Below, in pieces: positions 1 through 64,000 of a DNA stretch of 64,000 bases. Position numbers and translations under genes: made by a program. The notes beneath the pieces were generated by a model. The model was not told where the DNA came from, searched no databases, and saw only the letters and a program-made list of their open reading frames with translations. Origin of the DNA: Cohaesibacter gelatinilyticus (lineage in GTDB: Bacteria; Pseudomonadota; Alphaproteobacteria; Rhizobiales; Cohaesibacteraceae). The DNA lies in contig NZ_OBEL01000004.1 of NCBI RefSeq assembly GCF_900215605.1, positions 310,001-374,000 of the forward strand. Reading direction: 5' to 3'. The stretch's first letter is position 1; the number at the start of each line of letters is the position of its first letter.

Positions 1-120
1 GCCTGCATGACCATTGTTGAGGAGGGATTGAAGATTACATCCATGCCCCAGAACCAACCCGTCTATGAAGATTTGAACCAAAGCCAGCATGAAAAAGGGA
101 CAGATATAGATGACCTTTGA
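1..120 (+). CDS. (2Fe-2S)-binding protein, C-terminal end only
   Basis: The first 120 bases read open in frame 1 and end at TGA (118-120), giving 39 residues that begin ACMTIVEEGLKITSMPQNQP. A CxxC-like start followed by 'VEEGLKI(T)SM' resembles the C-terminus of the small BFD/ferredoxin-type subunit that precedes the large flavoprotein in hydrogen-cyanide-synthase/opine-oxidase-like dehydrogenases. The stop overlaps the next gene's ATG (110) by 11 bases, so the two are probably translationally coupled. Most of the gene lies left of the window, so the family call rests on a short tail plus context. Confidence 0.6.
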   Translation, partial: ACMTIVEEGLKITSMPQNQPVYEDLNQSQHEKGTDIDDL

Positions 121-1504
121 TCTTGTGATCGTCGGATCTGGACCGGCTGGCATGCAGGCTGCGCGCCAAGCAGCCGATTTTGGATTGAAAGTTGCCATCA
201 TTGATGAGCAGCATCAGGCAGGCGGACAAATATATCGTAATATTTCCAAGGCTTCTGCACGACAGCTTGATGTTTTGGGCCCGGATTATAGTGCTGGACA
301 AAAATTGGTTGATGATCTGGCCGATGAACTGATTACGCATATTACGGTAGCAACGGTTTGGAAGGTACAGAAAACTGGCTTGGTCTACTTCACCCGGAAC
401 GGCAAGGCGGACCATGTGCAAGGTAGACATCTCTTGCTCGCCACTGGAGCACTGGAGCGAGCCTGCCCCCTGCCCGGTTGGACCAGACCTGGTGTGATGA
501 CTGTTGGCGCTGCTCAGATCCTGATGAAATCGGGGGGATTGGTTCCGAACAATGCTATTCTGGTTGGCTCGGGTCCACTGCTTTATCTCATGGCTGTTCA
601 AATGCTGGCGGCAGGCTGTAAGCCAAAAGCCATGCTGGAAACACAAAGCTTGTCGTCGCTCCGCTCTGCTCTGCCTTTATTGCCCAAAGGATTTGCGGGC
701 TGGTCCATGTTGATGAAAGGTGCGAGCTATCTGACCAAGCTTCAATGGGCGGGCGTAAAGCGTTATAAAGCGGTGGAGGAGATCAGCCTGCATGGAGAGG
801 AACAAGATGGCGCAAACGGAATTGCAAAACATGTTTGCTTCACACATAAAGGGCAGCGCAAAAAACTGAAAGCTGATATCTTTTTGCTCCATCAAGGTGT
901 GGTTCCCAATACGCAGATTAGCCGTTCACTTGGCCTGACCCATGACTGGCAGAATGATCAGGTTTGTTTCACACCTCATATTGACGAATTTGGGCGCACT
1001 TCTTGCTTTAATATCCATAACGCCGGGGACGGGGCAGGCATTGGCGGTGCCTATGTTGCGGCTCTTGAAGGAGCATTGGCAGTACTTGATATTGCCCATG
1101 ATCTGGGGAAAATCGATCAGACAGAGCGAGATGCGAAAGCAAAATCCCTTTTCAGGAAACGTCGGGATGCTTTGGCGGCACGGCCATTTCTTGATCGACT
1201 TTATGCGCCGCCACTTGGCTGGCGATTGCCGCAAGACAAGACAATTGTCTGCCGTTGCGAGGAGGTAACCGCCGGAGATATCCGTTCCTATGTCGCTCTT
1301 GGCTGCACCGGTCCCAATCAAACCAAAGCTTTTGGCCGTTCTGGTATGGGTCCTTGCCAGGGACGCTATTGTGGACTTGTGGTGAGTGACATTCTTGCTC
1401 ATGAAACCGGTCAGAGCCAGCAAGAAGTGGGATCATATCGTATCCGTGCGCCTATCAAGCCAGTCACAATCGCAGAATTGGCCTCTCTTGATCCGGGGGA
1501 ATGA
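110..1504 (+). CDS. NAD(P)/FAD-dependent oxidoreductase, opine oxidase/HCN synthase large-subunit type
   Basis: 464 residues. The N-terminus has the dinucleotide-binding motif VGSGPAGMQAA (about residues 8-18) and a second GSGPL motif near 152, as in two-dinucleotide-binding-domain flavoproteins. The C-terminal quarter carries a BFD-like [2Fe-2S] cysteine cluster, CRC near 383 and GMGPCQGRYC near 415-424. This layout is that of OoxA/NoxA/HcnB-like and sarcosine-oxidase-alpha-like enzymes, which oxidise secondary amines or amino acids with electrons leaving through Fe-S centres. It overlaps the preceding [2Fe-2S] protein gene, consistent with a heteromeric dehydrogenase whose catalytic DAO-type subunit may lie upstream or be the convergent 815-residue flavoprotein. 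The substrate cannot be told from sequence. Confidence 0.8.
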   Translation: MTFDLVIVGSGPAGMQAARQAADFGLKVAIIDEQHQAGGQIYRNISKASARQLDVLGPDYSAGQKLVDDLADELITHITVATVWKVQKTGLVYFTRNGKADHVQGRHLLLATGALERACPLPGWTRPGVMTVGAAQILMKSGGLVPNNAILVGSGPLLYLMAVQMLAAGCKPKAMLETQSLSSLRSALPLLPKGFAGWSMLMKGASYLTKLQWAGVKRYKAVEEISLHGEEQDGANGIAKHVCFTHKGQRKKLKADIFLLHQGVVPNTQISRSLGLTHDWQNDQVCFTPHIDEFGRTSCFNIHNAGDGAGIGGAYVAALEGALAVLDIAHDLGKIDQTERDAKAKSLFRKRRDALAARPFLDRLYAPPLGWRLPQDKTIVCRCEEVTAGDIRSYVALGCTGPNQTKAFGRSGMGPCQGRYCGLVVSDILAHETGQSQQEVGSYRIRAPIKPVTIAELASLDPGE

Positions 1505-1532
1505 ATTCCTTCAATTTTCTCATATATAAAAC

Positions 1533-1554
1533 TGAGGGATGGCAATATCCCTCA
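1533..1554 (+). terminator. Hairpin after the flavoprotein gene
   Basis: TGAGGGAT (1533-1540) and ATCCCTCA (1547-1554) form a perfect 8-bp stem with a 6-base loop, followed by ATTTTC on the plus strand. It lies between two convergent genes and may serve both. Confidence 0.6.
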
Positions 1555-1595
1555 ATTTTCATGTCTGGCTGAAAGATCACTCCAAAGCAAATATC

Positions 1596-4043
1596 TTACA
1601 AACGTACCCGCTCAGACTTGGGATCGAAAGCCGGTCTCATGTGCAATGTTGCGGATACAACCTGTCCTGCGATATCAATTGTCCAGTCTCCTGACACCAG
1701 CCAGTCCTTCGGTAGTCCATCATCATCGTGGATATGAGCCAGACACACTGCAGCCCCGACGCTGTGTCCATAGGCTGCTGAGCGGACTTCCCCAATGGGA
1801 ATGCCATTCCGCAAAACCAGCTCGCCACTCCATAGCATGATCTCCGGATCATCCAAGGTTAGTTGAATAATGCGGTTCTTCAACAGTCCGGTTTCCTTGG
1901 CTGCGCGCACTGCGTCCTGACCTATGAAACCTGATGGTTTATCCAAGTCTACGGCAAAGCCCAATCCCGCCTCATAAGGATTGATATCCGGAGTCAACTC
2001 TCTCGACCAGGCTCTATAGCCTTTCTCCAGTCGCAGACCCTCCAATGCATAATAACCTGCATCCATGAGCCCCAGATCTGCCCCCACCTGCTTGATGGCT
2101 TCATAGACGCCTACCGTGAATTCGGTTGGTACATAAAGCTCCCACCCGAGTTCCCCGACATAGGTCATTCGGTTTGCGAAACAGCTCGCATATGCAATGT
2201 CAATTTCCTGGATTGTTGCAAAAGGAAAGCCACTGTTAGAGAAGTCCGCATCCGAGATGCGTTCTAAAAGCTGACGGGATTTAGGTCCCATGACTGACAA
2301 AACAGAATAGGCGGAGGACATATCTGTGAGAGTTGCATGGCAATCTGGCTCAATAGCTTTTGAAATCCAATCCGTATCCCTCGTTGTCTGCGCGGATCCG
2401 GTGATAAGTAGGAAACGATCGTGATCCAGACGCATCACTGTCAAGTCGCTCTCATAGCCACCATGTTCGTTGAGCAATCCGGTATAAATTGACCGGCCAA
2501 TTTCTGCGTCGATTTCACGAGTGCATAATCTGTTGAGGAGAGCACACGCATCGCGCCCCTGGATCAGGAATTTCGAGAATGATGTTTGGTCGAATATGCC
2601 AACATGATTGCGAACGGCGTCATGTTCCTGTTTGACATCATCGAACCAATTCTGCTTGCCAAACGAATAGCCCGTTTCCGGTTTCCCGGCACTTTTTGCA
2701 AACCAGTTGGCACGCTCCCATCCCATCTTGGAACCAAAGCAGGCTCCCTGATCTTTTAGATGCGCGTAGAGCGGTGACCGTCTCAGTGGACGTGCCGTAT
2801 CAAGCTCACGGTTCGGCCAGGGCATGGCGTAGTGAAGTCCAAGTGTCTCTTTCACGCGGTCATGTAACCAGTTCGGATTGTTATTAAAGCGAGCAAAGCG
2901 TCTAATATCGACCGGGAACAGATCAAGCGTTGGAGCGCCATTGACGATCCATTCGGCCAGAGCGCGCCCCGCCCCGCCCGCACTTGCGATGCCCATGGAA
3001 TTGAAGCCTGCACCCACATAGAAATTTTTGAGCTCAGGAGCTTCGCCAAGAAGGAAATTGTTGTCAGGGGTGAAACTTTCAGGCCCGTTATAGAATTGTC
3101 TGACTTGAGATTGCTCCAAAGCCGGAACCCTCAAAAGTGCATTCTCCATGAGGATTTCAAATTGATCCCAATCATCCGGTAGCAAGGAGAACTCAAAATC
3201 GTCAGGAATGCCATCCATACCCCAAGGTTTGGCCTCAGGTTCAAAGCCCCCCATCACAAGGCCGCCGACTTCTTCCTTGAAATAGATATATCCATCAGGG
3301 TCACGCATAACTGGCAAATCTGGCTTTACGCCCTCAATTTGCTCAGTGACAATATACATGTGTTCTGCGGAATGAAGAGGAACTGAAACACCGCACATTT
3401 GTCCGATTTTTCTTGCCCATTGTCCCGCACAATTGATGACATATTCGGTTTTGATCGTTCCCTGTTCGGTAACGACTGCACTCACTGCGCCATTTTCAGT
3501 CTCGACATTGGTGACACGGATCTTTTCAAACACCTTTACCCCGTTCTGGCGAGCACCTTTTGCCAAGGATTGTGTCAGATCGGTTGGATTTGCCTTTCCA
3601 TCTCCTGGCAGCCAGACTGCTCCTTTGAGATCATCTGTTGCCATCAGTGGCCATAACTTGGCGGCTTCAGAAGGTGTAATGACTTCGATATCAATCCCTT
3701 GTGCGCGCGCAGATGCTGCTGACCGTCGCAAGACGGTCATTCTATCTTCTGTACGCGCGACGCTGACAGATCCGCAATTGTTCCAACCTGTTGCAAGCCC
3801 TGTTTCGGACTCCAGTTGGCTGTATAGCTCCGTGGAATATTGAATGAGGCCAGTCATGTTGGCATGACTGCGCAATTGGCCGACAAGGCCGGCCGCATGC
3901 CAGGTTGTACCACTGGATAGCTGACCTTGTTCAAGAAGAACAGTATCAGTCCATCCTAATTTTGCCAGATGATAGGCAACACTGGTGCCGATAATTCCCC
4001 CGCCAATAATAACGACCTGTGCTTGATTGGGCAGCTTTGTCAT
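1596..4043 (-). CDS. Dimethylglycine/sarcosine dehydrogenase-like FAD-GcvT protein
   Basis: 815 residues from an ATG preceded by GGAGGG at the right distance; longer readings would run into the promoter palindrome. The N-terminal DAO/FAD domain begins VVIIGGGIIGTSVAYHLAKLG. The motif SGTTWHAAGL places a His at 49, the residue that carries covalent FAD in dimethylglycine and sarcosine dehydrogenases. The C-terminal half is the folate-binding aminomethyltransferase (GcvT) fold, with a typical ending '...SGD...VSATLHMRPAFDPKSERVRL'. Family members demethylate N-methyl amino acids (dimethylglycine, sarcosine), giving formaldehyde or methylene-THF. It is divergent from a DeoR regulator across a large palindrome, so it is probably its target. 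The exact substrate is unresolved. Confidence 0.82.
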   Translation of the reverse strand: MTKLPNQAQVVIIGGGIIGTSVAYHLAKLGWTDTVLLEQGQLSSGTTWHAAGLVGQLRSHANMTGLIQYSTELYSQLESETGLATGWNNCGSVSVARTEDRMTVLRRSAASARAQGIDIEVITPSEAAKLWPLMATDDLKGAVWLPGDGKANPTDLTQSLAKGARQNGVKVFEKIRVTNVETENGAVSAVVTEQGTIKTEYVINCAGQWARKIGQMCGVSVPLHSAEHMYIVTEQIEGVKPDLPVMRDPDGYIYFKEEVGGLVMGGFEPEAKPWGMDGIPDDFEFSLLPDDWDQFEILMENALLRVPALEQSQVRQFYNGPESFTPDNNFLLGEAPELKNFYVGAGFNSMGIASAGGAGRALAEWIVNGAPTLDLFPVDIRRFARFNNNPNWLHDRVKETLGLHYAMPWPNRELDTARPLRRSPLYAHLKDQGACFGSKMGWERANWFAKSAGKPETGYSFGKQNWFDDVKQEHDAVRNHVGIFDQTSFSKFLIQGRDACALLNRLCTREIDAEIGRSIYTGLLNEHGGYESDLTVMRLDHDRFLLITGSAQTTRDTDWISKAIEPDCHATLTDMSSAYSVLSVMGPKSRQLLERISDADFSNSGFPFATIQEIDIAYASCFANRMTYVGELGWELYVPTEFTVGVYEAIKQVGADLGLMDAGYYALEGLRLEKGYRAWSRELTPDINPYEAGLGFAVDLDKPSGFIGQDAVRAAKETGLLKNRIIQLTLDDPEIMLWSGELVLRNGIPIGEVRSAAYGHSVGAAVCLAHIHDDDGLPKDWLVSGDWTIDIAGQVVSATLHMRPAFDPKSERVRL

Positions 4044-4058
4044 AAGACCCTCCAGTTG

Positions 4059-4100
4059 GCAATATTTTGCAAAATGATCTATTATTTTGCAAAATATTGC
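4059..4100. promoter_or_regulatory. 42-bp palindromic operator between dehydrogenase and DeoR genes
   Basis: Perfect 17-bp arms, GCAATATTTTGCAAAAT (4059-4075) and ATTTTGCAAAATATTGC (4084-4100), are separated by GATCTATT. Each arm contains the 12-bp palindrome ATTTTGCAAAAT, so the site holds two copies of one operator core about 20 bp apart. It begins 16 bases upstream of the dehydrogenase start and 85 bases upstream of the regulator start. It is the likely binding site of the adjacent DeoR protein. Confidence 0.75.
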
Positions 4101-4185
4101 AATAGAGAATTTAAACAACCACTAGATTTGGGATGAGAACCAGATAAAATGAGCAATCAACGCAGCGTGTAAAATTGGAAATATC

Positions 4186-4935
4186 ATGGTTGCCGAGCAA
4201 CGATATAACGAAATTCTGGAGCATTTGAACCAGGCCGGCTCTTTGACAATTCGGCAAATTTCCGCGCTTTTAGGCGTTACTCGGGAGACAATCCGACGTG
4301 ATTTGAAGCATTTGTCAGAGTTGGGCGAGCTTACGCAGGTTCGTGGAGGCGCTCTGGCAATCAAACAACGTGAGCCGGATATCGCAGATCGCAGTGATGT
4401 CAATGCAGATGGCAAAAACCATATTGCAAATATTGCCAAAAAATTTGTCACGGATGGTATGTCGATCCTGATGGATTCAGGATCCACAGCTTTGGCGATC
4501 TCGCGCGGATTGGAAGACTTTGAAAATCTCACCATCATCACCAATGATTTCACGATTGCAAGAATTGCGAGATGTCAAAAACACAAGGTTATCGTGTTGG
4601 GCGGTGAAATGTCTCAATCAGATTTTGGTACCTGCAGTATCGAAACCATTGAGGCAGTAAAAACCTATCAGGTCAATATAGCCTTTGTCGGTGTAGGTGG
4701 TCTGAGCGAGCAAGCGTTGGTTACTGATTATTCGCAAATAGCGGCCTATTTGAGAGCGACCATGATCAAGCAGGCAGAGCAGTCATTCTTTGTTGTGGAT
4801 CAGACCAAATTTGCAAAGGTAACACCGATACGTGTCCCGGACCCCAACCTGGCAACGGGCATAATCGTTGATAAAATGCCGGACAAGCTCATCATGGAGC
4901 GGATTAATGAGATAAATCTGGAAGTTTACAATTGA
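4186..4935 (+). CDS. DeoR/GlpR-family transcriptional regulator
   Basis: 249 residues. The N-terminal winged helix runs 'MVAEQRYNEILEHLNQAG' then 'LTIRQISALLGVTRETIRRD', the classic DeoR HTH. The C-terminal sugar-isomerase-like effector domain has GMSILMDSGSTALAI near 90 and VVDQTKFAKV near 210. Family members sense phosphorylated sugars or metabolites and usually repress the neighbouring operon. Its divergence from the dehydrogenase gene and the palindrome between them suggest control of that gene and of itself. The effector is not predictable. Confidence 0.88.
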   Translation: MVAEQRYNEILEHLNQAGSLTIRQISALLGVTRETIRRDLKHLSELGELTQVRGGALAIKQREPDIADRSDVNADGKNHIANIAKKFVTDGMSILMDSGSTALAISRGLEDFENLTIITNDFTIARIARCQKHKVIVLGGEMSQSDFGTCSIETIEAVKTYQVNIAFVGVGGLSEQALVTDYSQIAAYLRATMIKQAEQSFFVVDQTKFAKVTPIRVPDPNLATGIIVDKMPDKLIMERINEINLEVYN

Positions 4936-4963
4936 TCCGAACAATCATTGGAATGATCACAAT

Positions 4964-5001
4964 GAAAAAATGACGACGGCCAGTTGCAATGCCGTCGTCA
5001 T
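4964..5001 (-). terminator. Rho-independent terminator of phnY
   Basis: ATGACGACGGC (4970-4980) and GCCGTCGTCAT (4991-5001) make a perfect 11-bp stem with a 10-base loop. On the minus strand the stem is followed by a run of six T (AAAAAA at 4964-4969 on the plus strand), so it fits termination of the phnWAY transcript. It may also stop the convergent DeoR transcript. Confidence 0.85.
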
Positions 5002-5026
5002 CAAGTTGTGGGGAATTATTTTAACT

Positions 5027-6475
5027 TCAGGTTTTCCATGGGAGAGAGTAGGTTTTCACATTCGTGAAAAACTTCATGGCTTCAAGTACGCCTTCCTTGA
5101 CGGCATTTCCACTATCCTTGATGCCACCAAAAGGTGACATTTCAATGCGATAGCCAGGTTGCTCCCAAATATTGCAAGTGCCCACATCCAAACCCTCGAT
5201 ATAGGCAATTGCCCGGTTCAGATCATTGGTGCATACACCCGATGATAGACCAAACTCGGTGGAGTTGGAGATCTCCATCACCTGCGTGTCGTCGTCTGGA
5301 ACCCGTACGATAGGTACAATCGGTCCGAATGTTTCCTCTCGAACCAGTTCGCTGTCATGGGGCACCTTGTCAACCACGATGGGCGGAAGAAGTGCACCCT
5401 GGCGCCCGGGATGATAGAGAATTTCTGCTCCCTGTTCTTTTGCCTGATAGACCCGTTTCTCAAAAAGCTCTGCTGCTTGCTCATGAATCACACATCCCAG
5501 CTGCGTTTCTGGATCTTGAGGATCCCCAAACTTGATCTTCTTGGCTTTTTCCAAAACCATCGGCACAAATCGATCAGCAACGCTTTCTTGCACCAGAATG
5601 CGTTTGACCGCCGTACAACGCTGACCTGAATTGCCGGTCGCGCCAGCAACAGCCAGAGCAGCGGCCTTGTCCAGATCCTCGTCTGACAAATCATTCAGAA
5701 TGATGAGAGGGTCATTCCCTCCCAATTCAAGCGCGGTGCGTTTATAGCCGGCTTTATTCGCTATTATCTTGCCAACTGGCACCCCGCCAGTGAAAGTAAT
5801 GATGTCAATATTATCATTGACGATCATCTCCTCACCGATATCTTGGGGCCAACCGGTAACAACCTGGAACATCTCCGGTGGAAGTCCAGCCTCATAAAGA
5901 ATATCAGCCAGTGCAATAGCAGTCAGCGGCGTGAGCTCTGTTGGCTTGCAAACCACACAATTGTTGGTGGCAATGGCAGGCGCAATCTTATGGCTCACCA
6001 TATTGAGCGGGTGGTTGAAGGGCGTGATGGCCGAGATTGAACGCACCGGTTCGCGTTTGGTGAAGATCTTGCGTTCCTTCCCATGGGGCGTCAAATCGCA
6101 CGAGAAGATCTGTCCATCGTCTATAATGGTCATTTGGCCAGCCAGCATATAAACATCATAGGCACGGCCAGTCTCATAAAGTGCATGTTGATGGCAAATT
6201 CCCAACTCCAACGTCAGCCATTTGGCAAGCCACTCACGCTTCTCAACAATCAACTCTGCTGCACGGAAAAGGATCTTTTGTCGCTCATACCGGCTCAAGG
6301 TCGGTTTATAGTCAGCCGCAATCTGAAAGGCCTGTCGCGCGTGCTCGGCCTTGCCTGCGGGAACTGTTCCGATAACCTCGTTGGTATAGGGATAATGCAC
6401 CGGCACGGTGTCTTCGGTAAAGACCACCTCTCCACCAATACGCATTCCCTCATTTCGGATTTCAACTCTGCTCAT
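5027..6475 (-). CDS. phnY: Phosphonoacetaldehyde dehydrogenase PhnY
   Basis: 482-residue aldehyde dehydrogenase. Catalytic features are visible: the ALELGGNDP motif with the general-base Glu, and the nucleophile in [16 protein letters not shown]-binding and substrate regions ([17 protein letters not shown]) are also typical. In the PhnWAY route this enzyme oxidises phosphonoacetaldehyde to phosphonoacetate with NAD+. The assignment comes from context, immediately downstream of phnA and phnW on the same strand, as well as ALDH class similarity. A terminator follows directly. Another ALDH of the lactaldehyde/glycolaldehyde group would look similar, but the neighbours make PhnY most likely. Confidence 0.9.
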
Positions 6476-6568
6476 TTACAAGCCTTTCCTTCTGGGCTCA
6501 GGACATACCGATCCAAATTGTCGGGACAGAGATTACCGTCCCGATATCATAGTTCTCCGCATCAAGTG

Positions 6569-7813
6569 TTATTGCGCAGCCGCCATTGCCGCATAATAGA
6601 AAGCATCAAAGTTGCGCAAAGTTGGTGCATCCGGCAGGTCAATCTTGCGATTGACGATGAATGGCACTTCCTGCTCTGTCAAGCCACCATGACTGCGAAG
6701 TGGCTCTTTCAGTGCTGCCAGATCATGACGATGTTCCGAGGTGCCAATGCAGATATTCTCGCCAGATACCAGCACCAGATCACCAATACGATCACCAGGC
6801 AGTTCGAAAGCTGTCATGGCTTCTGCCTTCGTCAGAACATGGGTGATGCCATCGGTTGCATTCAGCTTGCCAATAACATCGCTCTGGTTGGCTTCGGTGG
6901 GAAGATAGACAGTCGCAAAGGAGCCAAGCGCGCCGTGATGCACCACATAAGGATCCGTAATGGGCAGAATGACACGCGCTTTGTCTTTTCCGAGCCATTC
7001 GTCCATCAGGTCTTGAACATAAACAACCGCTGGAGATCCATCAGCCAGATGCTTGGGCTTCATGCCGTGATCTGCCGTCACCACCACAGCTGCACCCAGC
7101 TCATCAAGGCGAGCGAGATATTTGTCAAACATCTCATAAAAATCTTTGGCACCTTGCTGATCCGGTGCATATTTGTGCTGAACATAGTCAGTGGTGGACA
7201 GATACATCACATCCGGTTTCCACTCTTCCAGCAGTTTTACACCGGCAGCAAATACAAATTCCGACAATTCAGCCGAATACACTTCCGGTACATCCATCCC
7301 CAACCAGGCTGATGCATTGTCCACGCCATTTTCCGCCTTGACTGCCTGATCGGATTTTTCGGAAGAAAAACAGATGGCACGATCCTCATCAAAACGCAGG
7401 CCTGCACCAAGCAAGGCACGCAATTTGTCCTTTGCAGTGATGACAGCCACGCGAGCACCAGCATCATAGAATTTGCTGAAAAGTGTAGGCGCACGCAAAA
7501 AGCGCACATCATTCATCATCACTTCTTCACCACTATCCGGATCAATCAGGTAGTTGCCGCAAATTCCATGAACCGCCGGAGGGCGCCCGGTTGCGATTGA
7601 GAGATTGTTTGGGTTGGTGAAAGACGGAATAACCGAATGAGCAAGACGATCCGTACCCGTCTCCCGGATTCTCTTCAAAGTCGGCATCAAACCTTCCTTG
7701 ATTGCGACATCCAGATATTCAGGCTCGCAGCCATCCAGACAAATCGCAATTGCTGGTACCTTGGGTACGCTATAGGTTCGATCATTCGCTATCACAGGCG
7801 ATTGAATCGTCAT
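6569..7813 (-). CDS. phnA: Phosphonoacetate hydrolase PhnA
   Basis: 414-residue alkaline-phosphatase-superfamily enzyme that hydrolyses the C-P bond of phosphonoacetate to acetate and phosphate. Metal ligands and nucleophile can be placed: D27 in ICLDGCEPEY, T66 in SFTNPNNLS (the Thr nucleophile position), the STTDYVQHKYAP segment, TADHGM, and the late His in RSHGGLTEQEVPF. These match the two-zinc site of this family. The gene sits between phnW and phnY in one minus-strand operon, which completes the path from 2-AEP to acetate. Confidence 0.95.
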   Translation of the reverse strand: MTIQSPVIANDRTYSVPKVPAIAICLDGCEPEYLDVAIKEGLMPTLKRIRETGTDRLAHSVIPSFTNPNNLSIATGRPPAVHGICGNYLIDPDSGEEVMMNDVRFLRAPTLFSKFYDAGARVAVITAKDKLRALLGAGLRFDEDRAICFSSEKSDQAVKAENGVDNASAWLGMDVPEVYSAELSEFVFAAGVKLLEEWKPDVMYLSTTDYVQHKYAPDQQGAKDFYEMFDKYLARLDELGAAVVVTADHGMKPKHLADGSPAVVYVQDLMDEWLGKDKARVILPITDPYVVHHGALGSFATVYLPTEANQSDVIGKLNATDGITHVLTKAEAMTAFELPGDRIGDLVLVSGENICIGTSEHRHDLAALKEPLRSHGGLTEQEVPFIVNRKIDLPDAPTLRNFDAFYYAAMAAAQ

Positions 7814-7850
7814 ATCTTTTCCTTACTTGGGTCGTTTCAAACAATTGAAG

Positions 7851-9038
7851 TCAAGATGCCAGCTTGGCACGCTCTTCCAAAGCTATGGCAGGAGGAGAGG
7901 CATCGGATACTCCCATCTCCTCAAGTGCTTCTCGGGCCGCAGCCACCACGTTGCGCATCACATGCTCATCCATTTGACCAATACAGCCAACACGAAAGCT
8001 ATCGACCACGGTGAGCTTGCCCGGATAGATGATGAAGCCTTTGTTTTTCATCAATTCATAGAAGCGATCAAAAACGAAATTGGGATCAGTCGGGCAGAAG
8101 AAGGTCACAATGATCGGACTGAGCCAACGATTGTCCAGCAAAGTCTCGAAGCCCAGCTCACGCATACCGGCAACCATGACATCCCGGTTGCGTTTGTAAC
8201 GACCGCCGCGGCCTGCCACGCCGCCTTCCAATTCATGCGCACGCAATGCTTCGAGGAATGCTGCAACAACATGGGTTGGGGGCGTGAAGCGCCATTGTCC
8301 GGATTTGTTCATGTGTGCCCATTGAGCATGCACGTCCAGGCTCAATGAATGGCTATTGTTCCTGGCATCTTCCAGCTCGTCCTTACGCGCAATGATGAAG
8401 CCAAAGCCCGGCACCCCTTCGATACATTTATTCGCTGAAGAAACCATGGCTTCATAGCGTATCTGTGATGCTTCCAATGGAATAGCCCCAAAGGCGGACA
8501 TGGAATCGATCAGCAATTTTCGACCCGCCGCATAGACAACTTCGGAAATCTCCTCAACCGGATTGAGGATGCCGCTGGAGGTCTCACAATGAATGGCCAC
8601 GACATGTGTGATATCTGGATCTTCAAGCAGAATATTCGCCACCTCTTCACCACGCGGAGGTAGATAGTCGCCTTTGTTGAGCACAACATGCTCACGCCCC
8701 AGATATTCCAATGTCTCCACCGACCGCATACCATAGGCACCATTGGCAAGCACAAGTACCTTGCCGTTCTTGGGAATAAAGGATGCCAGCATCGCTTCGA
8801 CGGCGAAGGTGCCACTGCCTTGCATTGGAACACAATCAAACTCGTCCGAACCCGGACCAAGCAAATCGAGCAATCTTTTGCGCAATTCTGCTGTCATTGC
8901 GCGGAAGTCACCATCCCAACTCCCCCAATCCTTCAGCATCGCCTGTTTAACAGCGTATGAGGTGGTCAGTGGGCCTGGGGTTAACAAGTAAGGCTCGCCC
9001 AGTTTTGGGGAAGCAATCCGAAGGTCGGAAACAGCCAT
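7851..9038 (-). CDS. phnW: 2-aminoethylphosphonate-pyruvate transaminase PhnW
   Basis: 395 residues from the ATG at 9038, chosen because GGAG lies 7 bases before it; an ATG six bases earlier is too close to that site. It is a class V PLP aminotransferase with the Schiff-base Lys in SSANKCIEGVPGFGF. Early motifs LLTPGPLTTS and QGSGTFAVEAML are characteristic of PhnW. The reaction is 2-AEP + pyruvate to phosphonoacetaldehyde + alanine. First gene of the phnW-phnA-phnY operon, with gaps of 37 and 93 bases to the following genes. It is divergent from a LysR regulator and preceded by an inverted repeat that recurs before the AEP transporter genes. Confidence 0.95.
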   Translation of the reverse strand: MAVSDLRIASPKLGEPYLLTPGPLTTSYAVKQAMLKDWGSWDGDFRAMTAELRKRLLDLLGPGSDEFDCVPMQGSGTFAVEAMLASFIPKNGKVLVLANGAYGMRSVETLEYLGREHVVLNKGDYLPPRGEEVANILLEDPDITHVVAIHCETSSGILNPVEEISEVVYAAGRKLLIDSMSAFGAIPLEASQIRYEAMVSSANKCIEGVPGFGFIIARKDELEDARNNSHSLSLDVHAQWAHMNKSGQWRFTPPTHVVAAFLEALRAHELEGGVAGRGGRYKRNRDVMVAGMRELGFETLLDNRWLSPIIVTFFCPTDPNFVFDRFYELMKNKGFIIYPGKLTVVDSFRVGCIGQMDEHVMRNVVAAAREALEEMGVSDASPPAIALEERAKLAS

Positions 9039-9116
9039 TTGCATTCTCCGAAGTTAATTTCGTCCCCACTATTGCAGTGCACCCATCCATATGTAAAATT
9101 GTAAATTACAATGAAA

Positions 9117-9135
9117 CCATAAGCTGAGCTTATGG
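9117..9135. promoter_or_regulatory. LysR-type operator in the phnW/LysR intergenic region
   Basis: CCATAAGC (9117-9124), TGA, GCTTATGG (9128-9135) is a perfect inverted repeat that includes the T-N11-A pattern of LysR-type sites. It lies 22 bases before the LysR start and 79 before phnW. The inner 15 bases match a site upstream of aepX at 14 of 15 positions. Confidence 0.7.
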
Positions 9136-9156
9136 AATTAATTTTGGGAATTTCTT

Positions 9157-10029
9157 ATGCGTTACAGTCAGTTAAAAGCTTTTCATCATGTTGCAATGCT
9201 TGGTGGTTTTTCACGCGCGGCGGAAGCTCTGTATTTGACGCAACCCGCTATTTCCGAACAGGTGAGAAAACTTGAACAAGCTCACGATGTTCTGCTCTTC
9301 ACACGAGAGCGAAAACGCATTTTTTTAACCCCGGAAGGGGAACGCCTTTTCCGTCTGACAAAGCAGTTTTTTGAAATTGAACAACAAATCGAGGACTATA
9401 TTTCAGAATCCGGAGCAGCAATTGACGGAGAGTTGCGTGTCATTGTCGACTCCGCTCATCATATTACCGAAATTCTCAGTCGTTTTCGCAAGCGCTATCC
9501 CAATGTGACAGTTACCTTGCGTACGGGAAATTCGGAAGATGTTGTGAGCCAATTGCGCAGTTATGACGCCGAAATTGGTGTTATTGGCAGCCTTAGACCT
9601 GGCAATGACATGAAGATGCAGAAACTTTCGACTACTGAAATCATCGCATTTGCCTCACGAGACCTTATTCCGGATAGCATGTGTCATATATCTCTTGCTG
9701 AATTGGCTGATTATCCGCTTATTTTCCGGGAAGAAGGCTCCAAAACGCGCCAGAAACTGGAAGAAGCCTTGCGGGAACAAAATTTTACGCATCGTCCAGC
9801 GATTGTTGCCGAAGGTCGAGAGGCAGTTCAAGCTATCGTTGCATCGGGTGCCGGAGTGGGCTTTGTCTCTCAAGCCGAATATGGATTGGATGAAAGAGTG
9901 CGCCCTCTGCCAATAGATGAACTCAATATCACCATGAGTGAAGCCCTGATTCATTTGACGCAGCGGAGCGATGTAAAGCTGATCCGTGCATTCATGGATG
10001 TCGCCAATACCGTGCTGGCTGAACGTTGA
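9157..10029 (+). CDS. LysR-family regulator of the 2-AEP genes
   Basis: 290 residues. The N-terminal HTH 'MRYSQLKAFHHVAMLGGFSRAAEALYLTQPAISEQVRKLE' region is typical of LysR proteins, followed by the effector-binding fold. Its divergence from phnW, and a dyad motif shared with the aepX promoter, argue that it activates 2-AEP uptake and breakdown (inference). This resembles the LysR proteins that control phosphate-insensitive 2-AEP use in other proteobacteria. The inducer is probably 2-AEP or a pathway intermediate, but the sequence does not show which. Confidence 0.88.
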   Translation: MRYSQLKAFHHVAMLGGFSRAAEALYLTQPAISEQVRKLEQAHDVLLFTRERKRIFLTPEGERLFRLTKQFFEIEQQIEDYISESGAAIDGELRVIVDSAHHITEILSRFRKRYPNVTVTLRTGNSEDVVSQLRSYDAEIGVIGSLRPGNDMKMQKLSTTEIIAFASRDLIPDSMCHISLAELADYPLIFREEGSKTRQKLEEALREQNFTHRPAIVAEGREAVQAIVASGAGVGFVSQAEYGLDERVRPLPIDELNITMSEALIHLTQRSDVKLIRAFMDVANTVLAER

Positions 10030-10040
10030 CATTCATGAGA

Positions 10041-10067
10041 ATGCCGCCAGATGAGTTCCGGCGGCAT
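10041..10067. terminator. GC-rich hairpin between convergent LysR and aepW genes
   Basis: ATGCCGCC (10041-10048) and GGCGGCAT (10060-10067) form a perfect 8-bp stem with an 11-base loop. There is no strong T-run on either side, so termination is plausible but weaker than at the other hairpins in the window. Confidence 0.4.
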
Positions 10068-10123
10068 GTTAGGACGTAGATTCATAGATGATCTGGATTT
10101 GGTAGATGCAAGGAAATCTTCTT

Positions 10124-12139
10124 CTATCTGAATCTCCAGGCCTGTGTGCGGGTTAGCAACCCTTTGGAAATGACCAAATGCAGGATACGGGCTGCGGCAT
10201 TGGTATAGAAGATCATCATACCCATTGCGGCGGCTGGTGCGATATCACCGGCGTCATCCATATTCAGCACCGCGATTGATGCCAGGGTTGTCTTGGGTGA
10301 ATAGAGAAAGACAACTGCAGAGACCGTCGTCATGGCATTGACGAACAGATAGATGGAAATATCCAGAACTGCTGGTAGACATACCGGCACCGTAACGCGT
10401 GTAAACAATTTCATCGTGGGTTGTTTGAGCGATGCAGAAACAGATTCAAATTCCCGATCCATTTGCTTCAATGCGGTCACAGCTGTGAGGTGAGAGACCG
10501 TATAAAAATGTGTGACGGTACAAATCACCAGAATGGCCATTGTTCCATAGAGAAAATGCAAGGGGTTGGATGGGCTGTTGAAGAAGAAGATATAAGCCAG
10601 TCCCAACACCATGCCCGGAATTGCCATGGGTAACATGGCAATCATTTGAAACAGCGAGCGGCCCACTTTGAACCCATTGGACTTTTCGACCAGATAAGCC
10701 CCGAAGAAGACGACCACGGTACCGATGATCGCAACCATCAATGCCATTTGGATAGAGTTGAAATAGGACCCCCATCCACCGCCATCCATTTTATCAAATT
10801 GATAATTATTCAGACTGAGGCTCAGATCATAGGGCCAGAACTTCACCAGAGCGGCAAACTGACAGACTGCCAGCAAACCGATAATGAACAGAGCCATGGC
10901 AGAACAATAGGCAAACAGAAGACGATCGCGTTTTTGATCTGGCTGCGGCTGAAATGGGACAGATCGTGCTGAAAGCAGGGCAACCTGTTTGGACTGCACA
11001 AAACGATCAATTCCAAATGCCAGAATAGCTGGAATGACCAGCACGACGGAGACGACGGCGCCCATCTCAAAGTTTTGCTGGCCGATCACCTGCTTGTAGA
11101 TGTCAACCGCAAGTACATTGAACTGACCTCCGATCACCTTGGGCAAACCAAAATCGGTTATTACCAGATTGAAGACCACAAAAGCGGCTGAAATCAATCC
11201 ATAGCGGGCGCCGGGAATTGTAACGGTCCAAAAGGTTCGCCATGGAGAGCTTCTCAAACTTGTCGCGGCTTCATAGAGCCTGGCATCTGATATGGCCAAC
11301 GCCGTAGAAATGATCAGGAATGCATGGGGAAAGGTAAAAAAGACCGATCCGATGACAATTCCGATGGGGCCATAGATACTTGCCCCCAGCAGCAATTCCT
11401 TCATCATGCCCTGATTGCCAAACAAATAGACCAGAGCAATACCGGGCAATAGAGAAGGCACCAGAATGGGCGCCATGGCGATCAGTCTGAATACTCCCTT
11501 GTAGCGCATGCAGCTCCGGTTCAGGGCATAGGCAAACCAGAAGGCAAGGCTGACTGTGATCATCGTTGAGATGATCGAGATCCAAAGTGAATTTTTGATG
11601 GACTGAAACAGGGCGGGTGTAGAAAAATAGCTTACGAAATTGCCCAACCCCGTTGACTTGACAGGTCGCAATTGTACTCGTCGGAATTTATTGGAGTTGA
11701 GTTCAATCCAATCCGTTCCATCATACAGCGTGGAACTGACCAGAAAACGTCCACCCTGTTCTACATTGCGTACTTTATATTTGACGGGACTGCGGAAACT
11801 GAATTTCGGAAACCATTTGGTGACTGTCAAACGACCGTCTGCTCCTGTTGTCAGATCTGCATCTGAATAAACAGGGATTTTTGCATTCAACTCGGCAGCA
11901 CTTATGATGGAACCATCAAAAATGCCGTCTTCGTTGCTTTGCTGGAACTCGAAGCGCGTCAGATCCACCCGATAGGTGGAAAACGACTTTGACAACATCG
12001 CATAGAGTGGAAATGCCAGGGAGATGATCAAATAAAGTGCAATCACAATCATTCCGCCGCGCATCATGATATCATCACGACTGAGCTTGCCTTTTATGAC
12101 TGGCCCGGCAGGCAAAGATTGCTGGGAGAGATCAGTCAT
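10124..12139 (-). CDS. aepW: 2-AEP ABC transporter permease, fused two-domain (AepW type)
   Basis: 671 residues, about twice the length of a single permease, because two binding-protein-dependent transport domains are fused. After one N-terminal helix (IVIALYLIISLAFPLYAM) and a periplasmic stretch of about 100 residues, each half has about six hydrophobic segments. The EAA-type loops can be seen: 'YEAATSLRSSPWRTFWTVTIPGA' region and 'FESVSASLKQPTMKLFTRVTVP' region. The family is the FbpB/PotBC-like permeases of the PhnSTUV and AepXVW group. The gene overlaps the ATPase gene by 8 bases. AepXVW is known from marine Stappia as a high-affinity 2-AEP importer, and the single fused permease fits that type better than PhnUV. 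Confidence 0.88.
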   Translation of the reverse strand: MTDLSQQSLPAGPVIKGKLSRDDIMMRGGMIVIALYLIISLAFPLYAMLSKSFSTYRVDLTRFEFQQSNEDGIFDGSIISAAELNAKIPVYSDADLTTGADGRLTVTKWFPKFSFRSPVKYKVRNVEQGGRFLVSSTLYDGTDWIELNSNKFRRVQLRPVKSTGLGNFVSYFSTPALFQSIKNSLWISIISTMITVSLAFWFAYALNRSCMRYKGVFRLIAMAPILVPSLLPGIALVYLFGNQGMMKELLLGASIYGPIGIVIGSVFFTFPHAFLIISTALAISDARLYEAATSLRSSPWRTFWTVTIPGARYGLISAAFVVFNLVITDFGLPKVIGGQFNVLAVDIYKQVIGQQNFEMGAVVSVVLVIPAILAFGIDRFVQSKQVALLSARSVPFQPQPDQKRDRLLFAYCSAMALFIIGLLAVCQFAALVKFWPYDLSLSLNNYQFDKMDGGGWGSYFNSIQMALMVAIIGTVVVFFGAYLVEKSNGFKVGRSLFQMIAMLPMAIPGMVLGLAYIFFFNSPSNPLHFLYGTMAILVICTVTHFYTVSHLTAVTALKQMDREFESVSASLKQPTMKLFTRVTVPVCLPAVLDISIYLFVNAMTTVSAVVFLYSPKTTLASIAVLNMDDAGDIAPAAAMGMMIFYTNAAARILHLVISKGLLTRTQAWRFR

Positions 12140-13298
12140 TATGGCGCCCTTCCTGATTGAAGCCCATAAGGCGATCCTGATCCAGTTCGATGGTCATATG
12201 GCCGCCTTCCTTCAAGCCAAGGCGTCTTACGGCGTTGATGGAGAAATCAGCAATCAGATCATTGTCCCCGAACATCTCATTGCGCAAGCGACAACGCCAG
12301 AAGGACCCTAAAAACTCCATCTCGGTTACATCGACTGTAACCGCATTTTCCGGTGTGATGATAATGTCATCTGCTCCTGGAGAACGTGCGCCCATACCAT
12401 GCGGAATGATATCCTCGGGTCGGATGGCAGCCAGAATGGCATCACCTTTGGGCAAACCATGGTGCTCGCCTTTTACAATCGTACCACCAATATCAATGAG
12501 ATTATCACCGGCAGAACGGGCCGGGAACTGATTCATCTCACCAATGAAATCAGCTACAAACAAGCTGGCCGGGTGGCGATAGACCTGTGTTGGTGATCCC
12601 ACCTGCTCAATGACACCATGATTCATCACCACAATCCGATCAGCCATGGCCAATGCTTCTTCCTGATCGTGGGTTACCATCACAGTTGTAACACCCAGTT
12701 TTCGTTGCAACTCTTTGATTTCATGACGTAGATGCACTCGTACTTTGGCATCCAGAGCCGACAATGGCTCGTCCAGAAGCAAAAGACCGGGATTGGTTGC
12801 AATGGCACGTGCGAGTGCTATTCGTTGTTGCTGTCCCCCGGACAATTGTGCGGGATATTTGTCCCCCTGATCAGGTAGACCGACCAGTTCCAATAGCTCG
12901 TTTACCCGACCGGAAATTTCGTCCTTGCTACGCCCCATATTCTCAAGGCCAAAAGCGATGTTCTTCTTGATAGTCAGATTGGGGAACAGGGCATATGACT
13001 GAAAGACAATTCCAAAATCGCGCTCCGATGGAGGCAGGTTTGAAACATCCAGCCCATTCTGGGTCATACTTCCCTGAGTTTGCAGATCCAGTCCGGCAAT
13101 GGCGCGCAACAACGTGGTCTTGCCACATCCTGAGGGGCCAAGAAAACAGACAAATTCACCTTCATTGATATCGAGCGAGATATCCTTCAAGGCCAGAAAC
13201 GTGCCAAAGGCTTTCCAAAGATTTTTGATGCTCAGATACAATTTGGGAGAAGGCACAGCTTCGCCCTCTGCATCTTGCAGGGCGGTCATGGTTTGCAT
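12132..13298 (-). CDS. aepV: 2-AEP ABC transporter ATPase (AepV type)
   Basis: 388 residues. Walker A GPSGCGKTT, Q-loop, signature LSGGQQQRIALARA, Walker B LLLLDEP and the H-loop TVMVTHDQEEALAMADR are all present, so it should be active. A C-terminal TOBE-like regulatory domain (about residues 265-388) marks the spermidine/iron/phosphonate subgroup. It energises import of 2-AEP with AepX and AepW. A second in-frame ATG three codons in is an alternative start; neither has a strong ribosome site. Confidence 0.9.
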   Translation of the reverse strand: MQTMTALQDAEGEAVPSPKLYLSIKNLWKAFGTFLALKDISLDINEGEFVCFLGPSGCGKTTLLRAIAGLDLQTQGSMTQNGLDVSNLPPSERDFGIVFQSYALFPNLTIKKNIAFGLENMGRSKDEISGRVNELLELVGLPDQGDKYPAQLSGGQQQRIALARAIATNPGLLLLDEPLSALDAKVRVHLRHEIKELQRKLGVTTVMVTHDQEEALAMADRIVVMNHGVIEQVGSPTQVYRHPASLFVADFIGEMNQFPARSAGDNLIDIGGTIVKGEHHGLPKGDAILAAIRPEDIIPHGMGARSPGADDIIITPENAVTVDVTEMEFLGSFWRCRLRNEMFGDNDLIADFSINAVRRLGLKEGGHMTIELDQDRLMGFNQEGRHND

Positions 13299-13350
13299 AA
13301 TTACGATCTTTCAGGGACTTGTTGGAGCATCCGCTTGTTGCAGCGGAAAA

Positions 13351-13380
13351 GCAGGAGCCAGTATTGGTCAAGGCTCCTGC
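13351..13380 (-). terminator. Hairpin between aepX and aepV, possible attenuator
   Basis: GCAGGAGCC (13351-13359) and GGCTCCTGC (13372-13380) form a perfect 9-bp stem. On the minus strand the stem is followed by TTTTCC. It lies just after the aepX stop and before aepV, where partial termination or 3'-end protection would give more binding protein than transporter. A smaller perfect hairpin, TCCGCT/AGCGGA, lies at 13330-13347. Confidence 0.55.
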
Positions 13381-13404
13381 CTTCATCAAGAAACCAAAGG
13401 CTTA

Positions 13405-14424
13405 TCACTTTGGATCAGATTTACCATCATAGCGTTCCTGCCACTTTTTCAAGATACTGGCACGATTGACGGCTGCAAACACAAAGTCGTTATTGATCAT
13501 TGCATCAGCCAGACCTTCTGGAAAATGCTCAACCGGTTTCGCAATACCAGGATATGCTACGACCGCATAGCCTTTGTTATACATTTTGTTGGCATCCTTG
13601 GTGACCGTAAAATCAACAAGCTTTTTCGCTGCGTCCAGTTTTTCGGTCCCTGCAATGATTGCAGTGGCTTCCATATCCCAGCCTACACCTTCAGAAGGAA
13701 CAATAATCTCAAGAGGCGCTCCTGCGGCCTTGGATTTTGCGCCACGAAAAGCAAATGAGATACCGATTGGAATTTCACCGGCAGCAGCCAGTTTGCATGG
13801 CTTGGAACCTGAATGGGTATAGCGTGCTATATTTTGATGCAAGGCATCCATATACTCCCAACCACCCTTGTCACCAAATAGTTGCAACCAGCTTGATACA
13901 TCCAAAAAGCCGGTCCCGGATGAGTTCGGGTTCGGCATGATCACATGGCCCTTATATTGGGGATCCGTCAGATCTTTCCAGGATTTTGGTGGAGTCAGGC
14001 CCGCTTTTTTTGCTTCTACCGTGTTGTAGCAAACAGAAGCAATCCATGCATCCATTCCAACCCATGACGGCGGTGTATCATCATCTACGAACTTGCGGTC
14101 CAAGTTCTCGACACCTTTGGGAGCATATGGCTCCAGCATGCCTTCCGACTTCAGAAGCAACAATGAGGTAGCAGCAAGACCCCAAACGACATCTGCTTGC
14201 GGGTTATCTCGCTCGGCCAGCAGTTTGGCGGTAATGATCCCTGTGGAATCACGCACCCAATTGATTTTGATGTCGGGATATTTTTCATTGAAAGTCTCGG
14301 CATACCGACCAAGATCTTCAGCTTCTACTGCTGTATAGACCGTCAGCTCTGTTTCTGCCAATGCACTTGTTGCGAGTCCAAGTGAAAACACACAAGCCGT
14401 AAAAAGGCCAATCTTTGATGACAT
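13405..14424 (-). CDS. aepX: 2-AEP ABC transporter substrate-binding protein (AepX type)
   Basis: 339 residues from the ATG at 14424, with a strong GGAGGAG upstream. A Sec signal peptide is evident (SSKIGLFTACVFSLGLATSALA, cut before ETELTVYT). The mature part is an iron/AEP-type extracellular binding protein of the PhnS/AepX group, with 'YTAVEAEDLGRYAETFNEKYP' region, PNPNSSGTGFLDVSSWLQ and SKPCKLAAAGEIPIGISFAFRGAK. It captures 2-AEP in the periplasm for AepVW. A motif matching the phnW operator stands 122 bases upstream. Confidence 0.9.
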   Translation of the reverse strand: MSSKIGLFTACVFSLGLATSALAETELTVYTAVEAEDLGRYAETFNEKYPDIKINWVRDSTGIITAKLLAERDNPQADVVWGLAATSLLLLKSEGMLEPYAPKGVENLDRKFVDDDTPPSWVGMDAWIASVCYNTVEAKKAGLTPPKSWKDLTDPQYKGHVIMPNPNSSGTGFLDVSSWLQLFGDKGGWEYMDALHQNIARYTHSGSKPCKLAAAGEIPIGISFAFRGAKSKAAGAPLEIIVPSEGVGWDMEATAIIAGTEKLDAAKKLVDFTVTKDANKMYNKGYAVVAYPGIAKPVEHFPEGLADAMINNDFVFAAVNRASILKKWQERYDGKSDPK

Positions 14425-14545
14425 ATTTATTCTCCTCCAAAGGTGATGCTGGCCAGGCATTCTTTCCGACCCGGTCCGGCTTTAACTGGATTACAGTAGT
14501 TTCGCAGTTTTTTTGGACAAGAAAAATCGATTATGCCTACCATAC

Positions 14546-14562
14546 TATAAGTTGAGCTTATA
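14546..14562. promoter_or_regulatory. Second copy of the LysR-type motif, upstream of aepX
   Basis: TATAAGTTGAGCTTATA (14546-14562). Its core ATAAGTTGAGCTTAT differs by one base from ATAAGCTGAGCTTAT at 9119-9133. It keeps the T-N11-A spacing and lies in the promoter region of aepX. Confidence 0.65.
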
Positions 14563-14592
14563 TATAAATTCCGACTTGGAAAATGCTGGGTC

Positions 14593-14656
14593 ATGTTGCA
14601 TGATTCAAAATTTCTGGATTTGGACGGAAGTTGCCAAAATCCAAATTATGCAACAT
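14593..14656. repeat. Long imperfect inverted repeat after the RLP gene
   Basis: ATGTTGCAT (14593-14601) pairs with ATGCAACAT (14648-14656), and GGATTTGG pairs with CCAAAATCC inside, giving a 64-base imperfect stem. A further ATTATGCA/TGCATAAT pair overlaps its right arm. It lies between the RLP gene's 3' end and the aepX promoter and may end the RLP transcript, although no clean T-run is seen. Confidence 0.45.
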
Positions 14657-14693
14657 TGTCATATCGAAATCTGCATAATGCAAGAACCCAAGC

Positions 14694-15809
14694 CTAGATC
14701 GCATCAAGGGCAGTTCGCATATCGCGGATACCCTCGCCTATTTTGTCCTGATAGCGCAACAGGCTGCCGCCGAGCAGATAGACAACATCATCTCCATACA
14801 TCCCTGCCATATCGGCAGCGCGCTCGACGCTCATACCACCACCGGGGCTTGGCAACATAGTCTGACCGATGCTGTCATCTTCTGTACAAGCCTTGGCTAT
14901 GGATTGGCACTGCTCTTTTGTGAAGCCAAACCGCCCCCCTACATTCGGAAAGACCGAAATGTCAGTACCAGCCAGACGCTGCAATGTTCCAAACATCATG
15001 GCATGGGTGAAGCCAAGTTGCTCTGATAGTACATAGGGGCCAAGAAAAGCTGGATGCGCCATGATTGGCAAGTCGAGATCAGGAGCACGGGCCAGATGAT
15101 CAATTGCAGCAAAGCCGAAATGACCCGGCATTATCAGCAGGCCACCTGCTCCGGCTTCTTTTGCGAATTTCGCAAAAGCATCAATCTCTCCCACATGACC
15201 AGCAATATTGGGGAAATAGAGAGCATTGCCACCCGTTTCAGCATTCGCTTTGGCAACAGCAGCACTTATGGCTTCAACTCTTTGCTTGAACGGAGCCATA
15301 TGCTGGTTTGTCAGACCATGATCATCCTTGATGATATCGGCCCCGGCCAGAGCGCAAAGATAAGCAATCGTAGCCAGATCTTCGACGCTTGAGCCTTGAG
15401 GTTTGATCACCGGGGAAATCATCCCGCCTGTGGGACGACCCAGTTTCTGACGAAGTCCCTTGATGCCAAAACGCGGCCCCTTGAAACGGCTGGCAAGCGT
15501 TTCTCCCAAATCCAGATCAATCACCTTGAGACCGGTTTGAATGCTGGAATTGCCAAAGATCACATTGTTGAGCTGTGCCAGTTCGTCACCGACACTATCA
15601 GGGCTGTAGGAGATGATCGCCTTGAAAGTACCCTCACTCTCCTGTCCGATTTCTTCTACCTTTCCCAGAATTTCATCTTCGATATAGCCCTTGGGCACGA
15701 TATCGCGCGGAATTTCGACCGTTTGCTCAAGGGCGATATTCTCGGCCCGTTGTTTTGCCTCCTCAATATTGGAAGCAAAAATCCGGTAAGTGACGGTAAA
15801 TCGGGACAT
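14694..15809 (-). CDS. RuBisCO-like protein (form IV RLP)
   Basis: 371 residues, shorter than true RuBisCO large chains (about 450-480). Conserved active-site blocks are recognisable: GGMISPVIKPQGSS with K136 (RuBisCO Lys175 position), GADIIKDDHG with K161 (the carbamylated Lys201 position) and D163, IMAHPAF with H252, and SPGGGMSVERAADM. The metal-binding Glu204 position reads His164, and the loop-6 Lys334 motif is replaced by NVGGRFGFT. It therefore cannot be a carboxylase. Known RLPs enolise or isomerise 5-methylthioribulose-1-phosphate derivatives or act on apionate-derived phosphates. It is last in an operon with a split transketolase and close to MtnK- and MtnA-like genes, so a methylthio- or deoxy-pentulose phosphate is the likely substrate (inference). 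Confidence 0.9.
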   Translation of the reverse strand: MSRFTVTYRIFASNIEEAKQRAENIALEQTVEIPRDIVPKGYIEDEILGKVEEIGQESEGTFKAIISYSPDSVGDELAQLNNVIFGNSSIQTGLKVIDLDLGETLASRFKGPRFGIKGLRQKLGRPTGGMISPVIKPQGSSVEDLATIAYLCALAGADIIKDDHGLTNQHMAPFKQRVEAISAAVAKANAETGGNALYFPNIAGHVGEIDAFAKFAKEAGAGGLLIMPGHFGFAAIDHLARAPDLDLPIMAHPAFLGPYVLSEQLGFTHAMMFGTLQRLAGTDISVFPNVGGRFGFTKEQCQSIAKACTEDDSIGQTMLPSPGGGMSVERAADMAGMYGDDVVYLLGGSLLRYQDKIGEGIRDMRTALDAI

Positions 15810-15869
15810 GAAACAGAGCCTCTTGTCAGATCAGAAATGGAGAAAGTAATCAGCAGCGAACAATCTCGC

Positions 15870-16874
15870 CTACAGCCCTTCTGCCTTTGCGGTGGAATGA
15901 ACAGCCTCAACACGCACGGCGTCCAGATCCTGCTCGCTCACACCTGTAGGCATCCCGAGTAATTGATCAACACCTTGAACCAAGGCCAGTGCATCCAAAC
16001 CATAATGGCGCATGAGATAAGGCCGTGAACCACCATGAGCATAGGTGTCTTTGAGGCCAAGCCGGATCAGCTTTTTCCCAACCCCAGCATCAGCCATAGT
16101 CTCTGCTACCAGGGAACCGATGCCGCCCGCTATCACATGATTTTCCAGCGTGATCACACCCTTTTTGACAGAGCCTATATGATCGAGCAATGCCTTGGCG
16201 TCAAATGGCTTGATCGTGTGCAAATGCAGGTGACGGATGGAAACGCCAGCTTGCTTGAGAGCATCAGAAGCTCGCATGGCTTCCTCGGTGGTGATACCGG
16301 CCGTCACGACCAATACATCATCCCCGTCAGACAGAAGGCGCATCTCTCCTACCTTGATGGGACTATCGAACAAGCGTGGAACCTGCCCGCGCAATACCCG
16401 GCAATAGACCGGGCCATCAATGCTGTCAGCGGCTTCGCAGATGCTTTCCACTTCGCTCGCATCACCTGTCTCCAAAATGGTCATATTGGGAATGGACCGC
16501 ATGATGGAGATATCTTCAATCGCCTGATGGGTCATGCCGCCAGGGGTCGTAACACCGGGCAAGAAACCCATGAGCCGCACTTTGCGGCGCGGATAGGCAA
16601 CCGATGCCATCAACTGATCATAGGGGCGACGATAGAGGAAAACGCCGAATGTATGAATGAATGGGCGATAACCAGCCAATCCCAATCCGCCAGCAAAGCT
16701 GAGCATATTCTGCTCTGCCATGCCAAGGGACAGGAATTGTTCTGGATGTCGATCACGGAAGCCATCTATCTCGCAAGACGATGTCAGATCCGCAGACAAA
16801 CAAAGGACGTCCGGGTTTGCCAAAGCGTGTTTTTCAAAAGCCGCTGCATAAGGGCGGGTGACCATTTCGACCAT
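15870..16874 (-). CDS. Transketolase, C-terminal (pyrimidine-binding) subunit
   Basis: 334 residues from an ATG preceded by GGGAGAG; upstream in-frame codons overlap the partner gene. It contains the Pyr domain with catalytic-type Glu54 in SLGMAEQNMLSFAGGLG, then the C-terminal transketolase domain. 'SLGMAEQNM' and 'MGFLPGVTTPGGMTHQAIED' are typical of split transketolases. It follows the N-terminal subunit gene by 19 bases and precedes the RLP gene by 60 bases, in one minus-strand operon. Similar split transketolases serve specialised sugar pathways, such as apulose-4-phosphate transketolase AptAB, rather than the pentose phosphate cycle. The donor substrate here is unknown. Confidence 0.88.
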   Translation of the reverse strand: MVEMVTRPYAAAFEKHALANPDVLCLSADLTSSCEIDGFRDRHPEQFLSLGMAEQNMLSFAGGLGLAGYRPFIHTFGVFLYRRPYDQLMASVAYPRRKVRLMGFLPGVTTPGGMTHQAIEDISIMRSIPNMTILETGDASEVESICEAADSIDGPVYCRVLRGQVPRLFDSPIKVGEMRLLSDGDDVLVVTAGITTEEAMRASDALKQAGVSIRHLHLHTIKPFDAKALLDHIGSVKKGVITLENHVIAGGIGSLVAETMADAGVGKKLIRLGLKDTYAHGGSRPYLMRHYGLDALALVQGVDQLLGMPTGVSEQDLDAVRVEAVHSTAKAEGL

Positions 16875-16893
16875 GTTCTTCTCTCCCTTGTGC

Positions 16894-17823
16894 TCAATGC
16901 TGATCCAACTGAACAGGCTCGATACCCAGTTCAGCCGCGATTGCAATATTCATGTCCCGACGCTCATCTTCGCTCTTGAAGCGCACGTAATGGAGACGCG
17001 GGAAGCGTTTTTTGAGAAAATCCATTCCCTGATAGGGAGAGGTTCGGGCAAGAATGATCAGGGGCTGCCCTTCATGGGCTTCCTGTTTTGCCTGACGCAT
17101 GGCTTCAATATCATGCCCGTCAATCTCGACAACAATCGCGCCGAAAGCCCTCATCTTTGTTGCAATGTCACGCACTTCCATCACGGAAGACATCGCGCCG
17201 TCGCATTGCTGATCATTCACATCCATGATGGCCCACAGATTGTCGATGCCATGATGTGCTGCTCCCTGAATGGCCTCCCATGTCTGGCCTTCCTGGACTT
17301 CGCCATCTGACATGAACACACAGACCTTGCCGGTTTCGCCGCGCTTCTTACGGCCCCATGCCAAACCGGCCCCAGTAGACAGCCCGATACCGAGGGTACC
17401 GTTATGCACTTCCATTCCGGGAGAATGTTCTGCCCCGATCATTTCGACAGATGACCCATCCTTGTTGAACATGTCCAACCCTTCCGGTGCCATGCGGCCG
17501 ACCTCGATCAAGGTGGCATAGGCTACGAGTGCATAGTGAGCAGGCGCAATGAACAGGCGATCATGGACCGGAGTAAATGGCCCGTTATAGCCTGCACCGG
17601 TGTGATAGTCGGGATTATCAGCAGACGGCACACCTTCAAAGGGTTTGGGGATCATGGGCAGAGTTGGATCACCAATATGCAGTGCTTCGTTATAGAGCCA
17701 TGCCAACTGCTCAGCAGCAGAACAAGCCTGACTGAGATAGCCACCATTGTTGCGCATCGAGTGTTCAAACACTCGACGTCTGATACCAAGCGCTATTTCG
17801 CTGCTTGTTTTGCGGTTGCTCAT
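16894..17823 (-). CDS. Transketolase, N-terminal (TPP-diphosphate-binding) subunit
   Basis: 309 residues from the ATG at 17823, preceded by GGGGAG; the operator and promoter lie just upstream of this start. The TPP motif is complete, SDGEVQEGQTWEA (from S172) through DVND (N203), with SDG replacing the usual GDG. His residues expected to contact TPP or substrate are seen in YHTGAGYN and in the 'EHSPGMEVHNGTLGIGLSTGAG' region. It forms the active enzyme with the downstream C-terminal subunit. It is the first gene of the TK-TK-RLP operon. Confidence 0.88.
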   Translation of the reverse strand: MSNRKTSSEIALGIRRRVFEHSMRNNGGYLSQACSAAEQLAWLYNEALHIGDPTLPMIPKPFEGVPSADNPDYHTGAGYNGPFTPVHDRLFIAPAHYALVAYATLIEVGRMAPEGLDMFNKDGSSVEMIGAEHSPGMEVHNGTLGIGLSTGAGLAWGRKKRGETGKVCVFMSDGEVQEGQTWEAIQGAAHHGIDNLWAIMDVNDQQCDGAMSSVMEVRDIATKMRAFGAIVVEIDGHDIEAMRQAKQEAHEGQPLIILARTSPYQGMDFLKKRFPRLHYVRFKSEDERRDMNIAIAAELGIEPVQLDQH

Positions 17824-17860
17824 CCTGCTCCCCTTTGATGCGGATTGGAAATTTGAGCAA

Positions 17861-17893
17861 AATATATCAAATGTCATCAATGGTGACAATTGT
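17861..17893 (-). promoter_or_regulatory. Promoter and SorC-type operator of the transketolase-RLP operon
   Basis: On the minus strand TTGTCA (17884-17889) and TATATT (17861-17866) are 17 bases apart, a good sigma-70 promoter 38 bases before the start codon. Overlapping it on the plus strand are ATCAAATGTCA (17866-17876) and TGACAATTGT (17884-17893), inverted half-sites like those of the importer promoter. Repressor binding here would cover the promoter. Confidence 0.65.
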
Positions 17894-17914
17894 AAAATTT
17901 TAAATATTTACCCA

Positions 17915-17947
17915 TAAAAAAGCTCCCCGAAAATCTATCGGAGAGCT
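17915..17947 (-). terminator. Rho-independent terminator after the aldolase/SDR gene
   Basis: On the minus strand AGCTCTCCGA and TCGGGGAGCT form a 10-bp stem with one G-T wobble, spanning 17921-17947, and a T-run follows (AAAAAA-rich 17915-17922 on the plus strand). It separates the aldolase/SDR transcript from the downstream transketolase operon, which has its own promoter. Confidence 0.75.
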
Positions 17948-17986
17948 TGGTATTGAGGTTAACATCCAATTGGGCACAGAGGCAGT

Positions 17987-20050
17987 CTAACGAAGGCTAG
18001 CTTCGATATTGCCCCCATCTACGGTCAAGATATGTGCGGTGGTTCGGTGCGAACTGGCCAACATGACGAATGCCTCACCTACATGATGAGCCTCCACTTC
18101 GCGTTGCAACAGATTGCCAGCCATATAGCTCGCCTCATCCAGCCCACGTGCATTTGAACGCTCTGCAATGAAGTCATCGGTAAGCAGCCTGGACCGAATA
18201 CGGTCGGCATTGATACCATTGACCCGAATTCCTTCACCACCCAGTTCTAGCGCCAGCTGCTTGACAAGGAAGAGGCTGGTTGCTTTTGGCAAGCCATATG
18301 CCCCAAAGCCCTTGCCCGGATTGACGGCCTGCTTGGAGACATTGAGCAAGATCTGGCCTCCTCGTCCCTGATCACGCATCACTTTGATGGCCGATTGGGC
18401 CAGCTTGTGATGAGAGAAGAAGTTAAGCTCAAAGCTGCCTCGTAAAGTCTCATCAGACATCTCCGCCATAGGGCCAGACCATGCAGCGCCTGCATTGGAG
18501 ACAAGAATATCCAAGCCACCAAATCGATCGAGACAGGCATCAATGGCATTCGTCGCACCACCTTGTGCAGTCAGGTCACAGGTAACGCCACCATGTCCCG
18601 ATCCCAACTGTTTGAGAGCTTTAGCAAGTGCATCTTCATCTCTATCGACGAGGAAGATATTAGCACCTTCTTTGGCGAAAGCTTTTGCTGTTGCAAGGCC
18701 AATGGCCCCTGCTCCGCCAGTCACCAACACAATAGACCCAGTCAGTTTGGGAGGCTTGCCTTTGCCCAGTTTGGCTTGCTCCAAAGACCAATATTCCATA
18801 TCGAAGAGGTCAGCCTCTTCAATCGGGAAGAAGCCACCAGCTGCCTCGCCCCATTCGCGAACTTGTAAATTCTGCACACCAATATCAGCTGCAATGCTCG
18901 CTGCCTTGGCATTGGCACCAATGCCAATCAAACCAAGACCAGGGATCCAAGCAAGATTTGGGGTTGGGTTCAACATGGTCTTCTGACCATCAAATCTTGG
19001 AACCTGCCGATCAAAATAGGCTTTATAATCAGAAATGAACCCATCCAGCTTGGCTTTGATACCATCTGAGCCCTTGGCAAGATCAGCATGGGTCAGAACC
19101 AGCGGCTTGCCCTTGGTTCGGATCACATGATCCGGTGTGGCAACACCGCGCTGGGATAGAGCATCCAGATCCGTCCGCCCCATGAAGACTTCGATATTTG
19201 GTCCATTGCGTACATCCATGACAGGCATGGCACCATCACGGTTACCAGTATGCTCAGCGTTGGCAGCACCAATCAAACCCCGTAAGGTAGGCAGCACCTG
19301 TTCTGGCGTCATAGGCAGAGCTGGTAGCTGAACGCAAGTCGCGGGATTGGCCGCCAACTTCTTCTCAAACCACGCTTCCACCGCATTCACGTGTTCGATC
19401 ATTAGATCGTAGGATTTCTTGCCATCCTCATGGAATGTGAAATGCCCATGATTGACCAGAAGCATGCCTTCAATATCGGGATTGGCGTCATAGACATCCG
19501 CCGCAGCCTTGGCCAGCGCAAAGCCCGGCATGATATATGGCACAAGCGCAACCCGATCACCAAAGATCTCCTTGGTGACTGCTTCCACGTCCGGCAGGTT
19601 GGCCAAAGCCAGCATTGCCGTAGCATGAGTGTGATCCACGAATTTATGCGGCAGATATGCATGCAACAGTGTCTCAACTGATGGGTTCGGCCCCGTTGAA
19701 TCAATCAGATTCTGGCGCTGCACATTGACCATGTCTTCATCACTAAGACTGCCGAGACTGCGCAAAGCCATCAATGGCTGCATCTGAACACCGGGAAGGC
19801 CGGGTGCTTCAATGGTTCCCAGGTCCCAACCACTGCCTTTGACATGCAGGACATCAATGGTCTCACCAAGCAATGTCTTACGGCGGGTTTTGACGGACGT
19901 ATTCCCTCCGCCATGCATCACCAATTCCGGATCCTGCCCAATGATGCGGGAGGTATAAACACGTAAAGCCAAGTCTTGATCAGCCGGATCATCTCCTGCT
20001 GCCTCGACCAAACGCTTTGCGTCTTGATCCTGCCACCTGTATAGAACCAT
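17987..20050 (-). CDS. Bifunctional class II aldolase / short-chain dehydrogenase
   Basis: 687 residues from ATG 20050, preceded by GGAGG; longer readings would cross the divergent regulator. Residues about 25-400 are a class II aldolase/RhaD-like domain, with GGGNTSVK (47-54), zinc-ligand candidates H140 and H142 (DHTHATAM) and H201 (NHGHFTF). Residues about 438-687 are an SDR with the nucleotide motif TGGAGAIG and catalytic YxxxK (AYGLPKA). Related fusions cleave rhamnulose-1-phosphate to DHAP + lactaldehyde and then convert the aldehyde. Beside MtnK- and MtnA-like genes, a likely role is cleavage of 5-methylthio- or 5-deoxy-ribulose-1-phosphate to DHAP and an aldehyde handled by the SDR (the known 'DHAP shunt' chemistry). 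The substrate is inferred. Confidence 0.88.
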   Translation of the reverse strand: MVLYRWQDQDAKRLVEAAGDDPADQDLALRVYTSRIIGQDPELVMHGGGNTSVKTRRKTLLGETIDVLHVKGSGWDLGTIEAPGLPGVQMQPLMALRSLGSLSDEDMVNVQRQNLIDSTGPNPSVETLLHAYLPHKFVDHTHATAMLALANLPDVEAVTKEIFGDRVALVPYIMPGFALAKAAADVYDANPDIEGMLLVNHGHFTFHEDGKKSYDLMIEHVNAVEAWFEKKLAANPATCVQLPALPMTPEQVLPTLRGLIGAANAEHTGNRDGAMPVMDVRNGPNIEVFMGRTDLDALSQRGVATPDHVIRTKGKPLVLTHADLAKGSDGIKAKLDGFISDYKAYFDRQVPRFDGQKTMLNPTPNLAWIPGLGLIGIGANAKAASIAADIGVQNLQVREWGEAAGGFFPIEEADLFDMEYWSLEQAKLGKGKPPKLTGSIVLVTGGAGAIGLATAKAFAKEGANIFLVDRDEDALAKALKQLGSGHGGVTCDLTAQGGATNAIDACLDRFGGLDILVSNAGAAWSGPMAEMSDETLRGSFELNFFSHHKLAQSAIKVMRDQGRGGQILLNVSKQAVNPGKGFGAYGLPKATSLFLVKQLALELGGEGIRVNGINADRIRSRLLTDDFIAERSNARGLDEASYMAGNLLQREVEAHHVGEAFVMLASSHRTTAHILTVDGGNIEASLR

Positions 20051-20093
20051 TGGAAGCCTCCATTGAATATGGTTGATTGGTATGATACATTGA

Positions 20094-20124
20094 TTTTGAC
20101 AAATGTCAGATAGGTGTGTCAAAT
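20094..20124. promoter_or_regulatory. SorC-type operator between aldolase and regulator genes
   Basis: Three half-sites occur: TTTTGACA (20094-20101), AATGTCA (20102-20108) and TGTCAAAT (20117-20124). The outer pair forms an inverted repeat TTTGACA-N15-TGTCAAA. The same TGTCA/TGACA elements precede the transketolase operon and the importer operon. Confidence 0.6.
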
Positions 20125-20143
20125 ATAAAATATCGGAGATCCA

Positions 20144-21118
20144 ATGGCAAATGTTGTCCGTCGCAGAGCTGCCGGCCAGATCAGTGGTGAAGATATTGTC
20201 GTGGAAGCGGCCTGGATGTATTACCACGATGCAATGAACCAGAGTGAAATTGCTAAAAAGCTGCAAGTCTCGCGCGCGACCGTTGTCAATTATCTTCAGG
20301 AAGCACGCGAAAAGGGCATCATTCGCATCAGTCTGTCTGACGACGCATTTACCGGCCATCGCGCGGCTCTTGCCTTGACCCAGAAACTCGGCTTGAAGGC
20401 CGCCTATGTACTGCCTAACGGAGCAGGAAATCAGGAGCAAGCCTTCATGCGTGTGGCATTGGGTGCTGCAGAATGGTTGCCTGACTTGTTGAAACAAGGC
20501 GATCGGTTAGGTGTTGCATGGGGGCGAACCATCTATGAGATGGCTGAAGCCATGGAACAACATGAAATGGATGATCTGGTCGTTAGCCAGTTGGTAGGCT
20601 CCATGGCCACGCCTTATGGGTTCACAGCTGAGATTTGCTCAGCACATCTGGCCCGCGCTCTTGGTGCAAAATGCATCAACCTTCATGCCCCTGCCGTACT
20701 GACAGACCCGGATCTGGCTGCCAGATTGCGCCAGGAACCCCTCATTCAATCCCAGCTGGATGCCTTGAGCCATTGTAACAAATCTGTCTTTGCGGCAGGT
20801 TCCTGTCAAAGCGACAGCCATATCGTCAGCTCCGGCGTAGCCAGTCAGGAAGACCTGGACTGGTACAAGGCCGAGGGTGCTACAGGCGTGATTTGCGGCC
20901 GCTTCATCAATGCACAAGGTGAGGCCATTCCCGGTCCTCTGGATGAACGCATGATCGGGGTGACATTGGACCGATTAAAAAATTTGGAAATGGGACTTCT
21001 GGTCTCTGATGGCCTCGACAAGGTCGAAGCCATGAATGCCTGTATCAAGGGTGGCTATGTGACCCATGTGGTCACCAGCGCCGACACCGCCCAAGCCATG
21101 CTGGATACTGCCGACTAG
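20144..21118 (+). CDS. SorC/DeoR-type sugar-binding transcriptional regulator
   Basis: 324 residues. The N-terminal HTH lies at about 27-60 (MNQSEIAKKLQVSRATVVNY), followed by a SorC sugar-phosphate-binding domain that is isomerase-like ('GDRLGVAWGRTIYEMAEAM' region, 'GVICGRFINAQGEAIPGPL' region). Such proteins bind phosphorylated sugars and repress or activate adjacent catabolic operons. It is divergent from the aldolase/SDR gene and central to the cluster. The shared operator motifs suggest it controls all three promoters (inference). Confidence 0.88.
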   Translation: MANVVRRRAAGQISGEDIVVEAAWMYYHDAMNQSEIAKKLQVSRATVVNYLQEAREKGIIRISLSDDAFTGHRAALALTQKLGLKAAYVLPNGAGNQEQAFMRVALGAAEWLPDLLKQGDRLGVAWGRTIYEMAEAMEQHEMDDLVVSQLVGSMATPYGFTAEICSAHLARALGAKCINLHAPAVLTDPDLAARLRQEPLIQSQLDALSHCNKSVFAAGSCQSDSHIVSSGVASQEDLDWYKAEGATGVICGRFINAQGEAIPGPLDERMIGVTLDRLKNLEMGLLVSDGLDKVEAMNACIKGGYVTHVVTSADTAQAMLDTAD

Positions 21119-21156
21119 CTATCAGCTCGTTCGGCCAACTCATCTCAAAAAGCAAA

Positions 21157-21183
21157 AAAGAGGAGAGCAATGCTCTCCTCTTT
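21157..21183. terminator. Bidirectional terminator between regulator and mtnA
   Basis: AAGAGGAGAGC and GCTCTCCTCTT form a perfect stem around an AAT loop, with an A-run (from 21154) on the left and TTT on the right. It is placed between two convergent genes, so it can stop both. Confidence 0.85.
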
Positions 21184-21231
21184 CCCTTTGGATGCCCAGC
21201 CTGATTGCGGGTCAGGCTGTTCACCCGGCTG

Positions 21232-22326
21232 CTATTTCGCAAATTCCGGGAAAAGACCCGCCAAACCTTCACGTGATGCATCACATACACCGCGCTCCGT
21301 GATAAGTCCGGTGACAAGACGCGACGGCGTCACGTCAAAGGCAGGGTTGCCATGCTCTGCCCCATCTGGGGAGACTTGAACCTGACCAATACTGCCATCT
21401 TCCTGTTTGCCCCATAGATGAGAAATCTCTTCTCCGTCGCGCTCTTCAATGGGAATTTCCTTCACCCCATCTTTCACGGTCCAGTCGATGGTTGGTGATG
21501 GCAGAGCCACATAGAAAGGCACATTGTTGTCATGGGCCGCCAGGGCCTTGAGATAGGTACCGATCTTGTTGCAAACATCCCCATGAGCGGTGGTCCGATC
21601 CGTCCCCACGATGACCAGATCCACCTCGCCATGCTGCATCAAATGCCCTCCGGCATTGTCAACAATCAGCTTATGCGGAACCCCATGACTGACCATCTCC
21701 CATGTCGTCAAATGGGCACCTTGATTGCGCGGGCGTGTTTCATCGACCCACACATGCACCTCGATGCCTTTTTCCAAAGCATGATAAATAGGCGAAGTGG
21801 CTGTCCCCCAATCAACCGTTGCCAGCCACCCAGCATTGCAGTGGGTGAGAATATTGACCGGCTTTCCGCATTTTTTGGCGGCAATTTCTTCAATGATCTT
21901 GAGGCCATTAAGACCGATCTGGCGGCAAATCTCGACATCTTCATCGCAAATTTCAACCGCACGCCTATAAGCTGCTTCGACCCTGTCTGCCGGCGCCAAT
22001 GGCATCAGCAAGGCACGCATATCATCCAGCGCCCATTTCAAATTGATGGCGGTCGGGCGCGTATCATGCAAGATATCCCAGGTCTCGTGCAGTGAAGCAT
22101 CCGACGGGTCGATCCCCATCTGAATGGCCATGCCAAAGGCTGCCGTCGCACCAATCAAAGGCGCACCGCGCACCCACATATCTTTGATGGCAATTGCGAC
22201 ATCCTCTCGACTGGTAAGATCCACAACGCGGAACTCGTGGGGCAACCAACGCTGGTCTATTGTCTTGACTGTGCGACCATCGTCATCGAGCCAGATCGTC
22301 CGATAGGGAGTTCCATTAACTTTCAC
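21232..22326 (-). CDS. mtnA: S-methyl-5-thioribose-1-phosphate isomerase (MtnA family)
   Basis: 364 residues. The family's catalytic residues are present: C163 in THCNAGWLA and D243 in [19 protein letters not shown], with the [13 protein letters not shown] substrate loop near 53-65. It converts methylthioribose-1-phosphate to methylthioribulose-1-phosphate. Paralogues (DrdI) do the same with 5-deoxyribose-1-phosphate and cannot be told apart by motif. Its start overlaps the end of the kinase gene by 4 bases (ATGA type), so the two are coupled. The usual downstream Met-salvage genes (mtnB, mtnC, mtnD, mtnE) are absent here. Confidence 0.9.
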
Positions 22327-23594
22327 GCGCGTGTCTCCTTTTCCATGACAAGGGCAAGCCGGGACAGGTCTGCCGGGGCGCCAAGAGCATGGCGGTTTTT
22401 GATAAGATGACGGCCAAACAAAAGAGCCTTGGTCTCACACTGAGCACGCAAAGTTTCGTCTTCAATCGTGTCCAGTTCAGCAATATGGGCCAAGCCAAGG
22501 ATGCGACGATGCATTTCCACGCCACAGAAACCCAGCATGTCCTGCCAGATTTTCGAGAGCATTTGAGTCAAGGCTTGTTCGGAGGCCAGATGATGTCCCT
22601 GATCTTCATAGAGGCTGGCAGGATAAAGGATGCCTGTCCGCTCGGTGCGCCACAGATGCGAGAATTCACTCACGAAATGTTGCCAGATGTCTTCACAGAC
22701 CTGCAGGATCCATGCTTGGTAATCCGTGCAGCCTTCAGCATCGGCGATATGTCCCGGTTGGGCGAAATAGGCCATATAGAAGTTGGCTAGCAACATGCCT
22801 ACATCAAATCCCATAGGGCCATATAGCGCAAATTCAGGATCAATGACTTTCACATCAGACGGGGTGACCATCACGGATCCGGTGTGCAGATCCCCATGCA
22901 GCATGGTTTCTGCATTGGCGCAGAAGATACTTTTGAGATGCTGCACTTCTACCTTGAGATCCATATCAGCGCGCAGTTCTGAAACAACACCATCCAAATG
23001 CGGCGTGGTGTGGCGGTTCATTTCTGCATCGAAATATGGATCATTGAAAATCAGGTTTTCGGTGATGTCACAAAGCTTGTCATTCCCTGCAAACAGAGCC
23101 ACATCTTGCTTCCGCTCCGCTGCATTCATGGAAAGATCGGATCCACGGAACAAGGTGCGTGCTACGAAATTCCCCAAGACCTCAGCCAATGTTTCATGTC
23201 TGGTGGCCGACATCAGATCATGGCGAAGAATGATGTGTGGTGTCAGAAATTCCATGATGATGAGGGCTTGCTCTTCATCGAAATGGTAAATCTCGGGCAC
23301 ACTGCCTGGATCACGAAGAGCCTGTCGCTTCAAAGCGTGATATTCAAAGAAGGCACGGCTCAGAGGCAGCGGCCAGCTATCACCGACAAGGCGCACATAT
23401 GGCAAAGCCTGCTTTACGATGACGCTTCCAGATGCGCTCTCCACAATAAAAACCAGATTGAGGTTGCCATCCCCCACTTCCTTGACCGACCATGTAGAAA
23501 TGTCTGTCCCCAGATATTCGGTGAGAACATCAAGTTTGCCTAACCTTTCCCCCAGCGTCTGAGGGGTCAAGGCTTCATACACGCTGTTCGACAT
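22323..23594 (-). CDS. mtnK: S-methyl-5-thioribose kinase (MtnK family)
   Basis: 423 residues with an aminoglycoside-phosphotransferase-like kinase fold. K61 ([10 protein letters not shown]), the catalytic loop [10 protein letters not shown] (D235) and the metal-binding [13 protein letters not shown] (from D252) match MtnK. It phosphorylates methylthioribose at C1 with ATP after import. The start has GGGAGG upstream. It is the first gene of the mtnK-mtnA pair and is divergent from the sugar importer operon. 5-Deoxyribose is an alternative or additional substrate. Confidence 0.92.
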
Positions 23595-23941
23595 GCTTCT
23601 TTCCTCCCTTGCAACGGGATGTTTCCATCACGTTGTATTCACGCCGACGATCCACATTTTTGCAGCAGGTTCAATGGTTCTGCCTATGTTGTCATCCACT
23701 TTGTTCAGGCAAATTGACCTGGCGTCGATCCCCAAAAACACGAGGGAACTTATCTCATTTCACCCGAACAGAGCTGAACCATGCCAGACATGTCCGGGTT
23801 TCCTGTCAATTTTCCTGCCTGCATCAAGGTGATGGTCAGCTTTATTCCCCCTTACCATCATAGCGATTTAATCAAATGTCAATACTATTTGACATTTGAT
23901 ACATCTTGGATTTATGCTCATGGTCGGGAGGATGTAAATCC
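23595..23941. other. Intergenic region between mtnK and the importer operon
   Basis: 347 bases without a convincing gene. The right end holds the palindromic operator and promoter of the importer. A TTGACA at the right arm of the operator (23889-23894) could serve as -35 with TATGCT (23913-23918) as a weak -10. The left 270 bases show no clear structure; mtnK must start somewhere here. Confidence 0.6.
23871..23900. promoter_or_regulatory. Palindromic operator of the sugar importer operon
   Basis: ATCAAATGTCAA (23871-23882) and TTGACATTTGAT (23889-23900) are perfect 12-bp inverted arms around TACTAT. It is the best-preserved copy of the motif that also precedes the transketolase operon and the aldolase gene. 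It covers the probable -35 of the importer promoter. Confidence 0.75.
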
Positions 23942-25471
23942 GTGGAAAATACTGCCGTTGCGCTAAACAACATTGAGAAGACCTTTGGAGCGAACCGTGT
24001 TCTGCGGGGCGTCAATCTGGATATTCCAAAAGGCAAAGTCACAGTCCTGATGGGCGCTAACGGCGCTGGAAAGTCCACCCTGGTGAAAATCCTGTGTGGC
24101 GTATATGCCCGTGATGGTGGAGACATTCGCCTTGATGGCCAAGAATTTCATCCCGAGACACCCTCACAGGCCATTCAACAAGGGGTCGTGACCGTTCATC
24201 AAAACATCAATGATGGCGTTATTCCAGACTTGGATGTTGCATCCAACCTCATGCTGGACAAGCTGGCTGGTGGGGATCGATCTTTCTTCTTCAATCCGAC
24301 AAAAAACCGGCGTGAGGCCCAAAAAATTGCTGAACGCATGGGGCTTGAGATTGATGTATCTACCGAGGTGCAGAATCTGGCCCTTGCTGATCGGCAGTTG
24401 GTCGCCATTGCCCGGGCCATGGCCCATGAGCCGAAGCTGATGATTTTGGATGAGCCGACCTCATCTCTGTCTGCAAGCGAAGCAAAAAGACTGTTTTCAC
24501 TGGTGGATATGCTGAGAGATCGTGGTGTCGCCATTCTCTATATTTCTCACAGAATGTCCGATATTCGCCGTCTGGCGAATCGCATTGTTTCCATGCGGGA
24601 TGGTGCGATATCCGGTGTGTTTGAGGAAGACAATCTGGATTATGAAGGGGCGGTCAATGCAATGCTTGGCCACCGGATGACGGACGTCGATATCGATGTG
24701 CAAGCATCAGGTTCAATCGCCCTGTCACTCGACAATGTGATCCTGAAACCCGGTGCATCCCCGATCAGTCTACAAGCTCACCGTAATGAAGTGATTGCAA
24801 TTACCGGACTTGTCGGCACAGGCAAATCCCGTCTTGCCGAAACCTTGTTTGGTGTATGCCCTGTCGAGGGGAGCATTACGGTGAATGGGGAGACTTATGC
24901 CCCCAAGACAACTGGACAGGCCATCGAGAAGGGTGTGTTTCTTTGCCCAAAGGATCGCGGTTCCAGTGCCGTTATCCCGGAAGCAGACATCACCCGTAAC
25001 ATCACCTTACCTTTCCTCAAACATATGGCAACGTTGTCATTTGTGAACAAGCGGGCAGAGCGGCGGGCGGCTCAAGAGCTGATCAGCAAGCTTGGTGTTG
25101 TCTGCCAGTCTGAGAACGATGACATCGGGACACTGTCTGGCGGCAACCAGCAAAAAGTCATGGTGGCCCGTTGGCTTTCCCAACCGTGCGATGTGCTGGT
25201 GCTCGATGAGCCATTTCAAGGGGTCGATATTGCAGCGCGCAGGGATATTGGCCGCAAATTGCGTGAAACCGCCGACCAGCGCGCAACCATCGTCATGGTG
25301 GCTGAGCTGGACGAAGCGCTGGAAATTGCCGACCGCATTCTGGTCATGGCCGAGCACACGATTGTGGGCGACCATATCAACGATGCCAATATCAATATCG
25401 ATCAGGTGCTGATGGAGGTTGCGGGGCAAGCCGCATCACCATCTGGTCATCAAGAAAAAGTTGCCAGCTAA
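23942..25471 (+). CDS. Sugar ABC transporter ATPase, two ABC domains (RbsA/CUT2 type)
   Basis: 509 residues from GTG 23942, chosen because GGGAGG stands 10 bases before it; an in-frame TTG 36 bases earlier lacks one. There are two ATPase domains. The first has Walker A MGANGAGKST, signature LALADRQLVAIARAMA and Walker B LMILDEP. The second has a degenerate Walker A (GLVGTGKSRL), signature LSGGNQQKVMVARWL and LVLDEPFQGVD. This is the RbsA/MglA pattern of CUT2 importers. Given the neighbouring kinase and isomerase it probably imports methylthioribose or a related deoxypentose (inference). Confidence 0.92.
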   Translation: MENTAVALNNIEKTFGANRVLRGVNLDIPKGKVTVLMGANGAGKSTLVKILCGVYARDGGDIRLDGQEFHPETPSQAIQQGVVTVHQNINDGVIPDLDVASNLMLDKLAGGDRSFFFNPTKNRREAQKIAERMGLEIDVSTEVQNLALADRQLVAIARAMAHEPKLMILDEPTSSLSASEAKRLFSLVDMLRDRGVAILYISHRMSDIRRLANRIVSMRDGAISGVFEEDNLDYEGAVNAMLGHRMTDVDIDVQASGSIALSLDNVILKPGASPISLQAHRNEVIAITGLVGTGKSRLAETLFGVCPVEGSITVNGETYAPKTTGQAIEKGVFLCPKDRGSSAVIPEADITRNITLPFLKHMATLSFVNKRAERRAAQELISKLGVVCQSENDDIGTLSGGNQQKVMVARWLSQPCDVLVLDEPFQGVDIAARRDIGRKLRETADQRATIVMVAELDEALEIADRILVMAEHTIVGDHINDANINIDQVLMEVAGQAASPSGHQEKVAS

Positions 25472-25513
25472 GCCCAACAGGGGCAGGCAAAAGAGCCTAT
25501 GTGAGGACATGTT

Positions 25514-26557
25514 TTGACAGACACTGTGGTACAAAACGAAGACACCATGAAACCACCATCCCGTAGTCTCACAGACCTGGCAATTCGCTATGGCTTCCTG
25601 ATGCTGCTTTTTGGGCTTGTTCTATTTTTCAGCCTGGCCGCTGACGGTTTCGCCTCGCCTTACAGTGCGGTTTTCATTTTTCAGTCAGTTGCGATCACTG
25701 GCATTCTGGCTCTTGGCGTGACGGCGACACTCGTTGTAGATGGCTTTGATTTGTCCATTGGATCTGTCGCAACGTCTGCCCTGATGCTCTCGGCCTATGT
25801 AATGGTAATCTGGGAACAAAGCGCATGGGTTGCCGTACTTGCCTGCATTATCATGGGAGCAGTGGTTGGCTTCATAAATGGTTTTCTGATCGTGAAAATG
25901 CGGGTCCCGGATCTGCTCGCTACACTGGGCATGATGTTCCTGTTGGTAGGTTTGCAACGCATCCCGACTGAAGGACGTTCCATTGCAACTGGTATGACGC
26001 TACCGGATGGCACGGTTGCCGAAGGCAAATTCTCAGCTTCATTCCTGGCTCTTGGCCGTCACCGGTTTGATCTGATCATCGACAATCTGGTGCCAGTCTC
26101 CGTGGTCTTTCTGATTGTGATTGCCATTCTGATCTGGGTCTTTCTGGAATATACCCGCCACGGTCGGGTTATGTATGCAATCGGCTCCAATGAACGCGCA
26201 GCCGGTCTCGCAGGGGCACCGGTCAATAAATACAAAATCATCGCTTACATGATTTCAGGCGTCATGGCGTCCATTGGTGGCATCTTGCTGGCCGCTCGCC
26301 TTGGGCGCGGCGATATTGCCTCAGGCAACAATTTGCTGCTCGATGCTGTGGCTGCTGCTCTCATCGGCTTCGCCGTTCTGGGGGCCGCCAAACCCAATGC
26401 TTTTGGCACTGCCATTGGTGCCTTGTTCGTCGGCATTCTCTTGCAGGGGCTCACCATGATGAATGCCCCATATTACACACAGGATTTCGTCAAAGGTGGC
26501 GTTCTCGTCGTCGCCCTTGTCTTCACGTTTGCTCTTTCAGGGCGACGTGGTCGCTAA
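25514..26557 (+). CDS. Sugar ABC transporter permease (RbsC type)
   Basis: 347 residues if the TTG at 25514 with GAGG upstream is used; an ATG at 25547 is the alternative. About eight to ten hydrophobic helices, and family motifs VDGFDLSIGSVATSALMLSA and AIGSNERAAGLAGAPV. It forms the membrane channel with the two-domain ATPase. It lies 42 bases after the ATPase gene and 42 before the binding protein gene, in one operon. Confidence 0.9.
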   Translation: MTDTVVQNEDTMKPPSRSLTDLAIRYGFLMLLFGLVLFFSLAADGFASPYSAVFIFQSVAITGILALGVTATLVVDGFDLSIGSVATSALMLSAYVMVIWEQSAWVAVLACIIMGAVVGFINGFLIVKMRVPDLLATLGMMFLLVGLQRIPTEGRSIATGMTLPDGTVAEGKFSASFLALGRHRFDLIIDNLVPVSVVFLIVIAILIWVFLEYTRHGRVMYAIGSNERAAGLAGAPVNKYKIIAYMISGVMASIGGILLAARLGRGDIASGNNLLLDAVAAALIGFAVLGAAKPNAFGTAIGALFVGILLQGLTMMNAPYYTQDFVKGGVLVVALVFTFALSGRRGR

Positions 26558-26599
26558 CTTGAATAAAAACACTGACTTGATATTTCTTGGGAGGAAACA

Positions 26600-27649
26600 A
26601 TGAAACTAACTCGTCGTATTTTTGGTGCTCTTGCAATTGGTGCCATGTCTTTCGGCGCTCTGGGCTCTGTTGCTCAGGCTGCAGATATGCCCAAGCCATT
26701 TGATAAGCCCGGTGATGTAAAAATTGCCCTCGTTCGCTATCTCTCAACTGGTGATTTCTTTCAGGCCTATCTGTCTGGCGTAGAGAAACAAGCTGCTGCT
26801 CTGGGCGTTGACCTTCGCGTGCTGGACAGCCGTCAGGATGCCGCTTTGCAGGCTGATATGGTTGATCAGGCAATTGCCCTAGGTGTGGATGGTATCATCG
26901 TTCAGCACGGCCTGACCGAAAGCATGCAAGAAGCTGTACAGCGCGCAGTGGATGCAGGCATCAAGGTGGTTGCGTTTGATGTGAATGTTAAGAATAAAGC
27001 CGTTCCACAAGTGGAACAATCTGACCGCGATCTGGCCCGTCTGGCCCTTGAACAAGCGGTAAAAGACAATGGTGAGAGCTTCAAGGCAGGATATGTCTAT
27101 GTCCCTGGAATTGCTCCGCTTGATCGCCGTGACGAGACCTGGAAAATCTTCAAAGCCAAATATAGCGGCATCAAAGAAAAAGCCATGTTCGGCACTCTCG
27201 ATAACCCGATTGCCAATTCCAATGCCAACCAGGCCCGCTCCATTTTGGCAGCCAACCCTGATATCACTGTGATGTTCGCTCCTTATGACGAATTTGCCAA
27301 GGGCGTGAAAATCGCAGTTGATGAAGCAGGCATGACCGAGCAGATCAAGATTTACTCTGCTGACGTCTCAACTTCTGACATCGCAGCCATGCGTGAGCCA
27401 GGTTCCGCTTGGGCCGCGACCGCAGCGACCAACCCTGCCGTTGTCGGTGAGGTTTCTGTTCGTTCGTTGGCAATGCTGCTGGCAGGTGAAAATCCAGGTG
27501 CCAACGTGATTGTACCGCCAACCCTGATCACCCAGAAAATGCTCAATGAGCTGGATATCAAAAATATGGAAGATCTGTCTGCAAAGCTGCCACAGTTCGC
27601 TCATGCTGATGTTGCAACTCCGGCGTGGATGCCGCTTCCAAAGCGCTAA
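26600..27649 (+). CDS. Sugar ABC transporter substrate-binding protein (RbsB type)
   Basis: 349 residues with a Sec signal peptide ending VAQA before ADMPKPFDKP. It is a periplasmic-binding-protein type 1 fold, with VKIALVRYLSTGDFFQAYL and the 'DSRQDAALQADMVDQAIALG' region typical of the ribose/LacI-like class. A strong GGGAGG precedes the ATG. It is the last gene of the importer operon and is followed by a terminator. The ligand is inferred from context as methylthioribose or 5-deoxyribose. Confidence 0.9.
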   Translation: MKLTRRIFGALAIGAMSFGALGSVAQAADMPKPFDKPGDVKIALVRYLSTGDFFQAYLSGVEKQAAALGVDLRVLDSRQDAALQADMVDQAIALGVDGIIVQHGLTESMQEAVQRAVDAGIKVVAFDVNVKNKAVPQVEQSDRDLARLALEQAVKDNGESFKAGYVYVPGIAPLDRRDETWKIFKAKYSGIKEKAMFGTLDNPIANSNANQARSILAANPDITVMFAPYDEFAKGVKIAVDEAGMTEQIKIYSADVSTSDIAAMREPGSAWAATAATNPAVVGEVSVRSLAMLLAGENPGANVIVPPTLITQKMLNELDIKNMEDLSAKLPQFAHADVATPAWMPLPKR

Positions 27650-27679
27650 GCTCCACATTCAAGTGATCAGTATAAACAA

Positions 27680-27712
27680 ATGCTGCAGTATGAAAACACT
27701 GCAGCATTTTTC
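27680..27712 (+). terminator. Terminator of the sugar importer operon
   Basis: ATGCTGCAGT (27680-27689) and ACTGCAGCAT (27698-27707) are perfect 10-bp arms with an 8-base loop followed by TTTT. Confidence 0.85.
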
Positions 27713-27794
27713 CTTATTATTTCTGGAAATAAGATTTAAGCATCACGATTTGCTTCAGCCAATAAAGCAGTATTTTGAAATTGGCATTGAGCAA

Positions 27795-30107
27795 TCATAA
27801 TCCAAGTATGAGCCTGTCTCCCTTGGCTCTGGAACAACAGGTCATCATGCGATCACCAGCCGCTCGTTCGGCTTTGGATAGCACCCGATCACGATGATCT
27901 ATCTCGCCTTCCAGAACTGAGGCCTCACAGGTGCCACATAATCCCTCTCCGCAATCGACACTGATATCGACGCCAACCGAACGAAGTGCGTTATAAACCG
28001 TCTCATCTGCCGCAACTTGAATGGTCAGATCAGTGTCGGACAGCACCAGTTCGAAGGATTTCTCATTTGACGGATCAAGTCCGGAAGAGCCGGAAGAAAA
28101 ATATTCGAAATGCAGCGTGCCTTCCGGCCAAGCCTCGGCCATTTCTTCCAATTGAACCAGCATCCGATCCGGGCCGCAGGTATAGATCTGATGGCCAGAC
28201 GACAAATCCGCAAAGTGCCTTGCGAGGTCCAGCCTTGTCTTCTCATTCGAAATATGAAGTGACAATGCCTCCCCGTGATCATGCATGACACGATCCAGCA
28301 AGGCCAGATTTTCCCGACTGTGACCGCAATAATGAAGCTCATAGGATTTTCCAAGTGTCTTCAGTCGATCTGCCATGGCCAAAATCGGTGTGATGCCAAT
28401 CCCGCCGGCAACAAGCTGATAATGCTCCGCCGTCTCATCCAGCTTGAAATGATTGCGAGGACCGGCAATCCGCACATCATCACCAACGGCAAGCGTCTCA
28501 TGAAAATGCTTTGAACCGCCTCGCCCGTCTTCTTCCAACGAGATGGCAATCACATAGCTTTCAGTATTCAGTTGATTGCCGCAGAGCGAATATTTGCGGC
28601 GAATATCACCTGAGACCAGATCCACATGGCTCCCCGGTGTCCATTTTGGTAAGGTTTTGCCCCGTGGATCAGCCAGAACAAAGCCTTTCACATTCGGGGC
28701 AAGCTGGAGGATATCCTGCACGACCACCCGGCGCAGAATATCATCCTTGATCGGGGCACCAATCTTGAACGAGATGGATTGCTCAAGAATGGAAGGATCA
28801 TGCTTTTCCGGATTTTGCGCCGGATCCCATTCCACGAACAATTTGTCAGGCCCTCGGAAGGATGTATTGGGAAGATTTTCAAAACTTTGCCCGGGTAACA
28901 AACGCAAGTGAGGCAAGCGGCGGGTAAATTCTTCCAGAAAGATCCGCATTTCCATGCGGCCGATATTCTTGCCCATACATTGATGGGCCCCATAGCCAAA
29001 GGTCATATGGTCGACGGCATTGTCGCGATAGATATCGATCTCGTCCGGATTCTCCCAATAGCGATCATCCTTGTTGGCGCTGGCCTGCACGATCAGCAGC
29101 TTTCCGCCTTTAGGAATTCCGACGCCATTGATCTCGGTATCATCGGTGGTGATCCGGCGCCAGGCAACGATGGACCCTGCCACACGCAGGCATTCTTCGA
29201 CCGCGCTCGGGATCAGGCTTGGATTTTCACACAATTCATCCCAGGCATCACGATTGTTCAGCAAGGTCCAGAGTGCATTGGCGGACGCATTGGAAGTTGT
29301 TTCGTGAGCGGCTGCCAAGATCGCCATCATCATGGACCGCATATAGCTCTCGGTCACGATGTCAGGATGCTTGAAATGCTGACGCACGGTTTCATACATC
29401 CAGCCCTCCCCATCCGGGTTGGCAATCATGTCATCCAGAATGTCATTGGCAGTTTTCCAGAAACGGCCGACTTTTTCCGTGATCTTCAACTGCTCCTCGG
29501 GCGTGGGTCTCCCCCAGGTATTGAGGGTATGGGCTACCGCAAACTGACGCAACTGCTCGGCGCCTTCATCAGGAACGCCAAGAAAATGCAGTGCAATGGT
29601 GAGCGGGATCTCATAGAAGAATTCACTGATCAGCTCCGCCTCTCCGCGCTCAATGAAGCGGTCCATATATTGGCGGGCGAGCTTGCGCACTGCCGGTTCA
29701 TGCTTGGCCAGATTTTCCGGCAGGAAATCGTCGAGCAGCAGACGGCGACGTGCCATATGATCCGGCTCATCTTCATTCACCATCGTGCGGCGCATGTCGA
29801 AGCCATATTTCTTCAAGATATCCATGGCTTCAGGCGGCGCAGGCGTGATCTTCTCCAGGGCAATGGCAGGCGAGAAGAGAATGTTGTCGCGAAAGACCGC
29901 CTTCACATCTTCATATCGTGTCACCACCCAATAGCCGATTTCGGGGCTGTAAAAAACCGGCTCATTTTCCCGCGCCCAACGCAGTGCATCCCCGGGGTCA
30001 ACCTGATACGGGCCTTCGAACGGATTGAAGGCAGCAGCTTGGGAGGAAATGGGACATCCTGTCGGGGAATTTCCATGATCTTTGACCGGACAGCGCTGGT
30101 TTTCCAT
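27795..30107 (-). CDS. Self-sufficient cytochrome P450 with fused reductase (CYP116B type)
   Basis: 770 residues in three parts. Residues about 20-425 are a P450, with I-helix AAHETT (266-271), ExxR near 305 and heme ligand C377 in FGYGAHQCMG. Residues about 455-680 are an FMN/NAD(P)H phthalate-dioxygenase-reductase-like module, with the RKYSLCGN flavin motif and VAGGIGITPILAM nicotinamide motif. Residues about 685-770 are a plant-type [2Fe-2S] ferredoxin with C719, C724, C727 and C757. Such class VII enzymes need only NAD(P)H and O2 and hydroxylate aromatics, thiocarbamates or terpenes. It is divergent from an IclR regulator. The substrate is unknown. Confidence 0.93.
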   Translation of the reverse strand: MENQRCPVKDHGNSPTGCPISSQAAAFNPFEGPYQVDPGDALRWARENEPVFYSPEIGYWVVTRYEDVKAVFRDNILFSPAIALEKITPAPPEAMDILKKYGFDMRRTMVNEDEPDHMARRRLLLDDFLPENLAKHEPAVRKLARQYMDRFIERGEAELISEFFYEIPLTIALHFLGVPDEGAEQLRQFAVAHTLNTWGRPTPEEQLKITEKVGRFWKTANDILDDMIANPDGEGWMYETVRQHFKHPDIVTESYMRSMMMAILAAAHETTSNASANALWTLLNNRDAWDELCENPSLIPSAVEECLRVAGSIVAWRRITTDDTEINGVGIPKGGKLLIVQASANKDDRYWENPDEIDIYRDNAVDHMTFGYGAHQCMGKNIGRMEMRIFLEEFTRRLPHLRLLPGQSFENLPNTSFRGPDKLFVEWDPAQNPEKHDPSILEQSISFKIGAPIKDDILRRVVVQDILQLAPNVKGFVLADPRGKTLPKWTPGSHVDLVSGDIRRKYSLCGNQLNTESYVIAISLEEDGRGGSKHFHETLAVGDDVRIAGPRNHFKLDETAEHYQLVAGGIGITPILAMADRLKTLGKSYELHYCGHSRENLALLDRVMHDHGEALSLHISNEKTRLDLARHFADLSSGHQIYTCGPDRMLVQLEEMAEAWPEGTLHFEYFSSGSSGLDPSNEKSFELVLSDTDLTIQVAADETVYNALRSVGVDISVDCGEGLCGTCEASVLEGEIDHRDRVLSKAERAAGDRMMTCCSRAKGDRLILGL

Positions 30108-30220
30108 TTTTCATCACTTCCAATATTTACTTTTATCGCACATCTATATACTTATAATGAAAAACTATTCAAAGCCGCCTGTCAATATTCAGCGCGGACG
30201 ATCTATACATGGAGAAAGCT

Positions 30221-30898
30221 ATGGCGATGCTTCAAACACTGGATCGCGGCCTCAAGGCGCTGTTCTTCATTGCAAATTCCGAGAATGGAAAAAGTGTTGC
30301 AGAGCTGGCCAACGAGCTGGAAATCGACCGGGCTGTTGCCTATCGCATTGCCAATACGCTGGAGCATAACGGTCTTGTTTCCCGAAAAATGGGGGGGCGC
30401 CTGTTTCTCGGTGCCTCTATTGTCGGTCTCGAAAGCAGTTTCGAGCCTCAGTTAAGGCAATTGGTTCGGCCTTTGCTGAAAGAACTGGCTCAGAAAACCA
30501 ATGCCACTGCTTTCATGACCATCGCGCAGGATGAGGAAGGCGTTGCCATATCTGTTTGCGAGCCGGATACCGCACTTCTGCGCGTTGGCTATAAAGTCGG
30601 CAGCCGCCATCCCATTAATATGGGCGCGGCCGGGATTGCCATTCTTGCAGCACGGCCAGAGACAGCCGCTGATAGACCAGAGATTTGTGAAGCAAGAAAA
30701 GCCGGTTACAGCATCACACGTGGCGCTCTCCAGAAAGGGGCAGTGGGTGTTGCTCGTGCCCTGTCTCGGATAGAGCGAAATACCGGCCCTTTTGAGGCCA
30801 GTATTGGTGTTGTCGCCATGGAAGATCTTGATATCGATAACGCTGTTTCGTCTGTGCTCAACTGCGTGCAAAAAACTGATCACTTGCTATCCAACTAA
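30221..30898 (+). CDS. IclR-family transcriptional regulator
   Basis: 225 residues from ATG 30221, preceded by GGAGA; an ATG four codons earlier is possible. The N-terminal IclR winged helix (LDRGLKALFFIANSENGKSV, VAELANELEIDRAVAYRIAN) is followed by the effector domain. IclR proteins commonly control aromatic or xenobiotic catabolism. Divergence from the P450 gene suggests that gene as its target. Confidence 0.85.
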   Translation: MAMLQTLDRGLKALFFIANSENGKSVAELANELEIDRAVAYRIANTLEHNGLVSRKMGGRLFLGASIVGLESSFEPQLRQLVRPLLKELAQKTNATAFMTIAQDEEGVAISVCEPDTALLRVGYKVGSRHPINMGAAGIAILAARPETAADRPEICEARKAGYSITRGALQKGAVGVARALSRIERNTGPFEASIGVVAMEDLDIDNAVSSVLNCVQKTDHLLSN

Positions 30899-30913
30899 TC
30901 CGCCTCTTGAAAA

Positions 30914-31552
30914 TCATTCCGTTGGCTTTTTCGTTTTGAATACGGACCGATCATCAAAGAATCTACAGGCCTTTGATGTCGCTGGTCTGGCCTTCACCGC
31001 CTTCCACCAACGAGCAACATTGGGAGCATCCTCAAGGGATAGGCCCAGATGTCCATAATCATTGATCCATGGGAAAAGCGCGATGTCAGCAATGCTATAA
31101 TCATCGCCGTAAAGATAATTCCGGCCCTCCAGCTCATCATTCAGATAGGCAATCGACTTGTGCGCAATAGCCTTATATTGGGCCAACGCATCCGGATTGG
31201 GCTTCTTTGCAATTGCCGACCAATATTCTACCTGCCCGAAATAGGGGCTCTGAGATGACGCCTGATAAAAGAGCCAGAAATTGATCTGCGCTGCATCATC
31301 TGCAGACTGGCCCAGACCCCACTCAGCTTTCTGAGCAAGATAGAGCAAGATGGCATTGGATTCTGCCAGAACAAGATCTCCGTCCACAATCACGGGAACC
31401 TTGCCGACCGGGTTCAAGGCGCGAAATTCCGGACTATGCTGCTCCCCTTGCCTGATATTGAGGGGAATGAACTCATGCTCGAGCCCGGTTTCCAGCAAAA
31501 CCATCAAAACTTTCAGCGAATTGATGGTGTTATAGGCATAAAGCTTGATCAT
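30914..31552 (-). CDS. Glutathione S-transferase
   Basis: 212 residues. The N-terminal thioredoxin fold has NPVGKVPVIVDGDLVLAES, where the cis-Pro and the ES glutathione-binding pair are typical, and the C-terminal helical domain has YSIADIALFPWI. It resembles the Nu/YfcG-like and YghU groups. It is convergent with the IclR gene. A detoxifying or thiol-transfer role next to the P450 is possible but not shown. Confidence 0.88.
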   Translation of the reverse strand: MIKLYAYNTINSLKVLMVLLETGLEHEFIPLNIRQGEQHSPEFRALNPVGKVPVIVDGDLVLAESNAILLYLAQKAEWGLGQSADDAAQINFWLFYQASSQSPYFGQVEYWSAIAKKPNPDALAQYKAIAHKSIAYLNDELEGRNYLYGDDYSIADIALFPWINDYGHLGLSLEDAPNVARWWKAVKARPATSKACRFFDDRSVFKTKKPTE

Positions 31553-31861
31553 TGATTATGGAGCTTCCTTTTCATTCATCCCACAGACGCTAACTCTTTA
31601 CTGATGCGAATCTTTTACGTTGGATTGTGAAGCCAATCCAACGAGACACGCACTAGGCGACCCCTGCCCCAGTTTGCTGATGCCCCAGATTGGTTCTCAT
31701 GAGCGCCATCAGCATCGGCCCGACCGAGAAGTCATGATCCAGAGCCTTTTCCTATGCACCTGACTTCCTATAAGCACGGTAAGAAAGAGTTTGTCCATCA
31801 ATGGGTTTCGCTGATATAGATTGATTAGATATCATAGTGCCAACGGGTTTTAGTGAATTCA
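31553..31861. other. Intergenic region between GST and DUF1612 genes
   Basis: 309 bases without a convincing gene. It contains the inverted repeat CGTTGGATT/AATCCAACG (31618-31643), an 8-base-loop hairpin of unknown role. Promoters for the two divergent genes must lie here, but no clear -35/-10 pair stands out. Confidence 0.4.
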
Positions 31862-32959
31862 ATGGTTTATCCTTTTCTTTCTCATGCGATCAAGCTGGAT
31901 TTTGAGCGCCTTATTGGGCCGGTTGAGAAATGCGGTCGAGCGTTGAGCCGTCTGGATGAGCGATTGAGACGATCTCCGGATCTGGCAGAGGGCTTTCGCA
32001 TTCGCAGCCATTTCTGGGAAGCTCACGCAACCAGCTGGCTGGAAGGTGAGCTGGTGCCTATGGAAGATCTGGTTCTGCATGAAGCCAAAACGGATGTGCG
32101 TCTGCCTACGCAAGAATTGGGGCGTGCGCATCATTTTCTACAATTGAGAAAGCGTGTGGATCGTCACGAGCAGGGTTGGTGTCTGGAAACAGCCTCGCTC
32201 ATGAAATTGGCGGGCCATGGGAATGATGAAATTGACAGCAAACCATCACGATATGAAACCGTGGATCCAGAACATGATGACCATGAAACCTGGGCGGCAT
32301 TGTTTGCGGATCTTGATGAGGTTTCAAAGCGCACTGATGCGCTTATATCTGGAAATATTGCTGAGTTTGATACAGGTGCCAAAATCCAAATGAGTGCTCA
32401 GGAACAATCCCGGCACAATGCGTTGGATCAGTGGTGTCAACTTCAAGGAATGGTTGCGCATTATCCGCCACAACTGGCAGCAGCCATATTGCTTGATGCC
32501 TGGTTGTCTCTTATCCCAATTGAAAATCAGGCCCGGCTCGGGCGATTGATGGCAGCAGATTATTTGCGCACCGAGATATGCCCAAATTATTTGCCGCTCG
32601 TAGCCTATGGGCTCTATCGATCTTCTTTCCGCTGGCGGCGGACTGACCCACTGCATACACGATTGGTCATGTTGCTTGCGGGGTTCGAAAAAGGTGCCGA
32701 ACAAGGTATGGAACAGCTTAATCGTCTGGCCATGGCACAGGACCACATGGCCCGCGCATGCGCAGGTCGACGCAAGAATTCTCGCCTTCCGGATTTTGCG
32801 GCCCTTTTCATTGCCAATCCTTATGTTTCAATTCCTATGGCGCGTAAGAAATTAGATGTCACAGCCGCAGCAATTGATCGCATGATAGAGCAAATGGGAC
32901 CGGCCATGCCGCGAGAGCTCACCGGACGCGGTCGATACAGGGCTTGGGGGATTGTGTAG
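31862..32959 (+). CDS. RHE_PE00001/DUF1612-family protein with helix-turn-helix
   Basis: 365 residues from ATG 31862 (a GTG three codons earlier is possible; neither has a strong ribosome site). It resembles the plasmid-associated rhizobial RHE_PE00001 family, with 'RSHFWEAHATSWLEGELVPMEDLVLHEAKTDVRLPTQELGRAHHFL' as the conserved N-terminal block and a C-terminal HTH-like end (ARKKLDVTAAAIDRMIEQMG). The function is unknown. Relatives are usually found on plasmids and near replication or conjugation functions, which agrees with the repABC genes at the right edge. Confidence 0.65.
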   Translation: MVYPFLSHAIKLDFERLIGPVEKCGRALSRLDERLRRSPDLAEGFRIRSHFWEAHATSWLEGELVPMEDLVLHEAKTDVRLPTQELGRAHHFLQLRKRVDRHEQGWCLETASLMKLAGHGNDEIDSKPSRYETVDPEHDDHETWAALFADLDEVSKRTDALISGNIAEFDTGAKIQMSAQEQSRHNALDQWCQLQGMVAHYPPQLAAAILLDAWLSLIPIENQARLGRLMAADYLRTEICPNYLPLVAYGLYRSSFRWRRTDPLHTRLVMLLAGFEKGAEQGMEQLNRLAMAQDHMARACAGRRKNSRLPDFAALFIANPYVSIPMARKKLDVTAAAIDRMIEQMGPAMPRELTGRGRYRAWGIV

Positions 32960-33274
32960 TCGCGTAGAATTACCAGTCAATTTGGTGCGATCAGCTCGAT
33001 TTTGTATAGGTCTGGTTCTTTCCCTGCATATGCGGTGCTTGCAAAAAACTCATATGTTGAAGTGAAAATTTCAATATCCATTCTTTGTTTTATTGGATAA
33101 ATTGCCAAAAATGACCTTCTGTTGGTGAAGGAAAAATCATGCCACCTATGGTGCGGATCGGCTTATTCTTTGTGGTGTTGTTCCATCTGTGTATTACGCA
33201 CAGTTTGAAGACAAGCAGAATAGGCAGGGCACCACTTGTGTTTTTGGCGCAGATTTGTTGAATGAGGAAATGTG
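32960..33274. other. Intergenic region upstream of the E1 fusion gene
   Basis: 315 bases; no gene, strong palindrome or repeat recognised. Only a short CCTTC/GAAGG hairpin near 33114-33130 was seen. It must hold the promoter of the E1 gene. Confidence 0.4.
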
Positions 33275-35482
33275 ATGGATAGAGCCGAGATCGTCCATGA
33301 GAATTTTTTGCGTCGAATTGGCGATGGAACACTGCCGGAGCTGGCCAGTCAGACAAGCCTGCAGCAATCAGGGCTGACAAAAGCGCAGCTCGTTGATCTG
33401 TTCCACGCTCAGGTTCAAAGTCGACATCTGGACCGGCATGCCCGCAAGCTACAGGGACGTGGTGAAGGCTTTTATACCATCGGGTCCTCCGGTCATGAGG
33501 GTAATGCAGCAATTGCTGCTGCAATGCGTGTGACCGATCCGGCATTTCTGCACTACCGCGATGCAGCTTTCCAGATTGCCCGCTCTCAGCAACTTCCTGG
33601 CCAAACTCCGGTTTGGGATATGCTGCTTAGTTTTACCTCTTCTTCCGACGATCCGATCTCCGGTGGCCGTCACAAGGTGCTTGGGTCCAAGGAACTGAGC
33701 ATCCCGCCGCAGACCTCCACGATTGCCAGCCATCTACCAAAGGCTGTAGGTGTTGCCTATTCCCTTGGCCTTTCTCGCCGTATCCGTCCTCATCATCGTG
33801 AATGGCCCGAAGATAGCGTTGTGATGTGTTCTTTTGGTGATGCATCGCTGAACCATTCCACGGCTCAAGGCGCGATCAACACCGCTGGCTGGACATCTTA
33901 CCAGTCCGTGCCATTGCCACTTCTGTTTGTGTGCGAAGATAACGGTATCGGCATTTCCACCAAGACACCGAAAGATTGGGTCTATGCAAGCATGGCGCAC
34001 CGTCCGGGGTTGAAATATATCCGTTGCAGCGGCCTGGATCTGGTTGAATCCTATGCTTGCGCCAAAGAGGTGGTCGATTGGGTGCGTAAACGCCGTAAAC
34101 CTGCCTTCTTGCATATGGGAACTGTTCGTCTCTATGGCCATGCGGGTGCAGATGTGCAGACCACCTATATGTCCAAGGCAGAAGTCGAAGCAGGAGAGGC
34201 AAGAGATCCTTTGCTCTATTCTGCTCATCGGTTGATGCGGGATGCAGGCCTCTCAAAGGATGACGTCCTTTCCATCTATAACCAGACAGATCAACGTGTT
34301 GCTCGTTCTGCGGAACAAGCCATCACGCAGCCAAAGCTGCGTACCGCAACTGAAGTAATGGAGTCCATTGTTCCAGACTTGCGTGAATGCCCGAAAAGCA
34401 ATGGGCCGGATCCGGAAAAGCGCAAAGGAACTTTCGGATTATCTGATATGCGCGCAATCGAGGCGCCGCAGCATCTTGCCAAGATCCTCAACTTCACTTT
34501 GACCGATTTGATGCTGGAGCATCAGGAAATCGTCATGGCTGGTGAAGATGTGGGCCGCAAGGGTGGGGTCTATGGCGTCACCCAGCGTTTGCATGCCCGT
34601 TTTGGTGCCGATCGCATGATTGATACCTTGTTGGACGAACAGTCCATTTTGGGTCTTGCCATTGGTTTGGGGCAGAACGGCTTCCTTCCGATGCCGGAAG
34701 TCCAGTTTCTGGCCTATCTGCACAATGCGGAAGATCAGATCCGTGGCGAGGCGGCGACCCTTTCCTTCTTCTCGAACAAACAATATACCAATCCGATGGT
34801 GATGCGCGTTGCTGGCCTTGGCTATCAGCGCGGCTTTGGCGGTCATTTCCACAATGACAACTCGCTGGCGGTGTTGCGCGATATCCCTGGCGTGGTCATG
34901 GCTTGCCCATCCAACGGCCGCGATGCAGCGTTGATGCTACGCGAAGCGGTGCGTTTGGCCCGTGAAGAACAGCGCATTGTCGCCTTCATTGAGCCAATCG
35001 CTCTTTATATGACCCGTGATTTGCATGAAGCAGGTGATGGTGGTTGGCTGACCAATTATCCGCAGCCAGGCTCGGGAGAGACTATCAGACTGGGTGAAGT
35101 CGGTACCTATGGTGACGGCACGGACCTTGCGATTGTCACCTATGCCAATGGCTATTACCTCTCTAGGAAGGCTGAAAAGATCCTCAAGGAACAACATGGT
35201 TTGAACATTCGGATCATCGATATGCGTTGGCTTTCCCCGATGCCGTCCGAGGCGATCATTGAAGCTATTGGTTCTGTTGAGAAAGTCATGGTGGTGGATG
35301 AATGCCGCCGGACAGGTTCTCAGAGTGAAGCCTTGATTACCATGCTTTCAGAGCATGGCATCAAGGCAACCAGCCGTGTGACAGCAGAAGATTGCTTCAT
35401 CGCTACCGGGCCAGCTTATGCGGCTACCTTGCCGTCGGTTGATGGCATCGTTGAAGCCGCCCTTGCTGCCGCAAAAGACTAA
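33275..35482 (+). CDS. 2-oxoacid dehydrogenase E1 alpha/beta fusion (TPP enzyme)
   Basis: 735 residues from ATG 33275 with GAGG upstream. Residues about 1-370 are an E1-alpha domain, with the TPP motif GDASLNHSTAQGAINTAG through CEDNGIGIS. Residues about 400-735 are an E1-beta domain (GEDVGRKGGVYGVTQ, VQFLAYLHNAEDQIR, C-terminal VVDECRRTGSQSEAL). The layout resembles branched-chain or acetoin dehydrogenase E1, but the two chains are fused. No E2 or E3 gene lies near. The next gene encodes a FabD-like acyltransferase 20 bases away, so an unusual acyl acceptor may be used. The substrate is unknown. Confidence 0.87.
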   Translation: MDRAEIVHENFLRRIGDGTLPELASQTSLQQSGLTKAQLVDLFHAQVQSRHLDRHARKLQGRGEGFYTIGSSGHEGNAAIAAAMRVTDPAFLHYRDAAFQIARSQQLPGQTPVWDMLLSFTSSSDDPISGGRHKVLGSKELSIPPQTSTIASHLPKAVGVAYSLGLSRRIRPHHREWPEDSVVMCSFGDASLNHSTAQGAINTAGWTSYQSVPLPLLFVCEDNGIGISTKTPKDWVYASMAHRPGLKYIRCSGLDLVESYACAKEVVDWVRKRRKPAFLHMGTVRLYGHAGADVQTTYMSKAEVEAGEARDPLLYSAHRLMRDAGLSKDDVLSIYNQTDQRVARSAEQAITQPKLRTATEVMESIVPDLRECPKSNGPDPEKRKGTFGLSDMRAIEAPQHLAKILNFTLTDLMLEHQEIVMAGEDVGRKGGVYGVTQRLHARFGADRMIDTLLDEQSILGLAIGLGQNGFLPMPEVQFLAYLHNAEDQIRGEAATLSFFSNKQYTNPMVMRVAGLGYQRGFGGHFHNDNSLAVLRDIPGVVMACPSNGRDAALMLREAVRLAREEQRIVAFIEPIALYMTRDLHEAGDGGWLTNYPQPGSGETIRLGEVGTYGDGTDLAIVTYANGYYLSRKAEKILKEQHGLNIRIIDMRWLSPMPSEAIIEAIGSVEKVMVVDECRRTGSQSEALITMLSEHGIKATSRVTAEDCFIATGPAYAATLPSVDGIVEAALAAAKD

Positions 35483-35502
35483 GCCTTGAAGGAGTTAAAG
35501 AT

Positions 35503-36528
35503 ATGAGCCGCAAATCTGCATTGGTCATCGCTCCTGGTCGGGGCACCTATAACAAGGAAGAGCTGGGCTATCTGCAACGCTTCCATGCTGACAAAGCTGC
35601 TCTCTTCGCCCGCTTTGATCAGCAACGTCAGGCACAAGGTCAGGAAAGCATCAGGGCACTTGATGGTGCTGAGCGCTTCTCGCTGTCCAAATTTACGAGG
35701 GGCGACAATGCGTCTGCTCTGATCCATTCCTGTGCTTACGGAGATTTTCTCTCCATCGATCAAAACCAGTTCGATATGGTGGCAGTGACGGGTAACTCCA
35801 TGGGTTGGTATACTGCCCTTGCCTGTGCTGGAGCTGTAAGCGCCGAAGATGGTTTTACCATCGTCAACACCATGGGGCGTTTGATGCAGGAAGCCCTGAT
35901 TGGTGGTCAATTGATCTATCCATTTGTCGATGAGAACTGGCAGCCGATCCCGGGCAAAAAGCAGGACGTTCTGGATCTGATTGATGCTATTGATGGACTA
36001 TATCTCTCCATCGATCTTGGAGGCATGCTGGTGCTGGCTGGTACCAAGGAAGCCTTGGTTGAAGCCGAACAGCGTTTGCCTGTTGTACAAGAACGTTTCC
36101 CGATGCGTTTGCAAAATCATGCTGCTTTCCATTCGCCTTTACAGAATCCAGTGGCTGATCTAGGGCGCAATCTTTTGGGGGCCGATCTGTTCAGATCGCC
36201 CAAATTGTCAATGATCGATGGTCGCGGTCATTGCTGGATGGCTCATGGAGCCGAACCAGTTCAGGTGCATGATTATACCCTCGATCACCAGGTGATTGAG
36301 CCTTATGATTTTACCAAAGCCATTCAGAATGGTCTTCGGGAATATTGTCCGGACGTGCTGATCATTCTTGGGCCAGGCAAAACACTGGGCGGCGCAGTTG
36401 CGCAAAGCCTGATCGATTGTAATTGGCAGGGCCTGAGCTCCAAGCAAGATTTCCTTGATCGTCAGAAATCAGACCCGATTGTCCTTTCCATGGGCATGGA
36501 AGGTCAGCGTGAGATGGTGACTGGTTAA
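35503..36528 (+). CDS. FabD-like acyltransferase (malonyltransferase superfamily)
   Basis: 341 residues with GGAG before the ATG. It has the acyltransferase Ser-His pair: S99 in TGNSMGW (GxSxG) and a His in LQNHAAFHSPL (H206 or H210). The last part, VLIILGPGKTLGGAVAQSLI, matches the end of ACP S-malonyltransferases. The usual QGQG-type N-terminal motif is replaced by APGRGTYNKEELGYLQ. It forms a two-gene operon with the E1 alpha/beta fusion and has no ACP, KS or other fatty-acid gene nearby. A role in moving the acyl group made by the E1 enzyme is an inference. Confidence 0.8.
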   Translation: MSRKSALVIAPGRGTYNKEELGYLQRFHADKAALFARFDQQRQAQGQESIRALDGAERFSLSKFTRGDNASALIHSCAYGDFLSIDQNQFDMVAVTGNSMGWYTALACAGAVSAEDGFTIVNTMGRLMQEALIGGQLIYPFVDENWQPIPGKKQDVLDLIDAIDGLYLSIDLGGMLVLAGTKEALVEAEQRLPVVQERFPMRLQNHAAFHSPLQNPVADLGRNLLGADLFRSPKLSMIDGRGHCWMAHGAEPVQVHDYTLDHQVIEPYDFTKAIQNGLREYCPDVLIILGPGKTLGGAVAQSLIDCNWQGLSSKQDFLDRQKSDPIVLSMGMEGQREMVTG

Positions 36529-36568
36529 AAGCCCACACTCTTCCTTTGCAGTGGGCATAAGCAAAAGC

Positions 36569-36597
36569 GCCAGGTCTTAAGCTCTGGCTCTTTTTTT
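36569..36597 (+). terminator. Terminator after the E1-acyltransferase operon
   Basis: GCCAG (36569-36573) and CTGGC (36584-36588) are arms around a 10-base loop, followed by TCTTTTTTT. A second hairpin, GCCCAC/GTGGGC (about 36532-36556), lies just before it. Confidence 0.7.
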
Positions 36598-36627
36598 CTT
36601 GATGGAATACGTTTTGAGGAAAGAAGA

Positions 36628-37536
36628 ATGACCAAAGGCTCCTTCATGCTTGCACCTCGGCGATATTTGCCCTCAATCAGTTCGCTACTGGCGTTGGAAG
36701 CTGTTGATCGACTGGGGGCAGCATCAGAAGCCGCCAAAGAGTTATCCCTGACCCAAAGCGCAATCAGCCGTCAGTTGCGCACGTTGGAGGGCCAATTGGG
36801 CATGGAGCTTTTGGTGCGGGATAAGAAGCGCCTTTCCCTGACACCCGCAGCCAAGGAATATGTCCAAGAAGTGCGCCTTGCTTTGCAGCAGATAGCCAAG
36901 GCCTCGTTGAAGATCAAGGCCAATCCTTATGGGGGTAGCCTCAATCTGGCCATTCTTCCTGCCTTTGGCTTGCATTGGCTTTCCCCTCGTCTCGGTCAGT
37001 TCGCCTCTCAGCACCCTGAAGTCACCATTAATCTTGGTACGCGCCTGCAGCCGTTTGAGTTCGCTCAGGAAGGGTTCGATGCTGCAATCCATTTTGGTGT
37101 GAAAGACTGGCCGAATGTGGACTATCAGGAGCTGATGACAGAGACAGTCGTTCCGGTTTGTGCGCCGCATTTATTGGAAGACAATCTCATTCAATCTGCC
37201 TCAGATCTGTTGGAGTTTCCGTTGTTGCATTTGGAAACGCGCCCTGCCGCGTGGGAGCAATGGCTGGCACATCATGATCTACCCGCCATGATGCCTCAAG
37301 GTATGCTGTTCGATCAGTTCGCCACCATGGCACAAGCCGCCATCCATGGTATGGGGATTGCCTTGCTCCCAGAATATTTGATTGCATCAGATTTGGAGCA
37401 GGGTCGTCTCAAGGTTGCTTATGGTCGATCCACCCAATCTCTAGGGAAATATTATCTCGTCTGGCCCAAGGAAAAAGCTCAAAACCCATCACTGACCGTT
37501 TTCCGCTCTTGGCTCGCGGATATTTTTGATACGTGA
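36628..37536 (+). CDS. LysR-family regulator (GcvA-like)
   Basis: 302 residues, GAGG before the ATG. N-terminal HTH LPSISSLLALEAVDRLGAAS to SLTQSAISRQLRTLEGQLG; the pattern 'RRYLPSISSLLALEAV' is of the GcvA/AmpR-like subgroup. It follows the E1-acyltransferase operon on the same strand and is convergent with the sulfatase gene. Either could be its target. Confidence 0.87.
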   Translation: MTKGSFMLAPRRYLPSISSLLALEAVDRLGAASEAAKELSLTQSAISRQLRTLEGQLGMELLVRDKKRLSLTPAAKEYVQEVRLALQQIAKASLKIKANPYGGSLNLAILPAFGLHWLSPRLGQFASQHPEVTINLGTRLQPFEFAQEGFDAAIHFGVKDWPNVDYQELMTETVVPVCAPHLLEDNLIQSASDLLEFPLLHLETRPAAWEQWLAHHDLPAMMPQGMLFDQFATMAQAAIHGMGIALLPEYLIASDLEQGRLKVAYGRSTQSLGKYYLVWPKEKAQNPSLTVFRSWLADIFDT

Positions 37537-37636
37537 AAGTCAATCCAATAGGATCGTGTTGCCGTATCGAATTGAGCAATCTGTAACATGCTGTCATTGT
37601 TTGCGCGGATTGTGACATGCAACAGGTTGACATGTA

Positions 37637-39163
37637 CTATCGTCGCTGCCCTCGTACCGGGCCTCCTGGTTTGTTCATGATACTGGCTAGAGTATGGTCA
37701 GTATTTTCCATCCGATGAGAGAGCAGCTTTTGTGTCATTTTCAGAAGAACTGCTGCCATCTCGGGCTCGTTCGCCACATTTTGCATTTCACCCTCGCCTT
37801 CCCGATCAAAGAGAAGAGGTGGTAGGCCACCGCTGAAATGCACCAGCGTATAGCGTGGGCCGCGCAGGATGTTCAGATTGCACTGACTTGGTCCCAATTC
37901 AAGCTTTTGTTGCCATATAGTTGGTTCTGTGGGATCGCCAAAATCCAATTCTGAAAAGCTATAGTCAGGCCAATCGGGGTTCTCTCCCGTCAGGAATGGC
38001 ATCAGTGAGCGACCATCCATGCTGTGTGGAATATCCTGATCAGCCCAATCGAGAATGGTTGGTGCCAAGTCCACACTTTCAGTGGGCTTGGAAATTTTCA
38101 AACCATGACCTGCAGCGTGATCCGGATCGCGAACAATCAGCGGTGTGTGATAGGCGGCATCGTAAACATTATGCTTGCCCCATGCATGATGGTCCCCAAG
38201 CATTTCTCCATGATCGGCGCTGACTACAATCAGAGTGTTGTCCCACTGATCAGTCTCTTTCAGAAACTCGATTACTCTGCCTATATGAGCATCCACTTCT
38301 GTTGCCAAACCCAGATAGACAGCGCGCATGGTATTGATGACATCGTCATTGACTTGCAGATCCGGAAAGCCATCAACGAAGCTTTGTGCCGTTTGATTTT
38401 CATGTGCAGGTGCAAAGAAAGGATGCACAGCCTGCTCGTCAGCTTGCGAACCAATGCGTTCTGGTAAAGGCAGGCTAGCCGGATCATACATTGCATTATA
38501 GGGAGCGGGCGCAACCAGTGGCGGGTGGGGACGAATGTAAGTCAGATGCGCAAACCAATTTTGATCGGTGCGCAACGCCAACTCGTTCAGACAAGCATTG
38601 GTGAGAAAAGCTGTGTCACTGTCTTCTGCTTTGTAAAATGCTGGATCATTGATCTTGCGCTCGGAACCCTGCGCAACCGGAACGTAATGGTCCGCATAGT
38701 CCTTGGGCAGATCATACCCTTTGGACTGCAAATAGGCACGCCAAGGATAGCTCTTCTCCAGCCGCATTTCGACCACCTCATGAAAGCCATGCATGGGCAT
38801 TTCATAGGTGTTGAGAATTGGATCTCCTTCGGCGAAGGCTCTTGGATCCATGGATGTGTCAGTGTAGCCAATCAGCAACGGCAAATACCCGGCTTTGCGC
38901 ATTTCAGTTGCAATATTGGGCGTATCGTGGCGCAAAGGCGTGCCATTTCGAATGCTGCGATGGTTCATCGCATAACGGCCGGTCAGAAGAGAAGCACGAG
39001 ACGGTCCACACGGGTTTGTGACCGAATAATTGCGCTCAAATGTGGTTGCATCTTCCATAAAAGCGCGTAAATTTGGCAAATCCACATGTTTGGCGAGGTT
39101 GCCGAAAAGTGCGTCTGCACGCAATTGATCGATGATAATGAAGAGTACATTTCGCTGAGACAT
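37637..39163 (-). CDS. Sulfatase / phosphonate monoester hydrolase-like enzyme
   Basis: 508 residues from ATG 39163, preceded by GGAGGA. The formylglycine motif is present, C52 in NPCGPSRASLLTG, with metal site residues in LFIIIDQLRAD and SADHGEMLGDHHAWGK. LLTGRYAMNHRSIRNGTPL and the C-terminal SHRMENTDHTL are closer to phosphonate monoester hydrolase/phosphodiesterase (PMH) proteins than to choline sulfatase. PMHs hydrolyse phosphonate monoesters, phosphodiesters and sulfates promiscuously. No signal peptide is seen, so it is probably cytoplasmic. A maturase for formylglycine was not found in this window. Confidence 0.82.
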   Translation of the reverse strand: MSQRNVLFIIIDQLRADALFGNLAKHVDLPNLRAFMEDATTFERNYSVTNPCGPSRASLLTGRYAMNHRSIRNGTPLRHDTPNIATEMRKAGYLPLLIGYTDTSMDPRAFAEGDPILNTYEMPMHGFHEVVEMRLEKSYPWRAYLQSKGYDLPKDYADHYVPVAQGSERKINDPAFYKAEDSDTAFLTNACLNELALRTDQNWFAHLTYIRPHPPLVAPAPYNAMYDPASLPLPERIGSQADEQAVHPFFAPAHENQTAQSFVDGFPDLQVNDDVINTMRAVYLGLATEVDAHIGRVIEFLKETDQWDNTLIVVSADHGEMLGDHHAWGKHNVYDAAYHTPLIVRDPDHAAGHGLKISKPTESVDLAPTILDWADQDIPHSMDGRSLMPFLTGENPDWPDYSFSELDFGDPTEPTIWQQKLELGPSQCNLNILRGPRYTLVHFSGGLPPLLFDREGEGEMQNVANEPEMAAVLLKMTQKLLSHRMENTDHTLASIMNKPGGPVRGQRR

Positions 39164-39537
39164 CTGATTTCCTCCGCACACGCTTTTTTCCAATCCAGAG
39201 ACGATGAAACAAACCTTTCTGCAAGATGGTTTCTGAAAAAATACCAAGATTTTTATGCTCTATAGGCAGTTTTTTGCGGTTGAGCACACTTATTGCTCGT
39301 TGCGGTGCAGCAAAGACAGAGGCAATGTCTGGGTGAAACAATAAGACAAGACTGAAGTCTAATTGGTCAAATTGTCGCTGGCTCACAATTATTTGTTTGG
39401 CTTAAATCGGGGCTTGCAAGCGCTTACATATGGGTGTTATTTCCACTGACGCACGGATTGAGCCTATTGACCCATGTCAATAATCCTAGCAATGTTGTGC
39501 CAGTTTGAACCTGTTTCAGGTACAGAGGGGATTTATT
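39164..39537. other. Intergenic region between the sulfatase gene and pntA
   Basis: 374 bases with no gene recognised. It holds promoters of both divergent genes. The one clear element is a short dyad at 39465-39482 before pntA. Confidence 0.5.
39465..39482. promoter_or_regulatory. FNR/FixK-like dyad upstream of pntA
   Basis: TATTGAC-CCAT-GTCAATA is a perfect 7-bp dyad with a 4-base centre. It resembles CRP/FNR-family boxes (TTGAT-N4-ATCAA), with C/G in place of the inner T/A. It lies 55 bases before the pntA start. Confidence 0.4.
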
Positions 39538-41109
39538 TTGAAGATAGGAACACCTAGAGAGGTGTTTGGTGGGGAGGCTCGTGTTGGAATGACGCCTTCA
39601 GTTGCCAAGCATTTACAGAAGCTGGGCTATGAGTGTGCGATTGAGATTGGTGCGGGTCAGGCAGCGGGTTTTTCGGATGCGGACTATGAAGCGGCGGGCG
39701 TTGAGATCATTGCAACGGCAGCGGCTTTGTGGAAGGCTTCTGACATCATCGCCAAGGTCCGTCAGCCAAATGTGACCGAGACCAAACGCCTGAACAAGAA
39801 CAAGACGCTGATCAGCTTCTTCAACCCGGCCGGGAATGAGGAAGGCATGGAGATTGCGAAGTCCAAGGGCGCCAATGTGATTGCGATGGAAATGGTCCCT
39901 CGTATCTCACGTGCCCAGAAGATGGATGCTCTGTCCTCCATGGCCAATATTGCCGGCTATCGTGCGGTGATTGAGGCTGGCAACAATTTCGGACGCTTCT
40001 TCACCGGTCAGATCACGGCAGCGGGCAAGGTTCCGCCAGCCAAGGTCCTGGTGATTGGAGCAGGCGTTGCAGGTCTGGCAGCGATTGGCACCTCTACCTC
40101 TCTTGGTGCCATCACTTATGCCTTTGACGTGCGCCCTGAAGTGGCCGAGCAGGTTGAATCCATGGGCGCGGAATTCGTCTATCTGGATTTTGAGGAAGAA
40201 CAGCAGGATGGTGCTGCCACAGGCGGCTATGCAGCTGTCTCCTCTCCGGAGTTCCGCGAAGCCCAGCTGGCCAAGTTCCGTGAACTGGCACCAGAGATTG
40301 ATATCGTCATCACCACCGCCCTGATCCCGAACCGTGAAGCACCGGAGCTGTGGACCGAGGATATGGTTGCCTCCATGAAGACCGGATCCGTGATCGTGGA
40401 TCTGGCAGCGGAAAAGGGTGGCAATTGCAAGCTGACCGTGGCTGATGAGAAGATCGTGACCGAGAATGGTGTGACCATCATCGGCTATACCGATTTCCCA
40501 TCCCGCATGGCCAATCAATCTTCCGAGCTTTATGCCTCCAATATCCGTCACATGCTGACCGATCTGACCCCTGAGAAGGATGGCCAGGTTGTCCATGATA
40601 TGGAAGATGATGTGATCCGTGGTGCGACCGTCACCTATCAGGGTGAGATCACCTTCCCGCCTCCTCCTCCAAAGATTGCAGCCATTGCGGCTCAGCCGAA
40701 GAAGGAAGTGAAGGAGCTGACGCCGGAAGAGAAGAGAGCGGCCGAGGTTGCCGAGTTCAAGGCCCAGACCAGGAGCCAGGTGACCCTGCTTGGCGTTGGT
40801 ACGGCTCTTATGTTGCTCGTCGGTGCTGTGGCGCCTGCCAGCTTCATGCAGCATTTCATTGTGTTTGTGCTGGCCTGTTTCGTGGGCTTCCAGGTCATCT
40901 GGAATGTCTCTCACAGCCTGCATACGCCTTTGATGGCGGTGACCAACGCCATTTCATCCATCATCATTCTGGGGGCCCTGATGCAGATCGGCTCCGGTTC
41001 CTGGCTGGTGATCATCCTGGCGGCCCTGTCCGTCTTCATGGCCGGCATCAACATCTTTGGTGGGTTCCTGGTCACCCGGCGCATGCTCGCCATGTTCCAG
41101 AAGTCATAA
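39538..41109 (+). CDS. pntA: NAD(P) transhydrogenase subunit alpha PntA
   Basis: 523 residues starting at TTG 39538 ([20 protein letters not shown], the canonical PntA start), with AGAGGGG upstream. An upstream in-frame TTG would add 11 residues with no family match. It has the domain I NAD-binding region with '[22 protein letters not shown]' region and RYDVRPE-type [10 protein letters not shown], then four C-terminal membrane helices from about residue 425 (fused, as in E. coli). With PntB it couples the proton gradient to NADPH formation from NADH. Codon use looks optimised and more GC-rich at third positions than in neighbours, suggesting high expression. Confidence 0.95.
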
Positions 41110-41119
41110 GGAGGGCGAC

Positions 41120-42553
41120 ATGGATTTTGGTTTTACCACTGCCGCCTATGTGGTTGCGGCTGTTCTTTTCATTCTTAGCCTTGGCGGTCTGTCCGGTCAG
41201 GAAAGCGCCAAGCGCGCTGTCTGGTATGGCATTGCCGGTATGGCTCTGGCGGTTCTCGCCACCCTGATTGGTCCGGGCTCCGGCCTGTGGCTGCTCTCGC
41301 TCCTGCTGATTGCCGGTGGCGGTGCCATTGGCTATCAGGTGGCGCAAAAGGTTCAGATGACCGAGATGCCACAGCTTGTGGCTGCGATGCACTCTCTCGT
41401 TGGTCTGGCGGCTGTCTTTGTCGGCTTCAATGCCGATATCGAACTGAGCCGTGTTCTGGCCATGGACGAGAGTGCCCGCAAGGGTCTGGAAGGCTTTGCT
41501 GCTCTGCTGGCCAAGAAGTCCAGCGCCGAGCTGTCCATCCTCAAGGTTGAAGTCTTCCTTGGCATCTTCATTGGTGCTGTGACCTTCACCGGCTCTGTCA
41601 TTGCCTTTGGCAAGCTGGCAGGCAAGGTGACTTCCGCTGCAGAAAAACTGCCCGGTGGTCATGCCCTCAATGCCGGTGCAGCCATTGGCTCCCTGATCCT
41701 CGGCATCATGTATTTCAATGACGCTGGTATCTGGACCCTTGTGGTCATGACCCTGCTGGCCTTCTTCATTGGCTATCACCTGATCATGGGCATTGGTGGC
41801 GCGGATATGCCGGTTGTTGTGTCCATGCTCAACTCCTATTCCGGTTGGGCGGCAGCGGCCATTGGTTTCTCCCTTGGCAATGACCTTCTTATCGTGGTCG
41901 GTGCGCTTGTTGGCTCCTCCGGTGCGATCCTGTCCTACATCATGTGCAAGGCCATGAACCGCAACTTTGTCTCTGTGATCCTTGGCGGCTTTGGTGGCAC
42001 CGGTGGTCCTGCGATGGAAGTGTCTGGTGAGATGATTGCCATCGAGTCTGATGGGGTTGTTGCAGCGTTGGAAGAGGCTGACAGTGTCATCATCATTCCA
42101 GGCTATGGCATGGCTGTGGCGCAGGCTCAGCAGTCCGTATCCGAGTTGACCAAGCGTCTGCGTGCCAAGGGCAAGAATGTCCGCTTTGCCATCCATCCGG
42201 TGGCTGGCCGTCTTCCCGGTCACATGAATGTTCTGCTGGCTGAAGCCAAGGTTCCTTATGACATCGTTCTGGAAATGGACGAGATCAATGAGGACTTCCC
42301 GGAAACCGATGTGGCCATCGTCATTGGCTCCAATGACATCGTCAATCCGGCGGCACAGGATGATCCGAACAGCCCAATCGCTGGCATGCCCGTCCTTGAA
42401 TGCTGGAAGGCCAAGCAGGTCTTCGTTTCCAAGCGCGGACAAGGCACCGGTTATTCCGGCATCGAAAACCCGCTCTTCTACAAGGAAAATACCCGCATGT
42501 TCTACGGAGACGCTAAAGCATCTCTAGATAGCCTATTGGGTAGCATCAGCTAA
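41120..42553 (+). CDS. pntB: NAD(P) transhydrogenase subunit beta PntB
   Basis: 477 residues, AAGGAGGGCGAC before the ATG, 10 bases after pntA. About nine membrane helices fill residues 1-260. The C-terminal NADP-binding domain has [33 protein letters not shown], and [17 protein letters not shown] with the late Tyr/Lys loop. It forms the proton channel half and NADP site of the transhydrogenase. A strong terminator follows. Confidence 0.96.
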
Positions 42554-42578
42554 GTAGAAGCTAATCAAGAAAATCGAA

Positions 42579-42609
42579 AAGCCCGATCTCCATGAGATCG
42601 GGCTTTTTT
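42579..42609 (+). terminator. Terminator of pntAB
   Basis: AAAGCCCGATCTC and GAGATCGGGCTTT form a perfect stem around CAT, followed by TTTT; A-run at the left makes it active for the minus strand too, ahead of the converging ccdAB transcript. Confidence 0.92.
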
Positions 42610-42653
42610 GTATGGACGATTGTAAAAGGGCTCAAGCCAGATACTTTCCGCGT

Positions 42654-42947
42654 TCAGAAGCCGTCAATCAGGATATCCAAAGCCCGTTTGAGATTATCTC
42701 TCTCTTCTTGCAGCGACCCAACACACTCATGCAGTTCCGCACCAGAGACAGCAGCGAGTTCCTGAATACGAACAATCCAGAACTTGTCATTCAAATTTAC
42801 TTTGGGGGTCAGACCGGGAAATGCCGTGTAGCTGCCGATCTCTCGTAAAGGAGCAACAATTCGGGATGCATCTATACCGATCAGGTCTGTTTGAAGGTCA
42901 ACAACAAGGATCCCGCTGCGTAGGCGGAAGACATCAAACTGAGCCAT
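42654..42947 (-). CDS. ccdB: CcdB toxin (DNA gyrase poison)
   Basis: 97 residues, the usual CcdB length. 'MAQFDVFRLRSGILVVDLQTD' start, ASRIVAPLR and the C-terminal LKRALDILIDGF, where the last residues of CcdB contact gyrase (family W-G-I in F-plasmid CcdB, here DGF). It is 9 bases after ccdA. It poisons DNA gyrase when the antitoxin is lost, which stabilises the replicon. The changed C-terminus may alter gyrase affinity. Confidence 0.9.
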   Translation of the reverse strand: MAQFDVFRLRSGILVVDLQTDLIGIDASRIVAPLREIGSYTAFPGLTPKVNLNDKFWIVRIQELAAVSGAELHECVGSLQEERDNLKRALDILIDGF

Positions 42948-42956
42948 TTTATTCCC

Positions 42957-43175
42957 TTAGAAAGTACGGTGTTCTGCGAGTGGCAGACCATTTTCTTCAA
43001 CTTCACGCGCATATGCATCAAGAGCGTCGCTGTTTTCTTCACGCCAGCGCCGGTTACGCTCCAGCTTTGCGGCTTCTGCAATGGCAGATTCCGCCAAACG
43101 GGACATATTGAGACCAAGCTCTCGTGCCTCATTGGCCACATCGCTGTCCAAAGTAAGATTCACTTTCGCGCGCAT
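42957..43175 (-). CDS. ccdA: CcdA antitoxin
   Basis: 72 residues. An N-terminal ribbon-helix-helix (VNLTLDSDVANEARELGLN) binds the operon's promoter, and the C-terminal segment with EENSDALDAYAREVEENGLP binds CcdB. Both match CcdA. It lies upstream of ccdB, as usual, and should autorepress with CcdB. An AT-rich region with 'TATAAGGAGTATATA' at 43204-43218 upstream is a possible operator. Confidence 0.9.
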   Translation of the reverse strand: MRAKVNLTLDSDVANEARELGLNMSRLAESAIAEAAKLERNRRWREENSDALDAYAREVEENGLPLAEHRTF

Positions 43176-43311
43176 TGCAATAAACTCTCAAAGGATTGGT
43201 ATGTATAAGGAGTATATATCATGCGCCTATAATAGGCAACATGGATATGTCTTTGTTGAATGCTAATCAGAACAGTGCGGAAGCATTTTCAGATGACTGT
43301 TGCGCACTGAC

Positions 43312-44253
43312 CTAACCTGTTGTTCCATCCATTGCTTTGATTTCTTCACACAACCAACCAATGAAATTCCAAGCTGCTTGAGTAGGCATTGCATTGTCCG
43401 GCAAAACGAACTGAAAGGCGCGCTGGCAGGCCAGGGTTGGTGCAAAGGGCTCAACCAAATCTCCCTTGGCCAGAGCATCAAAAACATAGAGATCGCGCAA
43501 GATAGCGAGGCCCCTCCCGGCAATGGCACTTTGCAGAATCATGTCAGCATTATTGAAGATCAGTTTTTGTGTCATGGAGCTAGTATAGTCTGGCCAAAAG
43601 CTGGTGAGGTATTTCTGCCAATGGAATGCTTCGTCTTCATGAATGAAATCGGCGTTCTCAAGTAGTGATAGATTTGCACTTCGTGGCGCAAGATCTGTTC
43701 CAGTTAGCTTCCTTAAATAGTATGGCGAACACACTACCCGCATTCGTTCATTGGGCTTTGGAAGCAGCAATGAGGGGGCGAGATCGTCATCAGGTTTGGG
43801 TAGAAGCCGTAAGGCGAGATCAATCTTTTCCTCGCTGAATTTCACGTAACGATTGGTTGCGCTGATGCGAATTGGAATATTGGGATGCGCCTCCTGGAAG
43901 CGTTCAAGTCTTGGAACCAGCATGATTGAAGCGAGAGAGGGGGCAATACTCACAGCCAGCGGCTTTTGCGCAGTCTGGCTGGCCAACATATAGGATAAAT
44001 TCTCTATGGACTGGTTGATACTGGAAACCTCTGACAGAATATCCTCGACCAGTTCGGTCTGTTCCAATCCTCGACCCTTTGAACGAAAGAGCTTGGTTTC
44101 CCACTTTTCCTCCAACTGTTTGATATGGTAGGAAATTGTTGGCTGAGAAACGTTCAGTTCTCGTGCGGCTGCCGAGATGGATTTATGCCGAACAACAGCA
44201 TCCAGGGCGCGTAATTCTTGTAAGGAAGGAACGAAGCGACGAGAGATAGACAT
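43312..44253 (-). CDS. LysR-family regulator divergent from the amino-acid importer
   Basis: 313 residues. HTH 'LRALDAVVRHKSISAAARELNVSQPTISYHIKQLE' region followed by an effector domain. It is divergent from the binding protein gene, 130 bases away, so it probably controls that transport and amidase operon. A dyad ATAG-N7-CTAT lies just before its own start. Confidence 0.87.
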   Translation of the reverse strand: MSISRRFVPSLQELRALDAVVRHKSISAAARELNVSQPTISYHIKQLEEKWETKLFRSKGRGLEQTELVEDILSEVSSINQSIENLSYMLASQTAQKPLAVSIAPSLASIMLVPRLERFQEAHPNIPIRISATNRYVKFSEEKIDLALRLLPKPDDDLAPSLLLPKPNERMRVVCSPYYLRKLTGTDLAPRSANLSLLENADFIHEDEAFHWQKYLTSFWPDYTSSMTQKLIFNNADMILQSAIAGRGLAILRDLYVFDALAKGDLVEPFAPTLACQRAFQFVLPDNAMPTQAAWNFIGWLCEEIKAMDGTTG

Positions 44254-44262
44254 GACCTATAT

Positions 44263-44277
44263 ATAGAGAATATCTAT
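44263..44277. promoter_or_regulatory. LysR-type dyad before the regulator gene
   Basis: ATAG-agaatat-CTAT is an inverted repeat with 15-bp overall length and T-N11-A, 10 bases upstream of the LysR start. Its size suits LysR autoregulation and divergent control. Confidence 0.4.
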
Positions 44278-44383
44278 GGAAGGCTCAATGCGTTCGATTT
44301 GTTATTTCTTCATTTTGCCGTCTATCATCTCGACAAACTGAAGCAAAAATATCGTCAGAATGACGGAATGGGAGTAATTTGAC

Positions 44384-45217
44384 ATGAAAACAACCAAGGC
44401 AATTTTGCTCGGCGCTCTGCTGAGTGCTGCTGCATCACTCTGTGCAGCGAGTGTGCAAGCCGGCGAAGCCCTCGATGCCATCATGAAGGATAAGATGCTG
44501 GTTGTTGGCTCCAACTCCGATTATCGCCCCAATGCCTTCATGGGAGATGACAATCAACTGCAAGGCTTTGATATTGATGTTTCCAAGGAAGTGGCCAAAC
44601 GTCTTGGCGTTGACGTGAAATTCGTCACACCGGGTTGGGAAGTGATGACTGCTGGTCGTTGGTCTGGCCGTTGGCACATGGTGGTTGGGTCCATGACACC
44701 GACCAAAGCGCGTGCTGAAGTGCTCGACTTCCCTGCAGTTTATTATTACACACCAGCGGCATTTGCGGTTCACAAAAATTCCAAAGCGACCAACCTGGAA
44801 GAGTTGAATGGCAAGACCATCGGTGTTGTTGGATCTTCTACCTATCACAAATATCTGCAGCACAATCTCGAGATCAATGCGGTTGGCGTGCCGGAATTTG
44901 AGTACAAGGTAAAGCCGGGTGAAATCAAACTCTATGGCGATATCAATGAATTCGACGAACTGGCATTGGGCGATGGTGTCCGTCTGGACGCGTTAGTTCA
45001 ATCAGTGACCGTTATTCAGGAAGCCATCAAGAAAGGTTTGCCAATCAAACAACTTGGTGATCCGATATTCTATGAACCACTTGCCATCGCTATCGATAAG
45101 GGAGACAAGGAATTCGCCGACAAACTGGCTTCGATCGTCGAAGATATGAAGAAAGATGGCACACTGGCCAAGCTATCCGTTAAATGGCACGGCGCTGATC
45201 TTGTAACCACCAAATAA
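44384..45217 (+). CDS. Polar amino-acid ABC transporter substrate-binding protein
   Basis: 277 residues with a signal peptide ending SVQA before GEALDAIMK. It is a family-3 bacterial extracellular solute-binding protein (LQGFDIDVSKEVAKRLGV, 'MVVGSMTPTKARAEVLDFPAVYYYTPAAF' region). The ligand is probably an amino acid or gamma-glutamyl-type compound. It is in operon with a permease (10-base gap) and an amidotransferase. Confidence 0.88.
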   Translation: MKTTKAILLGALLSAAASLCAASVQAGEALDAIMKDKMLVVGSNSDYRPNAFMGDDNQLQGFDIDVSKEVAKRLGVDVKFVTPGWEVMTAGRWSGRWHMVVGSMTPTKARAEVLDFPAVYYYTPAAFAVHKNSKATNLEELNGKTIGVVGSSTYHKYLQHNLEINAVGVPEFEYKVKPGEIKLYGDINEFDELALGDGVRLDALVQSVTVIQEAIKKGLPIKQLGDPIFYEPLAIAIDKGDKEFADKLASIVEDMKKDGTLAKLSVKWHGADLVTTK

Positions 45218-45227
45218 GACAAGAACC

Positions 45228-46202
45228 ATGATTACCTTAACCAATGGCACTCTTTGGTCTGGCCCCACTCGGCTAAGAGCTTGTCTTGTGATGGGAGGGC
45301 TAGTGTTCGCACTGGCTCTCCTTACTTCCGCCAATGAAGGGCTGGTCGGCTCTTTCCTGCGTCCAGCCATGAGCGAAGAAAGCCTTGCTGGATGGTGGGG
45401 GCGTCTATCGACCTCACTTGTGCTGGCCGGCTTCACCTTGGGCCTTGGTTATGGACTACTAAGCCTGTCGCGCAAGGCACAACTGGTTATTGTGTGGATT
45501 CTCTTGGCCATGGGGGCCCTTGGCTTCTTCCTGTCGTTTAATCTCAGCTTCGAGTTTATCGGTAGGAAGTTACCCTTTCTCATCACGACCGGGGCGTTTA
45601 CGACCCTCTATGTGTCGGCCATATCCATCACGTTGGCTTTCATCCTGGCATTGCTTGGCGCATCAGCCAAAATGTCTGGAATTGGTGTAGTCGAGGGAAT
45701 TGGAGCGTTCTATACCTCTTATTTCCGTGGTGTCCCTTTGCTGGTGCAATTGTTCCTGATTTATTTGGGGCTGCCACAAGTCGGGATCATCGTCCCTCCG
45801 GTACCTGCCGCCATAGCAGCCTTGGCGCTGGTCTATGGGGCCTATATGACCGAGATTTTCCGATCTGGCATTCAGTCCATCTCGGTAGGGCAATGGGAAG
45901 CGGCTGATGCACTCGGTCTGCAACGAATGTTGACCTTTAGAAAGGTTATCTTGCCACAGGCGATGCGGATCATTGTTCCACCGACTGGCAATCAGTTCAT
46001 TGCAATGTTGAAGGACTCCTCGCTTGTTTCCGTGGTGGGCGTCTGGGACATCATGTTCATTGCAAGAACACAGGGCAGAGCTGACTTCAAGATTCTGGAA
46101 ATGTTGATTACGGCATCAGTCATCTATTGGATGCTGTCGGTCTTGCTTGAATTCGCGCAACAGCGGATTGAGGCCCATTATTCCAAGGCCCATCAGCGCT
46201 AG
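45228..46202 (+). CDS. Polar amino-acid ABC transporter permease (HisM/GlnP type)
   Basis: 324 residues, longer than the usual 220-240 because of about 100 N-terminal residues with three hydrophobic segments. The core transport domain starts near 'GAFTTLYVSAISITLAFILALLG'. EAA loop 'QWEAADALGLQRMLTFRKVILPQAMR' region is intact. The N-terminal extension is typical of permeases that act alone as homodimers in this family. No ATPase gene is adjacent, so the ATP-binding partner must be elsewhere. Confidence 0.88.
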   Translation: MITLTNGTLWSGPTRLRACLVMGGLVFALALLTSANEGLVGSFLRPAMSEESLAGWWGRLSTSLVLAGFTLGLGYGLLSLSRKAQLVIVWILLAMGALGFFLSFNLSFEFIGRKLPFLITTGAFTTLYVSAISITLAFILALLGASAKMSGIGVVEGIGAFYTSYFRGVPLLVQLFLIYLGLPQVGIIVPPVPAAIAALALVYGAYMTEIFRSGIQSISVGQWEAADALGLQRMLTFRKVILPQAMRIIVPPTGNQFIAMLKDSSLVSVVGVWDIMFIARTQGRADFKILEMLITASVIYWMLSVLLEFAQQRIEAHYSKAHQR

Positions 46203-46226
46203 GTTTCACAAGATTTCTTCACTTGA

Positions 46227-46247
46227 CAGCAGCGCTATGCGCTGCTG
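46227..46247. repeat. Perfect 9-bp hairpin between permease and amidotransferase genes
   Basis: CAGCAGCGC (46227-46235), TAT, GCGCTGCTG (46239-46247). No T-run follows, so it may be an RNA-stability element rather than a terminator. Confidence 0.5.
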
Positions 46248-46298
46248 ACGGCACCGCTTTGCCGAAAGAAAGACCGATCGTCAGCAAAGGACATAAAA

Positions 46299-47075
46299 AT
46301 GGGTGGTTCTGCTCCAATCGTTGGCATTCTTGCGACTTCTACCAGTGATGCTGGACTGGATGCGCAAATTATTGATGACAAATATCTTCTGGCTGCAATG
46401 GAAGTGATCGATGCAGTTCCCCTCATCCTGCCAACCTTGTTTGGCAAGAAGGAGTTTGAACGGATTTTGCCAATGCTGGATGGCGTGATCCTGACTGGTG
46501 ATGCCTCCAATCTTCAACCCTCCTTATATGGTGCTGGTGGGGATGAGAAAAGCCATGGGCCGTTTGATACAAAGCGCGATTCTTCAGCTTTTGAGCTTAT
46601 TCAGTTGGCCTTCGATCGAGATGTTCCATTGCTTGGTATCTGTCGTGGCATGCAAGAGATGAATGTCGTGTTGGGCGGCACCATGCGCAATGATGTCAAT
46701 GAAAACAAAGCCTTCGACCGTCATCATCCAACGGACTATAGCCAACCGCCTAACCAACGCTATGGCGCTGCGCATGAGTTGAAATTGGAAGCGTATGGTT
46801 TGCTCGCTGAAATCCTCGGTCCGGGTTCTCATTCCGTCAACTCCCTGCACGAGCAAGCCGTTGAGACTCTGGCACCAGCGTTGATGTTGGATGCAATATC
46901 CGAAGATGGATTGATCGAAGCTTTTCATCATCCGGACAAACGCTTCTTCTTGGGCCTGCAATGGCACGCAGAATTTGCCGCAAAAGACAATGAGATCTCT
47001 AGCGCTATTTTTACAGCGTTTTCTAAGGCTATGGCGTCAAAGAACCAATCCCTGACTGCTCTGGCCAAGGGCTGA
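46299..47075 (+). CDS. Class I glutamine amidotransferase-like gamma-glutamyl hydrolase (peptidase C26)
   Basis: 258 residues. Nucleophile Cys in LLGICRGMQEMNVVLGG and catalytic His in LQWHAEF define the PuuD/C26 group, which hydrolyses gamma-glutamyl amides such as gamma-glutamyl-GABA. RBS AAAGGA lies before the ATG. It probably acts on the solute imported by the preceding transporter. Its 3' end overlaps the convergent LysR gene by 39 bases. Confidence 0.87.
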   Translation: MGGSAPIVGILATSTSDAGLDAQIIDDKYLLAAMEVIDAVPLILPTLFGKKEFERILPMLDGVILTGDASNLQPSLYGAGGDEKSHGPFDTKRDSSAFELIQLAFDRDVPLLGICRGMQEMNVVLGGTMRNDVNENKAFDRHHPTDYSQPPNQRYGAAHELKLEAYGLLAEILGPGSHSVNSLHEQAVETLAPALMLDAISEDGLIEAFHHPDKRFFLGLQWHAEFAAKDNEISSAIFTAFSKAMASKNQSLTALAKG

Positions 47076-47921
47076 GAGCAGCCGTGGCATGGGATCACGG
47101 TTTTGCATGACAAGGCCAACCATATGTTCCACTTCCGGCTCAACCAACGGAATGGCGCATAGGCCTTCCATTTCGCTGAGATGAATTTTGCAATTCTCCG
47201 GCAGAACAGCGGCATAGTGACCAGTCTGGATGAAGGCGTAGAGATTGTTGATGCTATTGCTTTCGACATCTGCATGAGGAAAGCAATCAACCTGTTTGAA
47301 GGCAGCATCGACAATCTGGCGGAACTGCATGTCCGGGGTTAAGCAACAAAGGCTTTGTTCTGCAGCTTCTTTCCAACTCAAGGCTTCCCTGCTCGAAAGC
47401 TCATGATCGCGATGAATGAACAGGCAATAGCGTTCGGTATAAAGTGGCCAGGTGCGTGTATTGTCCAGCTTTTCATTGCCAAGGTAGGAAATCCCGGCAT
47501 CGATTGAGCCATCTTCAAGTTGGCGCTGGATATCCTTGGAACTACGGGACAAGATTGTGAATTGAACCGCCGGATAGCTGTTGCGCATGGCTTGCACCAC
47601 CTTGGGGACCATGGGGAGAGCGGAAGGAATTGCCCCCACAGTTATGCGCCCGCGCAGATCACCAGTCAGGCCTGCCAATTCATCCCGCAAGCCGTCACAA
47701 TCTTCAACAATGCGCTTGGCCCAAGCCAAAACCCGCTCGCCATCATCCGTAAGACCAAGATAGCGCTGTCCTCGGCGCACAATGGAGACGCCTAGCTCCT
47801 GCTCCAGCTGGCGAATACGGCCAGAGAGAGTTGGCTGGGTGACATTGCACACTTGCGCCGCCCGGGTGAAGTGCTTCTCCCGAGCCAATGCAATCAAATA
47901 TTGAAGCTGACGGATATCCAT
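47037..47921 (-). CDS. LysR-family regulator of formate dehydrogenase genes
   Basis: 294 residues with LysR HTH 'MDIRQLQYLIALAREKHFTRAAQVCNVTQPTLSGRIRQLE'. It lies 46 bases after fdsD on the same strand, where many alphaproteobacterial fds clusters carry a LysR gene (FdsR-like). Control of the fds operon is likely but inferred. Its end overlaps the convergent amidotransferase gene by 39 bases. Confidence 0.85.
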   Translation of the reverse strand: MDIRQLQYLIALAREKHFTRAAQVCNVTQPTLSGRIRQLEQELGVSIVRRGQRYLGLTDDGERVLAWAKRIVEDCDGLRDELAGLTGDLRGRITVGAIPSALPMVPKVVQAMRNSYPAVQFTILSRSSKDIQRQLEDGSIDAGISYLGNEKLDNTRTWPLYTERYCLFIHRDHELSSREALSWKEAAEQSLCCLTPDMQFRQIVDAAFKQVDCFPHADVESNSINNLYAFIQTGHYAAVLPENCKIHLSEMEGLCAIPLVEPEVEHMVGLVMQNRDPMPRLLSALGQSSQGLVL

Positions 47922-47967
47922 AGTTGGTCATAACATGGTCAGGCATTGGCCTGACAGAGGTGATCTT

Positions 47968-48177
47968 CTAATCAAGGCACTTTTTCAGACCGTCGATGGC
48001 GAGTGGCTTCAACTTATCCCCTTGCTCGTCGATAAGTGTTGAGATCTGCCCCTTCATGCGCGGATCCCAGAAATCACGAACATGGGTAGCGACGCCGTCT
48101 ACAGCTCGGGCTTGCGGATAGGATTGAAAGAAATCCGCGATCTGATTGGCCATTCTGATCAGCTCATCCTGATTCAT
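47968..48177 (-). CDS. fdsD: Formate dehydrogenase subunit delta FdsD
   Basis: 69 residues. It has the family signature MANQIADFFQSYP, near 9-21, and FWDPRMKGQI near 35-44. FdsD proteins are needed for maturation or activity of the molybdenum formate dehydrogenase. It is the last structural gene of the cluster, 15 bases after fdhD. Confidence 0.9.
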   Translation of the reverse strand: MNQDELIRMANQIADFFQSYPQARAVDGVATHVRDFWDPRMKGQISTLIDEQGDKLKPLAIDGLKKCLD

Positions 48178-48192
48178 TATGATGTCTCCACC

Positions 48193-49044
48193 TTATTCAT
48201 TGCCTTTTTCGGGCATATCTTTGGGATCAAAGCACATCAGCTCGTCCCGATTTCTGATGACTATGTGCATGTTTGCTGTCTTGGCAAGTTTCAGGGCCAA
48301 AACGCTAGGGGCAGACGCTGCTGCAACCAGTGGAACACCAAGAACAGCAGCCTTCTGAACCATCTCGAAGCTCAAGCGGCTGGATAACAGCAAAAAGCAG
48401 CGACTTGGCTCATAGCCTTGCTTGATGGCGGCACCAGCCAACTTGTCGACGGCATTATGACGGCCGATATCTTCTCGCAGCAGCAAGATATTGCCTTGCC
48501 GATCACAAAGAGCTGCTGCGTGGGTCGTGTGATTTTCCTGCCGCATGATCTGCTTGGCACCAAAAGCGGCAAAGGCTTTGCGCACCGCATCCAGTTGTGG
48601 TTGAACACCAAATACCCGAGGTGGTGCGGTGACGCTGGCCGATAAGCTTTGAGCCCCGCATAGCCCGCAGGAAGAGCGGCCTGCCAATGCGCGGCGGCGA
48701 GCAAAACTATCACTTTTCCCCTCACCTTCGATGGTGAGGTTCAGCAGATAGCCATCCGCAACCGGTGTCAGGGCCATGCGTTTGATCTCATCCGGGGATG
48801 AGACCAATCCTTCGGATAAGGCAAAACCGAGAGCGAAATCTTCCAGATCTGAAGGTGTGAGCATCATGACTGCAAAATCTTCGCCATTGACGAGAATGCC
48901 AACTGGCATTTCCTCGGCGATGATCCAGCTGTCATCGATGCTCCCCTCAAGACCGACGCGCTTGCCTGGCATCAGGCGAGACGCGGCGACCTCTTCCATC
49001 TGGTTCAACTCGCTGATTTTGACCTTATTCTGCGGCATCAACAC
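48193..49044 (-). CDS. fdhD: FdhD (FdsC) sulfurtransferase for formate dehydrogenase
   Basis: 283 residues if started at GTG 49044; an ATG two codons in (49038) is equally plausible. FdhD signatures are present: DFALGFALSEGLV, the cysteine motif SSCGLCGA in GRSSCGLCGAQSL, and REDIGRHNAVDKL. It delivers sulfur to the bis-MGD molybdenum cofactor. Its start lies inside the end of fdsA (20-base overlap), so translation is coupled. Confidence 0.93.
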   Translation of the reverse strand: MLMPQNKVKISELNQMEEVAASRLMPGKRVGLEGSIDDSWIIAEEMPVGILVNGEDFAVMMLTPSDLEDFALGFALSEGLVSSPDEIKRMALTPVADGYLLNLTIEGEGKSDSFARRRALAGRSSCGLCGAQSLSASVTAPPRVFGVQPQLDAVRKAFAAFGAKQIMRQENHTTHAAALCDRQGNILLLREDIGRHNAVDKLAGAAIKQGYEPSRCFLLLSSRLSFEMVQKAAVLGVPLVAAASAPSVLALKLAKTANMHIVIRNRDELMCFDPKDMPEKGNE

Positions 49045-51877
49045 GGATCCGGTAGTGGGTTTGCGCCTTGTCCTTATGTTCTTCCTGCCAATCAGATGGT
49101 CGGTTGGAGCGATGGACCTGAACGGCAGTCACCTTATATTCCGGGCAATTGGTAGCCCAATCAGAATTGTCAGTGGTGATGACATTCGCCCCGGATAGAG
49201 GATGGTGGAATGTGGTATAGACCACACCAACCGGCATCCGGTCTGTGAGCTCCGCCCTAAGCGTCGTGGAGCCCATACGGCTTGCGATGGAAACCTGATC
49301 ACCATCAGCGATGCCGCGATCCTCTGCATCATGCGGATGGATTTCAAGGATATCCTCTTCATGCCAACGGCTGTTTTCCGTACGGCGGGTCTGCGCCCCC
49401 ACATTGTACTGGCTAAGGATACGACCGGTGGTAAGCAGCAATGGATAGAAGCGGTTGCTGCGCTCAGATGTCGGTACATAATCGGTGATCATGAACTGCC
49501 CTTTGCCACCAGCAAAGCCATTCACATGCATGATAGGCGAGCCATCTGGATTGGCATCATTGACCGGCCATTGCAGGCTTTCACCGTTATCCAAACGCTG
49601 ATGAGAAACACCCGCAAAGGACGGAGTAAGACGTGCAATTTCATCCATGATCTCAGCGGCATTGTTATAGCTCATGTCATAGCCCATGGCCTTGGCCAAT
49701 CGGCAAACAGCTTCCCATTCTGAGAGTTCCGACTGCTCTTTCATCACTGGACGCACGCGGTTGATACGACGCTCCGCATTGGTGAAAGTGCCGTCTTTCT
49801 CAAGGAAGGAGGTTCCTGGCAGGAAGACATGAGCAAAAGCTGCAGTCTCATTAAGGAAGAGGTCCTGCACAATAAGAATGTCCAAAGCTTTCAGTGCTTC
49901 TTCCACGTGAGAAGTATTCGGATCAGATTGGGCGATGTCCTCACCTTGCACGAACATACCCTTATAGCTGCCATCAATGGCAGCAGCGAACATGTTCGGG
50001 ATACGAAGGCCAGGTTCTGCGAGCAACTCGACGCCCCAGTCAGCCTCGAACAGAGCACGAGTTGCATCGTCAGCTACGTGGCGATAGCCAGGCAGCTCAT
50101 GCGGAAAGGAGCCCATGTCGCAGGAGCCTTGCACGTTATTCTGACCACGCAGGGGGTTGATACCCACGCCCTCACGACCAAAATTGCCGGTTGCCATGGC
50201 GAGATTGGCCATAGCCATGACCATGGTGGAGCCTTGAGAATGCTCGGTCACACCAAGGCCGTAATAGATGGCGCCATTGCCACCAGTCGCATATAGGCGA
50301 GCAGCTTGACGGAGCTCTTGCGGATCAACACCGATGATTTCAGCGAGGCTTTCAGGACTGTTGCGCTCCTCAGAGGCGAATGCGCGCCAGCGTTCAAATT
50401 CAACTGGATCGCAACGTTCAGTCACAAAGTCTTCGTCGACGAGACCTTCGGTGACAACAACGTGGGCTAGGGCATTCATCACTGCCACATTGGTGCCAGG
50501 GCGGAGTTGGATATGATGATCTGCACGGATATGCGCGGATTTTACCAGATCGATGCGGCGTGGATCCACCACGATTGACTTGGCCCCTGCCCGCAGACGT
50601 TTCTTCATGCGGCTTCCAAATACCGGATGTGCATCGGTCGGGTTTGCTCCGATCAGGAGGATGACATCTGATTTATCAACGGAGGCAAAGGTTTGGGTGC
50701 CTGCGGAAGTACCAAGGGTGGTTTTCAGACCATAACCGGTCGGAGAGTGACAGACGCGGGCGCAGGTATCGACATTGTTCGTGCCAAAGGCTGCGCGGAT
50801 CATCTTCTGGACCACATAGACTTCTTCATTGGTACAGCGTGAAGAGGTGATGCCGCCGATGGAGCCTTTGCCATGCTTTGCTTGTGTTGCTTTCAGGCGG
50901 TCTGCCGCAAATGCAATGGCTTCATTCCAACTCACCTTGCGCCATGGATCGGTATAGCTCTCACGGATCATAGGCTCAGTCTGACGATCCTTATGGGTAG
51001 CATAGCCAAAGGCAAAGCGGCCTTTGACACAGGAATGGCCTTCATTGGCCTTGCCATCCTTGTAAGGAACCATGCGGATCAGCTCGTCGCCTTGCATCTC
51101 TGCCTTGAAGGAACAGCCAACACCACAATAGGCGCATGTAGTAACAACGCTGCGGGATGGGGTGCCATGATCAGCTACAGCTTTCTCAACCAATGTTGCA
51201 GTCGGGCAGGCCTGAACACAAGCGCCACAAGAGACACAATCGGAAGAGAAGAAATCATCCATGCCAACGCCGGCAGAGACTTTACTATCGAAGCCACGGC
51301 CTTCGATGGTCAGAGCAAAGGTGCCTTGGGTCTCTTCACAAGCGCGTACGCAGCGGGAGCAAACGATACATTTGGAAGCGTCGAACTGGAAATAAGGGTT
51401 GGAGCCATCAATCGGCGCTTTGACTTCCTCTTCGAAATGGTTCTCACCTTTCATGCCATAACGCACTTCACGCAAGCCAACGGTGCCTGCGGTGTCTTGA
51501 AGTTCACAATCGCCATTGGTTGGACAGGTCAGGCAATCCAGAGGATGATCGGAGATATAAAGCTCCATAACGCCTTTGCGCAAACGCTCCAACCGGTTGT
51601 TCTGGGTCGTAACCTTCATGCCATCGCGCACAGGCGTCGTGCAAGAGGATGGTGTGCCACGCACGCCTTCAATCTCGACAAGACACATGCGGCAGGAACC
51701 CCATGCTTCCAGACTGTCGGTTGCACAAAGTTTTGGGATCGGACGTTCCACCTTGCTGGCGGCATGCATCACCGAACTACCTTCCGGCACGGTCACTTCG
51801 ACATCATCAATCCAGAGGGTTATCGGTTTGCCAGCACCTTCGGGGGTGCCATGATCGGTCTCTTTAATCAAGCTCAT
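49025..51877 (-). CDS. fdsA: NAD-dependent formate dehydrogenase alpha subunit FdsA
   Basis: 950 residues. A NuoG-like N-terminus has [2Fe-2S] ligands (KLCATDSLEAWGSCRMC) and further clusters (CLTCPTNGDC, CIVCSRCVRAC, CVSCGACVQAC). The bis-MGD molybdopterin domain begins TCAYCGVGCSFKAE, and the metal ligand is a Cys in DTCARVCHSPTGYG, not selenocysteine. It oxidises formate to CO2 and passes electrons to FdsBG. It is 10 bases after fdsB. Confidence 0.96.
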   Translation of the reverse strand: MSLIKETDHGTPEGAGKPITLWIDDVEVTVPEGSSVMHAASKVERPIPKLCATDSLEAWGSCRMCLVEIEGVRGTPSSCTTPVRDGMKVTTQNNRLERLRKGVMELYISDHPLDCLTCPTNGDCELQDTAGTVGLREVRYGMKGENHFEEEVKAPIDGSNPYFQFDASKCIVCSRCVRACEETQGTFALTIEGRGFDSKVSAGVGMDDFFSSDCVSCGACVQACPTATLVEKAVADHGTPSRSVVTTCAYCGVGCSFKAEMQGDELIRMVPYKDGKANEGHSCVKGRFAFGYATHKDRQTEPMIRESYTDPWRKVSWNEAIAFAADRLKATQAKHGKGSIGGITSSRCTNEEVYVVQKMIRAAFGTNNVDTCARVCHSPTGYGLKTTLGTSAGTQTFASVDKSDVILLIGANPTDAHPVFGSRMKKRLRAGAKSIVVDPRRIDLVKSAHIRADHHIQLRPGTNVAVMNALAHVVVTEGLVDEDFVTERCDPVEFERWRAFASEERNSPESLAEIIGVDPQELRQAARLYATGGNGAIYYGLGVTEHSQGSTMVMAMANLAMATGNFGREGVGINPLRGQNNVQGSCDMGSFPHELPGYRHVADDATRALFEADWGVELLAEPGLRIPNMFAAAIDGSYKGMFVQGEDIAQSDPNTSHVEEALKALDILIVQDLFLNETAAFAHVFLPGTSFLEKDGTFTNAERRINRVRPVMKEQSELSEWEAVCRLAKAMGYDMSYNNAAEIMDEIARLTPSFAGVSHQRLDNGESLQWPVNDANPDGSPIMHVNGFAGGKGQFMITDYVPTSERSNRFYPLLLTTGRILSQYNVGAQTRRTENSRWHEEDILEIHPHDAEDRGIADGDQVSIASRMGSTTLRAELTDRMPVGVVYTTFHHPLSGANVITTDNSDWATNCPEYKVTAVQVHRSNRPSDWQEEHKDKAQTHYRIRVDAAE

Positions 51878-51887
51878 GACGTCTCTC

Positions 51888-53447
51888 CTATTCGGCTGCT
51901 TCGGCTGGTTGGGACGGGGTGCGGTCGAAATCTTGCGGGAACAGACGCAATGCGGACAGAACCGGCATAGGTGTCAATCCACCCATGGCACAGAGGGAAC
52001 CATCTGTCATGATTTCGCAGAGATCTTCAACCAGTGCGATATTATTGGCGACATTCTCGCCGCGTAAGATTTTCTCGACGGTCTCGCGGCCACGCACCGC
52101 GCCAACGCGGCACGGCGTACATTTGCCACAACTTTCAACCTGACAGAATTCAAACGCAAAGCGAGCCATATCGGCCATATCGACTGTGCTGTCGAAAACA
52201 GTGATGCCACCATGGCCGAGCATGGCCTGACTTTGGGCCAAGCTTTCATAATCCATTGGCAGATCAAGCATGTCCTCAGAGACATAAGCGCCCAATGGAC
52301 CGCCAAGCTGAGCGGTGCGAAATGGCTTGCCGGAAAGGGTGCCACCACCAAAATCTTCTATCAATTCGCGGATGGTTACGCCGAAGGCTTTCTCAACCAA
52401 ACCACCTTGTTTGATGTTACCAGCCAATTGGAAAGGCTGGGTGCCGGTCGAGCGCCCCATGCCATAGTTCTTGTAGAAGTCGGCTCCGTTGGCCAGAATG
52501 ATGGGAACAGACGCAAGGGTCAGAATGTTGTTGACGATGGTCGGTTTGCCAAACAGGCCTACTATGGCCGGTATTGGCGGTTTGGAGCGCACGGTACCAC
52601 GCTTGCCCTCGATGGAGTTGAGCATGGAGCTCTCTTCACCACAAATATAAGCACCTGCTCCTTTACGAATGGAAAGCGTAAAGCTCTTACCGCTGCCCTG
52701 AATATCGTTGCCCAGCCAATTGGCTCTTGTCAGGACATCAATGGCACGGTTCATCTTGGAGATGGCGTGAGGATATTCGGAGCGAATATAGACATAGCCT
52801 TTTGTTGCGCCCGTTGCGATACCTGCGATGATCATTCCTTCGATCAGGCAGAATGGATCACCTTCCATCAGCATGCGGTCGGCAAAGGTACCACTATCGC
52901 CTTCATCGGCGTTGGCACAGATATATTTCTGCTCGACAGATTGGTCGAGCACAGTCTTCCATTTGATGCCTGCGGGGAAACCAGCACCCCCGCGGCCTCT
53001 GAGACCGGATTCCGTTACCTCGGCACAAATGTCCGCAGGCATGAGGGCCAAAGCCTTTTTGAGCCCGGCCAGCCCACCATGTTGCTCATAAGCGTTCAGA
53101 TCCAGCGGATCGGTCAATCCGACGCGAGCAAAGGTAAGGCGTTCTTGATTTTTGAAGTAAGGTATTTCTTCGGTCAGACCCAGACCAAGTGGATGGTCGC
53201 TACCAGCCTGCATGGCGTCAAACAGGCTATCGACAGCATCCAGTGTGACAGGAGCAAAGGCCAGGCGCCCCTTTTCCGTCTCAAGCTCTACCATCGGTTC
53301 CAGCCATAACATACCGCGAGAGCCATTCCGAACGATGATCAGATCCACATTACGCTCATTGCCCAATACAGCAAAACGCTCAGCAATTTCATCAGCACCG
53401 ACTGAGAGAGCGGCAGCGTCATCCGGTATATAAAGGATCATGCTCAT
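51888..53447 (-). CDS. fdsB: NAD-dependent formate dehydrogenase beta subunit FdsB
   Basis: 519 residues, NuoF-like. FMN-binding GRGGAGFPAGIKW, NADH-binding GAGAYICGEESSMLNSIEG and the [4Fe-4S] ligands ESCGKCTPCRVG with a later SLCAMGG are complete. A thioredoxin-like N-terminal domain of about 100 residues lacks cysteines, as is usual for FdsB. It transfers electrons from FdsA to NAD+. Overlaps fdsG by 4 bases. Confidence 0.96.
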   Translation of the reverse strand: MSMILYIPDDAAALSVGADEIAERFAVLGNERNVDLIIVRNGSRGMLWLEPMVELETEKGRLAFAPVTLDAVDSLFDAMQAGSDHPLGLGLTEEIPYFKNQERLTFARVGLTDPLDLNAYEQHGGLAGLKKALALMPADICAEVTESGLRGRGGAGFPAGIKWKTVLDQSVEQKYICANADEGDSGTFADRMLMEGDPFCLIEGMIIAGIATGATKGYVYIRSEYPHAISKMNRAIDVLTRANWLGNDIQGSGKSFTLSIRKGAGAYICGEESSMLNSIEGKRGTVRSKPPIPAIVGLFGKPTIVNNILTLASVPIILANGADFYKNYGMGRSTGTQPFQLAGNIKQGGLVEKAFGVTIRELIEDFGGGTLSGKPFRTAQLGGPLGAYVSEDMLDLPMDYESLAQSQAMLGHGGITVFDSTVDMADMARFAFEFCQVESCGKCTPCRVGAVRGRETVEKILRGENVANNIALVEDLCEIMTDGSLCAMGGLTPMPVLSALRLFPQDFDRTPSQPAEAAE

Positions 53448-53968
53448 GACAGGCTCTCCTTCATGCTCTTGCTAATGGATGCATCAAGAGAGGCGTCACT
53501 TACACGCCCAAGCAGACGCTCGTTGACCATGGCAGAAGGACCAAGTGCGCAATTGCCGAGACAATAAACCGGCTCGATTGTGATGCCGGATACAGAGGTG
53601 CCGAAATCATCCATGCCATGCTTGGAGAGAATGCGATCAATCAATGCATTGGCCCCAACGGATTGACACGCTTCAGCTCGACACAATTTTACAACAACCT
53701 TACCTGCAGGTTTCGTACGGAAATCATGATAGAAGCTGACCACACCGTGAATCTCGGCTTTGCCAACATTCAGGATATCTGCAAGGACTGGCTGTAGTGC
53801 AGGGGATACAAGGCCGAACTCTTCCTGCATGGCATGCAAAATTTCCAGCAAATTTGCGGTGTCATTGCCGTATTCCGCGCAAATCATGCGCGTACGCGCT
53901 TCCCACTCGGCGTCAAGCGGGTCTGTATGTTCTGGGTTAGCCCCAATTGCGGGCATGGGTGGCGTCAT
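53444..53968 (-). CDS. fdsG: NAD-dependent formate dehydrogenase gamma subunit FdsG
   Basis: 174 residues from ATG 53968, preceded by GGAGGA at 7 bases; an upstream in-frame ATG lacks one. NuoE-like [2Fe-2S] protein with ligands in CRAEACQSVG and in VYCLGNCALGPS. First gene of fdsGBA-fdhD-fdsD, a typical order for soluble molybdenum formate dehydrogenase of methylotrophic or autotrophic bacteria. Confidence 0.94.
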   Translation of the reverse strand: MTPPMPAIGANPEHTDPLDAEWEARTRMICAEYGNDTANLLEILHAMQEEFGLVSPALQPVLADILNVGKAEIHGVVSFYHDFRTKPAGKVVVKLCRAEACQSVGANALIDRILSKHGMDDFGTSVSGITIEPVYCLGNCALGPSAMVNERLLGRVSDASLDASISKSMKESLS

Positions 53969-54356
53969 GATCGGGTCCTCCAGGCATTCGGACTGCATGA
54001 GCAGGATGGTCTTTTCGAATGCAAATTGTCTGCCTGACGCATATAGTGGTCTTATCGCGTCAAAGCGTTGCTTTCATGGATGCCATGGATGGGAATGCAT
54101 AGGCCAATTGTTATTGACTATCACCCTATAGAGGACATCTATCAAAGCCGGGCCTCAAGACGCATTATAGCGCAAATGAGCCATTCTTGCTTGCAAATTG
54201 GCGTGAGGGGAAGACGTGAACCCGAAGCAATTATCTCTCAACCTGCTGATTGAGAGGTAATTGGTGATGAACATGCTGAACGCATTGCAGTTTGACAGGA
54301 CCTCTGATTAAGTTTGCAGTCTGATTTTATGCGTGTTGGGAAGAGACCTCCATTCC
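53969..54356. other. Intergenic region between fdsG and the YdcF-like gene
   Basis: 388 bases with divergent promoters but no gene seen. It contains a strong inverted repeat at 54229-54262. Confidence 0.5.
54229..54262. repeat. 13-bp inverted repeat between fdsG and the YdcF-like gene
   Basis: AATTATCTCTCAA (54229-54241) and TTGAGAGGTAATT (54250-54262) match at 12 of 13 positions, with loop CCTGCTGA. It is about 95 bases before the YdcF-like start. It could be an operator or a hairpin in that gene's leader. Confidence 0.5.
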
Positions 54357-55142
54357 ATGTCCGATATGATATTTTTTCTTTTATCCAAGACATTGGTTGT
54401 TGGCTTGCGGGTCGAGAGCTGGATCCTATTTGGTATGTTGGTGACCATATGGTTCAGTTATCGCAATCAGCGCCGCGCTTCGCTGGTAACGGGCCTTATT
54501 ATCGCTGGTGCTGTCTTTGCATTCTCGCTTTTTCCGTTGGGGTACCCTTTCCTGCAAAGCTTGGAACGGCAATACCCGGCCTCTCCCTCTCTTTCTCAAG
54601 TTGATGGCGTGATTGTTCTTGGGGGTGGGGAGCTTTCTGCTCGCAGTGCCTATTGGAAACAGAGCCAAATGAGCGGCAGTGCTGAGCGTTTGATTTTTGG
54701 AGCCAGTTTGGCGCAACAGTTTCCAGAAGCAAAAATCGTCTTCTCAGGTGGTTCCTCTCGATTGAGAGACCAGTTGAATGAAGGACCCACTGAGGGACAA
54801 GTCGCACGAGATCTTCTATTACGCCTTGGAGTTTCTGCCGATCGACTGGTAATCGAAAGCAGAGCTCGCAATACCCATGAGAATGCGATTTTTCTCTATG
54901 ATTTGGTCAAGCCCAAACCAGATGAAACCTGGGTCTTGGTGACGAGTGCTTTCCATATGTCCCGTTCCATGCGCAGTTTTGAACGCGCCGGATGGTCCAA
55001 TGTCGTAGCCTATCCCGTCGATTATCAAACTGGTGCCTTTAGTGATGATATCGGTTGGGGGTTATCCGGGCATTTGGATGGGTTCAACACCGCCATCAGG
55101 GAATGGGTCGGACTTCTGGTTTATGATCTGACCGGAAGATAA
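54357..55142 (+). CDS. YdcF/ElyC-family membrane protein (DUF218)
   Basis: 261 residues from ATG 54357, with GGGAAGAG upstream; a GTG eight codons earlier is a weaker start. Two N-terminal membrane helices (about 1-65) are followed by the DUF218 domain: VDGVIVLGGGE, 'IVFSGGSSRLRD' and ESRARNTHENA, and VTSAFHMSRSMRSFERAGW. Relatives such as ElyC and SanA act in envelope metabolism. No functional partner is seen in the neighbourhood. Confidence 0.85.
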   Translation: MSDMIFFLLSKTLVVGLRVESWILFGMLVTIWFSYRNQRRASLVTGLIIAGAVFAFSLFPLGYPFLQSLERQYPASPSLSQVDGVIVLGGGELSARSAYWKQSQMSGSAERLIFGASLAQQFPEAKIVFSGGSSRLRDQLNEGPTEGQVARDLLLRLGVSADRLVIESRARNTHENAIFLYDLVKPKPDETWVLVTSAFHMSRSMRSFERAGWSNVVAYPVDYQTGAFSDDIGWGLSGHLDGFNTAIREWVGLLVYDLTGR

Positions 55143-55260
55143 GTCTGGTCCCGATCGCCACAATCGTGGATATGGCCATCGGGATGCTTCAAGCTGACAC
55201 GGCACTCTAATAGCAGGCATGAATTTTGGCAGCGAGGTGTGATTGCCGACGGGGCTGTCA

Positions 55261-55641
55261 CTATTTCATCGAGCTGATACCGAACATATTGCCTTCGCTA
55301 TCTTGGCAGAGCGAGACGAAGCCGAACTCACCGATTGAAAATTTTGGTCTGACAACCTGTCCTCCCGCATCTCCCACGCGGGCTTCTTCCACCGCGCAGT
55401 CTTGTGCGGAAAAATAGACGATGGTTCCGCCAAATCCTGGCGAAGCATGTGGGGACTTGGTAAGTGCGCCACCGGCACCATAGACAGACATATCAGCTGG
55501 AAAGCTCATCATCTGATTTTCTCCGGTTGGATCGCCAATTGGTTCCAATTTGCAATCCAGGATGGTCTCGTAAAAGGTGACAGCTCGATCTAAATCCGAG
55601 ACATAAATATCGAACCAACCGATTGCGTTCATTTTAGACAT
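55261..55641 (-). CDS. VOC-family glyoxalase/bleomycin-resistance-like protein
   Basis: 126 residues from ATG 55641, preceded by GGAG. It has the beta-alpha-beta-beta-beta pattern of VOC proteins, 'GWFDIYVSDLDRAVTFYETIL' region, and 'FGFVSLCQDSEGNMFGISSMK' as the typical end. The specific activity is not predictable. It is divergent neither from nor in operon with its neighbours on clear grounds. Confidence 0.85.
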   Translation of the reverse strand: MSKMNAIGWFDIYVSDLDRAVTFYETILDCKLEPIGDPTGENQMMSFPADMSVYGAGGALTKSPHASPGFGGTIVYFSAQDCAVEEARVGDAGGQVVRPKFSIGEFGFVSLCQDSEGNMFGISSMK

Positions 55642-55710
55642 GGTCAACTCCACTTCATTGTTTCCGTTGCCCAAAATGTAATGTCTCAGTATTGACCCGT
55701 ATTGTAGATA

Positions 55711-56451
55711 TCAGACATCGAACTTTTTTGAATATTGCCCTGGCGTATATCCGGTAGCATTGCGAAAGGCATGGATGAAGTGAGACTGATCGGCATAGGA
55801 CAGCGATGGCTCACCACGGATGGACTGCTGCAATCTGAGAACCTTCAGGAAATCATGGGGTGCAAAGCCAGTGGTGCGTTTCAATATTCGTTGCAGTTGA
55901 CGCGTTGACAGATCTGATATCTCCGCCATATCGGCAACTGAGTGAATATCGTCAATATGCAGGAATATTCTCTCCGTTACCGGATTTTTGATTACCAAAT
56001 TGTCCTTGACCAGTTGCTCCACAAAATCACAAAAGATGCTCTGCTGAACGTCAAAATTCTGACCGATAAGAGCCGCATTCAAGCTAATCAAGGGAAGTTC
56101 GCCTCGATAGGCGCTATCTACCAGACCGTAAGTGGCTTTAATGCTATCTTGCTGCCATACGCCGGGCAGAAATCGAATATTGACGAAGTGAAATTCTTTC
56201 TTGAGATTAAGTTCTTCGGAACTGGCTTTGAGTCTGGTTAATCCTGCGACTTCGACGTTGCGCTGATCAAAAATCAGATAGGTGCAGGCATCAGGTAAGG
56301 CATGAAACCGATAGTTATCCGTTAGCGGCGTGGTTGTTCGTAGCTCCAGAAAACGATGCACGATGCCTTTCAAATGCGCTGGTGGTTCAGCTTCTACAAA
56401 CTGCACTGCTTCAACTGCACGTTCTTTGCTGTTGCCCTTTGGGTCGTACAT
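55711..56451 (-). CDS. AraC-family transcriptional regulator
   Basis: 246 residues from ATG 56451; the longer reading overlaps the upstream AraC gene and has no family match. The N-terminal sensor domain has DACTYLIFDQ, and the C-terminal pair of HTHs ends LSYADQSHFIHAFRNATGY-TPGQY. It follows another AraC gene on the same strand. The target may be the VOC gene immediately downstream. Confidence 0.82.
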   Translation of the reverse strand: MYDPKGNSKERAVEAVQFVEAEPPAHLKGIVHRFLELRTTTPLTDNYRFHALPDACTYLIFDQRNVEVAGLTRLKASSEELNLKKEFHFVNIRFLPGVWQQDSIKATYGLVDSAYRGELPLISLNAALIGQNFDVQQSIFCDFVEQLVKDNLVIKNPVTERIFLHIDDIHSVADMAEISDLSTRQLQRILKRTTGFAPHDFLKVLRLQQSIRGEPSLSYADQSHFIHAFRNATGYTPGQYSKKFDV

Positions 56452-56546
56452 TGCCTGGTTTCCCCATCGTGGAATCAAGTCTGATCTCCATCGGACTATC
56501 CTAAAGTAAATTCGGGTGTGAATGGACAGGAAAGCGAAAACTGCTG

Positions 56547-57440
56547 TTAGACGTTTGTGGTCAGCCGTTGCCATTGACCAGGAGAAATGCCGAAGGTTGA
56601 TTTGAAGTGTCGGCTCATGTGGGGTTGGTCACTGAAACCCGCCATGATAGAGGCATTGACCAAGCTATTGCCCTTTTGAATTTCGGCACGAGCCAGATCA
56701 AGACGACGGAGCATTTGATAGCGATAGGGGCTGGTTCCAAGAGCTTTACGGAATTGGCGAGCAAGTGAAAATCGATCTTGGCCGGAAACCGTTTCCAGTT
56801 CATCTGATGTAACCGGACGTTCAAGGTTGGCTTCCAGATAGTCCTTTGCCCGTTTGATGGCCTTGAGATCAATCAGACTGCCGCTAGATCGTTTCACGGA
56901 TTGGTCATTGGCGAGTAAACCGTCTGCCAGCAGCACGGCTATTTCATCCAGCGCAGTTGGTTCCAACTCGATGGCCATATCAGCAAATGCAGTCTGAATT
57001 GCGTGAAATAGCCGTGGATCTGTCAGAATGGCCTCTTTGACGAACGGAAGCGTTGATGCCCCATCTCCAAGTGCTGCACGGATCAGAGAGGGGTCAATAT
57101 AGAGCATCTTATAGTGAAAGCCCTCATCAGAACCTGCACCACCATCGTGCACTTCGTCAGGATGTAACACCATCACGCGCCCGGCCGTGCTGGCAGTACG
57201 AGCTCCTCGATAGGAAAAACTTTGAATGCCATGAATGGTATAGCCAATGGAATAGGTGTCATGGCGATGGGGCGCATATGCGTCACCGGAAAAGAAAGCT
57301 TCAATGCGATGGATGCCCGGTTGGTATGGTGCAGCCTCGACCCAATCGCGTTTGCACGATCGTTCAAGACCGGGAGCAATGTCTTGTGCTTTCAATTCAT
57401 CAGATGATGCCACGATCAAAACTGGTTGCCTCCCAATCAT
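56547..57440 (-). CDS. AraC-family transcriptional regulator with cupin sensor
   Basis: 297 residues. The cupin-like N-terminal AraC-binding domain (YAPHRHDTYSIGYT, 'VLHPDEVHDGG') is followed by two HTHs (ASIMAGFSDQPHMSRHFKST, FGISPGQWQRL). LysE-type exporter operons often carry this AraC class, and a LysE gene lies 490 bases away, beyond a cupin gene. Confidence 0.86.
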   Translation of the reverse strand: MIGRQPVLIVASSDELKAQDIAPGLERSCKRDWVEAAPYQPGIHRIEAFFSGDAYAPHRHDTYSIGYTIHGIQSFSYRGARTASTAGRVMVLHPDEVHDGGAGSDEGFHYKMLYIDPSLIRAALGDGASTLPFVKEAILTDPRLFHAIQTAFADMAIELEPTALDEIAVLLADGLLANDQSVKRSSGSLIDLKAIKRAKDYLEANLERPVTSDELETVSGQDRFSLARQFRKALGTSPYRYQMLRRLDLARAEIQKGNSLVNASIMAGFSDQPHMSRHFKSTFGISPGQWQRLTTNV

Positions 57441-57531
57441 CAGGCTCGTACGTCAAGTGCCATCCATAGACCATATCAAATCAATAGCAGGGCATCTCGA
57501 ACTCGCAATTCAAGAAAGCAGGATCATAAAG

Positions 57532-57888
57532 ATGAAAGCAATCAACCTTTCAGAAAAGCTCTCTCATTTTTCATCCCATTGGGACCCTCATGTGGTGTCC
57601 GACTATAATGGCAATGACGTCATGGTCGTGAAATTCGTGGGAGAATATCCTTTCCACAAACATGAAACCACTGATGATTTCTTTCTGGTGCTCGAAGGTG
57701 AGATGCAGATGGATATAGAAGGAGAGCCTTCCCATACAGTCAAAGCGGGAGATTTGTTTGTCGTTCCCAAAGGGGTAGTGCACCGTCCGCGCGCTGAGAA
57801 AGAGGTGAAAGTGCTTTTGATTGAACCAAAAGGCGAGCCGAACTCGGGAGATTCTGATCGGGAACCAGCTCAGAAACCACGTATTTAG
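57532..57888 (+). CDS. Small cupin-domain protein
   Basis: 118 residues. A single double-stranded beta-helix with metal-ligand His in FHKHETTDDFFLVLEGEMQM and the second cupin motif in GDLFVVPKGVVHRPRA. The start lies after a weak AGCAGGA. Enzyme or sensor function is unknown. It stands alone, divergent from the AraC gene. It is too far from the methylthioribose cluster to be assigned as its methylsulfurylase. Confidence 0.82.
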   Translation: MKAINLSEKLSHFSSHWDPHVVSDYNGNDVMVVKFVGEYPFHKHETTDDFFLVLEGEMQMDIEGEPSHTVKAGDLFVVPKGVVHRPRAEKEVKVLLIEPKGEPNSGDSDREPAQKPRI

Positions 57889-57926
57889 GAGAAGCATCAA
57901 AGGCAGGGAGAAGTCCCTGCCCTCAT

Positions 57927-58553
57927 CTATTGTGTTGTGCTTACGGTTGCCATTCTGAAGCCGGCGAAAAGGAGTGCACCGCCAGCCAGTTTGTTTATGA
58001 CACCCACGAACCAATCCTTGAAGCCGCCTCGGGCCAATCGGTCACCAAGAAACGCGTAACAAGTATAGGATGCCAGATCCAGTGCCAATGTGGTGATGCC
58101 CATGACAAGTAGCTGAGGCAGGATCGGAAAGCTTGTATCCATGAATTGTGGCAAGATGGCCGCAAAATAGAGCAAGGCTTTCGGATTGGCGAACTCAATT
58201 ACAAACCCATGAGTGAATAGCTTGAGCGGGCCCGATTTCTGCTGATTGGCATTCAATTTGATCGCACCCGATGAGCTGAAGATTGCCATCAAACCTAGCC
58301 AGACCAGATAGGCAACACCGGTCCACTTGATCACTGAGAATAAAAGATTGGATGCAACAATGAGCGCTGCAATACCAGTGGCAGACAGGATAAAGTAAAT
58401 CACATTGGCGGAGGCTATGCCTACGACACCAGCCATGGCCCGGCGTCCACCGTTGGCAGCTCCTTGTGAGGCCACTGCGATGGCGGCAGCTCCAGGAGTG
58501 AAGACGACGATCGTCGTTGTCAGGAAAAAAATCAAATAAGTATCAAGAGACAT
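57927..58553 (-). CDS. LysE/RhtB-family amino-acid exporter
   Basis: 208 residues with six hydrophobic segments and the family N-terminal block FTPGAAAIAVASQGAANGGR. It exports amino acids or similar solutes. It is followed by nothing on its strand and preceded by a RidA gene 57 bases upstream, with an Lrp regulator divergent, a common exporter neighbourhood. Confidence 0.9.
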   Translation of the reverse strand: MSLDTYLIFFLTTTIVVFTPGAAAIAVASQGAANGGRRAMAGVVGIASANVIYFILSATGIAALIVASNLLFSVIKWTGVAYLVWLGLMAIFSSSGAIKLNANQQKSGPLKLFTHGFVIEFANPKALLYFAAILPQFMDTSFPILPQLLVMGITTLALDLASYTCYAFLGDRLARGGFKDWFVGVINKLAGGALLFAGFRMATVSTTQ

Positions 58554-58610
58554 TTTTCAGCTCCTTTTGGAGAATTTTTGAGACAGATCTGGACTAGATA
58601 TGGCTTGCTG

Positions 58611-58997
58611 TCATGCCATGGCGATAATCTCGATCTCTATCAGCCAATGGGGATCTAACGTTTGCAGCACAATTGCCGTCGTTGGAACATGGCGCTCACC
58701 GAGCGCTTTCAGACGGGCATTCTGGTTTTTCTCGGCATGAGCGGGATCCGTCAGGTAGCTTGTCACCCTCATGATGTTTTCCGTACTCATGTCAGCAGCA
58801 GCGAGGATTGTTCGAATATTGTTCCAGACAAGATCAAGCTGCTCATCCAGACTTTCCGGTGGTGTGCCATCTTGCAAGAGACCCATTGTGCCGCTGACCA
58901 ATAACTGCCGTTTGACCCCGGATATCTCCAATGCATGAATATAGTCCTCGGTTGCAGGATAAATTCCGTCTGTAGGGTTGATTATTCTTTGTTGCAT
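58611..58997 (-). CDS. RidA-family (YjgF/YER057c/UK114) protein
   Basis: 128 residues. It has 'SGTMGLLQDGTPPESLDEQLDLVWNNI' and the Arg in VTSYLTDP region, with 'TTAIVLQTLDPHWLIEIEIIA' as the typical C-terminus (usually VEIEAIA). RidA proteins hydrolyse reactive imines or enamines from PLP enzymes. It is probably co-transcribed with the LysE exporter gene. Confidence 0.88.
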   Translation of the reverse strand: MQQRIINPTDGIYPATEDYIHALEISGVKRQLLVSGTMGLLQDGTPPESLDEQLDLVWNNIRTILAAADMSTENIMRVTSYLTDPAHAEKNQNARLKALGERHVPTTAIVLQTLDPHWLIEIEIIAMA

Positions 58998-59114
58998 GAT
59001 GAATATCCTTTCGTAATATAAATAGATATCGAAAATTTATTCGGCTCAATTGAAATTTGCCGAATGAAATTAAAAACAGAAGATATTCAGCCAAACGGAC
59101 AAGGGAGCCCGGTA

Positions 59115-59594
59115 GTGGACGATTTTGATCGAAAAATATTAGGAGAAATGGTTGGTGATGCGCGGCAGACCTATGGCGATATCGGCAAATCTGTGGGTCT
59201 GTCGGCCCCGGCCGTGCATGAGCGGGTCAAGCGCTTGAAGGCTGCGGGAACCATAACTGGGACATCAGCTCAGGTCGATGCGCATGCGATCGGCAAGCCA
59301 TTTCTGGCTTTTGTTCATGTCAATTCAAAAGGCTGGGGCAAAAGCGAACGGATGATGCGTTTGCGTGAATATCCGGAAGTCGAAGAGCTCCATTCCGTCA
59401 CAGGTGATACTTGTGTAATCATGAAAGTCCGAACGGCTGATGCGCAGGCGATGGAGCAATTCCTTGCCCAGATCTATGCTCTGCCAGGAGTACAGGGTAC
59501 CAAGAGTTATGTGGTGTTGAGCACCTATGTCGAACGCCCGGTTCAAGCAGAAGTAACCGAAGAATGGCCTGAGATTCCTCTGCCACCCGAATAG
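59115..59594 (+). CDS. Lrp/AsnC-family transcriptional regulator
   Basis: 159 residues from GTG 59115 with GGGAG upstream; an ATG at 59064 would add 17 residues but has no ribosome site. N-terminal HTH starts DDFDRKILGEMVGDARQTYG, followed by the RAM/AsnC ligand domain (MKVRTADAQAMEQFLAQIY). It is divergent from ridA-lysE, so it probably senses an amino acid and controls its export. Confidence 0.88.
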   Translation: MDDFDRKILGEMVGDARQTYGDIGKSVGLSAPAVHERVKRLKAAGTITGTSAQVDAHAIGKPFLAFVHVNSKGWGKSERMMRLREYPEVEELHSVTGDTCVIMKVRTADAQAMEQFLAQIYALPGVQGTKSYVVLSTYVERPVQAEVTEEWPEIPLPPE

Positions 59595-59631
59595 CTTGAT
59601 CTGGAGAGTATCGATCGCCCTGGTTGCTGGT

Positions 59632-59910
59632 TCATAAGATCGATAGATAATGAGGGGTGTTCGCGACTGGTTGATATCCCTTGCGCAGTTTGGAATTCAG
59701 AAGGGCATCCAGAGCTTCCTGTGCGCTGGCCGTATCAGCAAAATGCATATTCAGCTGTTGTCCTAGTGTGCCAATGCGTCCGTAGCTGCGTTCCAGTGTG
59801 ATCCCGCCGAAAAGATCATTGCTTAGATCAAGACAGTAGAAGCGTGCCATATTCTTTGATGAGTCACGACGGTGGAGCAGATAGGGTGTTTGGAGCGATA
59901 TTTGGGTCAT
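59632..59910 (-). CDS. WGR-domain protein
   Basis: 92 residues made of a single WGR-like domain (RSYGRIGTLGQQLNMHFAD, then a Lys-rich KLRKGYQPVANTPHY tail). WGR domains bind nucleic acid, often next to ligase or PARP domains; stand-alone bacterial copies have no settled role. Convergent with the Lrp gene and not in an operon. Confidence 0.85.
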   Translation of the reverse strand: MTQISLQTPYLLHRRDSSKNMARFYCLDLSNDLFGGITLERSYGRIGTLGQQLNMHFADTASAQEALDALLNSKLRKGYQPVANTPHYLSIL

Positions 59911-60012
59911 ACCCCAATGTGCCGTGAGGAATTGGTGGCGTCCAATGAAAGATGGGAATCAATAAAGTCCCATTGATTCCCATTCTTGATCATTTGATTG
60001 GAGCAGCGATAC

Positions 60013-61914
60013 CTACCCAGTTGCTTTGACAAGGGCCTCTTGCAAGTCCTTTATATCGGCGCTGTCTTTGGTGTCGTCGATGTTACGATCATCTTCCGAA
60101 GATTCAGCTTGCCAATCGATATCAGACTCTGCATCTGTCGGAGCGTTGACCAGCATGACCTGATTGCGCCCGGCTGATTTGGCCCGATAAAGTGCCTGAT
60201 CGGCTGCTTTCATCAGCTCCTGAGGCATATCACCGTCACTTGGGAACATGGCAACACCAGCTGAAATGGTAACATTGGGTAAGGTCTTATCCCCATAATG
60301 CAGAACTATGTCTTCTATTTTTTTACGCAATTTCTCAATCCGGTCAAAGGCTTCTTCTTGTATTACATTATCGAGCAGAATGGTGAATTCTTCGCCGCCG
60401 ATGCGGAATGCAATATCATTGCCATCAAACTCCTCCAGCAAGCATTCACCAACGGCTCGTAGGACTATATCACCTGCGTCATGGCCATGATTATCGTTGA
60501 ATAGCTTGAAATGGTCGACATCGAACGAAGCAATGGAGAATGTCTGGCTTCTGCGACGAGATCGACCAATCTGATTGCGACAAGTATCGAAGAAATGGCG
60601 GCGATTAAAGAGGCCGGTCAACGGATCGCGAATGGATTGGTTACGCAGTTCATCGCGTAAGCGGACATTGGCGATGGCAAGGCTGAGCTGCTCTGCACAA
60701 GTCTGGGCAAGCTTTATTGATTGATCCAACAGCTTTTCGTCTTGCGAAGGGGTTCCAAGCCCAAGATGGAGCAATCCGATCGTATCACCATGAGCGACGA
60801 TGGGAATACAGACATAGATTTCGTCATGGCTATGATGGTCATGCGAGCAGGCAAAATCTATCTCATCCCGGCCATGGATATATACCCGGCCACGGCGCAG
60901 ACCCCAGCATTCATCTGGCAGCATTTCGGCCTGATGCTTGCCACCATTCCAGCTTGTCATCCCTTCCAGCACATCGCGTGAATTGGAATATACATAAATG
61001 GAGCCAGCCGCATCAGGCAACAATTTATGCAAGATTGAGGATGCAATCTCAAACAATTCATCCATTGATTTGGAGGCTTGCATCCATTCGCTTAATTGAG
61101 ATAACAGGCGAACTTCGCGGTTGCGGCGCAACTCCTTGCGTAGGGCTGCCTGTTCTTTCTCACGCTGTACATCAGCCAATATACGGGTGCGTTTACGATA
61201 TTGATAACTGTAAAGCAGTGCTGAACACACAGTGAATGTGAGGGTCAGAGATATGATCGCTCCCGCAATGAGCAGTCTGGTTTTATAAATGGAAATCTGA
61301 TCTGTGATATCTCGATAGGCTTCCACAATCCCTTTGAGTTGGCTGCCTTGCATGACCGGGATATAGATGCGTGAAACGGTGCGGATATCTTCATTGGCGT
61401 ATACTTCACCAACATGTTCCGCATCATAGCCTTCGATCTCGGATGTCTTGCGTTGCGCCAGTTTCTGAACACTTTTGCCACGTTTGAGTTTGGTCTGATA
61501 AAAGCTTTCGTTGCTGATATCATCTACCATCTCGGAACCAGTTGACCAAAAAGATTTGCCCTCGCGATTGAACAGGCTTACACGATATGCATCCGACGCC
61601 TGAACGAAATGCTTTATGGCTTCTTGTGAATGATTATCAAGATGGGTGAAATTGAAACCATAGCCACCAGCGCTTGTCTCAGTTCGATGGGTTTTATCAT
61701 GATCATCATGTTGATGCGGCACTTCGTTGTGCTCGGCTTCTTCCAACAAACTCAGAACGCGCACTTGCCACAGACCTGCACGCCGCTCTGTTTCGGCAAT
61801 GACCAGTTTTTCCGCCAAATAACCGGGTGCGAAATACAGGCTCGACCCGATGATTGTGAAATAAATTCCAAGTGCCGAGGCTGTCAGTAGCCGAAATACC
61901 CATTGTCTGGTCAT
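60013..61914 (-). CDS. Membrane diguanylate cyclase with GAF and His-rich periplasmic sensor
   Basis: 633 residues from ATG 61914 (an ATG 12 codons upstream is less likely). TM1 is about residues 5-28 and TM2 about 208-235 (LLIAGAIISLTLTFTVCSALL). Between them is a periplasmic sensor with five His in residues 61-76 (EHNEVPHQHDDHDKTH). Then come a coiled coil, a GAF domain containing a second His cluster (CSHDHHSHDE), and a GGDEF domain with the active RIGGEEF motif. It should make c-di-GMP in response to a signal, perhaps a metal (inference). Confidence 0.9.
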   Translation of the reverse strand: MTRQWVFRLLTASALGIYFTIIGSSLYFAPGYLAEKLVIAETERRAGLWQVRVLSLLEEAEHNEVPHQHDDHDKTHRTETSAGGYGFNFTHLDNHSQEAIKHFVQASDAYRVSLFNREGKSFWSTGSEMVDDISNESFYQTKLKRGKSVQKLAQRKTSEIEGYDAEHVGEVYANEDIRTVSRIYIPVMQGSQLKGIVEAYRDITDQISIYKTRLLIAGAIISLTLTFTVCSALLYSYQYRKRTRILADVQREKEQAALRKELRRNREVRLLSQLSEWMQASKSMDELFEIASSILHKLLPDAAGSIYVYSNSRDVLEGMTSWNGGKHQAEMLPDECWGLRRGRVYIHGRDEIDFACSHDHHSHDEIYVCIPIVAHGDTIGLLHLGLGTPSQDEKLLDQSIKLAQTCAEQLSLAIANVRLRDELRNQSIRDPLTGLFNRRHFFDTCRNQIGRSRRRSQTFSIASFDVDHFKLFNDNHGHDAGDIVLRAVGECLLEEFDGNDIAFRIGGEEFTILLDNVIQEEAFDRIEKLRKKIEDIVLHYGDKTLPNVTISAGVAMFPSDGDMPQELMKAADQALYRAKSAGRNQVMLVNAPTDAESDIDWQAESSEDDRNIDDTKDSADIKDLQEALVKATG

Positions 61915-62070
61915 AACATCTTGCCCTTTGTCTCGCCCCGTTGGTCCCAATCTGGCATTTGGAACATAAGGATGGAGTTCTATCGTTGGGCTGAGTGTGG
62001 AACGGTGATACTGTCATAACTTTAATATCCGCGATTTTCTTAGAGCTATGGTTGCTGAAAGGTAAAGCGA

Positions 62071-62110
62071 CCTGGAAATGAAAATTGAATCTGCTTCTGA
62101 TAGGCGATCC
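62071..62110. repeat. Imperfect direct repeat, copy 1
   Basis: CCTGGAAATGAA at the left and GGCGATCC at the right are shared with copy 2 (62359-62400), with a similar but not identical interior. Spacing between copies is 288 bases. Confidence 0.45.
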
Positions 62111-62197
62111 TGGTTCTGTTTGAGACTGGATGATCGGGTCAAAGCGAGTCGCGGCAATGATTCATTCAGACTTGTTACGGGATGAGGCTTTGTGCAT

Positions 62198-62281
62198 CTA
62201 ACTCGATTTAACGTCTTTGATCAGCCATGCGACAAGAAAAAACGCCGCAGAAACGCTTTCGATTTTGTGTGTATCTCCCAT
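62198..62281 (-). CDS. Possible 27-residue hydrophobic small protein
   Basis: ATG 62281 is preceded by AAAGGA at 7 bases and opens a 27-residue frame with a single hydrophobic core (SVSAAFFLVAWLI). No homologue is known to me. It could be chance. Confidence 0.2.
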   Translation of the reverse strand: MGDTHKIESVSAAFFLVAWLIKDVKSS

Positions 62282-62358
62282 GCTTGTTCCTTTTGTGATG
62301 ATGATCATGGTCAATAACGTGAGTGACAGTGTTTGTTTTGTTTGAATGACGCAATTGG

Positions 62359-62400
62359 CCTGGAAATGAAGCTTGAAAAAGTCCGACTTGCTGGCGATCC
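62359..62400. repeat. Imperfect direct repeat, copy 2
   Basis: Matches copy 1 at CCTGGAAATGAA and GGCGATCC; the interior differs and is two bases longer. Confidence 0.45.
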
Positions 62401-62466
62401 AATTGACATATAACCCAATTCCAAGATCAGCTTGGTGATCCGTCATTTGAAATTTGGATCATTTGC

Positions 62467-62498
62467 GTAAGGGCAAACTCATGGTCCATTGCCCTTAC
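62467..62498. promoter_or_regulatory. Perfect 10-bp inverted repeat upstream of repA
   Basis: GTAAGGGCAA (62467-62476) and TTGCCCTTAC (62489-62498) with a 12-base centre, 193 bases before the repA start. It is a candidate operator for RepA/RepB or a partition-like site. It does not match the GTTnnCnGCnGnnAAC consensus of typical repABC parS. Confidence 0.55.
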
Positions 62499-62690
62499 CG
62501 CGTTGTCTGTAAAGGTTTTAACGGTGTGGTTTGCGATGTTTCCAACCCCGAATCGCAGAAACCTGCCACTCTGTGTTAAGGCTTTGTTAACCAAAAAGAG
62601 CTGGACAGAATCGAAAAATACAGACAATAAGAATTATGACGCTTTTGTTCGTCAAATCCGACATTATTCGTCGCGGTATAAAAAATCGAT

Positions 62691-63908
62691 ATGGGGTCCG
62701 TTTTGCAAAATCAAGCTTTTCAAGGTCGGCCATCTGAACAGGTAGGGCATTATGCCAGCCTTTTGTCAGGTCAGCTGAATGCGCTACGCGAGCGGATGTA
62801 TCCGCCCCAGGCGCAAAAAAGCCTTCGCAAATTTACCGCACCGGAATCCGCCCGACTATTGGGCATTGCGGAGAGCACCATCCGTCAGATGTCGCTTGAT
62901 GGTGAAGGACCGGATCCAGAGCGCCTTTCCAATGGCCGCCGGATTTACTCTTTGTCTGAAATTAATCAATTGCGGGCTCTTCTGGCCAATAAACGCCCTG
63001 CGGAGTCCTTGAAATTTCAACCCAATCGTCAGCAAGGCGAAGGCTTGCAGGTTCTTGCTGTTTCCAACTTCAAGGGTGGTTCTGCCAAAACGACCACGAG
63101 CGTTCATTTGGCACACTTTCTTGCTCTTCAAGGATATAGAGTTCTTGCGATTGACCTCGATCCACAGGCTTCCATGAGTGCAATGTTTGGTGCACAGCCA
63201 GAGCTTGATGTCGCAAGCAATGAAACGCTCTGGTCTGCCATTCGCTACGACGAAGAACGCCGTCCTTTGAAAGAGGTTATTCGCAAAACCTATTTCGACG
63301 GACTGGATCTGGTTCCTGGCAATCTGGAGCTTATGGAGTTTGAACATGCCACCCCTCAGGCCATCGCGTCCGGCCAGGCGCGAGGGGATGGGGTTTTCTT
63401 CCGCCGGATTGCCGCTGCGTTGCAGGAGGTGGAGGCTGATTATGACGTGGTTATCTTCGATACCCCTCCCCAACTTGGTTATCTTACACTAGGTGCCCTG
63501 TTTGCTTCCACCGGTCTGTTGATCACTGTCCATCCGGCGATGCTGGATGTTGCATCGATGAACCAGTTTCTCCTGATGATGAGTGACATCATGAGTGTGA
63601 TTGAGGAAGCCGGTGGCCATATGGATATGAGTTTCCTTCGTTTTCTCATCACCCGTCACAATCCCAATGATGCACCACAGCAACAAGTGGTGGGCTTGCT
63701 ACGCATGCTATTTGGTGAGGCGGTGCTCAATAGTACAGTCTATGAGACAACCGCAGTTGCCAATGCCGGGCTCGACAAACGCAGTTTGTACGAAATCGAA
63801 GCCAATTCCATGGGTCGCGATACCTACAAGCGGGCCATAGAAAGTATGGATGGCGTCAATCATGAGGTTCTGAACCTGATCAAGGATTGTTGGGGGCGTG
63901 CACAATGA
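62691..63908 (+). CDS. repA: Plasmid partitioning protein RepA (ParA family)
   Basis: 405 residues. N-terminal HTH-like region (about 47-95, FTAPESARLLGIAESTIRQM). The deviant Walker A KGGSAKTT starts at K128, and the Walker A' block is VVIFDTPPQLGYLTLGA. 'YKRAIESMDGVNHEV' is a typical RepA end. RepA is the partition ATPase and autorepressor of repABC replicons. Its stop overlaps the repB start by 4 bases. Confidence 0.96.
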   Translation: MGSVLQNQAFQGRPSEQVGHYASLLSGQLNALRERMYPPQAQKSLRKFTAPESARLLGIAESTIRQMSLDGEGPDPERLSNGRRIYSLSEINQLRALLANKRPAESLKFQPNRQQGEGLQVLAVSNFKGGSAKTTTSVHLAHFLALQGYRVLAIDLDPQASMSAMFGAQPELDVASNETLWSAIRYDEERRPLKEVIRKTYFDGLDLVPGNLELMEFEHATPQAIASGQARGDGVFFRRIAAALQEVEADYDVVIFDTPPQLGYLTLGALFASTGLLITVHPAMLDVASMNQFLLMMSDIMSVIEEAGGHMDMSFLRFLITRHNPNDAPQQQVVGLLRMLFGEAVLNSTVYETTAVANAGLDKRSLYEIEANSMGRDTYKRAIESMDGVNHEVLNLIKDCWGRAQ

Positions 63909-64000
63909 GCAAGAAAACTTCCCGAACGCAAATGTTTGGCTCTTTGGTCAGTTCCCTGGCCGAGACCGTAGAGGCAGAGAAAGCTGAGCAAGGAGGAAAG
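63905..64000 (+). CDS. repB: Plasmid partitioning protein RepB, N-terminal part
   Basis: The first 32 codons, beginning MSKKTSRTQMFGSL, follow repA with an ATGA overlap, as in repABC operons. The start 'MS(K/R)K...(M/I)FGS..' is usual for RepB. The rest is outside the window. RepB would bind parS, and repC, the initiator, should follow. Confidence 0.88.
   Translation, partial: MSKKTSRTQMFGSLVSSLAETVEAEKAEQGGK

Follow-up and report, generated by a model that had tools for sequence, protein, structure and literature searches.

A split transketolase encoded by Cohaesibacter gelatinilyticus very probably takes as its substrate the product of a neighbouring RuBisCO-like protein (RLP), a 1-methylthio-ketose 5-phosphate. 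That it acts on this product in methylthioribose metabolism was the original prediction, and it finds strong comparative support in an exchange with the cupin CupB, gene fusion, gene linkage, a putative shared operator and the composition of the substrate pocket. A fuller explanation, in which methylthioribose would be broken down via the RLP, cleaved by the transketolase and relieved of its sulfur as methanethiol, stands in our view at about an even chance.

The window analyzed here is a 64,000-nucleotide stretch of contig NZ_OBEL01000004.1 (positions 310,001 to 374,000). As had been proposed, it carries both halves of a split transketolase at 15870-17823 on the minus strand: TkC (15870-16874, 334 aa from ATG) is the Pyr + C subunit, with Transket_pyr and Transketolase_C domains, and TkN (16894-17823, 309 aa) is the N-terminal (PP) subunit, with a Transketolase_N domain. 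All of these Pfam matches exceed the curated cut-offs. The RLP gene (14694-15809, minus strand) begins 60 bp downstream of TkC. On the other side lie AldSDR, a fusion of a class II aldolase and a short-chain dehydrogenase (17987-20050, minus strand), a SorC/DeoR-type sugar-binding transcriptional regulator on the plus strand (20144-21118), mtnA for 5-methylthioribose-1-phosphate isomerase (21232-22326) and mtnK for 5-methylthioribose kinase (22323-23594), the last two on the minus strand. Transcription of the minus strand thus runs mtnK-mtnA, then past the opposite-strand regulator, AldSDR, TkN, TkC and RLP. An ABC importer consisting of a sugar-type ATPase, a permease and a substrate-binding protein (23942-27649, plus strand) starts at 23942 and is oriented opposite to mtnK. 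While MtnA and MtnK pass the curated NCBIfam cut-offs, RLP, TkN and TkC give superfamily matches and no equivalog. The importer is presumed to take up methylthioribose, the SorC/DeoR-type protein is presumed to be the regulator of the cluster, and AldSDR is a probable parallel branch, acting as a 5-methylthio-/5-deoxyribulose-1-phosphate aldolase.

A terminator-like hairpin follows AldSDR at 17920-17948 on the minus strand, which makes TkN-TkC-RLP a likely separate transcription unit. A single operon for all cluster genes is rejected in view of this hairpin together with the opposite-strand regulator. The expectation of an operon shared with the RLP therefore stands for TkN, TkC and RLP themselves and fails for AldSDR, which is set apart by the hairpin, and for mtnA-mtnK, which lie beyond the regulator. 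An operator-like perfect inverted repeat, TCAAATGTCA-N8-TGACATTTGA, is located at 23872-23899 in the mtnK/ABC promoter region (20 of 20 positions), and an N7 version of it, matching at 18 of 20 positions, at 17867-17893 in the TkN-TkC-RLP promoter region. The region that separates AldSDR from the SorC regulator holds a weaker related site, TGACAAATGTCA...GTGTCAAATAT (20097-20126); its score of 14 is by itself not above chance, and the best score over 20 shuffles of the window is 16. The consensus was derived from these very sites and its test value is confined to the second site and that site's uniqueness, the one at 17867 being the sole match in the whole genome (5.2 Mb) at a 7-base spacer with up to three mismatches. 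A putative shared operator, rather than one transcript, would tie the transketolase and RLP genes to mtnK and the importer.

Other features of the window belong to their own contexts. An apparent and separate 2-aminoethylphosphonate cluster with a PhnW-like transaminase, a LysR regulator and an ABC importer occupies 7851-14460. A cytochrome P450-like protein of 770 aa with an apparent reductase/ferredoxin-type fusion is encoded at 27795-30107, divergent from an IclR-like regulator, and an apparent fusion of 2-oxoacid dehydrogenase E1 alpha and beta (736 aa), with an acyltransferase-like gene after it, is found at 33272-36528.

Which partner does the RLP have in related genomes? A search over 385 Alphaproteobacteria genomes returned 17 RLPs of the same clade. 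TkN-TkC accompany three of them, including the one in our host, and CupB accompanies 13; the remaining one (G227) is cut by a contig end. The 13 RLP-adjacent cupins form one family, 59-68% identical to the copy at locus L098, and are taken as CupB because they neighbour the RLP in the same way as CupB does in R. palustris (RPA2169-RPA2170). No CupB was found in the transketolase-type genomes G000 and G344 with a query that gave 13 hits at 1e-53 or better elsewhere, and G202, also of the transketolase type, has only a weak, generic cupin (1.3e-5). The host genome, one of these three, has no CupB by this query, which detects it in 13 control genomes, and none occurs across the 80 transketolase loci described below. 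In the RLP tree the transketolase-linked and the CupB-linked proteins form two separate groups with support of 100/100, and both clades share the catalytic residues K136, K161, D163, H164, H252, R293 and G347-G348. By clade and catalytic residues the RLP is of the R. rubrum 1,3-isomerase type, in a tree that does not include the R. rubrum sequence itself. In R. palustris the RLP forms 1-methylthio-xylulose-5-phosphate, from which CupB strips the methylthio group, and the intermediate accumulates upon deletion of CupB (PMC5893883). From these characterized relatives we infer the same product here, and the transketolase, which occupies the position that CupB has in the sister clade, would be its consumer. 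A same-family RLP at 8752-9867 of locus L135 has no adjacent transketolase; its neighbours are a dehydratase of the enolase superfamily and a sugar ABC importer, and its genome (G395) carries the transketolase in the molybdoenzyme context discussed further below.

The association extends well beyond this host. A contig scan with TkN as query yielded 80 loci, 48 of which contain an RLP. MtnA is encoded in 45 of these 48, MtnK together with the same importer in 42, and AldSDR in 35. The linkage to RLP persists among distant proteins in genomes of Shinella, Rhizobium and the Brucella group, whose RLPs are near 49% identity. Two Anaerolineae MAGs (L076 and L083) show the order ABC-mtnK-mtnA-TkN, and in one of them TkC-RLP lies on another contig, so that the module is split over two. 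Locus L057 combines a purine nucleoside phosphorylase, an MTA-deaminase-like amidohydrolase, MtnA, TkN, TkC and RLP. Two alphaproteobacterial MAGs even have MtnA and TkN fused in a single frame (L078, 648 aa, 314-2260; L080, 656 aa, 8921-10891), followed in each by TkC and RLP. Judged by these gene contexts, the link of the transketolase to methylthioribose metabolism is well supported. At three loci (L008, L049 and L071) the transketolase has no recognizable partners. Nearly identical transketolases occur in a SAR202 MAG of the Chloroflexota (L051) and an alphaproteobacterial genome (L070), and one of the two contigs may be misassigned; RbsD-like and BtpA-family genes adjoin both, and L070 additionally has a XylB-like kinase and aldehyde dehydrogenases.

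Twenty loci without RLP present a second context, in which a transketolase about 80% identical is paired with a bisC-family S/N-oxide reductase and not with RLP or Mtn genes. Of all the loci without RLP, 18 encode a Zn-dependent polyol dehydrogenase together with an FGGY kinase nearest to XylB; an AraD-like protein is present in 14, and a sulfatase and an importer of the sulfonate type in some. The stretch at 2139-14438 of locus L084 and about 19 others like it combine the split transketolase with a BisC-type molybdoenzyme, a XylB-like kinase, a polyol dehydrogenase, an AraD-like protein, an SsuA-type importer and a sulfatase; from their gene content such loci are likely catabolic clusters for a sulfur-bearing sugar or polyol. 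L053 and L057 contain both RLP and reductase. Since the molybdoenzyme-linked transketolases interleave with the RLP-linked ones in the tree, the reaction is probably the same in both contexts and only the supply different. Going by annotation, the supply without RLP would consist of reduction of a sulfoxide, oxidation of a polyol to a ketose and phosphorylation of that ketose.

AlphaFold models of each half alone reach pLDDT 82 and 83, and both have the transketolase fold. TkN is matched by 6yak (Z 27.3, rmsd 2.8, 263 aligned) and TkC by 6yaj (Z 34.9, rmsd 2.4, 294 aligned), the latter tied with DXS (Z 34). By sequence as well as fold, no PDB entry matches better than the Carboxydothermus hydrogenoformans split transketolase (6yaj/6yak). 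Neither phosphoketolase nor sulfoacetaldehyde acetyltransferase (Xsc) structures are among the structural matches listed for the two models, an absence that carries no weight. In Pfam, TkN and TkC match neither the phosphoketolase nor the Xsc families: the scan returned transketolase-type, PFOR, E1 and DXS domains only, placing the pair outside the XFP family. TkN contains an insertion (51-87) of some 27 residues, modelled with low confidence and absent from ordinary transketolases, right before the strand of the conserved His96.

By the residues compared, the cofactor site retains the ThDP machinery. The motifs named in the original prediction, S172-D173-G174...N203 in TkN and E54 in TkC, are present; an alignment of 23 TkN sequences shows no variation at D173 and N203, and one of 22 TkC sequences none at E54. 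Across 74 homologues the ThDP/Mg motif and the catalytic Glu are kept, bar one gap at the Glu column. For the substrate pocket, the canonical transketolases of the host genome and one ordinary split transketolase served as references. TkN retains H96 besides the D173/N203 Mg-ThDP motif, and TkC retains S33, H116 and R162 besides E54, and R7 is the probable phosphate-binding Arg in a part where the alignment is unsafe across the fused/split junction. Other contacts are exchanged. In TkN, I129 replaces the equivalent of yeast His103 and Y29 that of His30; in TkC, G112 replaces Asp477, and at the His469 position stands F104 or, depending on the aligner, L105, in a segment without His either way. 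In the family, His103 is Ile and His469 is Phe in 74 of 74 members, and Asp477 is Gly in 72 and Ala in two, while His69, His481, Ser386 and Arg528 (yeast numbers) are retained. In transketolases His103 contacts the C1 hydroxyl of the donor. According to Wikner (1995), as cited in PMC3352088, substrate recognition needs this residue; PMC3352088 itself lists the equivalents of His469 and Asp477 among the sugar-phosphate contacts. A hydrophobic residue at the His103 position would suit a donor whose C1 bears a methylthio, or methyl, substituent.

These observations can be arranged into a pathway. 5-Methylthioribose would be imported by the ABC transporter, phosphorylated by MtnK, isomerized by MtnA to 5-methylthioribulose-1-phosphate and converted by 1,3-isomerization on the RLP to 1-methylthio-xylulose-5-phosphate and/or its ribulose epimer. 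In CupB's role, the split transketolase would be a dedicated ThDP enzyme for this C1-methylthio ketose phosphate, cutting C2-C3 to release glyceraldehyde-3-phosphate (GAP) and leaving a methylthio-enamine on ThDP. We hold this cleavage to be quite likely, given the neighbourhood and the pocket. From the enamine, methanethiolate would most likely be expelled to give acetyl-ThDP, discharged as acetyl phosphate or acetate. Known ThDP enzymes lose analogous leaving groups, namely water or hydroxide in phosphoketolase and sulfite in Xsc, and by this analogy expulsion of methanethiol is our preferred mechanism, with the chances for and against it about balanced. It agrees with all the observations and is preferred because, among the outcomes considered, it alone would take over CupB's removal of the methylthio group, salvage the sulfur and yield central-carbon products. 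The enzyme would then be a ThDP-dependent 1-methylthio-xylulose-5-phosphate lyase ('methylthio-phosphoketolase') that breaks first a C-C bond and next a C-S bond, with GAP, methanethiol and acetyl phosphate as products. That it is all of this, that a single switch with CupB divides the RLP lineage and that the enzyme was re-used in the RLP-free clusters, probably for methylthio or methylsulfinyl sugars or polyols, we consider a slightly less than even prospect.

Further genes bear on this proposal. The host encodes an O-acetylhomoserine sulfhydrylase, a user of methanethiol, and has no PF03079 match to acireductone dioxygenase (MtnD) of the universal methionine salvage pathway, a search that was positive in five of 14 control genomes. 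Counting against the formation of acetyl phosphate, no phosphotransacetylase lies near any transketolase locus; three are encoded elsewhere in the host genome. Likewise counted against the proposal is that CupB of the relatives does the same job by a simpler reaction. Two O-acetylhomoserine-sulfhydrylase-like genes are found at 73319-77349 of contig C9 in genome G000, beside a 916-aa frame with a weak match to the transketolase N-terminal domain.

How else could these genes be read? The transketolase might cleave the RLP product and keep the methylthio group, the enamine being protonated to 2-methylthioacetaldehyde, which would then be oxidized or reduced, for example by the SDR half of AldSDR, leaving GAP as the sole carbon gain. 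The frequency of AldSDR in RLP loci (35 of the 48) speaks for this, as does the known aldolase branch, which yields 2-methylthioacetaldehyde (PMC5893883). Such a route would, however, repeat what direct aldolase action on methylthioribulose-1-phosphate achieves and make RLP and transketolase pointless; moreover, AldSDR is missing from the available stretch of 13 of the 48 RLP loci, some of which are cut at a locus or contig end, and in the host the terminator-like hairpin sets AldSDR apart. We regard it as rather unlikely. A similarly low probability goes to group transfer, in which the methylthio-acetyl C2 unit or a normal ketol would be passed to an aldose such as ribose-5-phosphate or methylthioribose, comparable to the sulfo-transketolase pathway or the formation of 7-deoxysedoheptulose. 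Split transketolases of other catabolic clusters, such as SqwGH, do transfer groups (PMC11659671), and 5-deoxyribose is elongated by a promiscuous transketolase (PMC8102628). Against this, the methylthio unit would be moved and not disposed of, all 74 members have lost Asp477 and His469, the contacts on the acceptor side, and the host has two full-length canonical transketolases available for ordinary transfer. Plain transfer to an aldose, the simpler alternative named at the outset, thus appears less likely.

The substrate itself may also be a different one. MtnK and MtnA accept both 5-methylthioribose and 5-deoxyribose (PMC10986504), and with 5-deoxyribose as true substrate MtnK, MtnA and RLP would deliver 1-deoxyxylulose-5-phosphate, to be cleaved into GAP and an acetaldehyde-level unit. 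The change of His103 to Ile fits a methyl at C1 as well, and the cluster need not be methylthio-specific, since Ald2 handles 5-deoxyribose too (PMC10986504). CupB, the partner that was replaced, acts on a methylthio group, however, and a sulfoxide-reductase-type enzyme belongs to the alternative context; this leaves the deoxy sugar improbable as the true substrate. An ordinary transketolase that rebalances the pentose phosphates during growth on methylthioribose would agree with the Carboxydothermus enzyme as best PDB match. Yet the substrate contacts are replaced in all members, whereas the ordinary split transketolase retains most of them, and both the MtnA-TkN fusion and the two canonical transketolases in the genome make this reading very unlikely.

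Compared with described systems, the preferred reading of cleavage and methanethiol release is closest to the MTA-isoprenoid shunt of R. rubrum and R. palustris (MtnP-MtnA-RLP-CupB). The two share MtnA, RLPs from neighbouring clades with the same catalytic residues and the predicted intermediate 1-methylthio-xylulose-5-phosphate. Here, in contrast, a split transketolase takes the place of the missing CupB, the route usually starts from imported methylthioribose and MtnK, and the predicted products are GAP, an acetyl unit and methanethiol instead of DXP and methanethiol. The DHAP shunt (MtnK-MtnA-Ald2) shares MtnK, MtnA and, in most loci, the aldolase (AldSDR), and unlike this cluster has neither RLP nor transketolase. 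With the Carboxydothermus split transketolase the enzyme has in common the two genes, the fold and the ThDP/Mg residues, at about 30-33% identity over structure-aligned residues, and differs by the replaced canonical His103, His469 and Asp477 and by the extra TkN segment. SqwGH, the sulfofructose transketolase, is another split transketolase recruited for the breakdown of a sulfur-bearing sugar and carries the head-group motif RAFDR in place of RSFHR (PMC11659671). This motif is not found here, where S33, R162 and the probable R7 are kept and the His is a Phe. SqwGH transfers a sulfur-free ketol, whereas here the sulfur would sit on C1 of the donor and the Arg and Ser of the phosphate side are retained. 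Phosphoketolase and Xsc resemble the proposal in the predicted expulsion of a leaving group from the ThDP enamine to acetyl-ThDP and belong to different protein families. A literature search with thin coverage of subscription journals turned up no transketolase described for the RLP or methylthio-sugar branch, so that an earlier description is possible. Split transketolases and RLP pathways are known kinds; what is new is the exchange of the final enzyme.

If the expulsion of the thiol holds true, it would be a new enzyme activity; transketolases would gain a reaction type, and the RLP branch of methylthioadenosine and methylthioribose metabolism a third fate. The exchange of partners offers a clean prediction for genes that are annotated merely as 'transketolase'. 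For the organisms that carry them, methylthioribose would then be turned into central-carbon intermediates with a possible energy gain as acetyl phosphate, and marine Rhodobacterales and soil Rhizobiales would harbour a new source of methanethiol.
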